A DNA stretch of 64,000 nucleotides. Source: Paenalcaligenes suwonensis. Lineage in GTDB: Bacteria; Pseudomonadota; Gammaproteobacteria; Burkholderiales; Burkholderiaceae_B. The position numbers were made by a program, and so were the translations under genes. How positions within the stretch are numbered: position 1 is the first letter of the stretch; the number at the start of each line of letters is the position of its first letter. The notes beneath the pieces were generated by a model. That model was not told the origin of the DNA and searched no databases. It saw only the letters and a program-made list of their open reading frames with translations. Location: assembly GCF_011290505.1 (NCBI RefSeq), contig NZ_JAANPV010000007.1, positions 62,001-126,000 on the forward strand, given 5' to 3'. Positions 1-64,000 of the stretch are shown piece by piece.

Positions 1-1
1 G

Positions 2-169
2 TCATTAGCTTTCTATAGCACACACGAATTAGAAGATGCCCTACGTGATGCGGATGCTGCCCTCTATACTGGTAAAGCTGGTGGGCGTAATCAGGTTGTA
101 CTTTCCGGCCAGTCTTTCACTACGCCACACAACTCCCTAGCCACTATCGCCGAGCACGTAGAAGTCTAA
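2..169 (+). CDS. GGDEF-domain protein (diguanylate cyclase), C-terminal fragment
   Basis: Only the last 55 codons are in the window; the gene starts before position 1. The frame reads through to a TAA at 167-169. The segment LRDADAALYTGKAGGRNQVV (about residues 14-33 of the fragment) is the typical end of a GGDEF domain, where the DxALYxAKxxGRN signature closes the fold. GGDEF domains make cyclic di-GMP. A tail of about 20 residues follows. Whether the full protein has sensor or EAL domains, or an intact GGDEF loop, cannot be seen. Confidence 0.8.
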   Translation, partial: SLAFYSTHELEDALRDADAALYTGKAGGRNQVVLSGQSFTTPHNSLATIAEHVEV

Positions 170-192
170 TTAGACCGCCAACGTACTCCGTA

Positions 193-1491
193 TTACCGCA
201 AACGCCATTTTTTCATGGAAGATAGCGTAAGCCCTGCCAAGTAACGCACACTTTCATCTTCGTCGTTTTTTGCCAGCAAGGCCAACGTATCCCGTATAGG
301 CGCTACAGCAGATAAGCCCATCGCTTCACCTACTGCCCTATCATCCAGTACACAAACAGCGTGACGACGGACCACAGCATGAATAGAGGCTAAGCCTCGC
401 ACCGCCTCGGGCACGTCTGACACCCCAATTTGGCAGTAACTAGAACCCGGCTCTAGAGTTTCTTCTGCTTCGCTGCGGCTATGGGGATAAGCCGTCAGCA
501 ACCGCTCTACTGGCGCATAATCTAATTTCACAGGCTTCGCGCTACGGTTTCTAAACGCCCGCAATGCCGCGCAACAACCGTCTACCGCATACTCAGTAAA
601 TTTAGGCGACTCAGCTAACGCCAACAGCCAGTCCACATCACCTAAATACCCTAGCGCTGATGCACTCCAACTGACGGCACTGGCTTCTTTAGCCGTCATC
701 AGCACCTGACGTAATGCTGTAATCACTTCGGGCTCCGGCTCGCCAATCAGCCCTAGAATCATGGCTGCTTTCCATGCTAGCTGCCGCTGTGTTAACACCC
801 CTAGCAACGCTGGTATGGCAGGTGCTCCGCAGGCAATCAGCCACCGCTCAGCTTCCTCACAACTGATGCCTTCGTAATAACTAAGCCGCTGGGTATAGCA
901 AAGAGCTTGCTCTGCTATAGGCAAGGTAGCAATACGCCTGCGTTCTTGCTCGGTAGCATCTAGTTCAGGAAAAAGCTGTAGGAATAAGCGTTTAGGTATG
1001 CTTTTACTGGCCAGCTCATCGCCACCGTACTCGTCATGGAAAAACACCACAAAATCTTTAGCCACGCGTGGGTCTTTAGCAAAACGCTTACGTACGTCAG
1101 CAGCCACCTGTGCTACTACCGTCATAAATCGTTTTTCAGCATTGTCCCACATGGCTACGCTACCGCGATTGGCGTAGCGTTCTACTTCGATTTCATAGTC
1201 GGCTAACGGCTGACCACCGTATTCATCTACATCCCATGTCCAATGCCAATCTACGGGATTCCATTTCAGGCCATAGAAACACTCATCACCAGCCTTACGT
1301 TTGGGGTGATCTTCATCTAGGGCTGCTAGGCTATTCGCCGCGAAGGACGGCATACTAATGACGCTTTCTTGTTCACGATAGCTCGCGAAAAAAGCGGCCG
1401 CATAAAGCGGCTCCACCCCTGACGACAGCAAAGCCTCTAACTGTGCCGTCGCCGCATCAAACAGACACGCTTTAAGAGCATTCCAATCCAT
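193..1491 (-). CDS. HEAT-repeat-like protein with DUF4303-like N-terminal region
   Basis: 432 residues, no signal peptide or membrane segment. The first 190 residues are rich in aromatic and acidic residues (YGLKWNPVDWHWTWDVDEYGG near residue 73) and resemble the DUF4303 group of uncharacterised proteins. I make that link from the look of the sequence only. Residues from about 215 on form alpha-helical repeats of HEAT type (AIPALLGVL..., KAAMILGLIGEPEPEVITAL, VSWSASALGYLGDVDWLLALA), a protein-interaction scaffold. Its ATG overlaps the stop of the upstream ankyrin gene by one base (TAATG), so the two are translationally coupled. The function is unknown. Confidence 0.75.
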   Translation of the reverse strand: MDWNALKACLFDAATAQLEALLSSGVEPLYAAAFFASYREQESVISMPSFAANSLAALDEDHPKRKAGDECFYGLKWNPVDWHWTWDVDEYGGQPLADYEIEVERYANRGSVAMWDNAEKRFMTVVAQVAADVRKRFAKDPRVAKDFVVFFHDEYGGDELASKSIPKRLFLQLFPELDATEQERRRIATLPIAEQALCYTQRLSYYEGISCEEAERWLIACGAPAIPALLGVLTQRQLAWKAAMILGLIGEPEPEVITALRQVLMTAKEASAVSWSASALGYLGDVDWLLALAESPKFTEYAVDGCCAALRAFRNRSAKPVKLDYAPVERLLTAYPHSRSEAEETLEPGSSYCQIGVSDVPEAVRGLASIHAVVRRHAVCVLDDRAVGEAMGLSAVAPIRDTLALLAKNDEDESVRYLAGLTLSSMKKWRLR

Positions 1492-2270
1492 TACTCGTCA
1501 AAACGCCCTAAGTCGAAGTACTGGCTATTGCTGCTACCACCACTACTGCTACTTTGTGCGGCCGACGATGCTGGTGCGGTGCTACTTGCACTGCTAGACC
1601 CAGCCGCTTGAGCTGCCGTACTCGTTGCGCCCGCATTAGCACCCTGCTCTAAATAACTGGCTAACGCAGTATGGCCATTGCCACGAGCCCAATCAGCAGC
1701 GTTTAACTGCTGTAAATTGACGGCTTTAGGATCAGCACCGGCCTCTATCAAGATATTCACCATATCGCGGCTGCCTGAGCGTGCAGCCATCATCAAGGGG
1801 CTGGTACCATCAGACGAAGGCGAGTTAGGCATTGCGCCGGCTGCCAACAGCATTCTGGCCGTATCAGTTTGTCCAGTAGAGGCTGCATAATGCAGTGGTG
1901 TCCAGCCAAGTCGATTCACCTTGGCACCACGCTTAATAAGGTCTTCAGCACGCGCCGTTTCGCCCAACAACGCTAAGTACATCAAGGGTGTTTCATCGTA
2001 CGCATTCGTACTATTCACATCTATTGCTCTGTGAGCACTTAACACGTCGTAGACATTCCAAGACTTGTTCTGGATGGCCAGCATAATCGTAGGCTGGCCT
2101 TGCTCGGTTTTTTGGTTTGGATCCGCCCCAGTAGCCAGCTCTTGCAGCACATCGCTATTACGGTTGTTCACCACATCATTCCACCACCCTTCACCTGCCC
2201 ATACAGGTGACACCAGAGCGGAGCTTAATGCCATACCAGCCAGCAATGTGGACCACAACGATTTCTTCAT
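1491..2270 (-). CDS. Exported ankyrin-repeat protein
   Basis: 259 residues. An N-terminal signal peptide (MKKSLWSTLLAGMALSSALVSPVWA, probable cleavage after VWA) predicts export to the periplasm. About four ankyrin repeats follow (residues 60-210), with the usual TPLHYAA, TPLMYLA and SPLMMAARSG turns, a fold used for protein binding. The last 50 residues are a low-complexity Ser/Ala/Gly tail. An AAGGA ribosome site lies upstream of the ATG. It sits directly after tatD and is coupled to the HEAT-repeat gene downstream. Partner proteins are unknown. Confidence 0.85.
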   Translation of the reverse strand: MKKSLWSTLLAGMALSSALVSPVWAGEGWWNDVVNNRNSDVLQELATGADPNQKTEQGQPTIMLAIQNKSWNVYDVLSAHRAIDVNSTNAYDETPLMYLALLGETARAEDLIKRGAKVNRLGWTPLHYAASTGQTDTARMLLAAGAMPNSPSSDGTSPLMMAARSGSRDMVNILIEAGADPKAVNLQQLNAADWARGNGHTALASYLEQGANAGATSTAAQAAGSSSASSTAPASSAAQSSSSGGSSNSQYFDLGRFDE

Positions 2271-2286
2271 CCTTATTTCCTTTTAT

Positions 2287-3066
2287 TTAGGCTTGCACCC
2301 TAGGTGCTTTCTTAAACAAAGCATAAAAATTTTCACGCGTTGCTTCGGCAATCTCTGCACTACTGCACTGGCGTAACTCGGCCAGTTTTTCGGCTACATG
2401 CACCACCAGCGATGGATCGTTTTGCTTCCCACGATATGGCACAGGTGCCAAATAAGGGGAATCTGTTTCGATCAATAGTCTGTCTAACGGTACTTTAGCC
2501 GCTACCTCTTGGATATCTTTAGCGCTCTTAAACGTCACAATACCGGAAATAGAAATATAAAAACCCATTTCCATCGCGGCTTGCGCCATTTCCCAGGACT
2601 CGGTAAAACAATGCATCACACCGCCTACTTGATCCGCCCCCTCTTCTTGCATGAGTCGAATGGTATCGGCTGAAGCATTACGAGTATGGATAATCAGGGG
2701 CAAACCGCTTTCGCGCGCCGCACGTATATGTATGCGGAAACGTTCACGTTGCCAATCCAACGGTTCAGACTGGTAGTAATAATCCAACCCTGTTTCACCA
2801 ATTGCGATCACTTTAGGATGTGCGGCACGTTCGCACAAATCTGCGACGGTGGGCTGCACAATATTATCGTAACCGGGGTGCACGCCTACTGACGCTTGCA
2901 AGTGTGGGTATTGCTCTACCAACGCCATCAGTCTGGGCCAGTCGTCTAGCGTTACGCTTACCACCAAGGCTTGCCCAACCTGATTTTGCTTCATGCGCGC
3001 CAAAATGCTCTCTAGGTTGACAGAGAGGTCAGGGAAGTCCAAGTGGCAATGTGAATCTATAAACAT
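2287..3066 (-). CDS. TatD-family metal-dependent deoxyribonuclease/hydrolase
   Basis: 259 residues, the usual TatD/YcfH length. The family's metal ligands are visible: HCH in DSHCHLDFP near residue 7, the Glu in GETGLDYYYQ near 93, His residues in LIIHTRNA and GVMHCFTES, and the Asp in IETDSPYLAP near 203. TatD proteins are cytoplasmic two-metal TIM-barrel nucleases. This one lies directly downstream of holB, as ycfH does in many proteobacteria, suggesting the YcfH type. Substrate specificity cannot be read from sequence. Confidence 0.9.
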   Translation of the reverse strand: MFIDSHCHLDFPDLSVNLESILARMKQNQVGQALVVSVTLDDWPRLMALVEQYPHLQASVGVHPGYDNIVQPTVADLCERAAHPKVIAIGETGLDYYYQSEPLDWQRERFRIHIRAARESGLPLIIHTRNASADTIRLMQEEGADQVGGVMHCFTESWEMAQAAMEMGFYISISGIVTFKSAKDIQEVAAKVPLDRLLIETDSPYLAPVPYRGKQNDPSLVVHVAEKLAELRQCSSAEIAEATRENFYALFKKAPRVQA

Positions 3067-3076
3067 GGTAATGACA

Positions 3077-4096
3077 TCAATTAAAACAGAGTGTGAGACG
3101 GTCTAGCAGGTGCTGCACAAACAACTTTGCATTCAACGGGTGCTGTGCCCAGCGCGACTGCTCGTTTAGCCATTTTAACAACTGTGCTAAGACTACGTGC
3201 TGCGCTCTAGCCGCCAGTTGCTCGTAAACCGCCTGTAAGCCAGGGTAGTAGCAAACAGGCTGTGCATGTTGCACCAGTTGTATATCTAGACAACTGCGCT
3301 GCAACATAGGCACCCAATGCGCCGCCCCTAACTTCTCTAAGTCATCCATCACGGCTAAGCACGCCTCAGGGTTGCGCGCTGATACGGACTGCCACAGCGT
3401 TCCCAACCAATCGGGGTATGGCGTGCGTTGCTGCTGCGACAACGCTAACGCGGCCACCGGACCACCACCCGCAGCGGCTAACCACTCTTGTGCATCACCC
3501 TCAACTTGGCTGCCTAGCCAGTCTAGAGCCACCTGTGTATCAGGCTTAGGCAATACTAAACGCCTGCAACGCGACACAATCGTCGGCAACAGCCTATCCG
3601 GAGCATCCGCCACCAGAATAAAAATGGTGGAGGCCGGAGGCTCTTCTAGTACTTTCAGTAAGGCATTCGCTGAAATCTGATTCAGACTTTCTGCTGGGTA
3701 TAGCACCGCCACACGGTAGCCACCACGGTGAGTGGCCGTATTAAACCATGAGTGCAATTGGCGTAATTGCTCTACCCGTATTTCTTTGGATGGTGTCTGT
3801 TTGCTTTCTGACACCGTGCCATCTTCTTGCTGCGCAACCGCTTCAGGGCGTATCACACGTAAATCAGGATGGTTTCCATGCTGGCACCACAAGCAGGCAT
3901 CACAGGTACCGCACGCGCGCGACTGTACGGGCTGTGTGCACAGCAACGATGCTGCCGCTGCCCTGGCAAACTGCGTTTTCCCTATACCTGGTACACCATG
4001 CAATAACCACGCATGCGCAAAGCGCTCTCGTTGGCTCAGCCATTCACTGGCACGTTCTTCCTGCCAAGGGTAAAAAGCCGTTATAGGTAAACTCAT
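3077..4096 (-). CDS. holB: DNA polymerase III subunit delta'
   Basis: 339 residues. It is the delta' subunit of the clamp loader that places the beta sliding clamp on DNA. A P-loop-like segment [15 protein letters not shown] lies near residue 35. A four-cysteine zinc module spans C53 to the [14 protein letters not shown] segment, the SRC motif is in IVSRCRRL near 175, and EEPP follows the sensor region. The start overlaps the stop of tmk by 4 bp (ATGA), so the two are coupled. The tmk-holB-tatD order is conserved in proteobacteria. Confidence 0.93.
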
Positions 4097-4725
4097 ACCG
4101 TTTCCCTAAATGCGTGATGCAATTGCAGCAAGTCTGCCTCAAGTTCCAGACGAATTTCCGCAATGGTTTGACTGCTATCAATCACACAAAAACGCTGTGG
4201 ATCCGCTTTAGCACGATGTAGATAGGCTGCGCGAGTACGCTCAAAGAAATCGCCCTGCTCTTGTTCAAATCGGTCTAAGTCGCGAGTACGCTCTAAGCGC
4301 TCTCGAGCAACTTCCAGTGGTAAATCAAACAACCAGGTTCTAGTAGGTTGCACGTTTGGATGCACCCAGCTTTCCAACTGCTCTATAGCTGCCCCACCCA
4401 ATTGACGACCACCACCTTGGTACGCATACGAAGCATCGCTAAACCTATCGCACAGTACCCACTTGCCGGCCGATAACGCCGGCAGTATGACTTGTTCCAG
4501 ATGCTCATTACGCGCGGCAAACATCAGCAAGGCTTCTGTTTTCAAGTGCATAGGCTCATGCAACAACAGTTCACGCAATCGCTCACCCAAAACGGTACCG
4601 CCAGGTTCGCGTGTCACCACCACCTCGTGGCCTAATTGCTCTACAGCGTCTTGCAACCACTCAATGTGACTGCTTTTACCAGCACCATCTACACCTTCTA
4701 CCGTTAAAAACAGACCTTTTTGCAT
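4093..4725 (-). CDS. tmk: Thymidylate kinase
   Basis: 210 residues from the chosen ATG at 4725, which has AGGA just upstream; a longer in-frame start at 4818 would put 31 unrelated residues before the conserved [19 protein letters not shown] start. It phosphorylates dTMP to dTDP. Visible motifs are the P-loop [10 protein letters not shown], the DRF motif in [17 protein letters not shown], and TREPGGT for nucleotide binding. The start lies one base after the mltG stop, and the end overlaps holB by 4 bp, so mltG-tmk-holB form one operon. Confidence 0.95.
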
Positions 4726-4726
4726 G

Positions 4727-5737
4727 TTAATTCCTGCGCAATATGTATTTTGATACGGCTCGGTTATGTTCGGCCAAGTTGCGGGAGAACTCACTGGTTC
4801 CATCCCCACGCGATACAAAATAGTAAAAATTATGTTGTTCGGGATGTAGCACCGCCTCTAACGAGGCCTTGCCTGCATTCGCAATAGGGGTTGGGGGCAA
4901 GCCACCACGTGTATAGGTATTCCAAGGGGTGTCAGTTTGCAGATCACGTTTACGAATTTTGCCATCGTACTTGTCACCCATACCGTAGATAACAGTAGGG
5001 TCAGTCTGCAGCAACATGCCTACTTTTAATCTATTAATAAACACCCCTGCCACTCTAAATCTATCGGCTCCGTGACCGGTTTCTTTTTCTACTATAGAAG
5101 CTAAAATCAATGCTTCATACGGAGTTTTCAACGGTAAATTCGGGTCGCGGTTATCCCACATTTCTTGCAATAAACTTTGCTGCGCCTGATACGCGCGTCG
5201 CAAAATATCAATATCGCTAGTCCCACGTGTAAACACATAGGTATCTGGATAAAAAAGCCCTTCAGGATGCGCGCTATCGCTACCTAGCAAGGCCAACAAC
5301 TCGGCGTCACTCATATCACCCAAAGTTTGCTTAACGTTAGGATCGGCACGCAATGTGTCACGCAAACGCTTATAGGCCCACCCCTCTACAAAGGTAAGGC
5401 GTGTTTGTGTCATGTCGCCATTGGCCATGCGCTGTAGTATGCGCCATAAGGTATCGCCTTCATGCGCCTCATACGCCCCTGCTTGCAGCAATTTATCTTG
5501 CTTGCTAAAGCGGCTCACCGCCACAAACACATCGGGGTTGACCTCAATACCTGCTTCTCGCATGGTCAAAGCGATCTGTCTAGGGCCACTGCCTTGCTCG
5601 ATAATGTAGTCCACCGTCGGCGCACTTAACACCACAGGGCGTTTCATCACCCACCACCACGCACCCGCTGCGGCCGCACCACCCACAATTATGAGCAGCA
5701 CCAATAACCAAATAAGAAGAGAAAAGGCTTTTTTCAT
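4727..5737 (-). CDS. mltG: Endolytic peptidoglycan transglycosylase MltG
   Basis: 336 residues from ATG 5737; the 23 residues of the longer frame to 5806 are unlike the family, whereas [20 protein letters not shown] begins with the expected single membrane anchor. A LysM-like region precedes the YceG/MltG catalytic domain. That domain carries [12 protein letters not shown] and the catalytic Glu in [12 protein letters not shown], then [11 protein letters not shown] and [20 protein letters not shown]. It cleaves nascent glycan strands at the inner membrane. The mltG-tmk pairing is common in proteobacteria. Confidence 0.94.
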
Positions 5738-5868
5738 AGAGTCAGAGTGTAAACCGGAAGCTGTACTCACTGCTACGATTAGGATGAGCAGTGCGCGAAT
5801 GGTCAAGGCTCGTTATCATAGTGTTATTCACTCTTATTTTGCAGAAATTCGTTGTTTCATTACGTACC

Positions 5869-6816
5869 ATGAGTCTTCCTCCCTTTCGTAGCGTAGTTAC
5901 GCTTCCCCACTATGTCGTGCTGGACGCCACCGGCCCTGATGCCTTGTCTTTTTTACAAGGCCAGTTCAGCAATGACCTACCCTCGTTGGGAACCACACAC
6001 GCCAGCTTTGGTGTGTACTGTGCCGCTAATGGCCGTATGCTAGCCTCAGCCCTACTATGGCAACACGACTCTCAAACCGTTAGCCTATTAGTACACCATA
6101 GTGTGGCTGAGTTCCTACTGAAGCGCTTACGCATGTTTGTGCTACGCGCCAACGTCACCCTTAGCCAACGCGATGCTACCGTCTACGGTGCTTATGTGGA
6201 GGCGGGAAAAGCGGCCTCTGGCCGTTATGAGGTACTGCACCCCGATGAACAGGTAGAACTTATACAAGCCCCTTCTGCGGGTAACCCTGAGCGCTGGTGG
6301 ATGATTAGCACCACCACACCATCGCTGGCCCCAGACGACTCTCTCTCTGCCGCAGAGCGCTGGGACGCCGAAACGCTACAACAAGGTATTGCCCATATAG
6401 AAAAAGCCACACAAGATGTTTTTATTCCGCAAACATTGAACATGGAACTGATTGATGCCATCAGTTTTAGCAAAGGCTGCTTCCCCGGCCAAGAAGTAGT
6501 GGCACGTAGCCATTACCGCGGCACCATACGTCGCCGCAGTGCACTATTTAGCATTGCTACGGACACTATTGATGCCAGTTTGCTGGCTCCCGGCAATGAC
6601 CTGTATGGCACAGATCAGGAAAACCAACCTATAGGCCGCATTGTGAATAGCGCTAACCTAAACGGTCGCAGCTATGTACTGGTAGAAGTGTTGCTCGACG
6701 AGTGGAGCGCTGAACAATCGTATCATCTACAACAGAGCAATGGCCCTCAGCTTCAGCGTGAAGCATTGCCCTATGACATCACCCAACAGCGTGATAATAA
6801 GCGCCCTAAGCTATAA
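5869..6816 (+). CDS. ygfZ: YgfZ-type folate-binding Fe-S cluster repair protein
   Basis: 315 residues from ATG 5869; an upstream in-frame ATG at 5791 would add residues not seen in the family. YgfZ is a GcvT-like tetrahydrofolate-binding protein needed for repair of certain [4Fe-4S] enzymes. The hallmark KGC-[FY]-xGQE motif is present as SKGCFPGQEVVARSHYRG near residue 203, including its conserved Cys. The N-terminal DALSFLQGQFSND is also typical. The gene is divergent from mltG and followed by a bidirectional terminator. Confidence 0.92.
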   Translation: MSLPPFRSVVTLPHYVVLDATGPDALSFLQGQFSNDLPSLGTTHASFGVYCAANGRMLASALLWQHDSQTVSLLVHHSVAEFLLKRLRMFVLRANVTLSQRDATVYGAYVEAGKAASGRYEVLHPDEQVELIQAPSAGNPERWWMISTTTPSLAPDDSLSAAERWDAETLQQGIAHIEKATQDVFIPQTLNMELIDAISFSKGCFPGQEVVARSHYRGTIRRRSALFSIATDTIDASLLAPGNDLYGTDQENQPIGRIVNSANLNGRSYVLVEVLLDEWSAEQSYHLQQSNGPQLQREALPYDITQQRDNKRPKL

Positions 6817-6831
6817 CTCACCCTCACACTC

Positions 6832-6870
6832 AAAAAAACAGGCTGCTCAAGTATGGCAGCCTATTTTTTT
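6832..6870. terminator. Bidirectional rho-independent terminator between ygfZ and the hydratase gene
   Basis: A 7-bp stem AGGCTGC/GCAGCCT (6840-6846 with 6856-6862) is preceded by seven A and followed by seven T. It can therefore stop transcription from both converging genes. Confidence 0.85.
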
Positions 6871-6884
6871 ACTCTATCGCGTTA

Positions 6885-7991
6885 TTAGTCTGGCAGACTT
6901 AACGCCAACGCTGGCGACTCCCAGGCAGGCTGCCAATACTGACGTACATCCTGCTCTAAAGGCTGCCACTGCGGGTTCTTGTCTTTATCAATCAGCAGTG
7001 CACGCACCCCTTCTTTAAAGTCGCCATGCGCGCAGCACTGTATGGCCACCCACAAATCGCGCCCTAAGGTCTGGGCAATATTCTTGCTGCGGTTTTGCTG
7101 TACCAACGCCAAGCTAATGGTACGTGACAACATAGAACCTTTGCTGCCCAGCCCTAACCCTTGTTCAAACCACGGCGTTTTTTGCTGGGAAACCAAGTCT
7201 TCGGCTTGCTGAAAGAAACTCTCTACCGAAACAGGGTTCGCTAATTTACGTAGTACCTCGTAGTTTTGCCATACCGCAGACTCTTCAAATTGATACGGTG
7301 TACTCAAACTGCGTAATGCCGCGTTCAACGCTAAGGTTGGATTACCCAAATCAGCCGGCAGCAAACTAGGCAACATTTCTACGATGGTTTTGGCGTCTAG
7401 ATCTTGTATATACCAATCTGCTAAGCCTAAGAAGCCACAGTCTTGCGCGTTGATGCTACTACCTGTCAGGGTTAAGAACTCGCCCACACCGCCAGCTAAG
7501 CGTCCCAACAAATACGTACCTGCCACATCAGGGAATAAGCCTATGCCCACTTCAGGCATGGCATAGCGTGTAGTAGGAAACACCACTCGGTGACTAGCCC
7601 CCATAAATAGCCCTACACCACCGCCCATCACTACACCCTGCCCTAAGGCTACGACCGGTTTAGTGTAGTAATGCAGCAAATGGTTCACACTGTATTCAGC
7701 ACGGAAAAACTGATAAGCGTAGTGATCGCCATTTTGCGCCACATCAGGCTGTTCCGTTAACGAGCGGTAAATAGAAACAATATCGCCACCCGCACAAAAT
7801 GCCCGCTCACCCTCGCCGCGCATCACGACAAATGCAATACGGTCATCGTGCTGCCAAGCCAATAACTGCTTGCTTAACAACTCGGCCATTTCTAGATTGG
7901 TACTGTTTAAAGCCTGTGGTCTGTTTAAAACCAACTCACCAAAAGCATGCTTGCCATCACCCAAGTCATGCGTAAACGTTAATAACGGCAT
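6885..7991 (-). CDS. Enoyl-CoA hydratase/isomerase family protein, probable 3-hydroxyisobutyryl-CoA hydrolase
   Basis: 368 residues from ATG 7991; the longer frame to 8036 adds 15 residues that overlap rnfH. The crotonase fold is clear: LNRPQALNSTN, the oxyanion-hole segment GEGERAFCAGGDIVSIY near residue 70, and KPVVALGQGVVMGGGVGLFMGASHRV with MPEVGIGLFPDVAGTYLLGRL. The long C-terminal half and the FPDVG-type motif match the 3-hydroxyisobutyryl-CoA hydrolase group, which acts in valine breakdown, rather than short hydratases of about 260 residues. No valine-pathway gene is adjacent, so the substrate is inferred. Confidence 0.82.
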   Translation of the reverse strand: MPLLTFTHDLGDGKHAFGELVLNRPQALNSTNLEMAELLSKQLLAWQHDDRIAFVVMRGEGERAFCAGGDIVSIYRSLTEQPDVAQNGDHYAYQFFRAEYSVNHLLHYYTKPVVALGQGVVMGGGVGLFMGASHRVVFPTTRYAMPEVGIGLFPDVAGTYLLGRLAGGVGEFLTLTGSSINAQDCGFLGLADWYIQDLDAKTIVEMLPSLLPADLGNPTLALNAALRSLSTPYQFEESAVWQNYEVLRKLANPVSVESFFQQAEDLVSQQKTPWFEQGLGLGSKGSMLSRTISLALVQQNRSKNIAQTLGRDLWVAIQCCAHGDFKEGVRALLIDKDKNPQWQPLEQDVRQYWQPAWESPALALSLPD

Positions 7992-7992
7992 A

Positions 7993-8364
7993 TCAATTCT
8001 TTCTGGAACTATGCAGCAGCATGCTCGCTGCGGCACTCAATGATTTTTTACCTTGTTTCTCGGCCAAGCTACGCGCTTTATGTTCGGCGCGGCGGCGGCG
8101 AGAATCCGTGGGATCAAAACTAAGCTCGCGGTAGAACTCAACCCTATCGCCATCCTGCAACACTTGTGAGCTGGTAACCAGCTCGCCAAATACACCATAC
8201 GGCAGGCCTTCTAACTGCGGGCATTCTTGTTGCCACGCCACCGTAGCTAATACGTCTGCAACCGTAGCACCTTGGGCTACCTGCACTGTTTTTTGCCAGC
8301 GTTGATCCGGTGCTAAATACAGCAGCTCTACGGTGATCAACGCAGAAGTGTTCGCCTCAGTCAT
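7993..8364 (-). CDS. rnfH: RnfH family protein (UPF0125)
   Basis: 123 residues from ATG 8364, which overlaps the ratA stop by 8 bp. RnfH proteins have a ubiquitin-like beta-grasp fold; this one shows ITVELLYLAPDQ at the start, GATVADVLA, and GDRVEFYRELSFDPTDSRRRRA. The basic C-terminal end is usual. The ratA-rnfH pair next to a divergent smpB is a widely conserved proteobacterial arrangement. The biochemical role is unsettled. Alternative starts at 8373 and 8415 are possible. Confidence 0.87.
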   Translation of the reverse strand: MTEANTSALITVELLYLAPDQRWQKTVQVAQGATVADVLATVAWQQECPQLEGLPYGVFGELVTSSQVLQDGDRVEFYRELSFDPTDSRRRRAEHKARSLAEKQGKKSLSAAASMLLHSSRKN

Positions 8365-8788
8365 ACAACTCATGCGCCCTGCGAGTAAAGGAGTCAATAA
8401 AACTGTTGGCGACACGACTAAAAATTGGACCCACTACCATTTCCAGCGTACGACTGGAAAACGCGTAGTCCATCACAAAATTCACCTTACAGCCCTCATC
8501 GCCCAAGGCGATAAATTCCCACACACCCGTTAGATCGGAAAATGGTCCGTCTACTAAACTGAGTTGAATACGCTGCGGATAATCATGCGTGTTACGTGTG
8601 CTGAATGTATGCTTTAGCCCCGCAATGCTGATAGTGACCGAGGCCTCCATCCCTTGTTCATCTTGGTGTTTAACCGCTGAACCACCGCACCAGGGCATGA
8701 ACTCTGGATAGCGTGCGACATCGGCCACCAAATCAAACATTTGCGAACAAGTGAAGGGAACCAAGACAGAACGTTTTACTGTATGCAT
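8357..8788 (-). CDS. ratA: RatA/Coq10-like START-domain protein
   Basis: 143 residues. The START/polyketide-cyclase fold is recognised from FTCSQMFDLVADVARYPEFMPWC near the start and GPFSDLTGVWEFIALGDEGCKVNFVMDYAFSSRTLEMVVGPIF. The Coq10 branch binds a ubiquinone-like lipid. In E. coli the homologue was reported as a toxin that blocks 70S ribosome assembly, but the wide, single-copy conservation beside smpB argues for a housekeeping role. It is divergent from smpB, with about 60 bp for both promoters. Confidence 0.9.
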   Translation of the reverse strand: MHTVKRSVLVPFTCSQMFDLVADVARYPEFMPWCGGSAVKHQDEQGMEASVTISIAGLKHTFSTRNTHDYPQRIQLSLVDGPFSDLTGVWEFIALGDEGCKVNFVMDYAFSSRTLEMVVGPIFSRVANSFIDSFTRRAHELYD

Positions 8789-8849
8789 CGAACAAGGGAT
8801 AATAAGAGAATAATACTGATTAAATCATTCAAGGTTGGACCATAACTAC

Positions 8850-9320
8850 ATGAGCATCGTCGACAATCGTAAAGCAAGACACGATTACTTCATCGAAGAA
8901 ACCTATGAAGCCGGACTCGTACTGCAGGGCTGGGAAGTCAAAGCCATTCGCGCCGGCCATATTCAGCTTGCAGAAAGCTACATTATCATCCGCAACGCAG
9001 AACTTTGGGTAATCGGCATGCATATTAGCCCCTTACCTACAGTGTCGACCCATATTGTCCCTGACGCTACCCGTACACGCAAACTTTTATTAAAAGCGGA
9101 AGAAATCAGCAAACTTATTGGGCGCGTTGAGCAGCGAGGCTATGCCTTAATTCCGCTGAATTTACACTTTTCACGTGGGCGCATCAAAATGGATTTGGGC
9201 CTAGGTAAAGGGAAAAAGCACCACGATAAACGTGATGCTTCGCGTGACAGAGACTGGGCACGAGAACAAGAGCGCTTAATGAAACACGACACCCGTCGTA
9301 GTAAACGCTCAGAGGACTGA
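8850..9320 (+). CDS. smpB: SsrA-binding protein SmpB
   Basis: 156 residues from ATG 8850, giving [22 protein letters not shown]; an upstream ATG at 8835 would add five residues. SmpB binds tmRNA and brings it to stalled ribosomes for trans-translation. The oligonucleotide-binding fold is visible in [19 protein letters not shown] and [29 protein letters not shown] basic tail ([19 protein letters not shown]) is the part that mimics a codon-anticodon stem. The ssrA gene itself is not in this window. Confidence 0.96.
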
Positions 9321-9333
9321 TAGCATCAGTCCT
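9313..9333. terminator. Hairpin between convergent smpB and ndh
   Basis: A perfect 9-bp inverted repeat (9313-9321 and 9325-9333) with a 3-base loop spans the smpB stop codon. There is no clear T-run on either side, so it may be a weak terminator or an mRNA-end protector. Confidence 0.45.
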
Positions 9334-9349
9334 GCCCGCTTGAGTGACT

Positions 9350-10660
9350 TTAGTGCAGTTTGACGCGCGGCGCAGAGCGTTTTAACAACAAACGTCCTAA
9401 CGCCATAGACGCCGTGCGTAGCACACCCAAAATCGCCATGTGATGCATCAAGTGCAAGCTCATATACATGGTTCGTGCCACTAAACCTTCGACGAACCAA
9501 CTGCGGCCTTGCAACACCCCCATCAAGCTACCTACGCCCTTGCTGTGCCCGACGGACACCAGTGAGCCGTAATCCTTGTATTCAAATGCCTCTATGTGTG
9601 TTGGCAACCCTTTTAATTTTTTCGCCAATACGTTGACCAAGTAATTAGCTTGTTGGTGTGCCACCTGTGCCCGCGCAGGCAAATACTGCCCCTGCTCACC
9701 GCCCCACGGTGCTTGCGCGCAATCGCCCAACGCATAAATATGAGGGTCTGCGGTTTGTAGGTGATCATTCACCACCAGTTGGTTAATGCGGTTTACCTCT
9801 AATCCTAACTCAGTCAAAAAAGCTGGCGCTTTAATACCGGCTGCCCATACGCACAAATCGGCGGGATACTGCGCACCATTGGTGTCTTTTAATACCCCTT
9901 TGCTCACTTCACTTACCCGAACACCCGCATGCACCGTTACACCGCGCTTTTGCAGCAGCTGTGTGGCACGCAACGACACTTTAGAGGGTAACGCTGCCAA
10001 AATACGATCCGCGCCTTCTATCAGCGTAATATGCAGCGATCTGGCTTGGTCTAAGGTGTTGGTACCATACGCTTGCAGACTGGCATCGGCTTCCATTAAT
10101 TCGGCGGCTAACTCCACACCAGTTGCCCCACCACCCACAATGGCAATTTCCAACGGGCCTACATCGCCCTCGGCACTTTTCACTCGTGATGAACGGGTAA
10201 GCTCGTACAACAAGCGCATACGAAAACGTTCAGCTTGATGTGTGGAATCCAAGGCAATCGCATGCTCTTCGGCCCCTGGCGTATTAAAGAAGTTAGATTT
10301 ACTGCCTACCGCCAACACCAGCACGCCATACTCTAAGGTACGCGCAGGCAACACCTCTTCACCTTCAGCATTACAAACCGCTTCTAAAGACAGAGTTTTA
10401 TGTTCTCTGTCTAAGGCATGTAAACGCCCTGGCACAAAGGTAAAGCCGTTATCACGCGCCAGCATGAAATACGATAAGCCTTCGCGGTGAATATCTAGCG
10501 TACCTGCCGCAACCTCGTGTAACGAGGGCTTCCAAATATGCTCATCCATCTTATCGATTAAGTACACTTTTTCTGGACCAAAGCGACGGCCTAGTTTTGC
10601 TGCCAACTCCAGACCACCTGCTCCACCACCTACAACCACTACTGGCGCGACCTTATTCAT
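9350..10660 (-). CDS. ndh: Type II NADH dehydrogenase (NDH-2)
   Basis: 436 residues. It is a single-subunit, non-proton-pumping NADH:quinone oxidoreductase on the inner membrane face. The N-terminal FAD motif VVVGGGAGGLELAAKLG, a second dinucleotide motif IAIVGGGATGVELAAEL near residue 173 for NADH, and the YALGDCAQAPW FAD motif near 313 are all present. The C-terminal end has an amphipathic helix with several His and Met residues and a basic end, a likely membrane anchor. It stands alone, with about 260 bp upstream before ppsA. Confidence 0.93.
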   Translation of the reverse strand: MNKVAPVVVVGGGAGGLELAAKLGRRFGPEKVYLIDKMDEHIWKPSLHEVAAGTLDIHREGLSYFMLARDNGFTFVPGRLHALDREHKTLSLEAVCNAEGEEVLPARTLEYGVLVLAVGSKSNFFNTPGAEEHAIALDSTHQAERFRMRLLYELTRSSRVKSAEGDVGPLEIAIVGGGATGVELAAELMEADASLQAYGTNTLDQARSLHITLIEGADRILAALPSKVSLRATQLLQKRGVTVHAGVRVSEVSKGVLKDTNGAQYPADLCVWAAGIKAPAFLTELGLEVNRINQLVVNDHLQTADPHIYALGDCAQAPWGGEQGQYLPARAQVAHQQANYLVNVLAKKLKGLPTHIEAFEYKDYGSLVSVGHSKGVGSLMGVLQGRSWFVEGLVARTMYMSLHLMHHMAILGVLRTASMALGRLLLKRSAPRVKLH

Positions 10661-10856
10661 CGTTCACCCTTTAAAAGTACACCACATCTATCGTATTTCA
10701 CTGCCTAAACACTAGCATAATCTATCTTGTCTACCCAGCGATGACAGGCAAACACAATATCACTCATATGTTTTCTTCTTATTGCTATGTGCAGCGTTTT
10801 GTCTTTCTGTCTTCACCCTACTGCGCTAGCCCCCGCTTTTTGGCACAAGAGCAGGT

Positions 10857-10890
10857 ATAAAAAAAGAGCCTCACTAAGAGGCTCTTTTTA
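10857..10890 (-). terminator. Rho-independent terminator of ppsA
   Basis: A perfect 12-bp stem (10861-10872 with 10878-10889) with a 5-base loop ends in a run of U on the minus strand. It lies 33 bp after the ppsA stop. The poly-T on the other side makes it work in either direction. The rest of the 10661-10856 gap shows no gene and should hold the ndh promoter. Confidence 0.88.
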
Positions 10891-10922
10891 ATGGGATCGA
10901 CACCCAGCAACCGCTGTGCTAA

Positions 10923-13286
10923 TTACTTAGCCAAACGCTGCCATGTATCGATCACTGTGTCTGGGTTCAAGGACAAGGATTGGATACCTTCGTCACGTAA
11001 CCACTCAGCCAAATCTGGGTGATCGCTAGGACCTTGACCACAAATACCTACGTATTTGCCTGCTTTGTTACACGCTTGGATAGCGCGGCTCAGCATGAAT
11101 TTCACAGCAGCATCACGCTCGTCAAAATCAGCAGCCAACAATTCCATACCAGAGTCACGATCCAGACCCAGAGTCAACTGAGTCATGTCGTTAGAACCGA
11201 TGGAGAAACCGTCGAAGTATTGCAGGAACTCATCAGCCAAAATCGCGTTGGAAGGCACTTCACACATCATGATGACGCGCAAACCGTTCTTACCACGCTC
11301 TAGACCATTCGCTGCCAGCAAGTCGATAACACGGGAGGCTTGAGACAAGGTACGCACGAATGGCACCATGATCTCAACGTTAGTCAGACCCATTTCATCA
11401 CGTACTTTCTTCAGCGCTTCGCACTCCATGCGGAAACATTCTTCGAAGTCTTCAGACACGTAACGTGCAGCACCACGGAAGCCCAACATTGGGTTCTCTT
11501 CCTCGGGCTCGTAACGGGAACCACCAACCAATTTACGGTATTCGTTGGATTTAAAGTCGGACAAACGTACGATCACAGGTTTTGGATAGAAGGCCGCACC
11601 CAATGTTGCCACGCCTTCAGCCAGTTTTTCCACGAAGAAAGCACGTGGGCTAGCGTAACCGCGCGCTGCAGATTCAACGGCTTTTTTCAGCTCGCTGTCT
11701 ACATTGGGGTAGTCCAATACCGCTTTAGGGTGGATCGCGATGTTGTTATTGATGATGAACTCTAGACGAGCCAGACCAATACCGGCATTAGGGATCTGAG
11801 CGAAGTCGAAAGCCAACTGTGGGTTACCCACGTTCATCATGACTTTCAAGCCCACTTCAGGCATTTCGCCCCAGCGTACTTCTTCAATGTGAGTTTCCAG
11901 CAAACCGTCGTAAATACGGCCTTCATCGCCTTCTGCACACGATACAGTCACTTCTTGACCTGCTTTCAGCACGTCAGTAGCGTTACCACAACCCACTACC
12001 GCAGGAATACCCAACTCACGCGCAATAATCGCTGCGTGACATGTACGGCCACCACGGTTAGTAACGATAGCAGAAGCCAATTTCATCACAGGTTCCCAGT
12101 TAGGGTCTGTCATGTCAGTAACCAAGATATCGCCGGCTTTAACTTGATCCATTTCGCTGGCATCGCCAACCAAACGTACGGTACCTGAACCAATTTTCTG
12201 ACCAATAGCACGGCCTGTAACCAGCACATCGCCAGTAGCTTTCAGGCTGTAGCGTTCTTGTACGTCGTTTGCGCTTTGCTGAGATTTAACGGTTTCAGGA
12301 CGCGCTTGCAGAATGTAGATTTTGCCGTCTATACCATCACGACCCCACTCAACGTCCATTGGGCGTTGGTAGTGTTTTTCAATGATGGTGGCGTATTTTG
12401 CCAACTCGATCACTTCGTCGTCGCTCAGCGAGTAACGATTGCGCTCGTTAACAGGCACATCTACGGTACGTACAGACTCACCGCTTTCACGCAGTGGATC
12501 GAATTCCATTTTCAACAGTTTGGAACCGATACGACGGCTGATGATGGGGTAATGACCAGCGGCCAAGGAGGGTTTGAATACGTAGAATTCGTCAGGGTTC
12601 ACCGCACCCTGTACCACGGTTTCGCCCAAGCCGTAGGATGAAGTGATGAACACTACATCTTGGAAGCCCGATTCGGTATCAATGGTAAACATCACACCGG
12701 CGCTGCCCTTGTCAGAGCGCACCATGCGTTGAATACCGGCAGACAATGCCACTTCAGCGTGAGCAAAGCCTTTGTGTACACGGTAAGAAATCGCACGGTC
12801 GTTGTACAAGGAAGCAAATACCAAATGGATTTTTTCCAGTACATCGTCCATACCAACCACGTTCAGGTAGCTTTCTTGCTGACCAGCGAACGAAGCATCT
12901 GGCAAATCTTCAGCCGTAGCAGAAGAACGCACCGCAAAAGAACCTTTACCGTCGGCATCCAATTTCGCGAATGCTTCACGGATTTGTTGCTCCAGTTCTG
13001 CTGGGAACGGTGTTTCGATAATCCATTTACGGATTTCTGCACCAGCCACAGCCAACTCACGTACGTCATCGGCATCCAGCTTGCTTAGACGATCAGCAAT
13101 ACGCTGATCCAAGCCGTCGGCTTTCAGGAACACACGGAAAGCTTCCGCTGTCGTTGCAAAACCACCAGGCACGCGCACACCGGCACCGGCCAACTGGCTA
13201 ATCATTTCCCCTAGGGAGGCGTTTTTGCCCCCTACGGTGTCCACGTCCGTCATGCGGAGCGTTTCAAATGGCAAAACATAAGACAT
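10923..13286 (-). CDS. ppsA: Phosphoenolpyruvate synthase
   Basis: 787 residues from ATG 13286, chosen for the AAGGTGAC ribosome site and the family start [28 protein letters not shown]. It converts pyruvate and ATP to PEP, AMP and phosphate for gluconeogenesis. Three domains are visible: the N-terminal ATP-binding region ([21 protein letters not shown]), the central phosphohistidine domain with [21 protein letters not shown] around residue 420, and the C-terminal PEP/pyruvate barrel with [15 protein letters not shown] and [12 protein letters not shown]. It is divergent from its regulator ppsR, 147 bp apart. Confidence 0.97.
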
Positions 13287-13433
13287 AAAAGTCACCTTAA
13301 TAGTAAAAAAGCGTGTTTGCTTAATGTGCTGCAGCGCAGCGCGCACTAAGCAAACTTGCCTTGCTCGGATTTCGGGCCACTGTTAATCTCTGGAATTGTA
13401 CCTTTTAATAGGCTTTTGTGTGCCCTTTTAGTT

Positions 13434-14270
13434 ATGACTTCCACACTGATTAAACGTACCGTTTTTATAGTTTCAGATAGCACTGGAATTACTGCCGAAA
13501 CCTTCGGACATTCCGTCCTTTCCCAGTTCGAGCAGTTCAACTTCGAGGCGGTGCGCATGCCTTTCATCGACACCATCGAAAAAGCGCAGGATGTCGCTGA
13601 ACGCATTAATCGCTGTGCCGAAGAGAAGAACGCAAAGCCATTGGTTTTCAGCACGCTGGTAGACCCCAAAATGGCCAAAATCGTAGGTGCAGCCAACTGC
13701 ACTTTCTTGGATTTATTCGGCTCATTTTTGCGTCATATAGAGCGTGCTCTAGGGGTGAAATCCAGCCGTTCAGTAGGCCGCTCACACAGCAACGGACTGT
13801 CTAAACAATACAACAACCGCATCGAAGCCATTAATTTCACCTTGGCCCACGACGATGGTCAATACGTACAAGGTTTAGAGCAGGCTGATGTGATTTTGGT
13901 TGGTGTGTCGCGTTGCGGTAAAACCCCTACCAGCCTGTATTTAGCCATGCAATATGCGGTGAAAGCTGCCAACTACCCGTTAATCCCTGAGGATTTTGAA
14001 CGCGGTACATTGCCTGCCACCTTAGCGCCCTACCGACACAAGCTGTTTGGCCTGTCCATTCAACCAGAACGTCTTTCAGAAGTGCGAAACGAGCGTAGAC
14101 CTGACAGTAAATATGCCTCATTACAGCAATGTATTAATGAAGTGGCCGACGCTGAACGCATGATGCGTATGGAAGCCATTCCTTGGCTCTCTACCACCAG
14201 CCGTTCTATTGAAGAGATTTCCAGCAAAATTCTGGAAGAAATAGGCTTAAATCGCCGCCTGTTGTACTAA
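13434..14270 (+). CDS. ppsR: PEP synthetase regulatory protein (kinase/pyrophosphorylase)
   Basis: 278 residues from ATG 13434, giving MTSTLIKRTVFIVSDSTGITAET, the usual start. This DUF299 family protein inactivates PEP synthase by ADP-dependent phosphorylation of a Thr near the catalytic His, and reactivates it by phosphate-dependent removal. The P-loop-like GVSRCGKTPTSLYLA near residue 150 is the signature. The divergent pairing with ppsA supports the assignment. It converges on the rRNA methylase gene with only 3 bp between stops. Confidence 0.95.
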   Translation: MTSTLIKRTVFIVSDSTGITAETFGHSVLSQFEQFNFEAVRMPFIDTIEKAQDVAERINRCAEEKNAKPLVFSTLVDPKMAKIVGAANCTFLDLFGSFLRHIERALGVKSSRSVGRSHSNGLSKQYNNRIEAINFTLAHDDGQYVQGLEQADVILVGVSRCGKTPTSLYLAMQYAVKAANYPLIPEDFERGTLPATLAPYRHKLFGLSIQPERLSEVRNERRPDSKYASLQQCINEVADAERMMRMEAIPWLSTTSRSIEEISSKILEEIGLNRRLLY

Positions 14271-14273
14271 GGC

Positions 14274-15062
14274 CTAGCCTACTAGGTGCTGGCGGCGTTG
14301 TTCAAATAAACAAATTGCCGCCGCCACTGCTACATTCAGCGACTCCACAGCGGCTTCTTGTGGGATAAACACTTGATGGCGCGACTGTTCTAACAAGTCT
14401 GGATGTACTCCCCGCCCTTCATTGCCAAACAACCACGCTCCATCTTTGGCAATTTCCAATGCAAATAACGACTGCGCTCTATCACTTAAGGTAGTGGTGT
14501 ACACCGGCACTTCTGCCTGTTGCAACAACGCCTGTAAGTCTTGGTTCTCGTGTATTGCTAAGGCAAAGTGTGCACCTTGCCCACTACGTAAGCTTTTTTG
14601 TGACCACGCATCGGCACAACCCACAGACAAAAATACCTCGGTGATACCTGCTGCGGCTGCTGTACGTAACAACGTACCCAAATTACCAGGGTCTTGAACC
14701 CTATCTAGCAACAAGGCCGCTTTTTTCAAGACAGGTTGAGCCGGAATCACTGGCCGCTGCACCACAAATGCTACGCCCTGCCCTTGTTCTACACTAGACA
14801 GTGCCTTCATGAGATTGCCGCCCAGCATCACCTGCTGTCTGGCTGGAACCGTGTCTAATAGCTGCTGCACGACCTCAGGCAATGGCTCGCGGTCAGCATC
14901 CACCACCACCAACTCAGGCGCGCCATAGTGCTGCAACCAACTCTGGCACAGGTTAGGCCCTTCTAACCATAGAGCGGGCTGATCCCCCTCTATGGAGCGC
15001 TTACCTTCCACGATACGTTGTAAACGTTTATAGGTTGTGTTTTGACGCGAGGCAATAATCAT
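14274..15062 (-). CDS. TrmH/SpoU-family RNA 2'-O-methyltransferase
   Basis: 262 residues. An N-terminal substrate-binding domain is followed by the knotted SPOUT domain with its three motifs: [21 protein letters not shown] near residue 119, FGNEGRGV near 211, and [22 protein letters not shown] near the end. The family methylates ribose 2'-OH in rRNA or tRNA; the two-domain layout resembles 23S rRNA methylases of the RlmB/TsnR kind, but the target base is not predictable. The ATG overlaps the rnhB stop (ATGA), so it ends the lpxB-rnhB operon. Confidence 0.88.
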
Positions 15063-15673
15063 TGTGAGGCTTTGTCCTGTAAGGCACGCTGTACGGGTGC
15101 GAAACTGCGTCTGTGCTCAGGACATGGCCCGAATTCGCGCAAACGCTCGCTATGCAATGCTGTACCATAACCTTTGTGCTGATCAAACGCATACTCAGGG
15201 TATAACTCATGCATCTGCAGGCATGCCGCATCACGTGCCGTTTTGGCCAAAATAGATGCAGCTGAAATGGCTTGAACTTGGCTATCGCCTTTCACTACCG
15301 CACGCGCAGGAGAGCACAAGCCCTCTGGCACCCGATTACCATCAATCAGTATCAGCTCAGGCTTGGCCGGGAGCGCTTCGCACGCACGCCGCATTGCCAG
15401 CATGGTGGCCTGAAGAATATTGATGTCATCAATTTCTTCGCGACTGGCACTGCTAATGCTCCACGCCAAGGCTTGCGCTCGAATCAGTTCTGCTAATTGA
15501 TCGCGCTTTTTAGGCGTTAACTTTTTGGAGTCTGTTAAGCCTTCAATGGGGCGATTGGGGTCTAGAATAACGGCCGCAGCAAATACAGGGCCTGCTAAAG
15601 GCCCCCTTCCCGCTTCATCCACACCTGCCACCAAATCACTAGACTGCAACAGCTGTGATAAATCAGCGTTCAC
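15059..15673 (-). CDS. rnhB: Ribonuclease HII
   Basis: 204 residues. RNase HII nicks RNA embedded in DNA, including single ribonucleotides. The active-site Asp-Glu pair is in [14 protein letters not shown] near residue 19 and further acidic residues are in [13 protein letters not shown] and [10 protein letters not shown]. The start overlaps the end of lpxB by 11 bp and the end overlaps the methylase by 4 bp. The lpxB-rnhB order is standard in proteobacteria. Confidence 0.95.
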
Positions 15674-16865
15674 GTGCCACCTGCATAATTACTTCTGCCG
15701 CTAACTTGGGCGTGTCTAAACGCAATACTTCGTGCAACTGCTGAAAGCGTTGCTCTACACCTTGACGCCATGAATTGTCATGTAGAGCTTTCTCACACGC
15801 TTTAGCCAGTTTCTCTGGCTCAGCATCGTCTTGCAGCAGCTCGGGCACCACAAAGTCTTGACTGAGAATATTGGGCAACCCTATCCAATCCAACAAGGGT
15901 TTTTCTTGGCCAGACTGCCACGCCATGAACTTTTTCATCATGGGAGTCAGTACATAGGAAATCACCATAGGCTTTTTGTACAACGCTGCCTCTAAGGTGG
16001 CCGTGCCGCTGGCTACCAATAATGCATCACTGGCTTCCATCACATCCCACGCCACCGGCTTTTTACCACCATCTTCCAAGAACACAGGTGCCTGCGTGTC
16101 GTTGGTGATGATACGTAAATTTTCTACCGGGTTGTCGCGTAAGATCTCCAAGAACTGCTGGTGGCGAGCCTCGTTGACCACCGGTACGACCACATGCAGT
16201 GCAGGATCGTCCTTTTGCAGTCGTTGCACCGTTTGTAGAAAGCGCGGTGCTAACTGCATAATTTCTGATTTTCTACTTCCAGGCAATACGCCCAGAATTT
16301 TTACATCCTCAGGAATATTCAAGCGCAGGCGAGCCGCTTTTTGATCGGGCACCAACGGAATATTTTGCGCTAAAGGATGACCCACATAAGTAACCGGTAT
16401 GCCTTCTTTTTGGTAGATGTCCACTTCAAAGGGGAACAACACCAACATATGGGATACCGCTTTGCGGATAGTATGGATACGTTCGTAGCGCCATGCCCAA
16501 ATCGATGGGCTCACAAATTGCACCGTCGCAATACCAGACTTGCGTAAATCGGCTTCCATGCGCAGATTAAAATCTGGTGCATCTATCCCAACAAACACAT
16601 CTGGACGCTGCTTCAACCAACGTCGTCGCGCACCATAATAGGTGTTTAACAAACGGGGAAGACTTTTCAATGCATCCACATAGCCAAACACAGACAAAGC
16701 ATCCATGGGATACCATGCATTAAAGCCAGCAGATGTCATTTCTGGGCCGCCAATGCCATTAAATACGGCGTTGGGGTCTTGTTGTTGCAATCCACGTTGA
16801 ATACGCGAGGCCAGCAGGTCGCCCGAAGGCTCACCTGCCACCATACCTATATTCAAGCCACTCAT
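15663..16865 (-). CDS. lpxB: Lipid-A-disaccharide synthase
   Basis: 400 residues. It joins UDP-diacylglucosamine and lipid X to make the lipid A disaccharide on the cytoplasmic side of the inner membrane. Signature segments are [16 protein letters not shown] at the start, [11 protein letters not shown] near residue 92, VSPSIWAWR near 120, and [23 protein letters not shown] near 285. The ATG overlaps the lpxA stop by 4 bp. Confidence 0.96.
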
Positions 16866-17638
16866 GGGCGAACAATACCTCGGTGCGACTGCTCCAGAAA
16901 CTCAACCATAATGGCTTTTTCTGGTGTATCAGGCAGTGCTTTCATTTGCTCTAACGCTTCTTCTACCTTCAGCTCACGACGGTAGAGCAGCTTGTAGAGA
17001 TTTTTAACGTTAGAAACCGCTTCGGCATCAAAACCACGGCGGCTTAACCCTTCCGAGTTCACACCTACTGGGCGGAATGGATCACCCGCACCAATCACAA
17101 AAGGAGGCACATCTTGACGAATAGAACTGGTGCCACCAATCATACAGTGCGCACCAATACGCACGAACTGGTGCATGGCTGTTAAGCCACCAATAATGGC
17201 CCAATCACCCACATGGATATGACCAGCAAACTGTACACCGTTGGCAATCACCGTGTGGCTACCCACTTGGCAATCGTGCGCAATGTGCACGTAGGCCATA
17301 ATCCAGTTATCATCCCCTACGCGCGTTACACCTACGTCTTGTGTGGTACCGGTGTTGATCGTCACGTACTCGCGCACGGTATTCCCATCACCAATTTCCA
17401 GACGCGTAGGTTCACCCGCGTATTTTTTGTCTTGAGGCATCCCACCAATGGAGCAAAAACGGTAAAAATTATTATTTTTACCGATAGTGGTATGACCGTC
17501 GATAACGCAGTGCGAGCCCACAACGGTGCCGGCACCAATTTCTACGTGTTCACCAATAATGCTGTATGCACCTACTTGCACGTCATCAGCTAGACGAGCG
17601 CCGGGTGCAATGATTGCGGTAGGATGTAATAGACTCAT
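16862..17638 (-). CDS. lpxA: UDP-N-acetylglucosamine acyltransferase
   Basis: 258 residues from ATG 17638, which overlaps the fabZ stop (ATGA); the frame is open to 17671 but those 11 residues would lie inside fabZ. It transfers a 3-hydroxyacyl chain from ACP to UDP-GlcNAc, the first step of lipid A synthesis. The hexapeptide-repeat left-handed beta-helix is plain ([20 protein letters not shown]...). The catalytic His is in [13 protein letters not shown] near residue 122, and the C-terminal helical domain is complete. Confidence 0.96.
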
Positions 17639-18096
17639 TGATCGTCTTTTTCCAAAATACGGATAGCACACATCAGCTTAGCTTCAGCCACAACTTGGCC
17701 TTCTACTAAGGTTCTTGCTGTGTATTTACACATGGTGCGGCTGATACGATCAGCAGTCACTTCCAAGCGCAACTGGTCACCTGGTACTACAGGTTTGCGG
17801 AAACGTGCACCGTCTACACCCACCAAGTAGTAAGCAATTTTCTGGCTAGCAGGGTTAATTTCAGGATGTCCTTCAAAGGAGAACAACGCTGCTGCTTGTG
17901 CCATTGCTTCGATAATCAACACGCCGGGCATCACTGGATGATGGGGGAAATGGCCAGTAAAGAAAGGCTCGTTCAAAGTGACGTTTTTGATGGCCACAAT
18001 GCTCTTACCAGGCACCATTTCCAAGACACGGTCTACCAACAACATCGGGTAACGATGCGGTAGACGTTCCATAATTTGTTTAATATCCAGTTCCAT
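17635..18096 (-). CDS. fabZ: (3R)-hydroxyacyl-ACP dehydratase FabZ
   Basis: 153 residues. It dehydrates 3-hydroxyacyl-ACP in fatty acid elongation. The hot-dog fold motif with catalytic His and Glu is present as [23 protein letters not shown] near residue 48. [16 protein letters not shown] at the start is typical. It sits between lpxD and lpxA, where it competes for the hydroxyacyl-ACP pool that LpxA and LpxD use. Confidence 0.97.
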
Positions 18097-18114
18097 GACT
18101 TATCCTATTATTTG

Positions 18115-19206
18115 CTATTCGTTATTGTTTTCACGTTCCAACGCACGTAAGCGGCGGCGTAATGTCGCAAGTTGCGTCAGTACGGCGGCATTGCGTTGCC
18201 AGTGTTGGTGGTCCGCAAATGGGAACACACCCGTGTAATGACCAGGTTCTTTGATATCAGCCGTAATAGCCGTACCGCCTGAAATCTGTACCTCGTCGGT
18301 AATATGTAAGTGGCCAGAGAACATGGCCGCGCCACCAATAATGCAGCGCTCACCTATATGCGTAGAACCGGCAATGCCTGTACATGCAGCAATAGCAGTA
18401 TGCTCACCAATGTGCACGTTATGACCCACCATAATCTGGTTGTCTAACTTCACACCATTGGCAATAACGGTGTTATCCAACGCACCACGGTCTACCGTCG
18501 TGTTGGCACCAATCTCTACATCATTACCCAGTTGCACCGCACCTATTTGCGAGATTTTTGCCCATGCACCTGCCTGTCTAGGATCAGGCGCAAAACCAAA
18601 ACCATCAGCACCTAGCACGGCACCAGAATGAAGTATGCAACGATCACCCATGCTGACTTGGTGGTACAACACCACGCGCGCATGCAACAAACAATACTCG
18701 CCAATAACGCTGTCAGCACCAATGCTGCAACCCGCGCCAATACGAGAGCCTTTACCTATTTGCACACCGGCTTCCACCACGGTATACGCACCAATGGTGA
18801 CCTGTTCGCCTATGACCGCAGAAGGATCAACAATGGCGGTTGGATGAATACCTGTGGGGAGATTGCTCAATCTATGCTCATCAAACCATTGCGCTAATAG
18901 CGCATACATAGCATAAGGCTGCTCACAGAGCACCACAGCAAATGTTGGTTCAAAATCTAAAGACTGGTAATCCGCTTCGCTCAAAATCACCGCGGCCGCT
19001 TCAGTGCTAGTCAGTTGCGCTTTCAACTTCTGGTTAGACAAGAAGCTTAATTCGCTAGACCCTGCATGAAGCAAAGAGCCCAATCCCTGTATACGTGGAA
19101 CGGGCTCTTTGCGGGGAGCCAAACTACAAGGTAGTCCGGCTTTTTGTACAATGCCCAGTAGCTGATCCAATGAAGGCGCCCTATCGGGCGCTAACAATAC
19201 TGGCAT
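18115..19206 (-). CDS. lpxD: UDP-3-O-(3-hydroxyacyl)glucosamine N-acyltransferase
   Basis: 363 residues. It adds the second, N-linked acyl chain in lipid A synthesis. An N-terminal uridine-binding domain (residues 1-105) precedes hexapeptide repeats. The catalytic His is in the segment ANGVKLDNQIMVGHNVHIGEHTAIAA near residue 250. The C-terminal helix (LATLRRRLRALERE) fits the trimer-capping helix. It is 7 bp from the skp-like gene and 18 bp from fabZ, within one operon. Confidence 0.96.
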   Translation of the reverse strand: MPVLLAPDRAPSLDQLLGIVQKAGLPCSLAPRKEPVPRIQGLGSLLHAGSSELSFLSNQKLKAQLTSTEAAAVILSEADYQSLDFEPTFAVVLCEQPYAMYALLAQWFDEHRLSNLPTGIHPTAIVDPSAVIGEQVTIGAYTVVEAGVQIGKGSRIGAGCSIGADSVIGEYCLLHARVVLYHQVSMGDRCILHSGAVLGADGFGFAPDPRQAGAWAKISQIGAVQLGNDVEIGANTTVDRGALDNTVIANGVKLDNQIMVGHNVHIGEHTAIAACTGIAGSTHIGERCIIGGAAMFSGHLHITDEVQISGGTAITADIKEPGHYTGVFPFADHQHWQRNAAVLTQLATLRRRLRALERENNNE

Positions 19207-19212
19207 TATGTA

Positions 19213-19767
19213 TTAGTTACCCAATGCGGTCAGCACTTCTTCAGTGATGTCTACACGTGGGTTCACTGTCACAGCGTCCTGAATGATCAGGTCGTAGCCT
19301 TGAGTTTCAGCAATGCGTTGAATAGCAGCATCTGCTTTTTCAACGATAGCGGAGAACTCTTCGTTACGACGACGATTGAAATCTTCTTGGAATTCACGAC
19401 GTTTGCGCTGCAGATCAGCATCCATGTCGGTCAGCTGACGCTCACGACGGATACGGTCTGTTTCGGACATAACGGGTGCATCCTTGTCGAACTTCACAGC
19501 GTCATCACGCAGTTGGTTCGCCAAGCGCTGCAACTCGTCGTCGCGACGTTTGAATTCAGATTCGATTTTCTGTTGGGCAGCCAAGGCTGGCTTGGAGTCA
19601 CGCAGAATACGCTCTGTGCTCACAAAACCAATTTTGGTTTGCGCTTGCACTACAGGTGTAGCGACTACAGCTGACACGCCCAATACAGCAGCCATAAGCG
19701 CAGTACGATTGCGGCGAACCAATTGGCTGCCAACTGCTGAAAGTTTAAACGCGAATTTAGACGACAT
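19213..19767 (-). CDS. skp: OmpH/Skp-family periplasmic chaperone
   Basis: 184 residues. A long signal sequence (residues 1-43, cleavage likely after VVQAQ or nearby) precedes KIGFVSTERILRDSKPALAAQQKIESEF, the usual Skp start. A charged coiled-coil of about 100 residues follows (QRLANQLRDDAVKFD ... RKRREFQEDFNRRR), forming the tentacles that hold unfolded outer-membrane proteins. It lies directly downstream of bamA, matching its role in delivering clients to BAM. Confidence 0.93.
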   Translation of the reverse strand: MSSKFAFKLSAVGSQLVRRNRTALMAAVLGVSAVVATPVVQAQTKIGFVSTERILRDSKPALAAQQKIESEFKRRDDELQRLANQLRDDAVKFDKDAPVMSETDRIRRERQLTDMDADLQRKRREFQEDFNRRRNEEFSAIVEKADAAIQRIAETQGYDLIIQDAVTVNPRVDITEEVLTALGN

Positions 19768-19827
19768 GTAAATCTACCTTGCTAATAACGCTGCTAAAAA
19801 GTTAATTGTGCCATTAATTACAGGAAT

Positions 19828-22173
19828 TTAAAACGCGGTACCAATCTGGAACTGGAACGACTGTTTATCATCACCTGGTTTAGAGTTCAGAGCCCTACCA
19901 TAGGACAGTTGCAATGGGCCCATTGGAGACTGCCACGACAAACCAATACCGGCTGAGTATTTCCAACCGCATGGATCTTCTGCTCTATGATCCGTAGGCC
20001 CTTTCATGCATGAACCGTCGGAGTTGTCTACCCTACCCACGTCACCGAAGATAAACCAACGCAATGTACGATCGCGTGACGCACCGGGGAATGGCAGATA
20101 CAACTGTACGTTACCGATAATACGACGTGAACCACCTAGGTAGTCATTAGTCAGACTATCGCGTGGACCCAACGATGCCCCTTCGTAACCACGCACCGAT
20201 CCAATACCACCACCGTACATGGATTTAATAATTGGGAAGGCTTTGCTACCGTAGGACCTACCGTAATCCACAATACCATTAAAGGCCAGTGTAGTAGAAC
20301 GACTTAATGGCAGGAAGTACTGTTGCTGTGCACTTAACAAATAATAACGCAAGTCCAACGTAGAGAAGTCCGCCGATAAACGGGTATAACTACCACGTGT
20401 TGGAGCCAATGCGCTATCACGTGTATCTTTGGACCATCCTAAGTTCAAGATCAGTGCGTTAGTGCCTTTGCCATACTCTTTTACAAAGTCTTGGTAGGCC
20501 TGTGGCATGTATCTTTCATCATAGCGACCAATTTTGTTGTGCTCAAAGTTAGCACCCACAAAAATACGGTCGTATTCGGAAATAGGCACGCCAAAGTTCA
20601 TCCCCAAACCGTAGGCTGTCACTTGGTAATCACCATCACTGTAGCCACGTGTGTCGTACGGTGTAGTACGGCGGTAGTACAGCGATGTGGTTTTACTAAC
20701 ACCGTCTTGTGTCCAGTAAGGGTCCGTGTGCGAAATAATCGCTGAGCGGTTAGTTTTGCTGGTGTTCATCTGCAAAGACAAGCTGTTACCGCTACCAAAA
20801 ATATTATCTTGGCTAATACCCGCAGACAACATCACTTTATCGGTAGAGCCGTAACCCACACCCAGGTTAATCATCCCGGTTGGTTTTTCTTTAACGTTAA
20901 CGTTAACGTCTACTTGGTCAGGAGAGCCTGGTACCGGAGTCGTCGTCACATCAACTTCGTTAAAGTAGCCTAAACGGTCAATACGGTCACGTGATGCACT
21001 GATGCTATCAGAGTCGTACCACGCTGCTTCGCTTTGACGCATTTCACGTCGAATAACTTGGTCACGCGTACGTACGTTACCCCCCACCTGAATACGGCGC
21101 ACATACACACGGCGGCCTGGATCCACGTAGAAGGTTAAATCGGTAGTGTGATTTTCGCGATCCAACACAGGGTGTGGGTTCACGTTAGCAAACGCGTAAC
21201 CCAATGTTCCTAGGTAATCGCTAATGGCTTTCGCCGTTTCGTTGGTTTTTTCGGCCGAGAAGCGTTCGTTCGCTTTCACGGTGACCAGTTTCTGGATGTC
21301 CTCATCCATACCCAATAAGTCACCCGCTAGCTTCACATCATTGATGGTGTAAGGCTCGCCCTCGCTAACCGTTAAGGTCACGAAAATTCCTTCGCGATCA
21401 GGGGAAATGGATACTTGTGGCGGCTCGGAAGTAAATTCCAAGTAACCTTCATCCAAGTAGTAGGAGCGGATACGCTCCATATCACCTTCCAGTTTTTCTC
21501 TGGAGTACTTATCACTGCCGGTATACCACGTCATCATGCCGGGTGTAGTCAGATCCATCAGATCTAACAACGTACCCGTGCTAACAGCTTTATTACCAAC
21601 AATATTAATTTCTTGGATTTTTGCCAGATCGCCTTCAAACACGTCGAAGCTCACGCCTACGCGGTTTCGTGGCAATGGCGTAATAATAGGCGTAATTTCT
21701 ACGCTGTACTTACCTTTGCTCAGATATTGCTGCTTCAGTTCGAACTCAGCACGTTCCAACATGGATTTGTCAAAAATCCTACCTTCACCAAACCCCACTT
21801 GCGCCAAAGACTGTGTAATGCCCTTAGCATCAAACTCGCGCATGCCATTAAAGGTTACTGAGGCAATAGTCGGGCGCTCGGCAACCGTAATCACCAGCAC
21901 GTCGCCGGAGGTATCCACTTTCACATCGCTAAAGAAACCCGACGCATACAAACGCTGAATAGCTTCGCTTGCCTTGGCTTCATCGAACTCTTCGCCCACC
22001 TTGACCGGCAGATAGCCAAACACCGCACCGGGGTCCACCCGTTGAATACCTTCCACCTGAATGTCACGCACGACAAACGGAGTAAAAGCATTTGCCAAAG
22101 CGGGAGCCAGCAGCGAGGCCACCAAAAAAGGCAAAGTACGCAAGGTAAATTTTGGTTTACGGCGTAACGACAT
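19828..22173 (-). CDS. bamA: Outer membrane protein assembly factor BamA
   Basis: 781 residues. It is the core of the BAM complex that folds beta-barrel proteins into the outer membrane. A signal peptide (ending ALANA) is followed by five POTRA domains (about residues 30-430; FVVRDIQVEGIQRVDPG at the first) and a 16-strand Omp85 barrel. The conserved loop-6 motif is GSVRGYEGASLG near residue 660, and the chain ends in aromatic FQIGTAF, the beta-signal. It lies between rseP and skp as in most Gram-negatives. Confidence 0.97.
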   Translation of the reverse strand: MSLRRKPKFTLRTLPFLVASLLAPALANAFTPFVVRDIQVEGIQRVDPGAVFGYLPVKVGEEFDEAKASEAIQRLYASGFFSDVKVDTSGDVLVITVAERPTIASVTFNGMREFDAKGITQSLAQVGFGEGRIFDKSMLERAEFELKQQYLSKGKYSVEITPIITPLPRNRVGVSFDVFEGDLAKIQEINIVGNKAVSTGTLLDLMDLTTPGMMTWYTGSDKYSREKLEGDMERIRSYYLDEGYLEFTSEPPQVSISPDREGIFVTLTVSEGEPYTINDVKLAGDLLGMDEDIQKLVTVKANERFSAEKTNETAKAISDYLGTLGYAFANVNPHPVLDRENHTTDLTFYVDPGRRVYVRRIQVGGNVRTRDQVIRREMRQSEAAWYDSDSISASRDRIDRLGYFNEVDVTTTPVPGSPDQVDVNVNVKEKPTGMINLGVGYGSTDKVMLSAGISQDNIFGSGNSLSLQMNTSKTNRSAIISHTDPYWTQDGVSKTTSLYYRRTTPYDTRGYSDGDYQVTAYGLGMNFGVPISEYDRIFVGANFEHNKIGRYDERYMPQAYQDFVKEYGKGTNALILNLGWSKDTRDSALAPTRGSYTRLSADFSTLDLRYYLLSAQQQYFLPLSRSTTLAFNGIVDYGRSYGSKAFPIIKSMYGGGIGSVRGYEGASLGPRDSLTNDYLGGSRRIIGNVQLYLPFPGASRDRTLRWFIFGDVGRVDNSDGSCMKGPTDHRAEDPCGWKYSAGIGLSWQSPMGPLQLSYGRALNSKPGDDKQSFQFQIGTAF

Positions 22174-22224
22174 CCTGTGAATCCTTGGTTGATCTAATGG
22201 GGTTGAATTTTAAGCTATGGATGG

Positions 22225-23553
22225 CTAACTGAAAAGGCGCGTAAAGTCATTTGTAAACGCCAATACCATAAAGAACGCAAGTATACCCAATCCAATGGCT
22301 CTTCCGCGAGCTTGCCATGCTTCTGACAACGGTCGCCCTTGTAGAGCTTCGATCGCATAATACAGCAAATGCCCACCATCCAGCATAGGTATGGGTAAAA
22401 GATTTAACAATCCTATACTAATACTGATCAAAGCTAGGAAATTCAGGTAAGCAATTACGCCAATACTGGCACTTTGCCCTGCATAATCTGCAATAGAGAC
22501 TGGACCGCTGAGGTTCTTAACTGAAACCTCGCCTATAAGCATGCGGCCTATCATCTTAAGCGACATCCACAAGGTGTCTATAGTACGCGTAAATCCCTGC
22601 TGGATGCTATCTAGCACTCCGTAGCGCACCGTTACCATCGGCAACGCATTGCCAACCTTTATACCTACACGGCCAATCTCTTTGCCAGCGCTTTCCGCCG
22701 CCGCCACTGCCACAGGTATAGTCAGCTGTGTGCCCTCTCGCTCTACCCGCAACACGGCGGTTTGGTTGGCCAGCGGCAAAATCGCTTGCACAAACTGATC
22801 TGCTGTTTGCAAAGACTGGCCATTCACGCTTAGCAACAAGTCATTCACTTGCACTCCAGCCTGCCCGGCCACACTACCTTCCACCAGTTCTTTAACCACC
22901 GGCGTTCCTGGCATGAGCACAAAGCCCGCCTCAGCCAACACATCTGGCTTATCGGGATCCATGTGTACTTTAGGTAATGCAATATCGTATTGAATCGCCA
23001 CACCTGATGGATCGGTAGTAGCCAGCTGTATGTCACGCCCTGATGCTAAAGCATCCATCATGTTCCAACGGAACTGATTCCACGAGGCTACGTCACGACC
23101 ATCTACAGCAGTAACAATGCTGCCCGCAGGAATATGCGCCGAGGCCGCCACGCTGTTTTCGGGGGCTGGCCCTATGATAGGTGCAGGCTCTTGCGTACCC
23201 ACCGCCCCTATCAGCGCGTATAACAGCACCGCCAACACTAAGTTCGCGACTGGCCCAGCCACAGTAATCGCTGAGCGTTGCCATAGCGTTTTAGCGTTAT
23301 AGGCAGATGCCACCTCAGCGGCTGTAGCATTCTCAGGTGGCTCATTACGCATCATGACGTACCCACCTAACGGCAGGGCCGAAAATGCCCACTCACACCC
23401 ACGTTTGTCGGTACGTTTGAATAGCACTTTACCGAAGCCAAACGAAAAACGCTCTACATGCACGCCACACCAGCGCGCCACCGAATAGTGACCCAATTCA
23501 TGAATAGTCACTAACAGGCCAAGGGCAACGATAAAGGCAATAACAGTTAACAC
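22225..23553 (-). CDS. rseP: RIP metalloprotease RseP
   Basis: 442 residues. This inner-membrane site-2 protease cleaves the anti-sigma factor RseA in the sigma-E envelope stress response and clears signal-peptide remnants. The zinc site is HELGH near residue 19 and the third ligand is in LLNLLPIPMLDGGHLLYYAIE near 388. Two PDZ domains lie between the membrane segments (GSIVTAVDGRDV and GVQVNDLLLSVNGQ). It is placed between dxr and bamA as usual. Confidence 0.96.
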   Translation of the reverse strand: MLTVIAFIVALGLLVTIHELGHYSVARWCGVHVERFSFGFGKVLFKRTDKRGCEWAFSALPLGGYVMMRNEPPENATAAEVASAYNAKTLWQRSAITVAGPVANLVLAVLLYALIGAVGTQEPAPIIGPAPENSVAASAHIPAGSIVTAVDGRDVASWNQFRWNMMDALASGRDIQLATTDPSGVAIQYDIALPKVHMDPDKPDVLAEAGFVLMPGTPVVKELVEGSVAGQAGVQVNDLLLSVNGQSLQTADQFVQAILPLANQTAVLRVEREGTQLTIPVAVAAAESAGKEIGRVGIKVGNALPMVTVRYGVLDSIQQGFTRTIDTLWMSLKMIGRMLIGEVSVKNLSGPVSIADYAGQSASIGVIAYLNFLALISISIGLLNLLPIPMLDGGHLLYYAIEALQGRPLSEAWQARGRAIGLGILAFFMVLAFTNDFTRLFS

Positions 23554-23581
23554 TCAGTACTACTCTCGTACGTAAACTTGC

Positions 23582-24787
23582 TTACACTGTCACGGCGCAT
23601 AAACTGCGCGCCTGCTCACGTGCTTGTTGATCCAGATGCAAAACAGCCTCTAGAGAATTCAACACCACGCTGGGTAATGCGGTAATTTTTTCTATGCTTT
23701 CAGCAATCACTTTCACAATATCGGTATACGCGATTTTGCGATTCAGAAAATGCTCTACCGCCACTTCGTTAGCGGCATTCAGCGTAATACACGCTGCTTG
23801 AGAACTGCGCAACGCATCAAAGGCCAGTTTCAAACAGGGAAAACGTTGAAAGTCTGGCTCTTCAAAATCCAAGCGCCCTAAGCTAGTAAGCTCTAGCAAC
23901 CCTACCCCGCTTTGTATGCGCTCTGCACACCCTAAACCATAGGCAATAGGTGTACGCATGTCAGGCTGCCCCAATTGCGCCAGAATGGAACCATCCACAT
24001 ACTCCACCATAGAATGGATCATGCTTTGTGGGTGCACCAACACTTGTATTTGATCAGCAGGCATACCAAAAAGCCAATGCGCCTCGATGACTTCTAAGCC
24101 CTTATTGACCATCGTGGCCGAATCCACCGAGATTTTCTTGCCCATGCTCCAATTAGGATGGGCGCACGCCTGTTCTGGCGTCACAGCAGACAGCAACTCG
24201 GGAGCCCACGTTCTAAAAGGGCCGCCCGAAGCGGTAATCAACAATCTGCGAATGGTGCTATCGGCGGGAGATGGAACATCGCGACGAATTCGTTCCGGCA
24301 AACACTGGTAAATCGCACTGTGTTCACTATCGATGGGGATGAGTTCTGCATTGCCAGCTTTTACGGCATCAATAAACACCTGCCCTGCCGTAATCAACGC
24401 TTCTTTGTTTGCCAACAGAATACGCTTACCTGCTGACGCTGCCGCCAAGGCAGGCTCTAGACATGCCGCCCCTACAATCGCCGCCATCACGGTCGTGACT
24501 TCAGTATCCGCTGCCGTTTGTGCCAGCGCATGGCTACCCACACGCACCTCAGGCTTAGCAACGCCTTGCCCCAAATACGTCAAAAACTCTGTAGCCGCTT
24601 GCTCTGTTGGTACCACAACCACTGTGGGTTGATGCACACGCACCTGCTCAGCCAACTGCTGCATGCTGCGATGCGCCGTTAGCGCATACACATTCATTTT
24701 CTCAGGATGCCTAGCAATCACATCCAGTGTGCTACAACCTATAGAGCCTGTTGAGCCCAGCACACAAACACGTTGAAATTCCATCAT
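23582..24787 (-). CDS. dxr: 1-deoxy-D-xylulose-5-phosphate reductoisomerase
   Basis: 401 residues. It makes 2-C-methyl-erythritol 4-phosphate from DXP with NADPH, the committed step of the MEP isoprenoid route. The NADPH motif is [14 protein letters not shown] near residue 11. Metal and substrate segments are [26 protein letters not shown] near 152, and ITASGGPFR near 190. The ATG overlaps the cdsA stop by one base (TAATG). A second Met at 24784 is an equally good start. Confidence 0.96.
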
Positions 24788-25668
24788 TAATGCACCAACT
24801 TCGCCACTTCCAAAAATGGCCCACCTAGCAACAAAGCTACCGGCGCCACTGGAATCAACGCATCAATACGATCAAACACACCACCATGACCTGGCAACAG
24901 ATTACTGGAGTCTTTTACTCCTGCACGTCGTTTTAAGAGTGACTCAAACAAATCACCCATCACAGACAATGCCGCCAGCCCTGCCGCAATAATCACCACC
25001 AAAGGCCAAGACCAACGCACAGTGAGCGCGTGTGCATAGCTACCCTCAAATTGAGCGGTCAGCACGATGTAGAGCACCACACCTACAACCCCGCCCACAA
25101 AACCTGCCCAGGTTTTACCGGGGCTGATACGTGCAGCCAGTTTTGCTTTACCAAAGGCACGGCCACAAAAATACGCCGCAATATCCGCCACCCACACAAT
25201 AGCCATCATGGATAACAAATACCATGCGTTACGGTACTGCAGCATTTCGTTTAATGATGCCCATGCCACCAACACCGCCACGACGCCAAACACACTTAGC
25301 GCAGGCTTCGCCGAGGGGTGATCCACTTGAGCAAAGCCCAGCATCAAACTTACCCCTAGCACCCAATACAGCACCACCAACGGCAGTAAAATCATGAAAA
25401 ACTGCGCACGTATAGCGTCAGCCCAAGGCTGCAGCTCAGCAGGCTGCCAGCCCACCAATAGCGCTAACATCGCAAGAAAAGACAGAAAGCCCACGCCTGG
25501 CGCTAACCAGCTAGCGTTTTCGGGCCAAGATAGGCGCAACCACTCCCATACCGCTGCTGCGGCAATAATGGTCAACAGCAAGGCTAATGGCCATTTGGAA
25601 GGTAAGATCATGGCCACCAACAGTACAGCAATCAGCACGACAGCTGTTATCACCCGCTGCTTCAACAT
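24787..25668 (-). CDS. cdsA: Phosphatidate cytidylyltransferase
   Basis: 293 residues. It makes CDP-diacylglycerol from CTP and phosphatidate, feeding all phospholipid synthesis. It has about eight membrane helices, and the CDS signature near the end is complete: [37 protein letters not shown] (positions about 235-270, with Asp, Ser, Lys, Pro and the final two Asp). It sits between uppS and dxr in the standard operon. Confidence 0.96.
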
Positions 25669-25689
25669 AATCTCAACACCTTTTAAAGA

Positions 25690-26445
25690 TTAACGCCCCG
25701 CCAGCTGGGCACTAGTGCGACCGAAGCGACGCTCTCTACCGGCATACCATTCAAAGGCATGGGTTAACGCATCGGCATCAAAATCTGGCCAATAACTATC
25801 TGTAAAGTACAGCTCGGTATAAGCCAACTGCCAGATTAGAAAGTTTGAAATACGTTGCTCACCACCTGTGCGGACAAATAAATCCGGCTCGGGAGCAAAC
25901 GCCATAGATAGATAAGGAGTCAGCATATCCTCATCCAGTTGCTCTGGCGCGGATGCCAGCTCTGGATGCTCTGCCAAAAGACGGCGAGTCGCTTGAAGAA
26001 TATCCCAACGGCCACCATAGTTGGCAGCGATAGTAAGATGCAAGGCGGTATTGTGCTGTGTGCTTTCTTCAGCTTGACGTATGAGCTCTTGCAAACGTGG
26101 CTCGAAGGCGGATAAGTCACCTATCACCCGTAGACGCACACCTTGACGACTCAGTTTGCCCACCTCTTTTTCTAACGTTTGCACAAAAAGACGCATCAAT
26201 AGCGATACTTCTTCTTGTGGCCTACGCCAGTTTTCTGAGCTAAACGCAAACAGTGTCAGGTATTGCACACCCGCTTTGCCACAGGCTTCAACCGCACGGC
26301 GCACGGCTTGCATACCGCGTATATGCCCTGCTGTGCGGGGAAGCATGCGACGGGTGGCCCATCTACCGTTACCGTCCATAATAATCGCCAGATGGCGTGG
26401 AACAGCACTGTAGTCCGGTATGGATTGTGTAGAACTCTTAGACAT
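25690..26445 (-). CDS. uppS: Isoprenyl transferase (undecaprenyl diphosphate synthase)
   Basis: 251 residues from ATG 26445; the frame also allows 26454, three residues longer. It builds the C55 isoprenoid carrier for cell-wall and O-antigen synthesis. The cis-prenyltransferase active site is [16 protein letters not shown] near residue 22. Further motifs are [11 protein letters not shown] near 75 and the C-terminal [26 protein letters not shown]. It lies 22 bp after the frr stop. Confidence 0.96.
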
Positions 26446-26467
26446 GGGCCACACCTGTATAACGGCG

Positions 26468-27028
26468 TTAAACCGTCATGACTTCTTGTTCTTTTGCTGC
26501 GATCAGTTTGTCGATTTCAGCAATGAACTTATCCGTCAATTTTTGAATTTCATCTTGGAAACGACGATCATCGTCTTCAGAGATTTCTTTATCTTTCAGA
26601 AGACGCTTTGCCGTATCGTTCGCTTCACGACGCAAATTACGTACAGCCACTTTGGAGTCTTCACCATCGGCACGTACGATTTTTGTCAGGTCACGACGAC
26701 GCTCTTCTGTCAGTGCTGGCAGTGGTACACGAATGGTTTCACCCAACAAAATTGGATTCAAACCCAAATCGGATTCGCGTATGGCTTTATCCACGGCGGG
26801 TGCCATGTGTTTTTCCCATACTTGCAAGTTCAGCGTACGTGCATCCGCAACGCTAACGTTAGCAACCTGACCTACGGGCACATCCGAACCGTAGTACTCA
26901 ACCATCACATGATCCAACAAACCGGCGTGTGCACGACCTGTACGGATTTTACCTAAACTAACTTGCAGCGCTTCCAAAGAGCGCTTCATGCGGCTCTCGG
27001 CTGAACTACGAATTTCAGACAAACTCAT
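26468..27028 (-). CDS. frr: Ribosome recycling factor
   Basis: 186 residues, the standard length. With EF-G it splits the ribosome after termination. The tRNA-shaped two-domain protein is recognised from [26 protein letters not shown] and the segment [39 protein letters not shown]. It lies 15 bp after the pyrH stop. Confidence 0.97.
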
Positions 27029-27043
27029 TGTTGAATTCCTGTA

Positions 27044-27760
27044 TCAAACGTGTACCAAAGTACCCTCGTCTTCACCACATACTGCGCGGGTCAGCGCGCC
27101 AAGTTTGTTGATGGAGAACACTTTGATAGGAAGTTTTCGATCACGGCACAACGCAAAAGCTGTAGCATCCATGACTTCAAGACGACGAACAATAGCTTCA
27201 TCAAAGCTAATGCGGGCATAACGTGTAGCACCTGGGTCTTTGTTTGGGTCTGCGCTGTAAATACCATCTACTTTGGTTGCTTTCAGCACGATCTCCGCAC
27301 CCACTTCTGCACCACGCAACGCTGCGGCAGTGTCCGTTGTAAAAAACGGGTTACCTGTACCAGCAGCAAACACCACTACCTTGCCTTCTTCGAGGTAACG
27401 CAAGGCTTTGGGACGGATATAAGGCTCTACTACCTGCTCGATATTTAACGCAGATTGTACGCGTGCATCCAGGCCTCGGTTTTTCAATGCATCTTGCAGT
27501 GCAAGCGCATTCATCACGGTGGCCATCATTCCCATGTAATCGGCAGTGGCACGGTCCATACCTTGCGCACCTGCAGCAATACCTCGGAAGATATTACCGC
27601 CACCAATTACGATACCAACCTGAACACCCATCGCAACGACTTCGGAGATTTCCTCTGTCATGCGCATGATTGTGGCGCGGTTAATGCCAAAGGCATCTTC
27701 CCCCATTAGCGCTTCACCAGATAATTTAAGCAGAATACGTTTATAGAGAGGGGTATTCAT
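27044..27760 (-). CDS. pyrH: UMP kinase (uridylate kinase)
   Basis: 238 residues from ATG 27760; the frame extends to 27778 with six extra residues. It phosphorylates UMP to UDP. The amino-acid-kinase fold is seen in [34 protein letters not shown] near residue 57, [21 protein letters not shown] near 130, and the UMP site around [18 protein letters not shown]. It follows tsf after two hairpin terminators, so it probably also has its own promoter. Confidence 0.96.
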
Positions 27761-27813
27761 GGCAGGGCTTCCAGACATAGGTACTGACGAAATTTAATGC
27801 AGTAAAACACAAT

Positions 27814-27840
27814 GGCAGACGCCAGTCTATGGCGTCTGCC
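27814..27840 (-). terminator. Second hairpin between tsf and pyrH
   Basis: A perfect 10-bp stem (27814-27823 with 27831-27840) with a 7-base loop. On the minus strand it is followed by a short U-rich tract (ATTGTGTTTT). It lies just beyond the stronger terminator at 27842-27880. Confidence 0.6.
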
Positions 27841-27841
27841 G

Positions 27842-27880
27842 AAAAAAACGAAACAGAATTAAAATCTGTCACTGTTTCGT
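27842..27880 (-). terminator. Rho-independent terminator after tsf
   Basis: A 9-bp stem (27848-27856 with 27872-27880) starts 2 bp after the tsf stop and is followed by seven U on the minus strand. It should end much of the rpsB-tsf transcript before pyrH. Confidence 0.8.
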
Positions 27881-27881
27881 A

Positions 27882-28757
27882 TTAGTTGCCAGCTTGAGCA
27901 GCAGCAACTTCAGCAGCGAAGTCTTCAGTGCGACGTTCGATACCTTCACCTACTACAAACAAAGCGTAGCCGTTGATTTGAGCGCCCTGCTCTTTCAACA
28001 TTTGCTCAACTGTCAGCTTGTCGTTTTTAACGAAAGGCTGGGACAAAAGAGTCACTTCTTTCAAGAATTTGGCAACAGAACCTTCCACCATTTTCTTAAC
28101 GATTTCTTCTGGCTTGCCGGATTCAGCAGCTTTTTGAGTCGCAACAGAACGCTCTGTTTCGATATCAGCAGCGTCAACACCGGATGCATCCAATGCTTTA
28201 GGACGTGTAGCAGCGATGTGCATAGCCAAGTCTTTACCAACTTCGTCGTCACCGGCGAACTCAACCAGAGTAGCGATACGGCCACCGTGCACGTACTGAG
28301 CCAGTTTGTTAGCTGTCTCGAAACGTTTGAAGCGACGGATAGTCATGTTTTCGCCAATACGGCCGATCAATTCAGCGCGCACGCTTTCAACTGTACCGCC
28401 ATTCAGAGGCAATGCAGCCAACGCTTCTACGTCTGCTGGGTTGTTTTCTGCAACCAGTTTAGCTACTTCGTTCACGAAGTTGATGAAATCATCGTTTTTG
28501 GCAACAAAGTCGGTTTCGCAGTTCACTTCAACTACGGCACCTTTTTTAGCGTCTTCAGCAATGAATACAGTTACCAAGCCTTCGGCTGTTACACGCGATG
28601 CGGCTTTGCTTGCTTTGCTGCCCAGTTTCACACGTAGCAGCTCTTCAGCTTTGGCCATATCGCCATCAGTTTCAACCAGCGCTTTTTTGCACTCCATCAT
28701 TGGCGCGTCAGTTTTTTCGCGCAGTTCTTTAACCATCGATGCTGAGATTTGAGCCAC
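27882..28757 (-). CDS. tsf: Translation elongation factor Ts
   Basis: 291 residues starting at GTG 28757. The start is chosen because the family begins with (M)[26 protein letters not shown] and because TTGGAG lies 6 bases upstream; the open frame to 28781 adds eight unrelated residues. EF-Ts releases GDP from EF-Tu. The UBA-like N-terminal domain, the [18 protein letters not shown] core segment, and the dimerisation region are complete. It follows rpsB. Confidence 0.96.
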
Positions 28758-28782
28758 GATATTCTCCAATTCGGTAAACACG

Positions 28783-28802
28783 GGCCCTGGCGAACCAGGG
28801 CC
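28783..28802 (-). terminator. Stem-loop between rpsB and tsf
   Basis: A perfect 8-bp GC-rich stem with a 4-base loop (TTCG on the minus strand) lies 81 bases after the rpsB stop and 26 bases before the tsf GTG. There is no strong U-run, so it is more likely a partial attenuator or mRNA processing/stability element than a full stop. Confidence 0.5.
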
Positions 28803-28883
28803 GAGAAATTCTAAGCGGCGACTATTCAGGGATCATGGCACGAACAGTCGCCACCTGCACAAGGCAGGGTTTAAGAGAAGAGA

Positions 28884-29654
28884 TTACTCTTCGCTGTCGG
28901 TTTCTTCGACAACTTCAACTTCTTCCACTTCAACGAATTCTTCGTTTTCGCGGATGCCTTCAACCAAACCGCTCAGAGCTTGGTTACGGCCTTCCAGAAC
29001 GGCATCAGCCATGCCACGTGCGTACAACGCAATAGCTTTAGCCGAGTCATCGTTACCTGGGATAACTTTAGTCAAACCATCTGGGGAGTGGTTAGTATCA
29101 ACAACTGCTACTACTGGAATGCCCAATGTACGAGCCTCAGCAACAGCAATTTTGTGGTAACCAACGTCGATCACGAACAGTGCGTCTGGCAGCTTGTTCA
29201 TGTCTTTGATACCGCCGATGGATTTGTGCAGTTTTTCCAGCTCACGCTCAAACAGCAGACCTTCTTTCTTAGTCATGCGCTCCAGTGCACCTTCGGCCAC
29301 TTGAGCTTCCATGTCTTTCAGACGTTTGATAGAAGTTTTAACTGTTTTGAAGTTGGTCATCATACCGCCCAGCCAACGGCTGTCTACGTATGGCATACCG
29401 CAACGTTCGGCTTCAGCAGCTACCAATTCACGCGCAGCGCGTTTAGTACCTACGAACAAAACATTACCACCACGAGCCACTAGCTGAGTGATGAACTTTT
29501 GAGAGTCGATGAAGTTGACAACCGTTTTTTCCAGGTTGATGATGTGGATACGGTTACGTTGACCAAAAATGTACTGAGCCATTTTTGGGTTCCAGAAACG
29601 GGTTTGGTGGCCGAAGTGTACGCCGGCTTCCAACATTTCACGCATTAAAGACAT
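28884..29654 (-). CDS. rpsB: 30S ribosomal protein S2
   Basis: 256 residues from ATG 29654 ([25 protein letters not shown]), the family start; the open frame to 29687 adds 11 residues of leader. S2 binds late to the 30S subunit. The two S2 signatures are present ([16 protein letters not shown] and [19 protein letters not shown]). The acidic C-terminal end is usual in Betaproteobacteria. Confidence 0.97.
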
Positions 29655-29893
29655 GCTGTTCTCACAAGGGTTAGGTCTTGTACCCATTCAGTATCCGGTA
29701 GGGATCTTGCACTAAAAACTAGGCAATCTTCCAGACACCCCGAGACAAATGGGCACGCGATTTACATAAATAAAAGTCTTACCCATGCCGCCGCAAGACT
29801 CTCTCAAAAGCTATACAATGAAGTAAAGACTAGTGGCGAAATACGGGTAAGTCCGTAATTTTACTATTTTTAAACGCTTTAATTCAAGTCATC
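29655..29893. other. Intergenic region between divergent rpsB and map
   Basis: 239 bp without a credible gene. It must contain the rpsB promoter and leader (minus strand) and the map promoter (plus strand). S2 is known to regulate its own rpsB-tsf mRNA through the leader in other bacteria. I see no leader fold clear enough to name. AT-rich stretches lie near 29870-29890, just before map. Confidence 0.5.
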
Positions 29894-30706
29894 ATGAGTA
29901 TTATTGTTTCCGATCCCGCTGATTTAGATAAAATGCGCGCTGCCTGCCAGGCTGCTGCAGCCACCCTGGACTTCCTAGGTACGCATGTACGTGCTGGCAT
30001 TACTACGGCTGAATTGGACGAGCTCTGCAAAGACTTCATCACCAACACATTGCATGTAGAGTCTGCCACTGTAGGCTACGCCCCTCCTGGCTATCCGCCA
30101 TTTCCGGGCGCTATTTGCACCTCCGTTAATCACGTTATTTGCCATGGTATTCCTGGCGACAAAGCATTGAAAAACGGCGACATCCTGAACATCGACGTCA
30201 CCGTAATCAAAGACGGTTGGTTTGGTGACACAAGTCGTATGTATTTTGTGGGCGAGCCGTCTATTTTGGCTAAACGTTTGGTAGAAACCACCTACGAATG
30301 TATGTGGCTAGGCATTGATATGGTCAAGCCTGGCGCACGTTTGGGCGATATCGGCCACGTGATTCAACAACACGCCGAATCCAAAAACTACTCCGTCGTA
30401 CGTGAATATTGCGGTCACGGTATTGGTCAAAAGTTCCACCAAGACCCACAAGTGTTGCATTACGGCAAACCCGGCACCGGTGTAGAGCTAAAACCCGGCA
30501 TGATTTTCACGATTGAGCCCATGATCAACGCTGGCCGTCGTGATATTCGTACCTTGCCAGACCAATGGACTGTCGTGACTCGCGACCGTAGTTTGTCTGC
30601 ACAATGGGAGCACAGCATTCTGGTTACCGAAACAGGCTACGAAGTGCTTACCATCTCTCCGGATATGCCTGCACCACCTGCGTTTGTAAAAGGCTATAAG
30701 GCCTAG
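29894..30706 (+). CDS. map: Methionine aminopeptidase, type I
   Basis: 270 residues. It removes the initiator methionine. The five metal ligands of the pita-bread fold are visible: Asp in ILNIDVTVIKDGWFGDTSRMY (two, near residues 99 and 110), His in YCGHGIGQKFHQDP near 173, Glu in MIFTIEPMINAG near 206, and Glu in SILVTETGYEVL near 237. It is divergent from rpsB, a common arrangement, and 7 bp upstream of glnD. Confidence 0.96.
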   Translation: MSIIVSDPADLDKMRAACQAAAATLDFLGTHVRAGITTAELDELCKDFITNTLHVESATVGYAPPGYPPFPGAICTSVNHVICHGIPGDKALKNGDILNIDVTVIKDGWFGDTSRMYFVGEPSILAKRLVETTYECMWLGIDMVKPGARLGDIGHVIQQHAESKNYSVVREYCGHGIGQKFHQDPQVLHYGKPGTGVELKPGMIFTIEPMINAGRRDIRTLPDQWTVVTRDRSLSAQWEHSILVTETGYEVLTISPDMPAPPAFVKGYKA

Positions 30707-30713
30707 CCCCAAC

Positions 30714-33272
30714 GTGGCAATCGCCGCCATACGCTCGCGTCACGAACTGCGACGACGCAAAGCCATAGAACGGTTCCAGCGCAACCATCGCGCGGAACCG
30801 TTGTTGCGCAGACTCAGCCAAATATCCGATCAAACACTCAAAAAACTCTTTGCGCTGTCCAAACTACCCACTGAGTGCGCTCTGTGCGCCGTAGGTGGAT
30901 ATGGGCGTAAAGAGCTATACCCTGAGTCTGATCTGGATATCTTGATCCTTTTGCCCACTGCGCCTACTCCTACCATTGCAGCACAAGTAGAGGCCTTTAT
31001 TGCCTCGCTGTGGGATACCGGACTAAAAGCGGCACACGCCGTACGCACGGTCACACAATGTGTCAGCGAAGCACGCACAGACATCACCACACAGACGTCA
31101 CTCTTAGACGCCCGTTGGGTTTGTGGCTCTTCTGCCTTAGTCAAAGAGCTACAAATCCAACTGCATGATGCCTTAAACCCTCAGGCTTTTTTCTTGGCTA
31201 AACGCGCTGAAATGCGCCAGCGACATCTGCGCTATCAAGGCACAGCCTACGCACTAGAACCTAACTGCAAAGAATCCCCAGGCGCGCTACGCGACCTGCA
31301 AGTCTTGTTTTGGGTAGCCAAAGCCGCCGGCTTAGGTGACACCTGGTCTGATATTGCCGCCACCGGCTTATTGGACGAAGCCGAATTACGTGCCATTAAA
31401 CGCGTCAGCACAGCCTTTATGCGTTTACGGGTTGAGTTGCACTTACTGTGCGAACGACGTGAAGACAGGCTGCTCTTTGATGTACAGCCACGCCTAGCAA
31501 AGCTCTATGGCTTTCAAGATAGTGATGGGCGTTTAGCCAGTGAAGTGCTGATGCAGCGTTATTATTGGGCCGCACGCGTTGTTTCCCAATTAAACCTGAT
31601 TTTCATGCAGGAACTGGAAGAGCATCTACTGCCTGCTTCTGACCCATTACCCGTGCCGCTAGACGATGATTTTGAAATTCTGAATCACCGCTTGCATCTA
31701 CGCGCACCAGAGCAATTACCGCAAAACCCTGCACTGTTATTTCGTAGTTTTCTACACCTACAGCAGCAGCCGCAACTGCAAGGCATGAATGCCTCTACGT
31801 TGCGCGCCATTTGGCATCATCGCCGCCTAATAGACGAACGTTTTCGTAGCACGCCAGAAAACAGGCAATTATTTATACAGATTTTGCAGCAGCCACGAGG
31901 CGTCTTGCACGCGTTGCGTCTGATGACCATGCTGAACATTTTGCCTCGCTACTTGCCGCCGTTTAGACGCATTGTTGGCCAGATGCAGCACGATTTATTC
32001 CATACCTACACGGTGGATCAACACACCCTGATGGTGATACGTAATCTGCGCCGGTTCTGCATGGCTGACCATGCTAACGAACACCCCCTAGCCGCAGAAC
32101 TTGCTACTGATTTCACCGATTACTGGGTGTTATATATTGCCGCCTTGTTTCACGATATTGCGAAGGGCCGTGGTGGCAACCACTCGGAACTTGGTGCTAT
32201 TGATGCGCAACAGTTTTGTGCAGAGCACGGTTTAAGCGATGAGCAAACCACGCTGGTGGTGTTCTTAGTACGTGAGCACCTGCAAATGTCATTGGTTGCC
32301 CAAAAGCGCGACATTTACGACCCTGCTGTAGTGAAAGAGTTTGCAAGTCAGCTACCCAACATGCATACCCTAGATGCACTTTACATGCTGACTATTGCCG
32401 ATATTAAGGGCACCAACCCCAATATCTGGAATACGTGGAAAGCCAAGCTGTTGGATGATTTGTATCACCTTGCCCATAAGGCGCTACGCCACCAAAACAC
32501 TTTACCTACAGGCAGTTTTTTGGCACAGCGCAAACAGGCTGCCCAACAGCAACTGCTTGAACGAGGCTTAACGCTGGATGCTATACAGAAGTTTTGGGGC
32601 ATCTTAGATACCGACTACTTCTTACGCCACGACAGCGAAGACATCATTTGGCACAGCCATGAGCTATGCCCTATTTGGGAACAGGCTAACTTTGCCTACG
32701 CCTCGGTACACGCCTTGGGCAATGATCACTTGCATCAAGTCATGGTCTACGCGCCCGACCGATCCGACCTCTTCATGCATTTGTGCCAGTTTTTTGATCA
32801 AAACGGTTTGGGCATTCAAGATGCCCGTATCTACACCACTCAAAATCACTGGGCGCTGGACACCTTTGTGGTAGAGGTTCCCCCGGAAACGGCTCAACAA
32901 CCATCGTTTGCTAAGCGATTAAAGCTCAGCCTAGAGCATTGGCTGCAACAAAGCACCACTGCAGACGACCCCGAGCCCACAGACTATATCGCGCCTTACG
33001 AAGCCCAAGCTCGTGCCTTCCCCATTACTCCTACGTTTGAACTTAGCTTGCACGGTACGCACCTCTGGAAACTCACAATAGTCACCAGCGATCGCAAAGG
33101 ACTGTTGTATAGTCTCGCTAAAGTTTTTGTCAGCAATGGTATCAATCTAAAATCTGCCAAAATCATGACGCTAGGCCAACGGGTAGAAGATAGCTTTTTG
33201 CTTTACAGCGAACACTTGCAGCACCAAACCCATTTCAAACATTTCGAGCGACAACTCGCTGACACGCTTTAA
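30714..33272 (+). CDS. glnD: Bifunctional uridylyltransferase/uridylyl-removing enzyme (PII sensor)
   Basis: 852 residues, standard length. It senses glutamine and adds or removes UMP on PII proteins. In order: nucleotidyltransferase domain with GGYGRKELYPESDLDILIL near residue 62, a helical linker, an HD phosphohydrolase domain (HTYTVDQHTLMVIRNLRRF; LFHDIAKGRGGNHSELGA near residue 480), and two C-terminal ACT domains for glutamine (residues about 660-740 and 775-850). The start is GTG 30714, only 7 bp after map with little ribosome site, suggesting coupled translation. Confidence 0.95.
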   Translation: MAIAAIRSRHELRRRKAIERFQRNHRAEPLLRRLSQISDQTLKKLFALSKLPTECALCAVGGYGRKELYPESDLDILILLPTAPTPTIAAQVEAFIASLWDTGLKAAHAVRTVTQCVSEARTDITTQTSLLDARWVCGSSALVKELQIQLHDALNPQAFFLAKRAEMRQRHLRYQGTAYALEPNCKESPGALRDLQVLFWVAKAAGLGDTWSDIAATGLLDEAELRAIKRVSTAFMRLRVELHLLCERREDRLLFDVQPRLAKLYGFQDSDGRLASEVLMQRYYWAARVVSQLNLIFMQELEEHLLPASDPLPVPLDDDFEILNHRLHLRAPEQLPQNPALLFRSFLHLQQQPQLQGMNASTLRAIWHHRRLIDERFRSTPENRQLFIQILQQPRGVLHALRLMTMLNILPRYLPPFRRIVGQMQHDLFHTYTVDQHTLMVIRNLRRFCMADHANEHPLAAELATDFTDYWVLYIAALFHDIAKGRGGNHSELGAIDAQQFCAEHGLSDEQTTLVVFLVREHLQMSLVAQKRDIYDPAVVKEFASQLPNMHTLDALYMLTIADIKGTNPNIWNTWKAKLLDDLYHLAHKALRHQNTLPTGSFLAQRKQAAQQQLLERGLTLDAIQKFWGILDTDYFLRHDSEDIIWHSHELCPIWEQANFAYASVHALGNDHLHQVMVYAPDRSDLFMHLCQFFDQNGLGIQDARIYTTQNHWALDTFVVEVPPETAQQPSFAKRLKLSLEHWLQQSTTADDPEPTDYIAPYEAQARAFPITPTFELSLHGTHLWKLTIVTSDRKGLLYSLAKVFVSNGINLKSAKIMTLGQRVEDSFLLYSEHLQHQTHFKHFERQLADTL

Positions 33273-33288
33273 TCTCTGGATTATGTAA

Positions 33289-33993
33289 ATGACAGATTCA
33301 GTCTTATGGTTGGATTTTGGTAGAAGTTTTCTATTTACCATCGCCACCCTGCTTCCCATGCTTAACCCACCGGCTGCCGCCCCTATCTTTCTAACGCTCA
33401 CAGAAGGGGCCTCGGTATCTGCACGAAATGAGCTCGCCAAACGCGTCTGCATCAACATCTTTATTATGTTGGGCATCGCCTTGGTAGCGGGTAATTTGGT
33501 GTTGGACTTCCTGGGTATTTCCTTACCTATTATTCGTATAGGTGGCGGCTTATTAGTCATTGCTACCGCATGGAATTTAGTGGTTGCCACCGACCCTGAC
33601 ACCAGCCATGCACAAGACATAGTAGAACAATACTCGTTTGAGAAAGTACGCTCAAAAGCCTTCTACCCCTTAACATTTCCTATGCTTTGTGGGCCAGGTT
33701 CTATCTCCGCAGCCTTAACGGTTGGGGTAACCTTACACGACACCACCACAACGCTTACCGCCAGTAAGCTAACTGGCTCTGTGACCGCCATTGCAGCAGC
33801 CGCCTTAGTGGTATACATGTGCTTACGTTTTGCATCGCAGTTTCTTTATAAGCTAGGCACTACTGGTACCGCCGTGCTGATGCGCTTATCCGCATTTATC
33901 TTGCTGTGCCTAGGCGTACAAATTGTGTGGGATGGCGTGCATGACTTAGTTTTGAACCTACTGATCGAAGCCGCTAACGCCACACGCACCTAA
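33289..33993 (+). CDS. MarC-family membrane protein (first copy)
   Basis: 234 residues with six predicted membrane helices. MarC (UPF0056) proteins share NPPAAAPIFLTLTEG in the first helix region, GISLPIIRIGGGLLVI near residue 80, and FPMLCGPGSISAALTVG near 125. They were once linked to multidrug resistance but their transported substrate is unknown. It starts 16 bp after glnD. A second MarC gene lies 600 bp downstream. Confidence 0.88.
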   Translation: MTDSVLWLDFGRSFLFTIATLLPMLNPPAAAPIFLTLTEGASVSARNELAKRVCINIFIMLGIALVAGNLVLDFLGISLPIIRIGGGLLVIATAWNLVVATDPDTSHAQDIVEQYSFEKVRSKAFYPLTFPMLCGPGSISAALTVGVTLHDTTTTLTASKLTGSVTAIAAAALVVYMCLRFASQFLYKLGTTGTAVLMRLSAFILLCLGVQIVWDGVHDLVLNLLIEAANATRT

Positions 33994-34021
33994 ACCCTTA
34001 GCCCTTTTTATTGCATCCACA

Positions 34022-34519
34022 ATGAATTCTACCTCCACGAGATTGCTGTTCCTGCTATCTGGACTGTGCTTTATCGCATTGGCTATAGCACTGGTTTCCC
34101 AACACATGTTTGGCATGCGCCCTTGCGCATGGTGCGTACTACAACGCTTAATGCTTATTGCTGTGGGTGTGGGATGTTTATTCGCCGGTGTCGCACTAAA
34201 ACTGAATCTAAACCTCTTAGGTAAACTGCTCACACTGTTAAGTGCCCTGCTATCAGCTAGCGGTATTTGGGCCGCGTGGCACCAGTACAGCGTGGCATCA
34301 CTCAGCTTCTCGTGTGACCAAACATTGGCCGACCGCATCATGACCCAGTCAGGCTTAGAAAGCCAATTCCCATCGTTATTTGGCATCTATGCCACCTGCA
34401 TGGATGCGCGCGTCGAACTGCTGGGTATTGAGTATGCACTGTGGGGGATGGGCTTATTTGCCGTATGCTTACTCGCGCTGTTATACGTTCTGTTTACCAA
34501 ACCAGCACATCACGCTTAA
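34022..34519 (+). CDS. dsbB: Disulfide bond formation protein DsbB
   Basis: 165 residues, four membrane helices. DsbB reoxidises DsbA by passing electrons to quinone. Both redox pairs are present: Cys-Ala-Trp-Cys in MRPCAWCVLQR near residue 36 (periplasmic loop 1), and the pair in FSCDQTL and YATCMDA (loop 2). It lies 28 bp after the first marC gene; dsbA is not in the window. Confidence 0.9.
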   Translation: MNSTSTRLLFLLSGLCFIALAIALVSQHMFGMRPCAWCVLQRLMLIAVGVGCLFAGVALKLNLNLLGKLLTLLSALLSASGIWAAWHQYSVASLSFSCDQTLADRIMTQSGLESQFPSLFGIYATCMDARVELLGIEYALWGMGLFAVCLLALLYVLFTKPAHHA

Positions 34520-34599
34520 CACCGTAACATCGCTACACATTGTGGCCTACACTGGAGGCCTCTTGCCGCTGGCATCCACATACCATCACACCTGAGTTT

Positions 34600-35289
34600 A
34601 TGGATCAAATCATCGAGCTGTTTACCGCAGTTGGTCTGGGGCTAACCTTAATGCTCCCACTGGCCAACCCACTGACTTCCATGACGTTGCTGCTGTCATT
34701 GGGCCGTCATATCCCTCTGCAAGAACGCAACAAACAAATTAATCAGGCTGCTGTGTATGTGGTGCTGATTATGTTGGTCACCTACTTTGCCGGCCAATGG
34801 GTAATGCATTCCTTTGGAATATCTATTCCTGGCCTGCGCATTGCGGGTGGACTTATTGTGGCCTTCATTGGCTTCACCATGCTGTTCCCCACACAAGATA
34901 ACCAGTCTATGCCAGAGGCCGATGCAAACGCCGATGCGCTGGCACAGCGCAAGGCGGTCAATATCGCTTTTGTGCCATTGGCACTACCTGGCACCGCAGG
35001 CCCCGGTACTATCGCGTTCATTATTAGTGCGACGGCCACCATGCAATCTGATGCCGTGCATTACTCCACGCTCACCATCATTCTGGCCCCTATTCTGGTT
35101 TTCCTACTGTTAGGCGTTATATTCTGGATCTGCCTACGTAGCGCAAACACTATCAACAAATTTCTGGGTGAAGGTGGTGTACAAGCCATCGCCCGCGTAA
35201 TGGGGTTCTTGCTGGTGTGTATGGGTATTCAGTTCGTGATTAACGGCATACTGGAAATCATCACGCAACATGGCGCGCCAGTCATCTAA
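34600..35289 (+). CDS. MarC-family membrane protein (second copy)
   Basis: 229 residues from ATG 34600; the open frame from 34540 adds 20 non-family residues. It has six helices with the MarC pattern: MLPLANPLTSMTLLLSLG, FGISIPGLRIAGGLIVAFIGFTML, and PLALPGTAGPGTIAFIIS. It is clearly divergent from the first MarC protein, so this is an old paralogue rather than a recent duplication. Function is unknown. Confidence 0.87.
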   Translation: MDQIIELFTAVGLGLTLMLPLANPLTSMTLLLSLGRHIPLQERNKQINQAAVYVVLIMLVTYFAGQWVMHSFGISIPGLRIAGGLIVAFIGFTMLFPTQDNQSMPEADANADALAQRKAVNIAFVPLALPGTAGPGTIAFIISATATMQSDAVHYSTLTIILAPILVFLLLGVIFWICLRSANTINKFLGEGGVQAIARVMGFLLVCMGIQFVINGILEIITQHGAPVI

Positions 35290-35501
35290 ATAGCAACGCT
35301 GCAGTATGCTGACGCATTATGCAGCACAGTGATGCAGTGCTTACCCTGCTGGCATAACGAATGCAGCCGTAGTAAGCGTGGCACCATCAATGCCACGAGC
35401 ACAGGCTAAAGTAGTTTTTGCATTTTATTAACTAAATTTATTATTATCTCAATAATCAGTTAATGATTTTAAATTAATAGCTATTTAATTATTTTTACTT
35501 T
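35290..35501. other. AT-rich intergenic region with two stem-loops
   Basis: No gene seen. An imperfect 12-bp inverted repeat (35298-35309 with 35314-35325) lies just after marC and may end its transcript. A perfect 7-bp stem (35377-35383 with 35391-35397) follows. From about 35405 to 35500 the DNA is almost only A and T, unlike its surroundings. Confidence 0.5.
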
Positions 35502-35535
35502 AAAAAAATCGCATAAATCCAATAAAGATTTATGC
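35502..35535 (-). terminator. Terminator of the small membrane protein gene
   Basis: A perfect 9-bp stem (35511-35519 with 35527-35535) with a 7-base loop is followed on the minus strand by a run of seven U, 20 bp after the stop of the gene at 35555. Confidence 0.85.
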
Positions 35536-35554
35536 GCCATGACCGCTTGTTCTA

Positions 35555-35929
35555 TTATTTTTTCATGCCTTTGATACCGTTAATCAGCAAGCCCAAACCC
35601 AGCGCTAGCGACAACCCCATCAAGAACATGTAAATCATGTGGCCACCAAAATCACCTTGGTTAGCTGAGCTGATTGCTTGAGCTACATCACGTGCAGAAC
35701 CTGCACCACCTGATTGAGCTTGCATCATCGCCACAAAACCTACACTGGTTTTACACTGACCAATTAATGCATCAGCACTATTACCGTAGTTAGCAAGCAC
35801 TTGCTTTTCACACGCTGCTTGCTCAGCAGAGCTAATACCTGGGTCTTGGCTTTTCCAGTAAATCAGTGCACTCAGCACTAGCAGGACTACCCCGATGATT
35901 AGCGAATTTTTAGGACTTAATTTTTTCAC
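35555..35929 (-). CDS. Small membrane protein with two transmembrane helices, function unknown
   Basis: 124 residues from GTG 35929, chosen for the GGGA ribosome site just upstream and because the residues before it are not protein-like; an ATG start at 36031 is possible but less likely. Helix 1 is LIIGVVLLVLSALIYW (residues 10-25) and helix 2 is MIYMFLMGLSLALGLGLLIN near the end. Between them is a roughly 70-residue soluble loop with two Cys (AACEKQ and GQCKTS) that could form a disulfide if periplasmic. I do not recognise the family. It has its own terminator and stands alone. Confidence 0.7.
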   Translation of the reverse strand: MKKLSPKNSLIIGVVLLVLSALIYWKSQDPGISSAEQAACEKQVLANYGNSADALIGQCKTSVGFVAMMQAQSGGAGSARDVAQAISSANQGDFGGHMIYMFLMGLSLALGLGLLINGIKGMKK

Positions 35930-36100
35930 TCTAGCTTCCCGATTTATATATAATTTTTTAACCCACATAAAACAAAATTCTGCTTTTACAAAATTTTGAG
36001 CAGGGATTATAAACCACGGATGAAAAAACAATAATCCAATACATTGTTAAATTTGAAAAACTTATTTCCGAATAAAACAAAAAGTACAGCGATGTTCAAC

Positions 36101-36730
36101 TCAAGCTCCTGCATCCTTGTGTAACAACACCGTAAAACCATTAATCATCGCCGCTAAGCCATAGTCAAATGCAGGCTCTGCATCCATCAAAGATTGATCC
36201 GAAAACAAATGCTGCAAAAACTCTGGTGCTTCAGCCCCACACAGCAGCTCTCTGCCCCTATTTATAGCCGCTGCCTGTGTATTTTGCTGCTCTAGCACTG
36301 CCCCCACGGTGTAATGACTAATCGTCATTAAAACCCTTAGCGCATCAGCCCCGCTAAACCCTGCAGCACACAATAAACGCACTTGTGCTTCTATCGCTGC
36401 ATACTGTGGACTTGAGGGCCCAGTGCCGGCATGGATGCGTGCCCCATCTCTATACGCCAGCAATGCCGCTCTAAAACTACGGGCATTATTAGTCAAAAAC
36501 TCTTGCCAACTTTCACCCTGCGCAGGAAAACAGTGCGTGTGCCGCTCTGCTAGCATGGCCTCAGCTAACGCCGACAACAAGGCTTCTTTGTTTTGAAAGT
36601 GCCAATATAGCGCTGGCTGCTGTACCTGTAGCTTCTCTGCCAATTTGCGTGTAGTCAGCGCGTCAACGCCCACTTCATTAAGTAGCTCTAACGCTGCACG
36701 AATCACTTTATCTCTGTCTAGTTTTGCCAT
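36101..36730 (-). CDS. tetR: Tetracycline repressor, TetR class
   Basis: 209 residues. The N-terminal helix-turn-helix (RDKVIRAALELLNEVGVDALTTRKLAEKLQVQQPALYWHFQNKEALL, residues 6-51) is close to classical Tet repressors. The effector domain has RDGARIHAGTGPS near residue 95, matching the RDGAKxHxGT segment whose His helps bind the tetracycline-magnesium complex. It is divergent from the efflux gene with only 51 bp between. It should bind the palindrome there and release it when tetracycline is present. Confidence 0.9.
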   Translation of the reverse strand: MAKLDRDKVIRAALELLNEVGVDALTTRKLAEKLQVQQPALYWHFQNKEALLSALAEAMLAERHTHCFPAQGESWQEFLTNNARSFRAALLAYRDGARIHAGTGPSSPQYAAIEAQVRLLCAAGFSGADALRVLMTISHYTVGAVLEQQNTQAAAINRGRELLCGAEAPEFLQHLFSDQSLMDAEPAFDYGLAAMINGFTVLLHKDAGA

Positions 36731-36752
36731 CCAACGTTATCCTTGTGTCGAT

Positions 36753-36771
36753 AATTTATCAATGATAAATT
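36753..36771. promoter_or_regulatory. Probable TetR operator
   Basis: A perfect 19-bp palindrome with 9-bp arms around one central base, containing TATCA-A-TGATA. This is the core of known tet operators (TATCA-N-TGATA). Only one such site is seen, against two in classical tetA/tetR regions, and it lies 11 bp before the efflux start codon. Confidence 0.85.
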
Positions 36772-36781
36772 TATCACAATT

Positions 36782-37948
36782 ATGCCTCTATTTCCTCACA
36801 TCAACAAAACCCTAGCGCTAGTACTGTTCGTCGTCACTCTGGATGCCATGGGCCTTGGGCTCATCATGCCTGTACTGCCCGCTTTACTACGCGAGTTTCT
36901 ACCCACTCATCACATTGCTACTCACTATGGCATTTTGCTTTCACTGTATGCCTTTATGCAGGTGATTTTCGCACCGGTATTGGGCCGTCTTTCAGACCGC
37001 TATGGTAGACGCCCTATTCTGCTCGCATCCTTAGCAGGCGCCACTATAGACTACGCGATCATGGCAGCCACACCCACCTTTTGGGTGTTATACCTAGGTA
37101 GATTACTGGCGGGTATTACGGGTGCCACAGGTGCTGTAGCGGCCTCTACGATTGCGGACTGCACCCGTAGCAGTGATCGCGCAAAATGGTTTGACTACAT
37201 GGGAGCCTGCTATGGCGCGGGCCTGATTACAGGACCCGCTCTTGGGGGAGCACTAGGCGCCATATCCGTACAGGGCCCATTTGCAGCCGCTGCGCTACTC
37301 AACGGGTTAGCCTTAGTCTTAACCTATTTCGCTCTTAAAGAAAGCCATGCCACACCACGCGCCTCAACCACCAACAAACCGCCACATACAGCAATAGCCC
37401 CCAAACCTATATTCGCTGGCCTCACAGCATTACTAGTAGTGTTTTTTATTTTGCAGCTTATAGGCCAAGTCCCTGCTTCTCTCTGGGTCATCTATGGCGA
37501 AGATCGCTTCCACTGGAATACCGCAATGGTAGGTATTTCTTTGACTGCTTTTGGTGCTATCCATGCCATCTTCCAAGCGTTTCTTATCGGGCCATTAACG
37601 CAAAAAATCGGGGCAAAACACACCATCGTAATAGGCACGATGACCGATGCTATTGGTCTACTATGCTTAGCTTTTGCCACCCAAAGCTGGATGGTGTTTC
37701 CTATATTAGGGTTACTTGCTACAGGTGGCATCGCCCTACCAGCTCTACAAGCTTGGCTCGCAAACACTGCTAACGCACAAGCACAAGGCACCTTACAAGG
37801 AACGCTCACCAGCCTCACTAACCTTAGCGCCATCATTGGCCCTCTAGGTTTTACAGCGTTGTATTCAGCCACATCATGGAATGGCTGGCCCTGGGTAGTG
37901 GGCGCTTCTCTGTATCTGGTTTGTTTACTGGTATTAAAAAAACGTTAG
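36782..37948 (+). CDS. Tetracycline efflux MFS transporter, Tet(G)-like
   Basis: 388 residues, 12 predicted helices. It closely follows the Tet(A)/Tet(G) drug:H+ antiporters: TLDAMGLGLIMPVLPALLRE in helix 1, the MFS motif GRLSDRYGRRPILLASLAGAT near residue 72, RLLAGITGATGAVAASTIAD near 110, and LWVIYGEDRFHWNTAMVG near 235. From memory the match to Tet(G) is high over the whole length but with many substitutions, so it may be a distinct chromosomal class. The divergent TetR and palindromic operator support tetracycline-induced expression. Confidence 0.88.
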   Translation: MPLFPHINKTLALVLFVVTLDAMGLGLIMPVLPALLREFLPTHHIATHYGILLSLYAFMQVIFAPVLGRLSDRYGRRPILLASLAGATIDYAIMAATPTFWVLYLGRLLAGITGATGAVAASTIADCTRSSDRAKWFDYMGACYGAGLITGPALGGALGAISVQGPFAAAALLNGLALVLTYFALKESHATPRASTTNKPPHTAIAPKPIFAGLTALLVVFFILQLIGQVPASLWVIYGEDRFHWNTAMVGISLTAFGAIHAIFQAFLIGPLTQKIGAKHTIVIGTMTDAIGLLCLAFATQSWMVFPILGLLATGGIALPALQAWLANTANAQAQGTLQGTLTSLTNLSAIIGPLGFTALYSATSWNGWPWVVGASLYLVCLLVLKKR

Positions 37949-37978
37949 CGACTGGAAAATTATTCCAGTCGCTAACGT
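37936..37978 (-). terminator. Terminator of the MFS gene, overlapping the tet 3' end
   Basis: A perfect 16-bp stem (37942-37957 with 37963-37978) with a 5-base loop. On the minus strand it is followed by six or seven U. It lies 12 bp after the stop of the gene at 37990 and includes the stop codon of the efflux gene, which it may also terminate. Confidence 0.85.
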
Positions 37979-37989
37979 CCTTACACTGC

Positions 37990-38970
37990 TCATGCAGCAG
38001 CTCGTGCCTCGTACGTAATACCACCCTGCCTACGCAATAACATAAACACGACTACGGCTATCACCATCGCCAGCCCTGCCAACGCATACAGTACGTGCAC
38101 AAAAGACTGCGCATAGCTTTGCGCTAACTGGGACTCTAGCCCTGGTAGCAACGTCGTCGCCGCACGTAACTCGCCCAACGCTGCTAATCCAGCACCTTTC
38201 ATCACATCATCGGCGGCTAATAGCCCTAAATCTTGAAGTAGGTCTTGCTGTATTAACGTGGCCAACAACACACTGACTACGGCAATAGCAACACCATCCG
38301 CTGATACACGCACCGTATTAAAAATACCCGTTGCCATCCCTACTCTATCAGGGCTAACCACACTCACCGCCATCGCATCCATCAGACCCCATGGCAACCC
38401 TATCCCAACCCCTATTATCAACAACGGTAATTGCACCGCTTGACCACCACCCGTGACATAGAACACGCCTTGCCAGCTACTCATCTCTACTACCCAGCCA
38501 GCCACCCATGGCCCGAATGACAACCCCAACCCAAAGGTAGTGCCGAGCAAGCTAAAAGCCCTAGCACGCGCCGCCCCCTCGAACAGAGGAGCTAACGAGG
38601 TCATCGCTGCTGCAAAAGCGGCTGCGCCACCCAATCCCTGTAGCAACCGTAGGATATCGACCCACACAACAGAAGGCATGAAGGGGATCGCGAAGGTAAC
38701 CGCGCAAAACCACGCTAGTCCCAACAACCAAATACGTCGACGCCCATAAATATCGGTCAAACTGCCTGACACCATCACGGCACCGCCATAACTCAGGATA
38801 TACGCATTCATAATCCAACTAAGCTGTGTGGCAGTCCCTCCTAACTCGGCACTGATAGCAGGTAGCACTACCGCTGGACCAGTAAAGCACAACGGAATCA
38901 GCAGCCCTGTTAAACAAGCTGCAAGCAACTGAAGCCATCGCATAGCGGATGGCTGTGAAGAGTAATGCAT
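37990..38970 (-). pseudogene. DHA2-type MFS drug transporter with internal in-frame deletion
   Basis: 326 residues from ATG 38970, where this 14-helix family normally has 450-500. The N-terminal six helices are intact (VVLPAISAELGGTATQLSWIMNAYIL; GSLTDIYGRRRIWLLGLAWF; ILRLLQGLGGAAAFAAAMTSL). Right after SSWQGVFYVTG, which normally leads into helix 7, the chain jumps to QLPLLIIGVGIGLPWGLMDAMAVSVV, normally near helix 11. About four helices seem to be missing while the frame stays open, so transport activity is doubtful. It is divergent from the LysR gene. It could instead still make a short protein of altered function. Confidence 0.65.
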
Positions 38971-39103
38971 GGTTTCTCTACTGTAAAAATCATTGGTAGC
39001 CAGCACCTACTCCACAACGAGAAAATGCGTGACCACACAAACAAAGCAGTAGCTTAGGGCTTAAATTAGATAAGAAAAATATGCTAGAGTAATCAACACT
39101 TCG

Positions 39104-39115
39104 GACATTTTTGTC
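39104..39115. promoter_or_regulatory. Short inverted repeat upstream of the LysR gene
   Basis: GACA-TTTT-TGTC lies 18 bp before the LysR start codon, in the space shared with the divergent MFS gene. It could be part of an autoregulatory site, but LysR sites are loosely defined and this is a weak call. Confidence 0.3.
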
Positions 39116-39132
39116 TTAAAAAGAGCCGCTTT

Positions 39133-40101
39133 ATGATTGATAACTTGGGCAGTATTGGCGTATTTGTGCGCGTAGCAGAAAAGCTGGGATTTTCTACCGT
39201 AGCACGTGAGTTAGGGTTGTCGCCGTCAGCAGTAGGTAAAGCCATATGCCGCTTAGAAGACCGCTTAGGCGTACGCTTATTTCATCGCAGCACACGAACC
39301 TTGGCGTTAACAGCGGATGGCGAACGCTTTCTTGAGCGATGCTTGCGCATTATGGCGGAAGTAGAAGCTGCCGAGCTAGAAATGACCAATGCCAGCGAAA
39401 CGCCACACGGCAAATTACGAGTAAGCCTGCCCAAATACAGCAGCTTATTTCAACCGGCTATTGCCCGTTTTATGCAACGCTATCCCGACGTGGAACTGGA
39501 TCTGGACTTCTCTGACCACATTGTCGATGTCATTGGTGATGGCTTTGACGCGGCCATACGCACGGGTACACTCACAGACTCCAGTTTAAAACGACGTAAA
39601 ATTGGCGAACTACGTCGTGTGCTTGTGGGTTCCCCCCTTTATTTAGCCCAGCATGGACGCCCCCAACACCCAGCAGACTTGCTCGCGCACACCTGTTTGC
39701 ACTACCGTTTTCCCACCAATGGCCGTCTAGAACCTTGGCCCTTACCCCCTGACGCCGATGGCAACGCTTTAGAGCTACCCCGATCTTTTGTCTGCAATAG
39801 CATAGAGATGCGCACACACTTGGTATTAAATGGCCAAGGACTTGCCTGCTTGCCAGACTTTAGCGTGGCCGACTATGTACAAACAGGGCAACTACACACC
39901 ATCTTAGAAGACAGTATTCACGACACCCCTATTGCGATCTGGATAGTGTGGCCCTCTAGCCGTGATTTATCCCCAAAACTACGGGCGTTTATTGACAGCA
40001 TCAGTGAAACAGCCTTGGGGATCAGCGGCGCATTAGCTGTGCTGTATGATGAGCTCGGCCAGCAGACCCGCAGCAATCGCCATCATACAAAAACCAGATA
40101 A
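39133..40101 (+). CDS. LysR-family transcriptional regulator
   Basis: 322 residues. An N-terminal winged helix-turn-helix (residues 4-62; FVRVAEKLGFSTVARELGLSPSAVGKAICRLEDRLGVRLFHRSTRTLALTADG in outline) is followed by a periplasmic-binding-protein-like effector domain. It is divergent from the MFS gene, the usual layout for a LysR regulator and its target. The last 23 codons overlap the 3' end of the convergent lysE-like gene, giving a tail slightly longer than usual. The effector is unknown. Confidence 0.9.
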   Translation: MIDNLGSIGVFVRVAEKLGFSTVARELGLSPSAVGKAICRLEDRLGVRLFHRSTRTLALTADGERFLERCLRIMAEVEAAELEMTNASETPHGKLRVSLPKYSSLFQPAIARFMQRYPDVELDLDFSDHIVDVIGDGFDAAIRTGTLTDSSLKRRKIGELRRVLVGSPLYLAQHGRPQHPADLLAHTCLHYRFPTNGRLEPWPLPPDADGNALELPRSFVCNSIEMRTHLVLNGQGLACLPDFSVADYVQTGQLHTILEDSIHDTPIAIWIVWPSSRDLSPKLRAFIDSISETALGISGALAVLYDELGQQTRSNRHHTKTR

Positions 40102-40659
40102 CTGACTAACCTTATGTGCCATTTCAGGCCTGGTTTGCAACACCGCTTGCGAGCTATAGCCCACCAACAAATACACCGCACCACAACTGACCAAATGTAT
40201 ACCGCCTAAGGTCAGCATTTGTACAGACAAGGGCCAGTTGCTGGCAGGATCTGCAAACTGTGGGAACAAGGCTAGAAACAATAAAAACACTTTAGGGTTT
40301 AAACCGCTCACCCCTATGCCTTTAACGATCCACTGCAAACGGCGATCAGGCGCATTACTGAACTCTGCCAGTGGCGACACAGGGTGGCGAATCATCCCCA
40401 CACCTAACCACAGCAAATACATCGCCCCCACAATGGTTACCGTATCTAGCGCATAGGGAATATCCGCTACCAATGCCCCTACCCCGGCGGCTACCAACCC
40501 TGTAACAGCCAAGTGCCCCAACAACATACCACTCACCGCAGGGGCCACCACCGTCTTACCCCGAATACCGGCTGAAATCGCATAGGCCCAGTCCATACCA
40601 GGCACAATCACCAACAAAAAAGACACCAGCCAAAACGACGCCAAAATGCTGAACGACAC
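40033..40659 (-). CDS. LysE/RhtB-family amino-acid exporter
   Basis: 208 residues, six predicted helices. Family marks are VIVPGMDWAYAISAGIRGKTVV near residue 18, GAMYLLWLGVGMIRHP near 80, and GIGVSGLNPKVFLLFLALFPQF near 114. These proteins export amino acids such as lysine, threonine or homoserine lactone. It is divergent from the Lrp-type regulator 40776-41228, a common exporter-regulator pairing. The 3' end overlaps the LysR gene by 69 bp. Confidence 0.88.
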   Translation of the reverse strand: MSFSILASFWLVSFLLVIVPGMDWAYAISAGIRGKTVVAPAVSGMLLGHLAVTGLVAAGVGALVADIPYALDTVTIVGAMYLLWLGVGMIRHPVSPLAEFSNAPDRRLQWIVKGIGVSGLNPKVFLLFLALFPQFADPASNWPLSVQMLTLGGIHLVSCGAVYLLVGYSSQAVLQTRPEMAHKVSQLSGFCMMAIAAGLLAELIIQHS

Positions 40660-40775
40660 ACTAACCTCTATTGATTAAACACACTCAAAAATTAATAGGA
40701 AGAATATCCCCAATCCATTAGAATGTGCTTTCAAATAAAGACTAAATACAGCATATTTTTAGAAGAAAATTGCAA

Positions 40776-41228
40776 ATGGATGACTTTGACAAGAAGATTC
40801 TTGCTGAACTTCAATCCGATGGCCGTTTAACCATCACCGAACTGGCAGAACGGGTAGGTTTAAGCCTGTCCCCCTGCCACCGTCGCTTAAAGGCATTAGA
40901 GCAATCTGGCGCCATACGTGACTACCGTGCACAGTTGAATCCACTCGCCCTAGGTTTAGGATTTTCAGCTGTAGTATTTGTGACCATGCGTGATGGTAAC
41001 CAAGAAAACATCAACCGTTTTGAAGCCGCCGTCATCGATATTCCGCAGATCATCGAAGCTAAGCGTTTGTTTGGTGACCCAGACTACATGCTGCAAATTG
41101 TCGTTAAAGATTTAGAAGCCTACCAAGTACTGTATGACCGACAGCTATCTGCCATGCCGGGGGTGCAGCGCTTAACATCTACGTTGGTGATGAAGAATTT
41201 GGTGCAGAATCGGGAACTGCCGTTGTAA
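40776..41228 (+). CDS. Lrp/AsnC-family transcriptional regulator
   Basis: 150 residues from ATG 40776 (MDDFDKKILAELQSDGRLTI); an in-frame TTG two codons earlier is unlikely. The N-terminal helix-turn-helix (residues 3-60) contains LSLSPCHRRLKALEQSG, and the C-terminal half is the RAM/ACT-like ligand domain with FGDPDYMLQIVVKDLEAYQ. It is divergent from the LysE exporter, which it probably controls in response to an amino acid. Confidence 0.92.
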   Translation: MDDFDKKILAELQSDGRLTITELAERVGLSLSPCHRRLKALEQSGAIRDYRAQLNPLALGLGFSAVVFVTMRDGNQENINRFEAAVIDIPQIIEAKRLFGDPDYMLQIVVKDLEAYQVLYDRQLSAMPGVQRLTSTLVMKNLVQNRELPL

Positions 41229-41237
41229 GCACCATAA

Positions 41238-41265
41238 GAAATGGCCCACATTTGTGAGCCATTTC
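41238..41265. terminator. Stem-loop between the Lrp gene and the catabolic operon end
   Basis: An 8-bp stem (41238-41245 with 41258-41265), with a further CACA/TGTG pairing inside, lies between two converging genes. It has no U-run, so termination by it alone is uncertain. Confidence 0.4.
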
Positions 41266-41284
41266 ATACCTGCTACCATACATC

Positions 41285-42037
41285 TTATACAGCGGCATCC
41301 ACCAACGCATGCACTAACTCATCTTTACGCACCTGCGGTGAGGGATAAGCATGCCTACTGTGAGTCAGTTTTAAGCTTAGCAACGTTTCCGCCAACTTAT
41401 AACTGAATGGCCCTGGGTTAATCAGTGGTACAGGCAAATGCTCGGCCAAATACTTTGCGGCTAAGTGCATGGTAGTAGAACCCAAACAAATTACCTCTGC
41501 ACCATCTTCTTCCACGCAACGCATTGCTGTTTCTAGCATACGTGGAAATACCGTATCTTCTTTGCCCTCAGTAAGATTGACAAAGTCAGGCTCAATATCA
41601 AAGGAACGTACAGAAGCACATTGGCGTTCTAAGCCATACTCTCTGATTACTTTCTTATAACGTGGCAAGGCGGGTTTCCATTGAGCCAATACGGAAAAAC
41701 TATTACCTAAGGTCAAGGCATACAACATAGACGCTTTACCTGGGCCTATGACAGGAATACTCAACACAGAGCGTAGCGCCGCCATACCCGAATCACTCAT
41801 GGTATCGATCACTACCGCATCAAAACCTTCTTTCTCTGCATCCACAGCGGCTTCATAAATACCTATATCCGCCAATAGCCAATCGTGATGCGACATAAAG
41901 GAGGTAGAACCTACACGTACAGGCCTATAGACCAATTCTGTACTAGGATCTAGCTCTACGTGCTGACCTTGTGCTGCACGACGCGCGACGCCTTCCTCAT
42001 CTAAAGGAAAGGGGTTAATTACCAATATTCTGGACAT
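41285..42037 (-). CDS. Asp/Glu/hydantoin racemase-fold protein lacking catalytic cysteines (copy 2)
   Basis: 250 residues, last gene of the catabolic operon. The fold is recognised from RILVINPFPLDEEG at the start, GFDAVVIDTMSDSGMAALRS near residue 75, PVIGPGKASML, and EEDGAEVICLGSTTMHLAA near 190. In hydantoin and glutamate racemases the two catalytic Cys lie in the segments corresponding to DTMSDSG and LGSTTM; here they are Thr and Ser. A racemase mechanism is therefore unlikely. The fold also includes maleate isomerase and decarboxylases, which use one or two Cys, so the activity is open. It is a paralogue of the gene just upstream. Confidence 0.8.
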   Translation of the reverse strand: MSRILVINPFPLDEEGVARRAAQGQHVELDPSTELVYRPVRVGSTSFMSHHDWLLADIGIYEAAVDAEKEGFDAVVIDTMSDSGMAALRSVLSIPVIGPGKASMLYALTLGNSFSVLAQWKPALPRYKKVIREYGLERQCASVRSFDIEPDFVNLTEGKEDTVFPRMLETAMRCVEEDGAEVICLGSTTMHLAAKYLAEHLPVPLINPGPFSYKLAETLLSLKLTHSRHAYPSPQVRKDELVHALVDAAV

Positions 42038-42051
42038 AATCTGCTCCTGCG

Positions 42052-42801
42052 TTATAGCGCTAGGCCCATGGCCTTATAGGTGTCTAAGCGCGGTGCCAGT
42101 GGTTCAGGGTATGTGGCACGACTGTGTGACAACCCTAGCTGCAGCGCATTCTGCGCTAAGCGATAGGACAAAGGCCCTGGGTTAATCACAGGCACTGGCA
42201 ACTGCTGAGCTAAGTAGGCGTGGGCCTCATGCATAGTCGTCGAGCCCAGCACAATTACGTCCGCACCATCCTCTTCTATACAGCGTAAGGCCACATCGCG
42301 TAGTACCGGAAACACTTCAGCTTCCCTACCGCCCAATAACACCTGATTGTTAGGCACTAGATTCGCGGCGCGCATGGATGCACATTTATGCGCCAAGCCT
42401 AACTCAGCCAGTATTTTGCGATACAGCGGATTCCATCTGTCCCACATAGAGAGGATAGAAAAGCTATCCCCTAACATTAGGGCTGTAAGCATGGCGTGGC
42501 GCCCTGCACCGATCACAGGAATTGTGAGTACCGAACGTAATACGGCCATACCAGCATCACTAACCGTATCAATGCACAGCGCATCATAGCCAGCTTCTTC
42601 GGCTGCCAACCCTGCTTCCATCATGCCTATATCAGCCAACAAAGCATCTTGCTGGCTCACATAGTTGGCAGGTGCAATACGTACTGCGTTGAATTCAAAC
42701 TGTATGCCCGGCCCCAAACTCACCGCTTGCAGCTGTTGCTCACGTTTACGCAAGTTTGTTTCATCCATCGGAAATGGCACTAATACCAGAACTTTATACA
42801 T
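42052..42801 (-). CDS. Asp/Glu/hydantoin racemase-fold protein lacking catalytic cysteines (copy 1)
   Basis: 249 residues from ATG 42801, preceded by GGAG at the right distance; an ATG four codons earlier overlaps that ribosome site. It is homologous to the following gene throughout (YDALCIDTVSDAGMAVLRSVL; ADVIVLGSTTMHEAHAYL; PVPVINPGPLSYRLAQ). As in that copy, both positions of the catalytic Cys pair are Thr and Ser. Being kept as two diverged copies suggests a hetero-oligomer or two related substrates. It lies 38 bp after the lyase gene. Confidence 0.8.
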   Translation of the reverse strand: MYKVLVLVPFPMDETNLRKREQQLQAVSLGPGIQFEFNAVRIAPANYVSQQDALLADIGMMEAGLAAEEAGYDALCIDTVSDAGMAVLRSVLTIPVIGAGRHAMLTALMLGDSFSILSMWDRWNPLYRKILAELGLAHKCASMRAANLVPNNQVLLGGREAEVFPVLRDVALRCIEEDGADVIVLGSTTMHEAHAYLAQQLPVPVINPGPLSYRLAQNALQLGLSHSRATYPEPLAPRLDTYKAMGLAL

Positions 42802-42839
42802 GGTTGTCTCCATTATTATGGTGCTGCTATCTGTATCTG

Positions 42840-43706
42840 TTATTGCGCATTTGCCTCGAAACGCTTACCGTGCTCCAACATTTCAGGCGTGCCTATCAAG
42901 GCATTCAAACCATTCAAGTCCAACATGCGGTCTTTAAAAGGCATGTTGCTTAAATTCAAGTGTAGTGAGTCATAATATTGATCGGCTGTTTTGGCGAGCG
43001 CCCTAGCAATGCCACCCGGGAAAATCACGATTTGAAAGCCCAGCTCACCCAGCTCAGGCGCCGTATACATAGGCGTTGAGCCGCCCTCTACCATGTTGGC
43101 TAACAAGGGCAACCTCGTACCAAAACGCTGGCAAATAGCTTGCAATTGTTCTTGATTCGCTGGCGCCTCTACAAATAACACATCGGCACCCGCTTCCACG
43201 TAGCGCTCTGCGCGGTCTAGTGCAGCCTCAAAACCCTCTACCGCGATGGCATCAGTGCGCGCAATAATAAGGGTCTGATCACTATGACGCGCATCGACAG
43301 CCGCTTTGATTTTCCCAACCATCTCGGCTGCACTGACTACCGCTTTCCCAGCCAAATGCCCGCAACGTTTGGGTAAACTTTGGTCTTCTAGCTGTAGTGC
43401 ATTCGCACCCGCCCTTTCATACATGCGTACTGTACGCTGCACATTCAACGCGTTACCGTGACCATTATCAGCATCTACAATTAAGGGGCTACTCACACGG
43501 TCGCGTATCAACTCTATGGTCGACACTACTTCGGTCATGGTGACTAAGCCTATGTCAGGCCTCCCCAACTTACTGTAGGCAATACCTGCACCAGACAGGT
43601 ACAAGGCTTTAAAGCCGTAGCGCTCAGCGATCAAAGCCGTCAACGCATCGTACACACCCGGCGCAATGATTTGCTCGCCACGTTGCAAAATCTGTTTTAG
43701 TGTCAT
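42840..43706 (-). CDS. Isocitrate lyase/PEP mutase superfamily lyase
   Basis: 288 residues, TIM-barrel. The active-site loop KRCGHLAGK near residue 112 carries the catalytic Cys of true lyases (KKCGH in isocitrate and methylisocitrate lyases). DADNGHGNALNVQRTV near 80 supplies metal ligands, and LIIARTDAIAVEG follows. Such enzymes cleave 2-hydroxy-dicarboxylates: 2-methylisocitrate to pyruvate and succinate, or 2,3-dimethylmalate to pyruvate and propionate. No 2-methylcitrate genes are adjacent. Its place beside a LeuCD-type hydro-lyase suggests cleavage of a substituted malate made by that enzyme. Confidence 0.87.
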   Translation of the reverse strand: MTLKQILQRGEQIIAPGVYDALTALIAERYGFKALYLSGAGIAYSKLGRPDIGLVTMTEVVSTIELIRDRVSSPLIVDADNGHGNALNVQRTVRMYERAGANALQLEDQSLPKRCGHLAGKAVVSAAEMVGKIKAAVDARHSDQTLIIARTDAIAVEGFEAALDRAERYVEAGADVLFVEAPANQEQLQAICQRFGTRLPLLANMVEGGSTPMYTAPELGELGFQIVIFPGGIARALAKTADQYYDSLHLNLSNMPFKDRMLDLNGLNALIGTPEMLEHGKRFEANAQ

Positions 43707-43727
43707 GATTCTTCCTTTTTTGTGGTC

Positions 43728-44426
43728 TTACAAACCAAGATAAGTACGTCTAAGCTCAGGGTCCATTGCTACGGACTCGGCATCACCCGACAATGCCACG
43801 CGCCCATTCTCGATAATGTAAGCACGATGCGCTAACTCTAATGACTGCACCACATTTTGCTCTACCAGCATGATGGTCAGCCCTTCCTGATTCAAGCGCT
43901 GTATAAGGGCAAACATTTCTTCCACCAATAAAGGGGAAAGCCCCAATGACGGCTCATCCAGTATGAGAAAATCTGGCTCGGCCATCATGCCCCTACCTAT
44001 GGCCAACATCTGCTGCTCACCACCTGATAACGTGCCTGCTTTCTGGTTAATACGTTCACGCAACCGAGGAAATAAGTCATAGATGCGCTCAAGATTGCGC
44101 TGCTTATTGGCTTGCCCACGCAAGTAAGCACCCAGCTCTAAGTTTTCATGTACCGCCAGATTAGGGAATATCTTTCTACCCTCAGGCACATGAATCAAAC
44201 CCGCTTTAACAATGTGCTCACTGTTTTTGGGTAATGCTGCACCTTTGAAATCAATGCTCCCTGCATTCACCTTCAACATTCCAGACAGCACCATGTTTAG
44301 TGTGGTTTTGCCTACGCCGTTTGCTCCCAAAACCGCCACTATTTCGCCGGCCTTTACGTGCAAATCGATTCCGCGCAGTACTTCCACGGCGCCATACCCC
44401 GCTTTGAGCGCTTTAATCTCAAGCAT
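43728..44426 (-). CDS. livF: Branched-chain-amino-acid-type ABC transporter ATPase (LivF)
   Basis: 232 residues from ATG 44426; the open frame to 44462 adds residues inside livG. Walker A is GANGVGKTT near residue 36, the signature is LSGGEQQML near 133, and Walker B is FLILDEPSLGL. It pairs with LivG to drive the importer. The start overlaps the livG stop by 8 bp. Confidence 0.93.
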   Translation of the reverse strand: MLEIKALKAGYGAVEVLRGIDLHVKAGEIVAVLGANGVGKTTLNMVLSGMLKVNAGSIDFKGAALPKNSEHIVKAGLIHVPEGRKIFPNLAVHENLELGAYLRGQANKQRNLERIYDLFPRLRERINQKAGTLSGGEQQMLAIGRGMMAEPDFLILDEPSLGLSPLLVEEMFALIQRLNQEGLTIMLVEQNVVQSLELAHRAYIIENGRVALSGDAESVAMDPELRRTYLGL

Positions 44427-45168
44427 GCTGTTGCTCCTGCTTCGCCAATCGGTTTGCAGCACCGTGGCCTAAATACGCCTCTATCACCAAGGGGTCACTC
44501 ACCACCGCACGTGGCTCACCTTGTGACACGATTTTCCCTTGTGCCAGTACATACAGGTAGTCACACAAACTCATCACTGCTTGCATGACATGCTCAATCA
44601 TCAAAACAGAGATACCCTCTGCCCTAATGCCTTCAATGACCGGAATGATGTCGCGAATTTCTGAAGGATTTAAACCCGCCAACACTTCATCTAGCAGCAA
44701 TAACTTAGGTTCTGTAGCCAGTGCCTTAGCCAACTCCAAGCGCTTACGACCCGCCACTGTTAACCCTGCTGCAGGACGATGCAGTGCATGCTCCAGCCCT
44801 ACTCTATGCGCCACATCACGTGCGACGGCTTCGGCTTCATCTCTATCTTTATGACGAAGAAAAGCGCCCACCACAATATTTTCTAAGGTGCTTAAACCAG
44901 CAAAAGGCTGCACGATCTGAAAAGTACGCCCCATTCCCATCTCGGCACGACGATGTGGCGGCATAGCAGTAATATCCACCCCGTCGTACATAACTCGACC
45001 GGTTGAGCACTTTAAAAATCCAGAAGCAACCGAAAACAGCGTTGTTTTACCCGCTCCATTAGGGCCAATTAAGCCAGTGATAGAGCCCTTCTTAACCTCT
45101 AGCGATGCATCATTAATAGCAACTAAACCGCCAAATCGCATCGTGATTGATTGTGCTTGCAAAATCAT
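44419..45168 (-). CDS. livG: Branched-chain-amino-acid-type ABC transporter ATPase (LivG)
   Basis: 249 residues. Walker A is GPNGAGKTTLFSVASG near residue 37. The signature is the variant LTVAGRKRLELAKAL near 139, and Walker B is LLLLDEVLAGLNPSE. The variant signature is known in a LivG subgroup linked to catabolic clusters rather than to amino-acid uptake, as I recall. Both ends overlap neighbours (ATGA with livM; 8 bp with livF). Confidence 0.93.
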   Translation of the reverse strand: MILQAQSITMRFGGLVAINDASLEVKKGSITGLIGPNGAGKTTLFSVASGFLKCSTGRVMYDGVDITAMPPHRRAEMGMGRTFQIVQPFAGLSTLENIVVGAFLRHKDRDEAEAVARDVAHRVGLEHALHRPAAGLTVAGRKRLELAKALATEPKLLLLDEVLAGLNPSEIRDIIPVIEGIRAEGISVLMIEHVMQAVMSLCDYLYVLAQGKIVSQGEPRAVVSDPLVIEAYLGHGAANRLAKQEQQHA

Positions 45169-46142
45169 GTGCGTTGCTCCTGTTCAGCTTTAGCAGAACG
45201 AATACGCCACTTACGCCCCAAGCCCAATAAGCCTTGCGGCAAAAAGCACACCGCCACAATCAATACGCCACCGTAAATCGCCATATCCACACCTGGGATT
45301 TCGCCGGTAAAGCTTTTGACACCCTCACCCAACAGATGCAATCCCAACACTCCTACTAATGGGCCAAACACCGTACCTAAGCCGCCAACCATACTGGCGA
45401 GCAGCACCTCTACCGATACCTTAGGCCCAAACGCCAAACTCGCATCTATATAGAGGAAATACTGCACATACAAACACCCAGCTGCCGCAGCTAAACCACC
45501 TGAAAGCGTGATCGCTTTTAATTTAACCTTCAGTACATTGATACCCAGAGCTTTTGCCGCATCTTCGTTCTCACGCACCGCTGCCAATTGCGCACCAAAG
45601 CGGGAGAATGAAATTTTGCGCACCACAATCAAACCTACACTTAACACCGCAACCGTTAACCAGTAAAAATACGTGCGATTAGAAAACTGCAAATGTTCAA
45701 AACCATAGTTAATCGGCAGCAATAGACCTGACGCACCACCCATTAACGGTGAAGCATTGGTGAGCACTCTAAACACCTCGGCAAACGCCAATGTCACCAG
45801 CGCAAAATAAGAACCTCGTAACCCAGCACGGAACGATAAGAAACCCACCAGCCAGCCTACTAAGGCACCCGCTGCGATCCCCACCAACAGACCACTCCAC
45901 GCCCCTAAGCCCAAATTCAATTGCCACAAACTAATGACATAAGCGCCTGTGCCAAAAAATGCCGCATGACCAAACGAAATTTGCCCTGCCATCCCACCCA
46001 GCACGTTCCAGCCCTGAGCAGCAATAGCAATAATCAGGGTGTAAATCATGAAGCTGATCACTACGTTTGAGGAGGAAAACCACGGTAGTGCGATCAACAA
46101 CACAATCACGGCGGCGATAGAGGAATACGCACTCAATTTCAT
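45165..46142 (-). CDS. livM: Branched-chain-amino-acid-type ABC transporter permease (LivM)
   Basis: 325 residues, about nine to ten helices. The family segment QISFGHAAFFGTGAY near residue 54 and the EAA-like loop RENEDAAKALGINVLKVKLKAI near 190 are present. The later segment SMVGGLGTVFGPLVG is also typical. It forms the membrane channel with LivH. The ATG overlaps the livH stop and its stop overlaps the livG ATG, so the importer genes are tightly coupled. Confidence 0.93.
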   Translation of the reverse strand: MKLSAYSSIAAVIVLLIALPWFSSSNVVISFMIYTLIIAIAAQGWNVLGGMAGQISFGHAAFFGTGAYVISLWQLNLGLGAWSGLLVGIAAGALVGWLVGFLSFRAGLRGSYFALVTLAFAEVFRVLTNASPLMGGASGLLLPINYGFEHLQFSNRTYFYWLTVAVLSVGLIVVRKISFSRFGAQLAAVRENEDAAKALGINVLKVKLKAITLSGGLAAAAGCLYVQYFLYIDASLAFGPKVSVEVLLASMVGGLGTVFGPLVGVLGLHLLGEGVKSFTGEIPGVDMAIYGGVLIVAVCFLPQGLLGLGRKWRIRSAKAEQEQRT

Positions 46143-47011
46143 GCTTTAGCTCCAAAAAAACCGGTGGGCTTAAACAGTAGAACCAGGATAAATGTGATGA
46201 AAATCCCAATCTGACCTAGGCTTTCACCTAAAAACAGGCCACATAAGCTTTCTACAATGCCAATAAAAATACCGCCTACCAGAGCCCCCACAATGGAGCC
46301 CATACCACCCAGTACCACCACCGTGAATGCGACTAATACAAAGGCACTACCAATGCTGGGGTACACATAAAACGTAGGGAGCAATAACGATGCCGACACT
46401 GCCAAACATGCGCACCCAATACCAAAGGTGACAGCATAAATATGCTTCACATTAATCCCAACCAAACTCGCGCCTAGCTTCTCTTTAGAAACAGCACGTA
46501 TGGCTTTGCCTGTATTGGTTTTTGCCAAGAACACCCACAACAAGGCAGCCGTCAGCACCGAGGCAAACAACCCAAACACACGAGCTTGCGAGAAAATAAA
46601 GGGGCCAAACTCAAATACATCAAAGGAGTAATCCGATGACAACGAACGCACATCTGATCTAAAAATCGCCAGCAACACGTTTTCAATCACGATGGATAAA
46701 CCCAAGGTGATAATCAGAATATTTTCATCCCTGCCATGACTGCCTGGGCCAATTAGAAAGCGCTGAATCACATAACCCACGATGAACAACGCGGGTACAA
46801 TGATAGGAAGCTGTATATACGGGTCTAAATTGAAATGCTGGTTCAACGATAGAACCAAGAACATGGATGCCGCTAACATGGCACCATGCGAAAAATTGAT
46901 GATGTGCAACACGCCATACACCAGCGTTAAGCCCAAGGCGATCAAAGCATAAATAGAGCCAGTCAGCACACCATTTAAAATTGCCTCGATTACGATACTC
47001 ATTGAGTACAT
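46139..47011 (-). CDS. livH: Branched-chain-amino-acid-type ABC transporter permease (LivH)
   Basis: 290 residues, about eight helices. LNGVLTGSIYALIALGLTLVYGVLHIINFSHG (residues 12-43) is the classic LivH start, and the cytoplasmic coupling loop is AIRAVSKEKLGASLVGIN near 170. VVLGGMGSIVGALVGG lies further on. The start at 47011 is favoured by a GAGAG ribosome site; a Met three codons later is possible. Confidence 0.92.
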   Translation of the reverse strand: MYSMSIVIEAILNGVLTGSIYALIALGLTLVYGVLHIINFSHGAMLAASMFLVLSLNQHFNLDPYIQLPIIVPALFIVGYVIQRFLIGPGSHGRDENILIITLGLSIVIENVLLAIFRSDVRSLSSDYSFDVFEFGPFIFSQARVFGLFASVLTAALLWVFLAKTNTGKAIRAVSKEKLGASLVGINVKHIYAVTFGIGCACLAVSASLLLPTFYVYPSIGSAFVLVAFTVVVLGGMGSIVGALVGGIFIGIVESLCGLFLGESLGQIGIFITFILVLLFKPTGFFGAKA

Positions 47012-47062
47012 AATTTTTATCTCTCATTGATGGGTATCCGTAGATACCCAGACCACTCTCAC

Positions 47063-48274
47063 TTACAACGGATAATTAGGTTTAGCATCCGCAAATTCCG
47101 ACGGATAAATCACCTTGATATCACCTTGCTGAACCTGCGTCACAACGGGTGCACCACCCATATTTTGGCCATCCACAAAGCGTGTTGGGCCATATGGCAT
47201 GATGTGACCATCAAACTGAGACGTCTGCAGTGCTTCAATCACCGCGATGCGATCCGCCTTGCCTGCACGCTCCAATGCGTCAGCCAGCAGCAAAACGTTG
47301 GAGTAATTCAGTGCAATGTTGTATGTCCACGTAGTGCCACTGTCTTCCACTTGCTTACGTAGCGCTTGAGCTTGCTCGTTACGTGGATCGCTCCAGTGGT
47401 TGCAGTCCATAATGTTCTCGGCTGCTTGTGGGAACTCTTTCACAAACCTGAAATTAGACGCAGCACCATTCAACACCGCATAAATCCCTTTGGCGCGTAC
47501 TCGCTGTTGCTGTAACGTACGCATCAACAATACGGTTTCACCGTAGTATGACGATGGGATAATCAGATCCGGGCGTAAGGATCGAATGCGCAATGCCACG
47601 TTAGACATGTCTCTGGCGGGTGTTGGGTGCGCGATCACATCTAAGATTTCAAAACCGTGTTTAGGCAACTCTGTTTGCATCAACTTAGCCAAACCTGAGC
47701 CAAACAAACCGTCTTCGTGCACCAACACCACCGTTTTGGCGGGGTTGCCAGCATACTCGTTCATGTTGACTAAGCTATCTATTGCTGACTGCGAACAAAT
47801 GCCAAAGCCCGGTGCAAACCTAAAGGTGTTTTTTAAGCCCCGTTGTACGATTTGGTCTGACACCCCCACATCCACCAAATAAGGAATGTCGTAGCGTGAA
47901 GCTGCTTGTGTAGCTGCCAAGCAAATGGGGCTAGCAAAACCACCCACGATGGCCACTACACCTTGATTATGCAGTTGCTCTACCTCTTGTACCGCAACCT
48001 CGGGGTTAGAGCGCGCATCGGCAAATACCATTTCCAATGGCGCACCACCCAACGCCTTAATACCACCCTGCGCATTAATGTGTGCGATGGCGAGCTCTGC
48101 GCCTAAGCGGCCCAAACCACCATCTTGCGCAAATGTGCCTGTGACGGGCTGTAGAATACCTACCTTAATGGGCTGTACAGACTGCGCTCTAGACAAACCT
48201 GGAACGCCTAACATCACGGCGCTGGCCATACCATACTTCAACACTTGTCTGCGTTTTTGATCAAATGTATTCAT
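47063..48274 (-). CDS. ABC transporter substrate-binding protein (LivK-type) with Tat-like signal
   Basis: 403 residues from ATG 48274, with AGGAG at the right distance; the open frame to 48334 is discounted. The signal sequence has a twin-arginine pattern, KRRQVLKYGMASAVMLG, with cleavage likely after SRAQ, suggesting export in folded form. The mature part is a type I periplasmic binding protein (IKVGILQPVTGTFAQDGGLGRLGAELAIAHINAQGG; ADARSNPEVAVQEV). It delivers the operon's substrate to LivHMGF. The ligand is unknown; such proteins also bind amides and aromatic acids. Confidence 0.9.
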   Translation of the reverse strand: MNTFDQKRRQVLKYGMASAVMLGVPGLSRAQSVQPIKVGILQPVTGTFAQDGGLGRLGAELAIAHINAQGGIKALGGAPLEMVFADARSNPEVAVQEVEQLHNQGVVAIVGGFASPICLAATQAASRYDIPYLVDVGVSDQIVQRGLKNTFRFAPGFGICSQSAIDSLVNMNEYAGNPAKTVVLVHEDGLFGSGLAKLMQTELPKHGFEILDVIAHPTPARDMSNVALRIRSLRPDLIIPSSYYGETVLLMRTLQQQRVRAKGIYAVLNGAASNFRFVKEFPQAAENIMDCNHWSDPRNEQAQALRKQVEDSGTTWTYNIALNYSNVLLLADALERAGKADRIAVIEALQTSQFDGHIMPYGPTRFVDGQNMGGAPVVTQVQQGDIKVIYPSEFADAKPNYPL

Positions 48275-48320
48275 TGTCTTATCTCCTGATTGGGTGCTCG
48301 GTAGCGCACACCCAGCTTTT

Positions 48321-49730
48321 TTAATTGTCGTCACGTTGTTGTAGCTGGCTGCAGGCGCTTAAACCTGCCAATCGCCCTAACACCACGGCTGTCAACAAAC
48401 CATTACCCGATAAATAACCATCGGCTCCCGGCCCACAAAACCCACGTGCAGCGCCACCTCCAGCATAAAGATTAGGCAAGACCTCACCATTTGGCTTCAA
48501 TACACGGGCATGACTATCCACCGTCAGCCCACCCTGGGTATGAAACAGTGCACCACTTACTTTGGCTGCTCTATAGGGTGCTTGCAGCGCCTGCTCTGGC
48601 GTAAAGCTTCTACCCAGAGGATCGTGTTGCTTGCCTTGGGTATAGCTATGCACCTGCTCTAATTGCTCACGTAGTGCCTCTAACGGCAGACCAGTAACCG
48701 CCGCCAGTTCTTCTATGCTGTCTGCGTGACGTATACCACCCAAAGCCTGCACTTCTTTGTAATCATGAAAAGCTAAGGCAGGCTGTTCGCAGCGGGCATC
48801 ATAAATGCTCCATGCGTATTGTCCGGGCTGTTTCAGGACTTCTTCGGCATGCTCAGAGTAACCACGCATTTCGTTGGCGAAACGTTTACCCAGTTGATTA
48901 ACCTGAATGCCCCCTAGTGACACCACCGCCCATGTCAATGGCGACCCATGCGGCACCGACACCGAACCATGCCCTTGATAGGAGCCTAAATCTTCCGCGT
49001 GCGCACCCAACGCCAGCCCCCAGTCCAACGCATCACCTGTGTTAGATGTATGGCCGCAGTACTCGGCATCAACCATCTCGGGAATAAAGTGCGCTATTTT
49101 TTCTGGATTGCCGCCAAAACCGTTACACGCCAAAATCAGAGCTTCGCACCCTACTGTCTCTACCAATCCATCCGGACGTTTAAATGAAACCGCTACGACT
49201 TCGCCTAGCTCGGTGGCGTATAAATCCTCCACTGAAGCACTGGTCATAATGTCTACCTGTGCCTGTGAGGCCGCAGCCAGCAACATACTTTCTAAATCCG
49301 CCCCCGATTGAGAACGCGGCCCGTGCATGCGGTACTGTGAATGGCCGGGATAGCGAAATCCCTCTACCAAGTGCAAATCCAGCTTGTGTTCACGCATTAA
49401 CCAATCAATAGTCTTCCCCGAAGCAGTTGCTACGGCGTTAACGACTACTGCATCATTTCTGTAATGCGCTTTAGCCATTAAGTCTGCTGCAAACTGCTCC
49501 GCCGTATCCGCTATGCCCTTTTCTTTTTGCAGTTGCGTACCTGCTGCCGGAATCAACCCCGCTGATAACGACGTGCTACCACTAGGGTGCTCATCGCGCT
49601 CCAGCACCAGCACCTCTACACCCTGTTCGGCCACGGACAATGCCGCTGTCAGCCCACAGGCTCCAGCACCCACAATGACTACGGGCACACTAAACTCAAA
49701 CTCTGCCTCTATGGCTGGCTTTATCGCCAT
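48321..49730 (-). CDS. FAD-dependent oxidoreductase of the fumarate reductase/ketosteroid dehydrogenase type
   Basis: 469 residues from ATG 49730, seven bases after GGGGAG; a Met at 49751 lies before that site. The FAD motif is VVIVGAGACGLTAALSVAEQG near residue 18, with SGSTSLSAGLIPAAG. The substrate-domain arginine region is FRYPGHSQYRMHGPRSQSGAD, and NLYAGGGAARGFCGPGADGYLSGNGLL closes the FAD site. No signal or heme-binding domain is seen, so it acts in the cytoplasm. In context it may desaturate or reduce a succinate-like acid of the pathway. Confidence 0.85.
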   Translation of the reverse strand: MAIKPAIEAEFEFSVPVVIVGAGACGLTAALSVAEQGVEVLVLERDEHPSGSTSLSAGLIPAAGTQLQKEKGIADTAEQFAADLMAKAHYRNDAVVVNAVATASGKTIDWLMREHKLDLHLVEGFRYPGHSQYRMHGPRSQSGADLESMLLAAASQAQVDIMTSASVEDLYATELGEVVAVSFKRPDGLVETVGCEALILACNGFGGNPEKIAHFIPEMVDAEYCGHTSNTGDALDWGLALGAHAEDLGSYQGHGSVSVPHGSPLTWAVVSLGGIQVNQLGKRFANEMRGYSEHAEEVLKQPGQYAWSIYDARCEQPALAFHDYKEVQALGGIRHADSIEELAAVTGLPLEALREQLEQVHSYTQGKQHDPLGRSFTPEQALQAPYRAAKVSGALFHTQGGLTVDSHARVLKPNGEVLPNLYAGGGAARGFCGPGADGYLSGNGLLTAVVLGRLAGLSACSQLQQRDDN

Positions 49731-49789
49731 ATTCTGTCTCCCCAAACCCATTCACCACCTTGACCAGCCAGTAGCTGGGCACGCCTGTA

Positions 49790-50401
49790 CTACAGCTTTG
49801 CCCAAGGGTAGCGTTGGTAATAGTTGTCTTCGAAATTGCTAATACTGTCTTGGTGGCTTAAGGTAAGCTCCAACTCATCCATACCCTGAAGCAAACAGGT
49901 TCGCCAAAATGCATCCACATGAAAGGGGTAATTGGTACCGTCGGGTAACCTCACCTGTTGATTTTCCAGATCCACTACCACGCTGCGGTATTGCTGGGTA
50001 CGCAATGCCTCACCGATTAGGGAAACAACGTGCTCAGGTAAACACACCGGCAAAATCCCGTTTTTCAGGCAGTTATTATGGAAAATGTCCCCAAAACTGG
50101 GGGCGATCACAGCGCGTATACCGTAGTCGGCTAAAGCATAAACGGCGGCCTCTCGCGAGGAGCCACAACCAAAGTTTTCACCAGTGACTAAAATTGTGGC
50201 GTCACGATACGCGGGCTGGTTTAGCACAAACTCTGCAATCTCATCGCCCAGCTCGGTGAAACGCAGGTCATGAAATAGCACGGCGCCATACCCCAGTGCG
50301 CGATCTCGTTTCAGAAAGCGCCCCGGCACAATTTGGTCTGTATCCACATTGCGTTGTTCAAAGGGTACCGCTACGCCTTCTACACATATAAAAGCTTTCA
50401 T
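49790..50401 (-). CDS. LeuD-type hydro-lyase small subunit
   Basis: 203 residues. It is the swivelling domain of aconitase-superfamily enzymes: NVDTDQIVPGRFLKR near residue 18, GENFGCGSSREAAVYALADYGIRAVIAPSFGDIFHNNC near 74. It overlaps the upstream large-subunit gene by 4 bp (ATGA). It is most like isopropylmalate isomerase small subunits, but no leuB or leuA is near and the operon is catabolic. A hydratase for a maleate, citraconate or dimethylmaleate-like acid is a better fit. Confidence 0.87.
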   Translation of the reverse strand: MKAFICVEGVAVPFEQRNVDTDQIVPGRFLKRDRALGYGAVLFHDLRFTELGDEIAEFVLNQPAYRDATILVTGENFGCGSSREAAVYALADYGIRAVIAPSFGDIFHNNCLKNGILPVCLPEHVVSLIGEALRTQQYRSVVVDLENQQVRLPDGTNYPFHVDAFWRTCLLQGMDELELTLSHQDSISNFEDNYYQRYPWAKL

Positions 50402-51831
50402 GCCTGCACCTCGGTTGAAAGGTGGCGCACATCGGTCAACTTACCGTATAGCGCTGCTGCAGCCGCCATCGCGGGGCTTAACAAGTGCGTACGAGCCCCT
50501 TTACCTTGGCGACCCACAAAATTACGATTAGACGTAGAGGCACAGCGCTTACCTGCCGGTACCACATCACCATTCATGGCTGCACAACTAGAACAACCTG
50601 GCTCCAACCACTGCGCTCCTGCCTCTTGAAACACACGCCCCAAGCCCTCTGCTTCTGCTGCTTTTTTCACTAAGCCAGAACCTGGAACCACAATGGTAGG
50701 CACGCGTACCTTTTTGCCACGTAATACGTTTGCTGCTTCGCGTAAGTCTTCCAAACGGCTATTGGTACAGGAGCCTATAAACACCATGTCTATCGCTATC
50801 GCCTCCAACGCCATGCCGGGTTGTAAATCCATGTACTGCAACGCAGCTTCTACGGCTTGTTGACGCGATACATCGTCAAAGGACAATGGGTCCGGCACCT
50901 GCGCTGCAATTGAACTGACATCTTCAGGGCTGGTCCCCCAACTCACCATCGGCGTGATGGCATTGCCGTCTATGAGTACTTCTTGATCAAAAACCGCCTC
51001 GGCATCACTGGCTAGATTGCGCCAATCCTCTACAGCTTGCTCCCACAATGCACCAGCAGGTGCGTATGCTCGGCCTTTTACATAAGCAAAGGTAGTGTCA
51101 TCTGGCGCCACCATACCGCACCGCGCCCCCGCCTCTATAGACATGTTGCAGACAGTCAGACGCTCCTCAATACTCATGTCGCGTATGACAGACCCTGCAT
51201 ATTCAATGGCATAACCTGTGGCACCGGATGCCCCTATACGGGCAATGATGGCTAACACCACATCTTTGGCTGACACCCCTTGAGCACGTACCCCGTCTAC
51301 CGTAATACGCATGACTTTAGGACGCGATTGCCACAGAGTCTGCGTTGCCATCACATGCGCGTTTTCAGACTGACCTATACCAAAAGCAATGGCTCCCAAT
51401 GCCCCGTTGGTAGAGGTATGGCTATCACTACACACTACCAAAAGCCCAGGCAACGTAATTCCCTGCTCGGGCGCCACCACATGCACAATGCCTTGCCGTG
51501 GATCTTGCAACGAGAAATGGTTCACACCGCTCCACTGCATGTTGCGATCAAACTGCTGAATCATGTGCGTGAGCTCTATGGTTGCCGCGCCTTCTGCCGT
51601 GCGCGAACGTGTAGGCACATAATGGTCTGGCACCCCAAATACTTGTTTGGGCTTACGAACAGTTAAACCACGACGCTGTAGATCAGCAAAAGCATGGAAA
51701 GAGCCTTCATGAATAAGGTCCCTGTCCACGTATAGCAAATCCGGCCCATCCGGTTGGGACAAGATCACGTGCCTGTCCCAAATCTTGTCAAACATAGTGC
51801 GCGCCACAACGGCCTTCTTGTTGCTGGACAT
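50398..51831 (-). CDS. LeuC-type hydro-lyase large subunit
   Basis: 477 residues from ATG 51831, which overlaps the previous stop (TAATG); the open frame to 51900 adds non-family residues. The [4Fe-4S] ligands are visible: Cys in FIGSCTNSRLEDLREA near residue 350, and the pair in PGCSSCAAMNGD near 415. VCSDSHTSTNGALGAIAFGIGQSE near 130 is the aconitase signature. It forms the hydro-lyase with the small subunit. Relatives in anaerobic nicotinate breakdown act on 2,3-dimethylmalate, a useful precedent given the lyase in the same operon. Confidence 0.88.
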   Translation of the reverse strand: MSSNKKAVVARTMFDKIWDRHVILSQPDGPDLLYVDRDLIHEGSFHAFADLQRRGLTVRKPKQVFGVPDHYVPTRSRTAEGAATIELTHMIQQFDRNMQWSGVNHFSLQDPRQGIVHVVAPEQGITLPGLLVVCSDSHTSTNGALGAIAFGIGQSENAHVMATQTLWQSRPKVMRITVDGVRAQGVSAKDVVLAIIARIGASGATGYAIEYAGSVIRDMSIEERLTVCNMSIEAGARCGMVAPDDTTFAYVKGRAYAPAGALWEQAVEDWRNLASDAEAVFDQEVLIDGNAITPMVSWGTSPEDVSSIAAQVPDPLSFDDVSRQQAVEAALQYMDLQPGMALEAIAIDMVFIGSCTNSRLEDLREAANVLRGKKVRVPTIVVPGSGLVKKAAEAEGLGRVFQEAGAQWLEPGCSSCAAMNGDVVPAGKRCASTSNRNFVGRQGKGARTHLLSPAMAAAAALYGKLTDVRHLSTEVQA

Positions 51832-52772
51832 TACCGCTCTCCAGCCTTCGCGACTGAAGCGCAATACGCATCTAAAATGTCTGTTCCCGTCGCCGCCCAC
51901 ACACCGCTGTGTCCCAACATGTACTCCAACGCCTCTCGTACTTTAGCGATACGAAATGGCACGCCAGACACCCACGCATGCAGCGGTACACTCATCACGC
52001 GTCCGCCGTACTGCTGTGACTCGCGATACAACACATCAAAACGATCTTTGATTTGTGTGAGCCACTCATCTTCGTTTTGATGAAACTCTTGGAAAATAAC
52101 TCGGTCGTCTGTTTCAAATGCCAAAGGCATGGCGTAGTGCTCGCCACTGGTTACCTTCATGGCATAAGGCAAATCATCGTTTGCCCAGTCGCAGGAATAA
52201 CGCACGCCTTGCGCTGCTAACAAGTCCATCGTATTGGCAGACTGACTACGTGCAGGCGACAGCCAACCCGTAACAGCTTGACCACTCATACGGCGCAACA
52301 GCTCTACGCTAGAAGCTATAAGCTGTGCTTCGTCTTGCTCACTCAGTTCAGCATGATGCACATGCCCCATGTCTTTACCATGCGCCATGAGTTCCACATC
52401 CTGTTTGAGCAAGCTTTGTACTAAGGCAGGATATCGCTCCGCCACTGCCGCATTCAGCGCCACAGATGCCGGTATACCCAATTCCTTTAGCACTCGCATA
52501 ATGCGGAATATGCCAACTCTGTTGCCATAGTCACGGCTAGAGTAATGGCGAAAATCGGGATAAGGCATGGTCAAACCACCCGGTGCACGGAATGGTTTAG
52601 CGGGTGCATTTAACGGAAACCATTGCAATATAGGCGTCACCCATAGCGCTACTCGTGCCTGATTAGGCCATTGCACTGGAGCTCGCTCAAACAGATCAGA
52701 CCACTCGTACCGGTCGTGATCCATGCCGTAGTGCCTATGGGGATAGCTCAAATACGTAGCATCAATCGTCAT
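51831..52772 (-). CDS. Polysaccharide-deacetylase-fold hydrolase, PuuE-like (copy 2)
   Basis: 313 residues from ATG 52772, which overlaps the previous stop (ATGA). It shares with the gene before it the frame WPNQARVALWVTPILQWFPLN, YSSRDYGNRVGIFRIMRVL, TGWLSPARSQSANTMDLLAAQGVRYSCDWANDD and SVPLHAWVSGVPFR. The layout matches PuuE allantoinase and related hydrolases that open cyclic amides, rather than sugar deacetylases. The region equal to the catalytic Asp pair (TFDDG in deacetylases) reads SVALNAAV, while HGKDMGHVHH near 145 may bind metal. The substrate is unknown. Confidence 0.8.
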   Translation of the reverse strand: MTIDATYLSYPHRHYGMDHDRYEWSDLFERAPVQWPNQARVALWVTPILQWFPLNAPAKPFRAPGGLTMPYPDFRHYSSRDYGNRVGIFRIMRVLKELGIPASVALNAAVAERYPALVQSLLKQDVELMAHGKDMGHVHHAELSEQDEAQLIASSVELLRRMSGQAVTGWLSPARSQSANTMDLLAAQGVRYSCDWANDDLPYAMKVTSGEHYAMPLAFETDDRVIFQEFHQNEDEWLTQIKDRFDVLYRESQQYGGRVMSVPLHAWVSGVPFRIAKVREALEYMLGHSGVWAATGTDILDAYCASVAKAGER

Positions 52773-53707
52773 TTTGTCACCTCTGCAGCCTGTTTGATGC
52801 CCGCAATCTGGGCCGATACGTCGTCGTAATAATGCGCTAAGTAATGATGGGCTATCTCGCGCCCTGTGGTTTGCCACACACCTTCATGCCCAGCGATGTA
52901 GGCGAGCGCTTCAGCAAAAGCATCGATACGATGTGGCTGCCCTACAAGATAAGGGTGTAAGGGAATACACATCACCGTGCCGGACTCGGCACCCTCTGCA
53001 TACAACTGATCGAACTGGCGCTTAATCATTTCCCCATAGTGACGCGGTGTGAACTGATTGCCGTTATAGACAATCACATCATTCATTTCTAACGAATACG
53101 GCATGCTAATCATGCGTCCATTCGCGACATTCACCGGTGTAGGCTGATCGTCGTGAAATAAATCGCAGGTATAGAGCACCCCTTCCTCGGCCAGTACATC
53201 TAGACTCCAAGGGTTATTCGACAAAGCAGGTGATAGCCACCCATCCAACGATTGCCCTGTCCACTTGTGAATGGTCTGCCGTGAATCGCGGATAATTGCA
53301 CGCTCTTGCTCTTTATCCATGCCATACACATAGCGCGTGTTATAGATACCATGCGAGAAAAACTCCCATCCACGATCGGCACACGCTTTAATAATTTCTG
53401 GATGGTGGTCACACAAGGCCACATTTAACGACACCGAACCTTTAAAGTTGGTTTCATCCATAGCACGCATCATGCGCTGCCATCCGGCACGATTCCCGTA
53501 ATCCCTGTGTGAGTAGCCTTGCACATCAGGATGTGGGCGTGGCCACGCCGCTCTGGAGGCATTCGCCGCAGGGTTTAATTCATAGAATTCAATATTGGGG
53601 GCAATCCATACGGCAATACGCGATTCGTCAGGCCACACGAGTTTAGGGCGTTGGTCATAAGGCAAATAATCGTAGAGCTGAAGGTCACTGACTTGTGTAT
53701 GGCTCAT
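52769..53707 (-). CDS. Polysaccharide-deacetylase-fold hydrolase, PuuE-like (copy 1)
   Basis: 312 residues. It is a paralogue of the next gene: WPDESRIAVWIAPNIEFYELNP, YSHRDYGNRAGWQRMMRAMD near residue 74, GWLSPALSNNPWSLDVLAEEGVLYTCDLFHDDQP and MCIPLHPYLVGQPHR near 260. The last segment matches the GLHxRLxGRPxR stretch of PuuE allantoinase. The metal-site region differs from copy 2 (FFSHGIYNTRYVYG instead of HGKDMGHVHH), so the two may differ in substrate, or only one may be active. It lies 3 bp after the isochorismatase gene. Confidence 0.8.
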   Translation of the reverse strand: MSHTQVSDLQLYDYLPYDQRPKLVWPDESRIAVWIAPNIEFYELNPAANASRAAWPRPHPDVQGYSHRDYGNRAGWQRMMRAMDETNFKGSVSLNVALCDHHPEIIKACADRGWEFFSHGIYNTRYVYGMDKEQERAIIRDSRQTIHKWTGQSLDGWLSPALSNNPWSLDVLAEEGVLYTCDLFHDDQPTPVNVANGRMISMPYSLEMNDVIVYNGNQFTPRHYGEMIKRQFDQLYAEGAESGTVMCIPLHPYLVGQPHRIDAFAEALAYIAGHEGVWQTTGREIAHHYLAHYYDDVSAQIAGIKQAAEVTK

Positions 53708-53710
53708 GCC

Positions 53711-54379
53711 TTACCCCTTCATGCTCTGTACGTGAGCCAGTACCTCTGCGGTAGGCACAACGTCACCGTACTTAATTGCAATGTCGTACAGATTGGCAAA
53801 GTGAGGGCTTTCATGTTTATCAGCCACGCACTCCTCGGCCACAATCATGCGATACCCGTTGGATATGCCATCCACCACTGTTGCTCGCACACAGCCTGAT
53901 GTAGACCCGCCCGTCAAGATGACGCTATCGCAACCGTGCCACGTCATCAATGAACGCAAATTGGTCTCAAAAAATGCTGACGCCATACGTTTGTTGATAA
54001 TGATGTCTTTCACATGATCAATCTTCAATCTGTCGTCAAATTCAGCACGTCTTGACCCCACTTTGATGTTCTGTAATGAGTCTGGCGTATCACTACGGGT
54101 ACCCCATACACCACAATCTTCACCCGATTCCATGTACGCAACATAAGTCCAGACTACAGGTAAGCCTGCGGCACGAAACGCATCCGCCAAACCATTTACA
54201 TGCTCCATCTGCTTTGGGTCGGTTTCGTAAGCCGTCGCAAACTCCCCCACGTTGGTGTACGACTTCTGCAAATCGATGTTCACCAAAATAGGTTTTTTGC
54301 CAAAACCAAAACGTGGACGAACAGGTTTAGCTTTGATTTGTTCGTATAGTTCGCGCGCTGTTTTCCCAGATGCTTCCAT
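53711..54379 (-). CDS. Isochorismatase-fold amidohydrolase (N-carbamoylsarcosine amidase-like)
   Basis: 222 residues, first gene of the operon. The triad of cysteine hydrolases is visible: Asp in PILVNIDLQKSYTN near residue 36, Lys in DIIINKRMASAFFETNL near 130, and Cys in LTGGSTSGCVRATVVDGISNGY near 160. The family includes N-carbamoylsarcosine amidase and maleamate amidase (NicF), which release ammonia from half-amides. Next to the PuuE-like genes, hydrolysis of the opened ring product is the natural guess. Confidence 0.87.
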   Translation of the reverse strand: MEASGKTARELYEQIKAKPVRPRFGFGKKPILVNIDLQKSYTNVGEFATAYETDPKQMEHVNGLADAFRAAGLPVVWTYVAYMESGEDCGVWGTRSDTPDSLQNIKVGSRRAEFDDRLKIDHVKDIIINKRMASAFFETNLRSLMTWHGCDSVILTGGSTSGCVRATVVDGISNGYRMIVAEECVADKHESPHFANLYDIAIKYGDVVPTAEVLAHVQSMKG

Positions 54380-54405
54380 GTCTAGACCCTCGTTACATTT
54401 CTAAA

Positions 54406-54429
54406 GTATTAATGTTATATTAATAATAC
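54406..54429. promoter_or_regulatory. Possible operator for the GntR regulator
   Basis: An inverted repeat GTATTA-N12-TAATAC, with two internal ATTAAT half-sites, lies 27 bp upstream of the first operon gene in the 148-bp space shared with the divergent GntR gene. GntR proteins often bind AT-rich sites with GT and AC ends like these. The match is only by eye. Confidence 0.45.
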
Positions 54430-54527
54430 ATTTAAAAAAATAACTATCAGCACTAGGGGTTTCCCTTAGGTGAAAACAGAAGTAGATTCGTTATCTTGCT
54501 GATTACCAAGACACCTTTTAGGATGCT

Positions 54528-55358
54528 ATGACTTCCAACACATCGCTTCTTAACAAGACGCCCGAAGGCCTCTTAAACACACTGGATGACAAGTCACCGC
54601 TACCGCTTTACCACCGCTTGTATGTCTTGCTGCGTGAGCAAATTATTAGCGGCAGTTACCGTAACGGTGAAAGTTTGCCGCCTGAAAATGATTTAGTACA
54701 AAATTTTGGTGTCAGCCGCATCACAGTACGACGCGCCTTAAACGACTTAGCTGCAGAAGGCTTAATTACCCGTGCTCGTGGGCGCGGTACACAAGTAACC
54801 TATAGCGAAAATACAGCTATTATGGGGCGTCCAGTCATTGCCAGCATTGATGGCTTAATGGCGAATCTCTCTATTATTGGCCACAACACCTCAGTAGAGG
54901 TAAAAACGCTGGATTACACACCCGCCATCGCCCCAATTGCCGAACAATTAAATGTAGAGCCTGGCACCATCATTCAACACGTCACACGTGTGCGCTACTT
55001 AAAAAATGAGCCATTCTCACATTCGCAAAGTTACTTATTAGAAGATATAGGCCGCTCATTTACACGTGACGACTTGATCAATCATGCGCTGGTAGACCTC
55101 ATTCAAAAAGCTGGTATTACGATAGAACATGTTCAACAGGCCATCACCTGCACGCTAGCAGATGAACAAGCTGCCCGCTTGCTGAAAACATCTATAGGTG
55201 CACCGCTACTGAAGTTGCGCCGACTCTTCATAGACTCTGATGAACGCCCTATCAACTACTCTGAAATTCTCTACACACCAGACCGCTTTGAGTACCGTAT
55301 GAACTGGTCCAGAGGCACCAGCAATAACTTGGAACTTGCCCAAGATTTTCAGCGCTAA
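54528..55358 (+). CDS. GntR/HutC-family transcriptional regulator
   Basis: 276 residues. A winged helix-turn-helix (residues about 25-92; LYVLLREQIISGSYRNGESLPPENDLVQNFGVSRITVRRALNDLAAEGLI in outline) is followed by a UTRA ligand domain (about 112-255; IQHVTRVRYLKNEPFSHSQSYL). It is divergent from the catabolic operon and is the obvious candidate for its substrate-responsive repressor. HutC-type regulators bind small organic acids or amino-acid derivatives. A strong terminator follows. Confidence 0.92.
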   Translation: MTSNTSLLNKTPEGLLNTLDDKSPLPLYHRLYVLLREQIISGSYRNGESLPPENDLVQNFGVSRITVRRALNDLAAEGLITRARGRGTQVTYSENTAIMGRPVIASIDGLMANLSIIGHNTSVEVKTLDYTPAIAPIAEQLNVEPGTIIQHVTRVRYLKNEPFSHSQSYLLEDIGRSFTRDDLINHALVDLIQKAGITIEHVQQAITCTLADEQAARLLKTSIGAPLLKLRRLFIDSDERPINYSEILYTPDRFEYRMNWSRGTSNNLELAQDFQR

Positions 55359-55373
55359 CTAGACAACACACAA

Positions 55374-55402
55374 GAAAAAAGCCCACTGATGTGGGCCTTT
55401 TT
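55374..55402. terminator. Bidirectional terminator after the GntR gene
   Basis: A 6-bp stem GCCCAC/GTGGGC (55381-55386 with 55391-55396) with a TGAT loop is preceded by a run of A and followed by a run of T. It serves both the GntR gene and the convergent exchanger gene. Confidence 0.85.
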
Positions 55403-55424
55403 ATTACACGCCTCACCCAACAAT

Positions 55425-56426
55425 TTAGCTCAGGCTATAAAACACCAACACCGCAAACAGCGCATAGCCACTACTAACCAGCAGCAACTCACGCCCTTGC
55501 ACAGCGCCACGTCTGAACAACCACCATAAGTACACGATTGCTACCGCTGTGATCACACCCGACAGTAAAAGCGGGCCATCAAACAACCACGGAGTGAAGA
55601 AAATACCCAATGCACTAGGAATAGTCGCTTGGATCATCATGGCTCCCGAAATATTTGCCAAGGCTAAACGCTCCTTACCTTGGCGCACCCAAATTAACAC
55701 ATTCATGGCTTCGGGTAGTTCGGTCGCTACAGGGCTAAGTAACAACGCCACCAATTGCGGCGACCACTGCAACGCTACTGCGATATTTTCCAATTGCGCT
55801 ACAAAGGTATGCGATGCTACACCGATCACAGTCAGTGCAAGTACCGCTTGCGTACAGGCCCAACCTAATGATGGATTGGTGTCAGAGGGGCGTATTTTTA
55901 AAGGTTCTAAATGCTCTTCTTCAGGGGCGGTATCGGCTTCTTTAATCTCTCGCCACACATACACACCATAAGCAGCCAGAAACAATACACCCAACCACGG
56001 CTTAATGCTAAACACCACCACACCCAAGGCCACTTTCACCACAAAGATCAGTAAAAAAGCCGCCTGATCTCGACTTAGTCGCACAGAGTCTGCCCGTACT
56101 TCAGATGAGGAACGAGCCAACTTTTTGCGATTGAACAGTAACGCTGCGCCAACAACGGCATACACCAACGTCGCTAGCACTAAAGGGCCACCCATCGCCG
56201 CCCCTACTCCCAGTGCTTTTTGTTCAGGGGTAGAACCAAATACAACCGCCATGAAGGTGACAGCGCTTTCTGGCAGTGCAGTTCCAAATGCCGCCAGCAC
56301 AGAGCCTACAGCCGTTGCTCCTAAATTTAACCGCTTACCGCACCATTCAATACCGTTAACAAAGTATTCGCAGGCGATGTAAATCGCGACAGCCGATAGA
56401 AGAAAAAGGATCAAGGTGAGAAACAT
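55425..56426 (-). CDS. CaCA-family cation exchanger (sodium/calcium exchanger-like)
   Basis: 333 residues from ATG 56426; the open frame to 56552 runs through the RNA leader. There are about ten helices in two inverted halves, each with an alpha-repeat: LAAFGTALPESAVTFMAVVFG near residue 48 and LLLSPVATELPEAMNVLIWVRQG near 230, both with the ion-binding Glu. YrbG-like proteins of this kind exchange divalent cations for protons or sodium. The apparent manganese riboswitch in the leader suggests Mn2+ export. Confidence 0.88.
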   Translation of the reverse strand: MFLTLILFLLSAVAIYIACEYFVNGIEWCGKRLNLGATAVGSVLAAFGTALPESAVTFMAVVFGSTPEQKALGVGAAMGGPLVLATLVYAVVGAALLFNRKKLARSSSEVRADSVRLSRDQAAFLLIFVVKVALGVVVFSIKPWLGVLFLAAYGVYVWREIKEADTAPEEEHLEPLKIRPSDTNPSLGWACTQAVLALTVIGVASHTFVAQLENIAVALQWSPQLVALLLSPVATELPEAMNVLIWVRQGKERLALANISGAMMIQATIPSALGIFFTPWLFDGPLLLSGVITAVAIVYLWWLFRRGAVQGRELLLVSSGYALFAVLVFYSLS

Positions 56427-56497
56427 GGGATCACAATGGCCGGGCAAGCAGAAAACCAATGGCTCACACGCGAGCTCGGCCGGCAGGCTGAACGCAT

Positions 56498-56634
56498 GTG
56501 GCCAAAGGTCTCGCCTGGCTAACGTTGCTGGTGCAACGGCTGACCACGCCATGAAGCAAGCGCTTCAAGTTTGTTGACGTGGACTTCCTAGTACAAGGCT
56601 AGGAATGGCTACTCCCCAATGACAATGGGCCAAA
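56498..56634 (-). ncRNA. yybP-ykoY-type manganese riboswitch
   Basis: The minus-strand leader of the exchanger gene holds both hallmark boxes of this RNA. GGGGAGTAGCC is near its 5' end (56617 to 56607), and GGCGAGACCTTTGGCC is near its 3' end (56515 to 56500). Between them are CACGTCAACAAACTTG and the self-pairing GTTGC-ACCA-GCAAC stem. The family binds Mn2+ and turns on exporters such as MntP, TerC and CaCA-type proteins. The aptamer ends about 70 bases before the start codon, leaving room for a switch stem. Boundaries are approximate. Confidence 0.82.
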
Positions 56635-56784
56635 GTTTAGCAGCCCAGAGCAAAAGCTGTCATCCGAAAAATCCCAAGCTGTACGCACTACAACACCAAG
56701 AAATTGTCACAAGCCTTTGAATAATGTTACTTAGTAGCGGCCCGTCTTTCTTGTTACCGTGTCATAACGAAAGCAGCAAAAAAG
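56635..56784. other. Intergenic region between the riboswitch and the acyltransferase gene
   Basis: About 150 bp, completing the 358-bp gene-free stretch from 56427. It should hold the divergent promoters of the exchanger (minus) and the acyltransferase (plus). I see no clear promoter boxes or gene. Confidence 0.4.
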
Positions 56785-57879
56785 GTGAGTCAGTTGTCGG
56801 GACCGGAAGTAAAAAGCAGTGATTCGTTGATGTTGGACTATGTCAAAGCGCTGGGCATTATTAGCGTTGTGATTGGTCACTATCCGGGCGACCCCTTTTT
56901 GTTCTTCAAGCCCTATGTCTACCACATGCCGCTGTTTTTCTTTTTGGGCGGAGTGCTGTTGAACACGCGTAGAAGCCTACTGTCGCACTCGGCTAACCTC
57001 ATCAAAAAACACCTCTCGTACATTGTGATGGTGTACCTGCTGTTAGCCCTGATCTTTGCGATTTTGCACCAGCTTTATCCTATTGCTTACACCAGCTTAT
57101 GGCGTGGCAATGTGTTGGATTCGGTGCTCTACCCTATAGAGCAAAGCTTTCATGGCGGCAGCTACTTCTTTGTAGGCTGGTTTTTGTTTGCCTACGCCAT
57201 TGTGTCGCTACTGTGCTTTATCGTGGTGAATGTGCTGGTCAAAGCACTAAGCTCGCCTACACAGGTGCAAGCGGCCGTATTGATGGTTGCCTTACTGCTG
57301 GGCTATGCCGGTATGGATTATGTGGCAGATCTTTACCAAGCCTCCAAGCTTTTTTACCTCAACCTGCTCGCGCAAGTGCTGGTGGGGTCTTCTTTTTTCT
57401 TACTAGGCTACGCAGGCAAACACCTCATCATGAAACACAGCGGCTTCTACAGCTTTATTGCTGCCTTTGTGTTGATTTACCTGATGTCGCAATACGATGT
57501 GCTAGAGCCCTTAGTCATTGCCTGGAGCAAATACCAAGTGAGCTTTGTGTTTCAAACCTTAACGGCCTTAGCAGGTATTGTGGCAGTGTTTTCTATTGCA
57601 AAAATCATTGCCCATTACCAGCACATCCCCCTGTTAAAGCACATAGGCCAGCAATCTAAACCCATTATGTCGTATCACATACTGGCTTTTGTGCTGCTAG
57701 ATATTATATTCTCGTGGTTTGGGCTATGGGATTTGCATAACACCAAGGCCCTCAACCACTATTACAGCGAATTCACATGGCCCATCTACATAGGGCTGGG
57801 TGTTGCCATTCCCATGTGTCTGCACGCCGCATACCAGCACACCAAGCACAAACTCCCGCTGCTAACACCTAAGGCTTAA
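56785..57879 (+). CDS. Acyltransferase-3 family membrane protein
   Basis: About 361-364 residues with roughly ten helices. The N-terminal DSLMLDYVKALGIISVVIGHYPGD contains the Arg/Lys-rich start and conserved His of acyltransferase-3 proteins, followed by YVYHMPLFFFLGGVLLNTRRS, typical of the family. These move acetyl or other acyl groups onto surface sugars. The open frame begins at GTG 56785, but TTG 56794, five bases after AAGGTGAG, may be the true start; ATG 56830 is too late for the conserved start. No polysaccharide cluster is near. Confidence 0.85.
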   Translation: MSQLSGPEVKSSDSLMLDYVKALGIISVVIGHYPGDPFLFFKPYVYHMPLFFFLGGVLLNTRRSLLSHSANLIKKHLSYIVMVYLLLALIFAILHQLYPIAYTSLWRGNVLDSVLYPIEQSFHGGSYFFVGWFLFAYAIVSLLCFIVVNVLVKALSSPTQVQAAVLMVALLLGYAGMDYVADLYQASKLFYLNLLAQVLVGSSFFLLGYAGKHLIMKHSGFYSFIAAFVLIYLMSQYDVLEPLVIAWSKYQVSFVFQTLTALAGIVAVFSIAKIIAHYQHIPLLKHIGQQSKPIMSYHILAFVLLDIIFSWFGLWDLHNTKALNHYYSEFTWPIYIGLGVAIPMCLHAAYQHTKHKLPLLTPKA

Positions 57880-57958
57880 GATTTGGCACTACCGGATCCT
57901 ACGACGGGCACGTAACATTTTCTCTCTGCCTGCGCGTCCACCGGTAATTTTTAGTAGA

Positions 57959-57996
57959 CTAAGGCGGCGCTACCATTCTGGTAAACGCCGTCTTAG
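57959..57996 (+). other. Long stem-loop before the ClsC-like gene
   Basis: An 11-bp outer stem (57959-57969 with 57986-57996, one G.T pair) and a 5-bp inner stem (57971-57975 with 57979-57983) form one extended hairpin between two co-directional genes. No U-run follows, so it may be a processing or mRNA-end stabilising element rather than a classical terminator. Confidence 0.45.
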
Positions 57997-58046
57997 GCCA
58001 AACGTTATGCCGGCCACCACGCCACGCTTGCAGACTGCCTCACCAC

Positions 58047-59609
58047 ATGATCAGACAGGGATACTTCACACCACGCAATGCTCTGTTGCTTCTAACAGCC
58101 GGAATCCTGTCTGCCTGCCACTTACCAGCGACGGAGAACAAAACGGTTTCACACGCGTTTTTACAACAAGAGACTCACGACACCCTATTGGGCAGAGGGC
58201 TGCAGCCTCAAATCGCTGCGCACCCTAATTTATCAGGTGTAGTGCCACTACCAGACCCTATAGATGCGTTTGCCTCTCGCATTTTGCTCATTGCCTCCGC
58301 CCAACGTAGCGTGGATGTGCAGTACTACATTTGGCGTGACGACATTACAGGCAACTTACTGCTTTATGCGCTACACGAGGCAGCCAAACGTAATGTACGT
58401 ATACGTCTGCTCATTGACGATAATGGCACCAGTGGTTTAGACGAAAAACTGGCCTTACTCAATGCCGAACCCAACGTCGAAGTCCGGCTATTTAATCCTT
58501 TTCCGTTTCGCACCTTTAAACAACTGGGCTTCCTGACGGACTTTAGTCGTCTCAATCGGCGTATGCACAATAAGTCGCTCACCGTAGATGGCCAAGCCAC
58601 TATTGTTGGCGGACGCAATATTGGCGATGAGTATTTCGGCGCTACCCAAGGCGTGGCCTTTGCTGACCTTGATGTCATGGTGGTAGGCCCGGTAGTAGAT
58701 GATGTTTCTACCGACTTTGACCGCTACTGGAATCACCAAGCCGCCTATCCCATAGAGCAGTTGGTGGATACACCCAATCAGAAAACTGCCGACATGCTAC
58801 TTTCTGAGGAAAGTAATACGGCACGCATACCGCAAGCCCAAGCATACGTGGAACGCATTGCGCACTCCTCTTTTGTAGAAAGTATGCTGGCTGGAACACT
58901 CGCGTTTCAGTGGGTACCCGTCACCATGGTTAGCGATGACCCCGATAAAGTGCAGGGCAACGCACAGCACGAAACCATGTTGATGCCTAGGTTGTTAGAA
59001 ATACTAGGTGAGCCCACAACATCCATAGACTTGGTATCACCCTACTTCGTCCCCACAGAGCACGGCGTAGAAGCCTTTGCCGCCTTAGCCAAACAAGGCG
59101 TACGATTACGCATACTCACTAACGCTATGGAAGCCACCGATGTATTGCCTGTACACGCTGGCTATGCCAAATACCGTCTACCGTTGTTGCAACAAGGCGT
59201 AGCCTTGTATGAAATGCGGCGTGAAGGCGGCAAAGACGAAGATAGAGCTAAAGAAAAAGCAGGCCCATTTGGTAGCTCTGGCTCTAGCTTGCACGCTAAA
59301 ACCTTTGCTGTCGATGGTAAACGTGCATTTGTAGGCTCGTTTAATTTTGACCCTCGCTCGGCTGTACTCAATACAGAGCTAGGTTTTGTGATCGAAAGCG
59401 AAAGTATGGCTCACGCGATTACGGATGCTTTTGATCACAGCATTCCCTACTACGCCTACGAGCTTGCTGTAGAAAAAAATAACGATTTAGTGTGGATCAG
59501 CCAAACCGCTGAAGGCCCCCAAACCCAAACCACCGAACCGTCGTCCACATTCTTCAAACGCTTGTACATAGGCTTTCTGTCGTTGTTACCCATAGAGTCA
59601 CTGCTATAA
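58047..59609 (+). CDS. clsC: Phospholipase D-family lipoprotein, ClsC-like cardiolipin synthase
   Basis: 520 residues. A lipobox LSAC (Cys 24) ends the signal peptide, so it is probably a membrane-anchored lipoprotein. Two HKD catalytic motifs are complete: HNKSLTVDGQATIVGGRN at residue 174 and HAKTFAVDGKRAFVGSFN at residue 416. SVDVQYYIWRDDITGNLL near 88 is usual for the YmdC/ClsC group, which makes cardiolipin from phosphatidylethanolamine and phosphatidylglycerol. It ends in a strong terminator whose sequence is part of a 35-bp direct repeat. Confidence 0.87.
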   Translation: MIRQGYFTPRNALLLLTAGILSACHLPATENKTVSHAFLQQETHDTLLGRGLQPQIAAHPNLSGVVPLPDPIDAFASRILLIASAQRSVDVQYYIWRDDITGNLLLYALHEAAKRNVRIRLLIDDNGTSGLDEKLALLNAEPNVEVRLFNPFPFRTFKQLGFLTDFSRLNRRMHNKSLTVDGQATIVGGRNIGDEYFGATQGVAFADLDVMVVGPVVDDVSTDFDRYWNHQAAYPIEQLVDTPNQKTADMLLSEESNTARIPQAQAYVERIAHSSFVESMLAGTLAFQWVPVTMVSDDPDKVQGNAQHETMLMPRLLEILGEPTTSIDLVSPYFVPTEHGVEAFAALAKQGVRLRILTNAMEATDVLPVHAGYAKYRLPLLQQGVALYEMRREGGKDEDRAKEKAGPFGSSGSSLHAKTFAVDGKRAFVGSFNFDPRSAVLNTELGFVIESESMAHAITDAFDHSIPYYAYELAVEKNNDLVWISQTAEGPQTQTTEPSSTFFKRLYIGFLSLLPIESLL

Positions 59610-59629
59610 AAAAAGCCTAGACAGCAGCA
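59595..59629 (+). repeat. 35-bp direct repeat, copy 1
   Basis: Begins in the last codons of the ClsC-like gene (GAGTCACTGCTATAA) and runs through the A-run and left arm of its terminator. An identical copy lies at 60563-60597, 968 bp downstream, after the broken SDR gene. Confidence 0.9.
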
Positions 59630-59645
59630 TCTCTAGGCCTTTTTT
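59611..59645 (+). terminator. Terminator of the ClsC-like gene
   Basis: A 7-bp stem GCCTAGA/TCTAGGC (59615-59621 with 59632-59638) is followed by six T. Confidence 0.85.
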
Positions 59646-59809
59646 GTTGCGCATACCTCACCTAGCCCTCAATAGATACGAATCGCAAGAACCGGAGTGT
59701 TGAACAAAAACCTACCGTCTATGCTTTCGTTTAGGTCACCTACCGATTTGGTGGCCTTAACTACACTATCTTTGAGGTGTTCCACATGATCGAAAAAGAC
59801 GGCAACTGG

Positions 59810-60558
59810 ATGGGGTTGAAAAACAAATCCATCATCATCACTGCAGCAAGCAGCGGTATAGGTGCAGCGGCAGTGCGGCTGAAGGTGCCAATGTAATGCT
59901 CGGCGCACGTCGCTCAGCAGAGCTAGAGACCCTTGCGAATACCATTAATAATGGCCCAGGCCGCGCTATTTTTTTAGCGGGCGACGTCAAAGACGAAGGC
60001 TATGCTGAGGCTCTGGTCCAGCTCGCCACTCAGGAGTTCGGTGGATTGGATGGTGCTTTCAACAATGCCGGGATCATGGGGACGATGGAGTCTGCTCAAC
60101 ACATGGAACTCGACAACTGGCACGATGTCATTGCTGTCAATCTCACTGCTGCATTCCTTGCCGCAAAAGCGCAAATACCTGCATTACGAAAGCGAGGTGG
60201 CGGCTCCCTTGTTTTCACGTCATCCTTTGTGGGCTACAGCAATGGCGGCATGCCAGGCATGGGCGCCTATGCGGCATCCAAAGCTGGCCTGATAGGATTA
60301 GCGCAGTCCCTTGCATCTGATCACGCAGCGGAAGGTATTAGAATCAATACACTATTACCCGGAGGAACGATCACATCGATGGGAAACGAAGGCGGCTCGG
60401 ACGCCATGGATTTTATTGCGAAACTCCACCCCATGAAGCGGATGGCGAGCGCACAAGAAATCGCTCAGGCCGCCCTTTTTCTCCTTTCCTACAGATCAAG
60501 CTTTATGACGGGTAGCCCCATGATCGTCGATGGCGGTATGTCGGTCCGACTGACCTAG
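59810..60558 (+). pseudogene. Short-chain dehydrogenase/reductase, frameshifted near the N-terminus
   Basis: From ATG 59810 the frame reads MGLKNKSIIITAASSGIGAAAV, a normal SDR start with the TxxxSxGIG cofactor motif, but shifts and stops at 59894. The expected continuation (AAEGANVMLGARRSAELETL) lies in another frame and runs to 60558. It includes the FNNAG motif, catalytic Ser in FTSSFVG, YAASK with the catalytic Tyr and Lys, and a complete C-terminal end. A few residues after GIG appear to be deleted with loss of frame, so the cofactor site is broken unless translation restarts at ATG 59896. The gene lies inside the segment bounded by 35-bp direct repeats. Confidence 0.75.
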
Positions 60559-60562
60559 CCCC

Positions 60563-60597
60563 GAGTCACTGCTATAAAAAAAGCCTAGACAGCAGCA
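60563..60597 (+). repeat. 35-bp direct repeat, copy 2
   Basis: Identical over 35 bp to 59595-59629, including a seven-A run. Here it does not end an open reading frame: it is a copy of the 3' end of the ClsC-like gene without the gene. Together with copy 1 it brackets the SDR segment. Confidence 0.9.
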
Positions 60598-60614
60598 CCG
60601 TCTAGGCTTTTCTC
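60576..60614. terminator. Terminator between the SDR remnant and tctA
   Basis: The second repeat copy gives a stem AAGCCTAGAC/GTCTAGGCTT (60581-60590 with 60600-60609) with A before and T after. It can serve both the SDR remnant and tctA on the other strand. Confidence 0.75.
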
Positions 60615-60629
60615 TCTTGCCAATACTGT

Positions 60630-62156
60630 TTAGTCTTCTGTAGTAATCGCTGCCTTGCGTTTCGCAAAATAGCGCAGCAACATAGGGCCAACACTCACTA
60701 ATACCGCGGCAATCCATAGCCCAATAGACACTGGGCTACTAAACAAGATACCAATTTCACCGTCAGTGATAGACAGCGCACGACGTAAGTTTTGCTCCAT
60801 CATATTGCCTAACACTACGCCAAGCACCATAGGCGCCATCGGTACATCCAGCTTGCGCAAGAAGTAACCAATCACCCCAATTCCCACCACCATCATCAAA
60901 TCAAAGGTAGTGCCATTTAGCGCATACACCCCGATGTAACTAATCGCCAATACACCCGGTACCAACAAACGGGGCGGTATAGCCAGCATGGCCGCAAATA
61001 CTCGTACCATCGGCACGTTCATCATAAACAGCATGACGTTAGCGACCATCAACGAGGCAATTAAGCCCCATACAATTTGCGGCTGTGCCTCAAACAAAAC
61101 AGGCCCAGGAGTAATGTTGTAGAGCGTTAGCGCCCCCATCATTACGGCAGTAGTACCTGAGCCCGGTACACCCAGCGTCAGCATAGGGATAAAAGAACCG
61201 GTTGCCGCACTGTTGTTAGCAGATTCTGGAGCGGCCAACCCACGCATATCCCCCTTACCAAAACACGCATCAGGGTCTTTACCTTCTATGTATTTCTTCT
61301 CGTTAGCGTACGCTACGGCTGACGCTACGCTAGCTCCTGCGCCGGGCAAAATACCAATAAAAAAGCCCATCAAACCGCCACGTACTGTACTCCACCAGGT
61401 AAAGGCCAACTCTTTAATGTTAAACAGCTTGCGCTTACTTTTAGGCACTTCAATGGATACACCACCCAACAGGTTTTCCAGCATTTGCAACATCTCGGCA
61501 ACCGCAAACAAACCAATCACTACGACGACAAAATCAATGCCATCCGCCAGATTAGGAATATCAAAACTGTAGCGGTACACACCCGAGTTGGCATCCACAC
61601 CTACCGTGGAGATAAACAGCCCCAGCATTGCGGCCAAAATACCTTTAACCGGCTCATCCCCCAGCAAACTGGTTAGCGCACAAAAGGCAAATACCATCAG
61701 CACAAAATACTCTGCGGGGCCAAACGCCACCGCCCAATTGGCTAATAACGGTGCCAGCAGCACTATCCCAAAAATCGCAATTGCTGATCCAATAAACGAC
61801 GCAAACGCCGACAATGACAACGCTACGCTGGCTAAGCCTTTACGTGCTAAGGGGTAGCCGTCCAGTGTGGTCATGACCGCCGCCGCTTCACCTGGCACGT
61901 TGATCAAAATAGAGGTAATACGTCCACCGTATTCAGCCCCCACATACACAGCAGCCAGCAAAATCAGGGCAGATTCCGGTGGCAGCTTCATGGCAAAAGC
62001 GATAGGCACTAACATTGCCACACCGTTAATAGGCCCCAAACCAGGCAACACGCCAACAATAGTACCGATGAACGAGCCTATAGCTGCCACCAATAGGTTT
62101 ATGCCCGAAAACGCGACGCCAAAACCTATGCCCAAATACGTTAAGGTATCACTCAT
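60630..62156 (-). CDS. tctA: Tripartite tricarboxylate transporter large membrane subunit TctA
   Basis: 508 residues from ATG 62156, seven bases after AGGAG and overlapping the tctB stop (ATGA); a Met two codons earlier is too near the ribosome site. There are about 11-12 helices. Family marks are IVGVLPGLGPINGVAMLVPIAF near residue 38, GGRITSILINVPGEAAAVMTTLDG near 80, and GILPGAGASVASAVAYANEKK. It forms the channel of the TctCBA importer for citrate or related carboxylates. Confidence 0.94.
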   Translation of the reverse strand: MSDTLTYLGIGFGVAFSGINLLVAAIGSFIGTIVGVLPGLGPINGVAMLVPIAFAMKLPPESALILLAAVYVGAEYGGRITSILINVPGEAAAVMTTLDGYPLARKGLASVALSLSAFASFIGSAIAIFGIVLLAPLLANWAVAFGPAEYFVLMVFAFCALTSLLGDEPVKGILAAMLGLFISTVGVDANSGVYRYSFDIPNLADGIDFVVVVIGLFAVAEMLQMLENLLGGVSIEVPKSKRKLFNIKELAFTWWSTVRGGLMGFFIGILPGAGASVASAVAYANEKKYIEGKDPDACFGKGDMRGLAAPESANNSAATGSFIPMLTLGVPGSGTTAVMMGALTLYNITPGPVLFEAQPQIVWGLIASLMVANVMLFMMNVPMVRVFAAMLAIPPRLLVPGVLAISYIGVYALNGTTFDLMMVVGIGVIGYFLRKLDVPMAPMVLGVVLGNMMEQNLRRALSITDGEIGILFSSPVSIGLWIAAVLVSVGPMLLRYFAKRKAAITTED

Positions 62157-62599
62157 AGCCATTCTCCTAAGATGCCATGCGGCAAGACTACGTCTAAGGC
62201 CAAGTCAAACAACAAGAACAAGCCCACACCCATACCTACACCACCTATTACGGCTTGCTTCCATGAAGCGCCAAATAAGCGCCCCACTACAATGGCCATC
62301 AACGCCGTTGCGACAATAAAGCCTAGCCATTGAAACAGCCATGCATACGCTGCCAACACACCCACCATCGCCACAATACGTGCTGTAGCACCTGGGGGAT
62401 TAGCCGCCACTTCGCCACCACCTTTCACAATCAATCTCAACCCACAGAGGGCAATAATGAATGCCAAAAGTAACGGGAAAGCCTTAGGCCCTACAGGCTC
62501 GTACGAAAATGGCGGCTCTAAGTCATAACCGAAAGCCGTAATTAAGGCGGCAAAAACCAGCGCGCTCACACCTAGCACGCGATTATTTAGCGTTATCAT
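62153..62599 (-). CDS. tctB: Tripartite tricarboxylate transporter small membrane subunit TctB
   Basis: 148 residues with four helices, the usual TctB size and layout. FSYEPVGPKAFPLLLAFIIALCGLRLI near residue 33 is the family segment. It overlaps tctA by 4 bp and is separated from tctC by a hairpin terminator. Confidence 0.9.
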   Translation of the reverse strand: MITLNNRVLGVSALVFAALITAFGYDLEPPFSYEPVGPKAFPLLLAFIIALCGLRLIVKGGGEVAANPPGATARIVAMVGVLAAYAWLFQWLGFIVATALMAIVVGRLFGASWKQAVIGGVGMGVGLFLLFDLALDVVLPHGILGEWL

Positions 62600-62637
62600 G
62601 AAGATCTCCTGATCCTCCCGCCCTCGTGTGGCAGGAT

Positions 62638-62669
62638 AAAAAGAGGCCCGGCAATAGCGATACCGGGCC
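62638..62669 (-). terminator. Hairpin terminator between tctC and tctB
   Basis: A 7-bp GC stem GGCCCGG/CCGGGCC (62645-62651 with 62663-62669) is followed on the minus strand by five U. Lying inside the operon 14 bp after the tctC stop, it should let tctC be made in excess over the membrane subunits. Confidence 0.8.
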
Positions 62670-62683
62670 CAAGGGGGTCAGAG

Positions 62684-63679
62684 TTATTTTTTGATCAGAC
62701 CAAAAGAGTCGGCCAACTCACGATACTCCACCACTTGGTCTTTCACGTAAGTGTCCAGCTCTGCGCCTGTCATATTGAATGGGAACAGCCCTTGTTGTTG
62801 CTGTAATTGTGCAAATTCGGGGCTTTGCATCAATGTATCGAAAGCTGCCACCCACCACTGATATTGCTCGTCAGAGACTTTTGGCCCCACGTAAAAGCCG
62901 CGGATAATTGGCCATTCAATATCAAAGCCCTGCTCTTTTGCCGTTGGCACAGCGGCCAACGCACCATCTAAGCGTTTATCGTTAAAAACGGCCAGTACTC
63001 GTATAGGAGCACCACCTTCTAACATGGTATAGGCTTCGGCTGCATCACCCATATAGGCTTGGATATGACCACCGCGCAAAGCAGTCATCGCCTCACCACC
63101 ACCTTCAAACGCCACAAAACGCATTCTGCGGAAGTCCACATCGGCTGCGCGTGCCGTTAAGGCCGCCTTCATCCAATCTTGTCCACCCACAGAACCGCCT
63201 GCCCCTAATACAATTTTGGTTGGGTCGGCTTTAAATGCAGCCATCAACGAACCCAAATCTTGGAATGGCGAATCATCACGCACAATCGCCACGCCGTAGT
63301 CACTACCAATAGAAGCCACCCAACGCACATCGTTTTCAGAGTACTTACCAAACTTGCCTTGAGCCAAGTTCAATAAGGAGCCACCCGAAAAAGCGGTAAT
63401 AGCATTAGGATCGCTCGCGCGCTGCGCCACAATGTGGTTATAGGCTACAGCCCCTACACCACCTGGCATATAAATCGTGCGCATGGGGTTTTCCAACCCA
63501 CCAGTTTCTAGAAATCCATTCACTGCCACACGACACGTTAGGTCAAAACCACCACCCGGTTGTGCCGGAGCAATACATTCAGGCTTAGACGGTTGTTGAG
63601 CCTGTACCGCCATCGCCAGACCACTTAAGCCAATCATGCTGCTTACCAGCAGCGTACGAAGCGTAGTGCGTGTTGCCAT
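62684..63679 (-). CDS. tctC: Tripartite tricarboxylate transporter substrate-binding protein TctC
   Basis: 331 residues from ATG 63679, preceded by GGAGATGA; the frame to 63745 is not coding. A signal peptide ends near AVQAQ. The mature part has IAPAQPGGGFDLTCR near residue 43, VLGAGGSVGGQDWM near 165, and a C-terminal end typical of the family; it is nearer to the TctC citrate-binding group than to the many Bug orphans. It captures the carboxylate in the periplasm. The kinase gene upstream probably controls it. Confidence 0.9.
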   Translation of the reverse strand: MATRTTLRTLLVSSMIGLSGLAMAVQAQQPSKPECIAPAQPGGGFDLTCRVAVNGFLETGGLENPMRTIYMPGGVGAVAYNHIVAQRASDPNAITAFSGGSLLNLAQGKFGKYSENDVRWVASIGSDYGVAIVRDDSPFQDLGSLMAAFKADPTKIVLGAGGSVGGQDWMKAALTARAADVDFRRMRFVAFEGGGEAMTALRGGHIQAYMGDAAEAYTMLEGGAPIRVLAVFNDKRLDGALAAVPTAKEQGFDIEWPIIRGFYVGPKVSDEQYQWWVAAFDTLMQSPEFAQLQQQQGLFPFNMTGAELDTYVKDQVVEYRELADSFGLIKK

Positions 63680-63790
63680 GTCATCTCCAGATAGTCCATC
63701 GTTGTTGTAGTACACGCACCTTAACGTAGCGAAGCTTTCACTCACCTTTCAGTTTATGCAGTATTTGCTACCAACAAGGGTATTCCCCAA

Positions 63791-64000
63791 TCATTTAAGT
63801 AATAAAGGTGCAGGGTAAAAGCGCAACTCAATCACTAAACCCTTTTCATCTTTTCCCATTGAAAGGTGCATGCTAGCGTGGTGTAGATGTGCTGTGGCCT
63901 GCACAATCGCCAAGCCTAATCCTGAACCTTGTTGTGCTTTACCAGCTTCGCCGCGCCTAAATCTATGGCCTGCTTTAGCCCTATCGGCTTCACTCATACC
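63791..64000 (-). CDS. Sensor histidine kinase C-terminus, TctE-like (partial)
   Basis: Only the last 69 codons are present; the gene runs past the window end. GMSEADRAKAGHRFRRGEA and QQGSGLGLAIVQA are the F-like and G2 boxes of the HATPase domain. The place directly upstream of tctC fits TctE of the TctDE two-component system, which activates tctCBA in response to citrate. The FERF motif is changed to HRF, a small departure. Confidence 0.8.
   Translation of the reverse strand, partial: GMSEADRAKAGHRFRRGEAGKAQQGSGLGLAIVQATAHLHHASMHLSMGKDEKGLVIELRFYPAPLLLK

Follow-up and report, generated by a model that had tools for sequence, protein, structure and literature searches.

The window analysed here is a 64,000-nt stretch of the Paenalcaligenes suwonensis genome (GCF_011290505.1, contig NZ_JAANPV010000007.1, positions 62,001-126,000), numbered from 1 in its own coordinates. 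From 41285 to 54379 its minus strand carries 14 open reading frames that are closely spaced or overlapping (Table 1), with gaps, read down the table, of 3, -109, -70, -4, 38, -14, 51, -4, -4, -44, 21, 26 and 14 nt. The overlaps of 109 and 70 nt follow from choosing the longest frame, and would shrink if PuuE2 and LeuC began at ATG codons inside these frames; the likely start of PuuE2 is the ATG at codon 36. An earlier note on this DNA had described 14 neighboring minus-strand genes and assigned their families, and the frames, measured gaps and profile matches agree with it on both counts. It had, however, missed the divergent GntR/UTRA gene, so that its unit was complete for the 14 genes and short of the regulator.

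Table 1. Features of the operon and its upstream region, in window coordinates.
Feature	Position	Strand	Family evidence
GntR/UTRA (HutC-type) regulator, divergent	54528..55358	+	Pfam GntR + UTRA
Operator-like palindrome TAATGTTATATTAATA, in the gap separating the regulator from the amidase gene	54410..54425	+	
Isochorismatase-fold amidase; putative half-amide (maleamate-like) hydrolase	53711..54379	-	PF00857, above cut-off
PuuE-like cyclic amidohydrolase 1 (PuuE1); putative imide ring opener	52769..53707	-	Polysacc_deac_1/PuuE-like
PuuE-like cyclic amidohydrolase 2 (PuuE2); paralogue or partner subunit	51831..52877 (ORF limits)	-	Polysacc_deac_1/PuuE-like
LeuC-type hydro-lyase large subunit	50398..51900	-	Aconitase/LeuC; TIGR00170
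LeuD-type hydro-lyase small subunit	49790..50401	-	Aconitase_C/LeuD; TIGR00171
FAD_binding_2 flavoprotein (flavocytochrome c type); optional dehydrogenase	48321..49751	-	TIGR01813, below cut-off
LivK-type periplasmic binding protein	47063..48334 (ORF limits)	-	PF13458, Peripla_BP_6
LivH permease	46139..47011	-	PF02653, BPD_transp_2
LivM permease	45165..46142	-	PF02653, BPD_transp_2
LivG ATPase	44419..45168	-	PF00005 + PF12399, ABC_tran
LivF ATPase	43728..44462	-	PF00005, ABC_tran
Methylisocitrate-lyase-type C-C lyase (PrpB-like)	42840..43706	-	PF13714, PEP_mutase/ICL
Racemase-fold protein 1	42052..42813	-	Asp_Glu_race
Racemase-fold protein 2	41285..42037	-	PF01177, Asp_Glu_race

A genome scan with the palindrome returned a single exact match and, elsewhere, one match with one mismatch. 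Similar sites lie in the intergenic regions of relatives, and six of eight relatives have one site per genome, located at the operon promoter. Because of this uniqueness and placement, the 14 genes and the regulator look like one regulated unit. A GntR homologue adjoins the cluster in 9 of 15 relatives anchored on PuuE1. In six of the nine (L122-L127) it is 47-64% identical and is transcribed away from the amidase gene with no gene in between. The regulator would act at the palindromic site and control the operon, a pairing of protein and site that we infer.

Distribution of the gene set

The earlier note had proposed a search for the co-occurring genes in other genomes, and this search shows that the set is not unique. 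The same genes are adjacent in Alpha-, Beta- and Gammaproteobacteria, and many bacteria of soil and sea have related sets. All 14 genes are found together in 9 of 80 fetched loci anchored on the FAD gene (the best 80 of at least 558 confirmed stretches in a genome scan), in one further plasmid locus and in one genome of the same genus. Counts rest on tblastn because simple gene calls are unreliable in high-GC loci; those for the B-type amidase derive from an ORF cluster.

Under the identity limits applied, the PuuE pair is present in 35 of the 80 loci, HyuAB in 17 and both in none, an either-or pattern that depends on those limits because weaker PuuE-like genes (26-36%) adjoin HyuAB in L043, L054, L065, L071, L083, L087 and L088. 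An A-type amidase accompanies the PuuE pair in 34 of 35 loci and a B-type amidase accompanies HyuAB in 16 of 17, while the 52 loci with a ring opener share a lyase (43) and a hydratase, either LeuCD or PrpD-like (45). Two unrelated ring-opening modules therefore alternate on one back end, which suggests analogous enzymes in the same metabolic slot. The other 28 loci have the FAD gene and neither ring opener, and 15 of these, some on short contigs, lack any tabulated partner. Among the 15 relatives anchored on PuuE1, for which two contig-split operons were joined by hand, PuuE2 is found in 15, the amidase in 14, LeuCD in 12, the lyase in 12 (the stretches fetched for the other three lack it) and the FAD gene in 9. 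Trees of the FAD enzyme and lyase are quick ones: the very long branch of L132 in the former is an artefact, and the latter has a very long L165 branch and leaves 15 of its 51 inner branches open.

Active sites and a candidate pathway

PuuE1 and PuuE2 (35% identical) have the PuuE/NodB fold of cyclic amidohydrolases with its conserved His and Asp motif residues; among aligned PuuE2 homologues, D230 and D234 are present in 36 of 36 and H166 and H300 in 32 of 36. The PuuE1 model matches PuuE allantoinase among the best 1000 Foldseek chains. Fold and motif positions are thus alike, but the operon has two side-by-side paralogues, and these score 130.9 and 130.1 bits with the PuuE allantoinase model TIGR03212, far under its cut-off of 424.6. 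The amidase carries the Asp-Lys-Cys triad of isochorismatase-fold amidases (D36, K130 and C163, conserved in 26 sequences, the window protein among them), and its relatives in the PDB include 4l07, which we take to be a maleamate amidase, N-carbamoylsarcosine amidohydrolase and NicF (3uao). NicF is a maleamate amidohydrolase (PMC5806882).

LeuC and LeuD score as isopropylmalate isomerase subunits (TIGR00170, 633 bits against a cut-off of 560; TIGR00171, 217 against 116), but their function need not be leucine synthesis, since the genome has a second LeuC-like match (54%) elsewhere. The lyase falls under the PrpB cut-off (TIGR02317, 291 bits against 354.4), and its loop KRCGH is the K-x-C-G-H of C-C lyases in the ICL/PEP-mutase superfamily. 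K113, C115 and F178 are conserved in 53 of 53 homologues and H117 in 52 (window protein included). Solved methylisocitrate lyases also have Phe at the position of F178, where the isocitrate lyase encoded by this genome (L004) has Trp; two lyase paralogues of the genome, L002 and L003, were left out of the comparison. For this reason pyruvate is a likelier cleavage product than glyoxylate, which the earlier note had named as an alternative.

We consider, with a probability of about one half, that the operon serves specifically to break down a small cyclic imide, the likeliest being a 3-methyl-4-substituted maleimide or its succinimide counterpart. We infer every reaction, substrate and direction in this scheme. 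The Liv-type transporter would import the imide, PuuE1 and PuuE2 would open it to a half-amide, and the amidase would release ammonia and a cis-dicarboxylate, a substituted maleate. LeuCD could then hydrate this product to a 2-hydroxy-2-methyl-3-substituted succinate, which the methylisocitrate-lyase-type enzyme would cleave to pyruvate and a carboxylic acid. In genomes that encode it, the FAD enzyme may dehydrogenate the saturated (succinyl) analogue and so bring it into the route, and the isomer may be adjusted by the racemase-fold pair or, in other genomes, by a tautomerase-family protein. The enzyme families, the conservation of the set and the interchangeable modules of opener and amidase support the outline of import, ring opening, deamidation, hydration and C-C cleavage already drawn in the earlier note.

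The earlier analogies with known chemistry also stand. Nicotinate fermentation by Eubacterium barkeri ends with dimethylmaleate hydratase DmdAB and dimethylmalate lyase Dml, that is, with hydration of a disubstituted maleate by an aconitase-family enzyme and cleavage by an ICL-superfamily enzyme to pyruvate and a short acid. Unlike the operon, that route is anaerobic, is not known to include an imidase or half-amidase, and has different upstream steps. The maleamate (Nic/Ami) branch of nicotinate and nicotine degradation shares the isochorismatase-fold maleamate amidohydrolase NicF, but there maleamate arises from 2,5-dihydroxypyridine via NicX and NicD, whereas here it would arise from imide hydrolysis. 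For the first half of the scheme the closest likeness is to bacterial imidases and Aspergillus HxnM-HxnN: PMC9304392 describes HxnM as a PuuE-fold enzyme, 64% identical to the P. putida imide hydrolase homologue AAY98498, that opens cyclic imides before an amidase acts and ammonia is released. The HxnM/HxnN route ends in alpha-hydroxyglutarate; the operon instead has LeuCD, a methylisocitrate-type lyase, a Liv transporter and a GntR regulator.

The FAD enzyme, the racemase-fold pair and alternative substrates

In the order of steps given by the earlier note, the substrate would be a saturated alkylsuccinimide and desaturation by the FAD enzyme would be essential. The FAD gene is indeed present in the window and in nine of the 15 relatives anchored on PuuE1, and in L026 FAD-LeuC-LeuD is accompanied by a TctC receptor and a member of the isocitrate/isopropylmalate-dehydrogenase family, an arrangement that would suit uptake of an alkylsuccinate followed by its dehydrogenation and then hydration. 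However, G035 and G080 gave no FAD homologue at E 1e-20, and both retain the other core genes. To judge from gene content, the enzyme is dispensable in these two near-complete relatives, so there is no need to posit a saturated ring at the outset, and desaturation becomes an optional step; this favors an already unsaturated, maleimide-type ring. The enzyme itself scores 261 bits with TIGR01813 (cut-off 285), and its W274, Y298 and Y446, conserved in 84-85 of 86 homologues, replace the Glu, Arg and Arg of aligned fumarate reductases, in which the arginines have catalytic and carboxylate-binding roles. Such an active site, unlike dicarboxylate-binding ones, would sit badly with a succinate-type substrate, which weakens succinate/fumarate chemistry as its function and leaves an obligatory saturated route rather unlikely. 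The protein also scores below the cut-off for tricarballylate dehydrogenase TcuA (NF006130, 157.3 bits against 369); a search for TcuA members to compare returned none above that cut-off.

The racemase-fold proteins (52% identical) have the fold of Asp/Glu/hydantoin racemases and lack both catalytic cysteines, which are replaced by T83 and S191 in protein 1 and by T79 and S187 in protein 2. Thr and Ser occupy these positions in the window pair and in 18 chosen rows. In the protein 2 alignment T79 is found in 12 of 13 rows and S187 in 11, the remaining rows being without Cys, and in wider sets a few distant rows deviate, none with Cys at either position. These sequences contradict racemization or isomerization by the classical two-cysteine mechanism. 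Among the best 1000 Foldseek chains allantoin racemase is closest, and Iso of P. putida S16 is also matched. The maleate isomerase of the Nic/Ami branch shares the fold but uses Cys, and a maleate isomerase role was dropped for want of both cysteines. The gene is rare. Two conserved Cys-less proteins point to an uncharacterized activity in a well-studied superfamily.

Alternatively, the substrate might be a 5-substituted hydantoin or another ureide, opened by the PuuE-like enzymes or HyuAB to an N-carbamoyl amino acid that the isochorismatase-fold enzyme decarbamoylates, with the racemase-fold proteins acting on the hydantoin carbon. PuuE is an allantoinase, the racemase fold is nearest that of allantoin racemase, and the amidase scores almost as well with N-carbamoylsarcosine amidohydrolase (111.0 bits) as with 4l07 (114.7), so that a ureide half-reaction is conceivable. 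The creatinine/N-methylhydantoin pathway also consists of HyuAB and N-carbamoylsarcosine amidase, much as in the HyuAB-type clusters, where hydantoinase/oxoprolinase genes go together with the gene of an isochorismatase-type cysteine hydrolase; the C-C back end and the FAD enzyme set the operon apart from it. Moreover, the 14 genes include no transaminase or amino-acid deaminase family, the racemase-fold pair lacks its cysteines, and the ureide route would not supply the 2-hydroxy-dicarboxylate required by LeuCD and the lyase. Hydantoin degradation would thus leave these enzymes idle; we therefore put it second and consider it improbable.

Promiscuous scavenging of nitrogen from imides or lactams (succinimide, glutarimide, xenobiotic imides), the carbon part being incidental, is slightly less probable still: imidases and the following amidase do act on simple imides (HxnM/HxnN; PMC9304392), but a hydratase-lyase back end, present in 45 and 43 of the 52 loci, respectively, is needless for succinate or glutarate. 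Gene identities do point to mosaic origins, in that LivKHMGF and the lyase resemble their counterparts in HyuAB-type clusters more than those in the PuuE-type clusters of Rhizobium. That the genes are chance neighbors or two unrelated transcripts is nevertheless very hard to credit, since the spacing is tight, the set is conserved across classes and there is an operator-like site.

Tetrapyrrole maleimides as candidate substrates

Among the open-access papers listed by literature searches, no title or abstract described a pathway with this gene set or substrate, in agreement with the earlier note. Neither a characterized substrate nor a division into unrelated transcripts, the two outcomes that the earlier note had named against its proposal, came to light. 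The operon thus appears to encode a conserved, self-contained pathway lacking a described substrate in the literature searched, and relatives of its FAD gene lie in at least 558 stretches.

For the preferred maleimide-type reading, a doubtful but specific suggestion is that the operon degrades methyl-substituted maleimides from oxidized chlorophyll, haem and bilins. Tentative candidates are methylmaleimide, methylethylmaleimide, methylvinylmaleimide and hematinic acid, all but the first bearing a second ring substituent. Each has one ring methyl, and this pattern of substitution fits a route from maleimide through half-amide, substituted maleate and 2-methyl-malate to pyruvate and R-CH2-COOH. 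One study reportedly deals with bacterial transformation of porphyrins (PMC8669743). No bacterial pathway using these imides is named in the titles and opening abstract lines of the open-access papers that a search for hematinic acid or methylvinylmaleimide listed. One of these reports found hematinic acid but did not itself detect maleimides (PMC7318184). If the suggestion is true, hematinic acid would be converted to pyruvate and glutarate, and the operon would represent a dedicated bacterial route, or sink, for the end of chlorophyll and haem breakdown.

Constant and variable parts of the gene set

The 14 minus-strand genes that the earlier note had placed at 41285-54379 were borne out by an ORF listing, with gaps of -109 to 51 nt, and Pfam and NCBIfam searches returned the family names it had proposed. 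That note had also suggested searching other genomes for the co-occurring set. A genome scan anchored on the FAD enzyme confirmed at least 558 stretches, and the best 80 were mapped by tblastn, with HyuA, HyuB, PrpD, tautomerase and TRAP references added to the window genes as queries. Identity limits were 50% for PuuE1, 35% for PuuE2, 50% for HyuA or HyuB and 45% for the A-type amidase (the isochorismatase-fold type of PuuE clusters), and at the back end 35% for the lyase, 30% for LeuC and 25% for PrpD. All 14 genes were recovered in 9 of these best 80 of at least 558 loci, and also in plasmid locus L009 (L010 and L018 are one and the same region); carriers include Microvirga, Paracoccus, Neorhizobium and Tianweitania. 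Genome G138, of the same genus, holds all 14 at 96-100% identity.

Among the best 80 of at least 558 loci, the PuuE pair serves as ring opener in 35 and HyuAB in 17, with no locus counted for both. The A-type amidase occurs in 34 of the 35 PuuE loci and none of the 17 HyuAB loci, and the B-type cysteine hydrolase in 16 of the 17 HyuAB loci and one PuuE locus. Weaker PuuE-like tblastn matches (26-36%) near HyuAB genes in L043, L054, L065, L071, L083, L087 and L088 count, however, against a strict either-or. The same 80 loci contain the lyase (49), LeuC (40), PrpD-like (16), racemase-fold (12), tautomerase (17), Liv (21), TRAP (16) and GntR (27) genes. Where a ring opener is present (52 loci), it is accompanied by an amidase in 50, a hydratase in 45 and a lyase in 43. 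As counter-evidence, a ring opener is missing within reach in 28 of the 80 loci, and 15 lack every tabulated partner, although some of these contigs are short and flanks stop at 10 kb.

Because these loci had been chosen by the FAD gene, PuuE1 was taken as a second anchor. At E 1e-80, a sample of 151 family genomes contained 12 carriers and a sample of 369 genomes from the class contained five, the window's genome being included in each count. The 15 other carriers, with the contig-split operons of G125 and G032 joined by hand, hold PuuE2 (15/15), the amidase (14/15), LeuCD (12/15), the lyase (12/15) and the FAD enzyme (9/15); gene identities on the 10426-base contig of the G125 operon match those of Oligella ureolytica L025. 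No FAD homologue was found at E 1e-20 in G035 or G080, genomes listed as 100% complete. The most constant part is therefore the amidase with PuuE1 and PuuE2, usually joined by LeuCD and the lyase, and the FAD enzyme, racemase-fold pair and transporter type are variable. With 4 carriers at E 1e-50 in a sample of 399 genomes from the order, one of them the window's own genome, the racemase-fold protein is rare.

Module exchange and variant clusters

In a quick tree of FAD proteins (n=64) the ring-opener label changes at least four times, two changes being forced by starred branches; in the corresponding quick lyase tree (n=54) it changes four times, two of them forced. A single clade of HyuAB lyases was rejected (p-AU 0.039) in a tree with long branches. 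The window's lyase and Liv genes are 65-66% and 58-71% identical to those of HyuAB-type clusters L011, L012 and L083, and 47% and 43-62% identical to those of two Rhizobium-type PuuE clusters, L009 and L019, which are matched instead by its ring-opener and racemase-fold genes. Nearest of all for lyase (73%) and Liv (69-82%) are family members G024 and G059. From these label changes and mixed identities, the operon is a mosaic of modules, one slot of which seems to be filled by two unrelated ring openers.

The earlier note knew of no described pathway with this gene set, and searches of the open-access literature likewise yielded no paper joining these genes. The single parts are of known kinds; the combination, the ring-opener swap and the Cys-less racemase-fold pair are undescribed in the open-access literature searched.

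Several relatives carry other arrangements (table below). Locus L026 unites FAD, LeuCD, an isocitrate/isopropylmalate-dehydrogenase-family gene and a TctC receptor in one cluster, which suggests a second, different use of the FAD family. The additional genes of G080 may replace optional steps, and the L165 variant hints that a flavoprotein dehydrogenase may supply the quinone pool there. L131 is another cluster variant, with an AtuA-like protein, and the surroundings of L162 are perhaps a mobile neighborhood.

Coordinates of features in the window and in loci of relatives
Feature	Sequence	Coordinates	Strand	Remarks
Palindrome-like site TAATGTTATATTAATA	window	54410-54425		common to intergenic regions of six relatives
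GntR/UTRA regulator	window	54528-55358		divergent from operon, 148 bases from first gene; Pfam/NCBIfam search
MFS_1 protein	window	37990-39006		338 aa
FAD-LeuC-LeuD genes, isocitrate/isopropylmalate-dehydrogenase-family gene, TctC receptor, zinc alcohol dehydrogenase	L026	5637-13541		FAD and LeuCD genes adjoin the other three
Two adjacent Amidohydro_2 genes, two TctC receptors	L124 (G080)	3441-7283	minus	after lyase
ETF-ubiquinone oxidoreductase gene	L165	6564-8243	minus	between lyase and PuuE2
Liv transporter, SDR, PuuE-like (44%), AtuA-domain protein, distant B-type amidase, racemase-fold gene	L131	952-12367		in a row
MvaI/BcnI-type restriction enzyme and DNA methylase genes	L162	4267-5820	minus	near LeuCD-PuuE cluster

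Proposed route and candidate substrates

The simplest reading is that the operon's substrate is an unsaturated imide, because the core spans ring opener to lyase even where the FAD enzyme is missing. The reactions, all of them inferred, would lead from maleimide through maleamate, maleate and malate to pyruvate plus an acid. LeuC-family hydratases take cis-maleate-type acids as substrates, and imide hydrolysis would supply an acid of just this type. The FAD enzyme would bring the saturated analogue into the pathway, and the L026 cluster fits dehydrogenation of a free acid.

The type of lyase suggests that the substrate may carry a methyl on one ring carbon. Natural imides of this form include the oxidation products of chlorophyll and haem. 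PMC7318184 names hematinic acid and methyl-, methylethyl- and methylvinylmaleimide among such products. It reports hematinic acid in its samples, with maleimides undetected in that study, and refers to previous reports of both from senescent leaves and lake sediments. It is nevertheless rather unlikely that these imides are the operon's substrate, since none of the genes identified in the clusters points directly to tetrapyrroles.

Regulator and operator-like site

In the window's genome, the pattern of the palindrome-like site has one exact match, the copy beside the operon, and one single-mismatch site on a different contig, against one match for the backwards control. Eight relatives were searched with a slightly tightened pattern, at most one mismatch being allowed; it occurs exactly once per genome in six and nowhere in two, with no control matches. 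Site positions set against mapped operon positions place all six in the gap beside the operon's amidase gene. As for the other two, the G138 contig ends at the first gene and G076 carries a more diverged version of the site. We infer that the GntR/UTRA regulator binds this site. Scans for promoter-like and terminator-like patterns add nothing, because these were no commoner in the operon region than in shuffles.

Elsewhere in the window, the MFS_1 protein matches its 347-position profile, in its best stretch, at no more than positions 2-159; this protein, whose gene adjoins a LysR gene, may be internally shortened or decayed.
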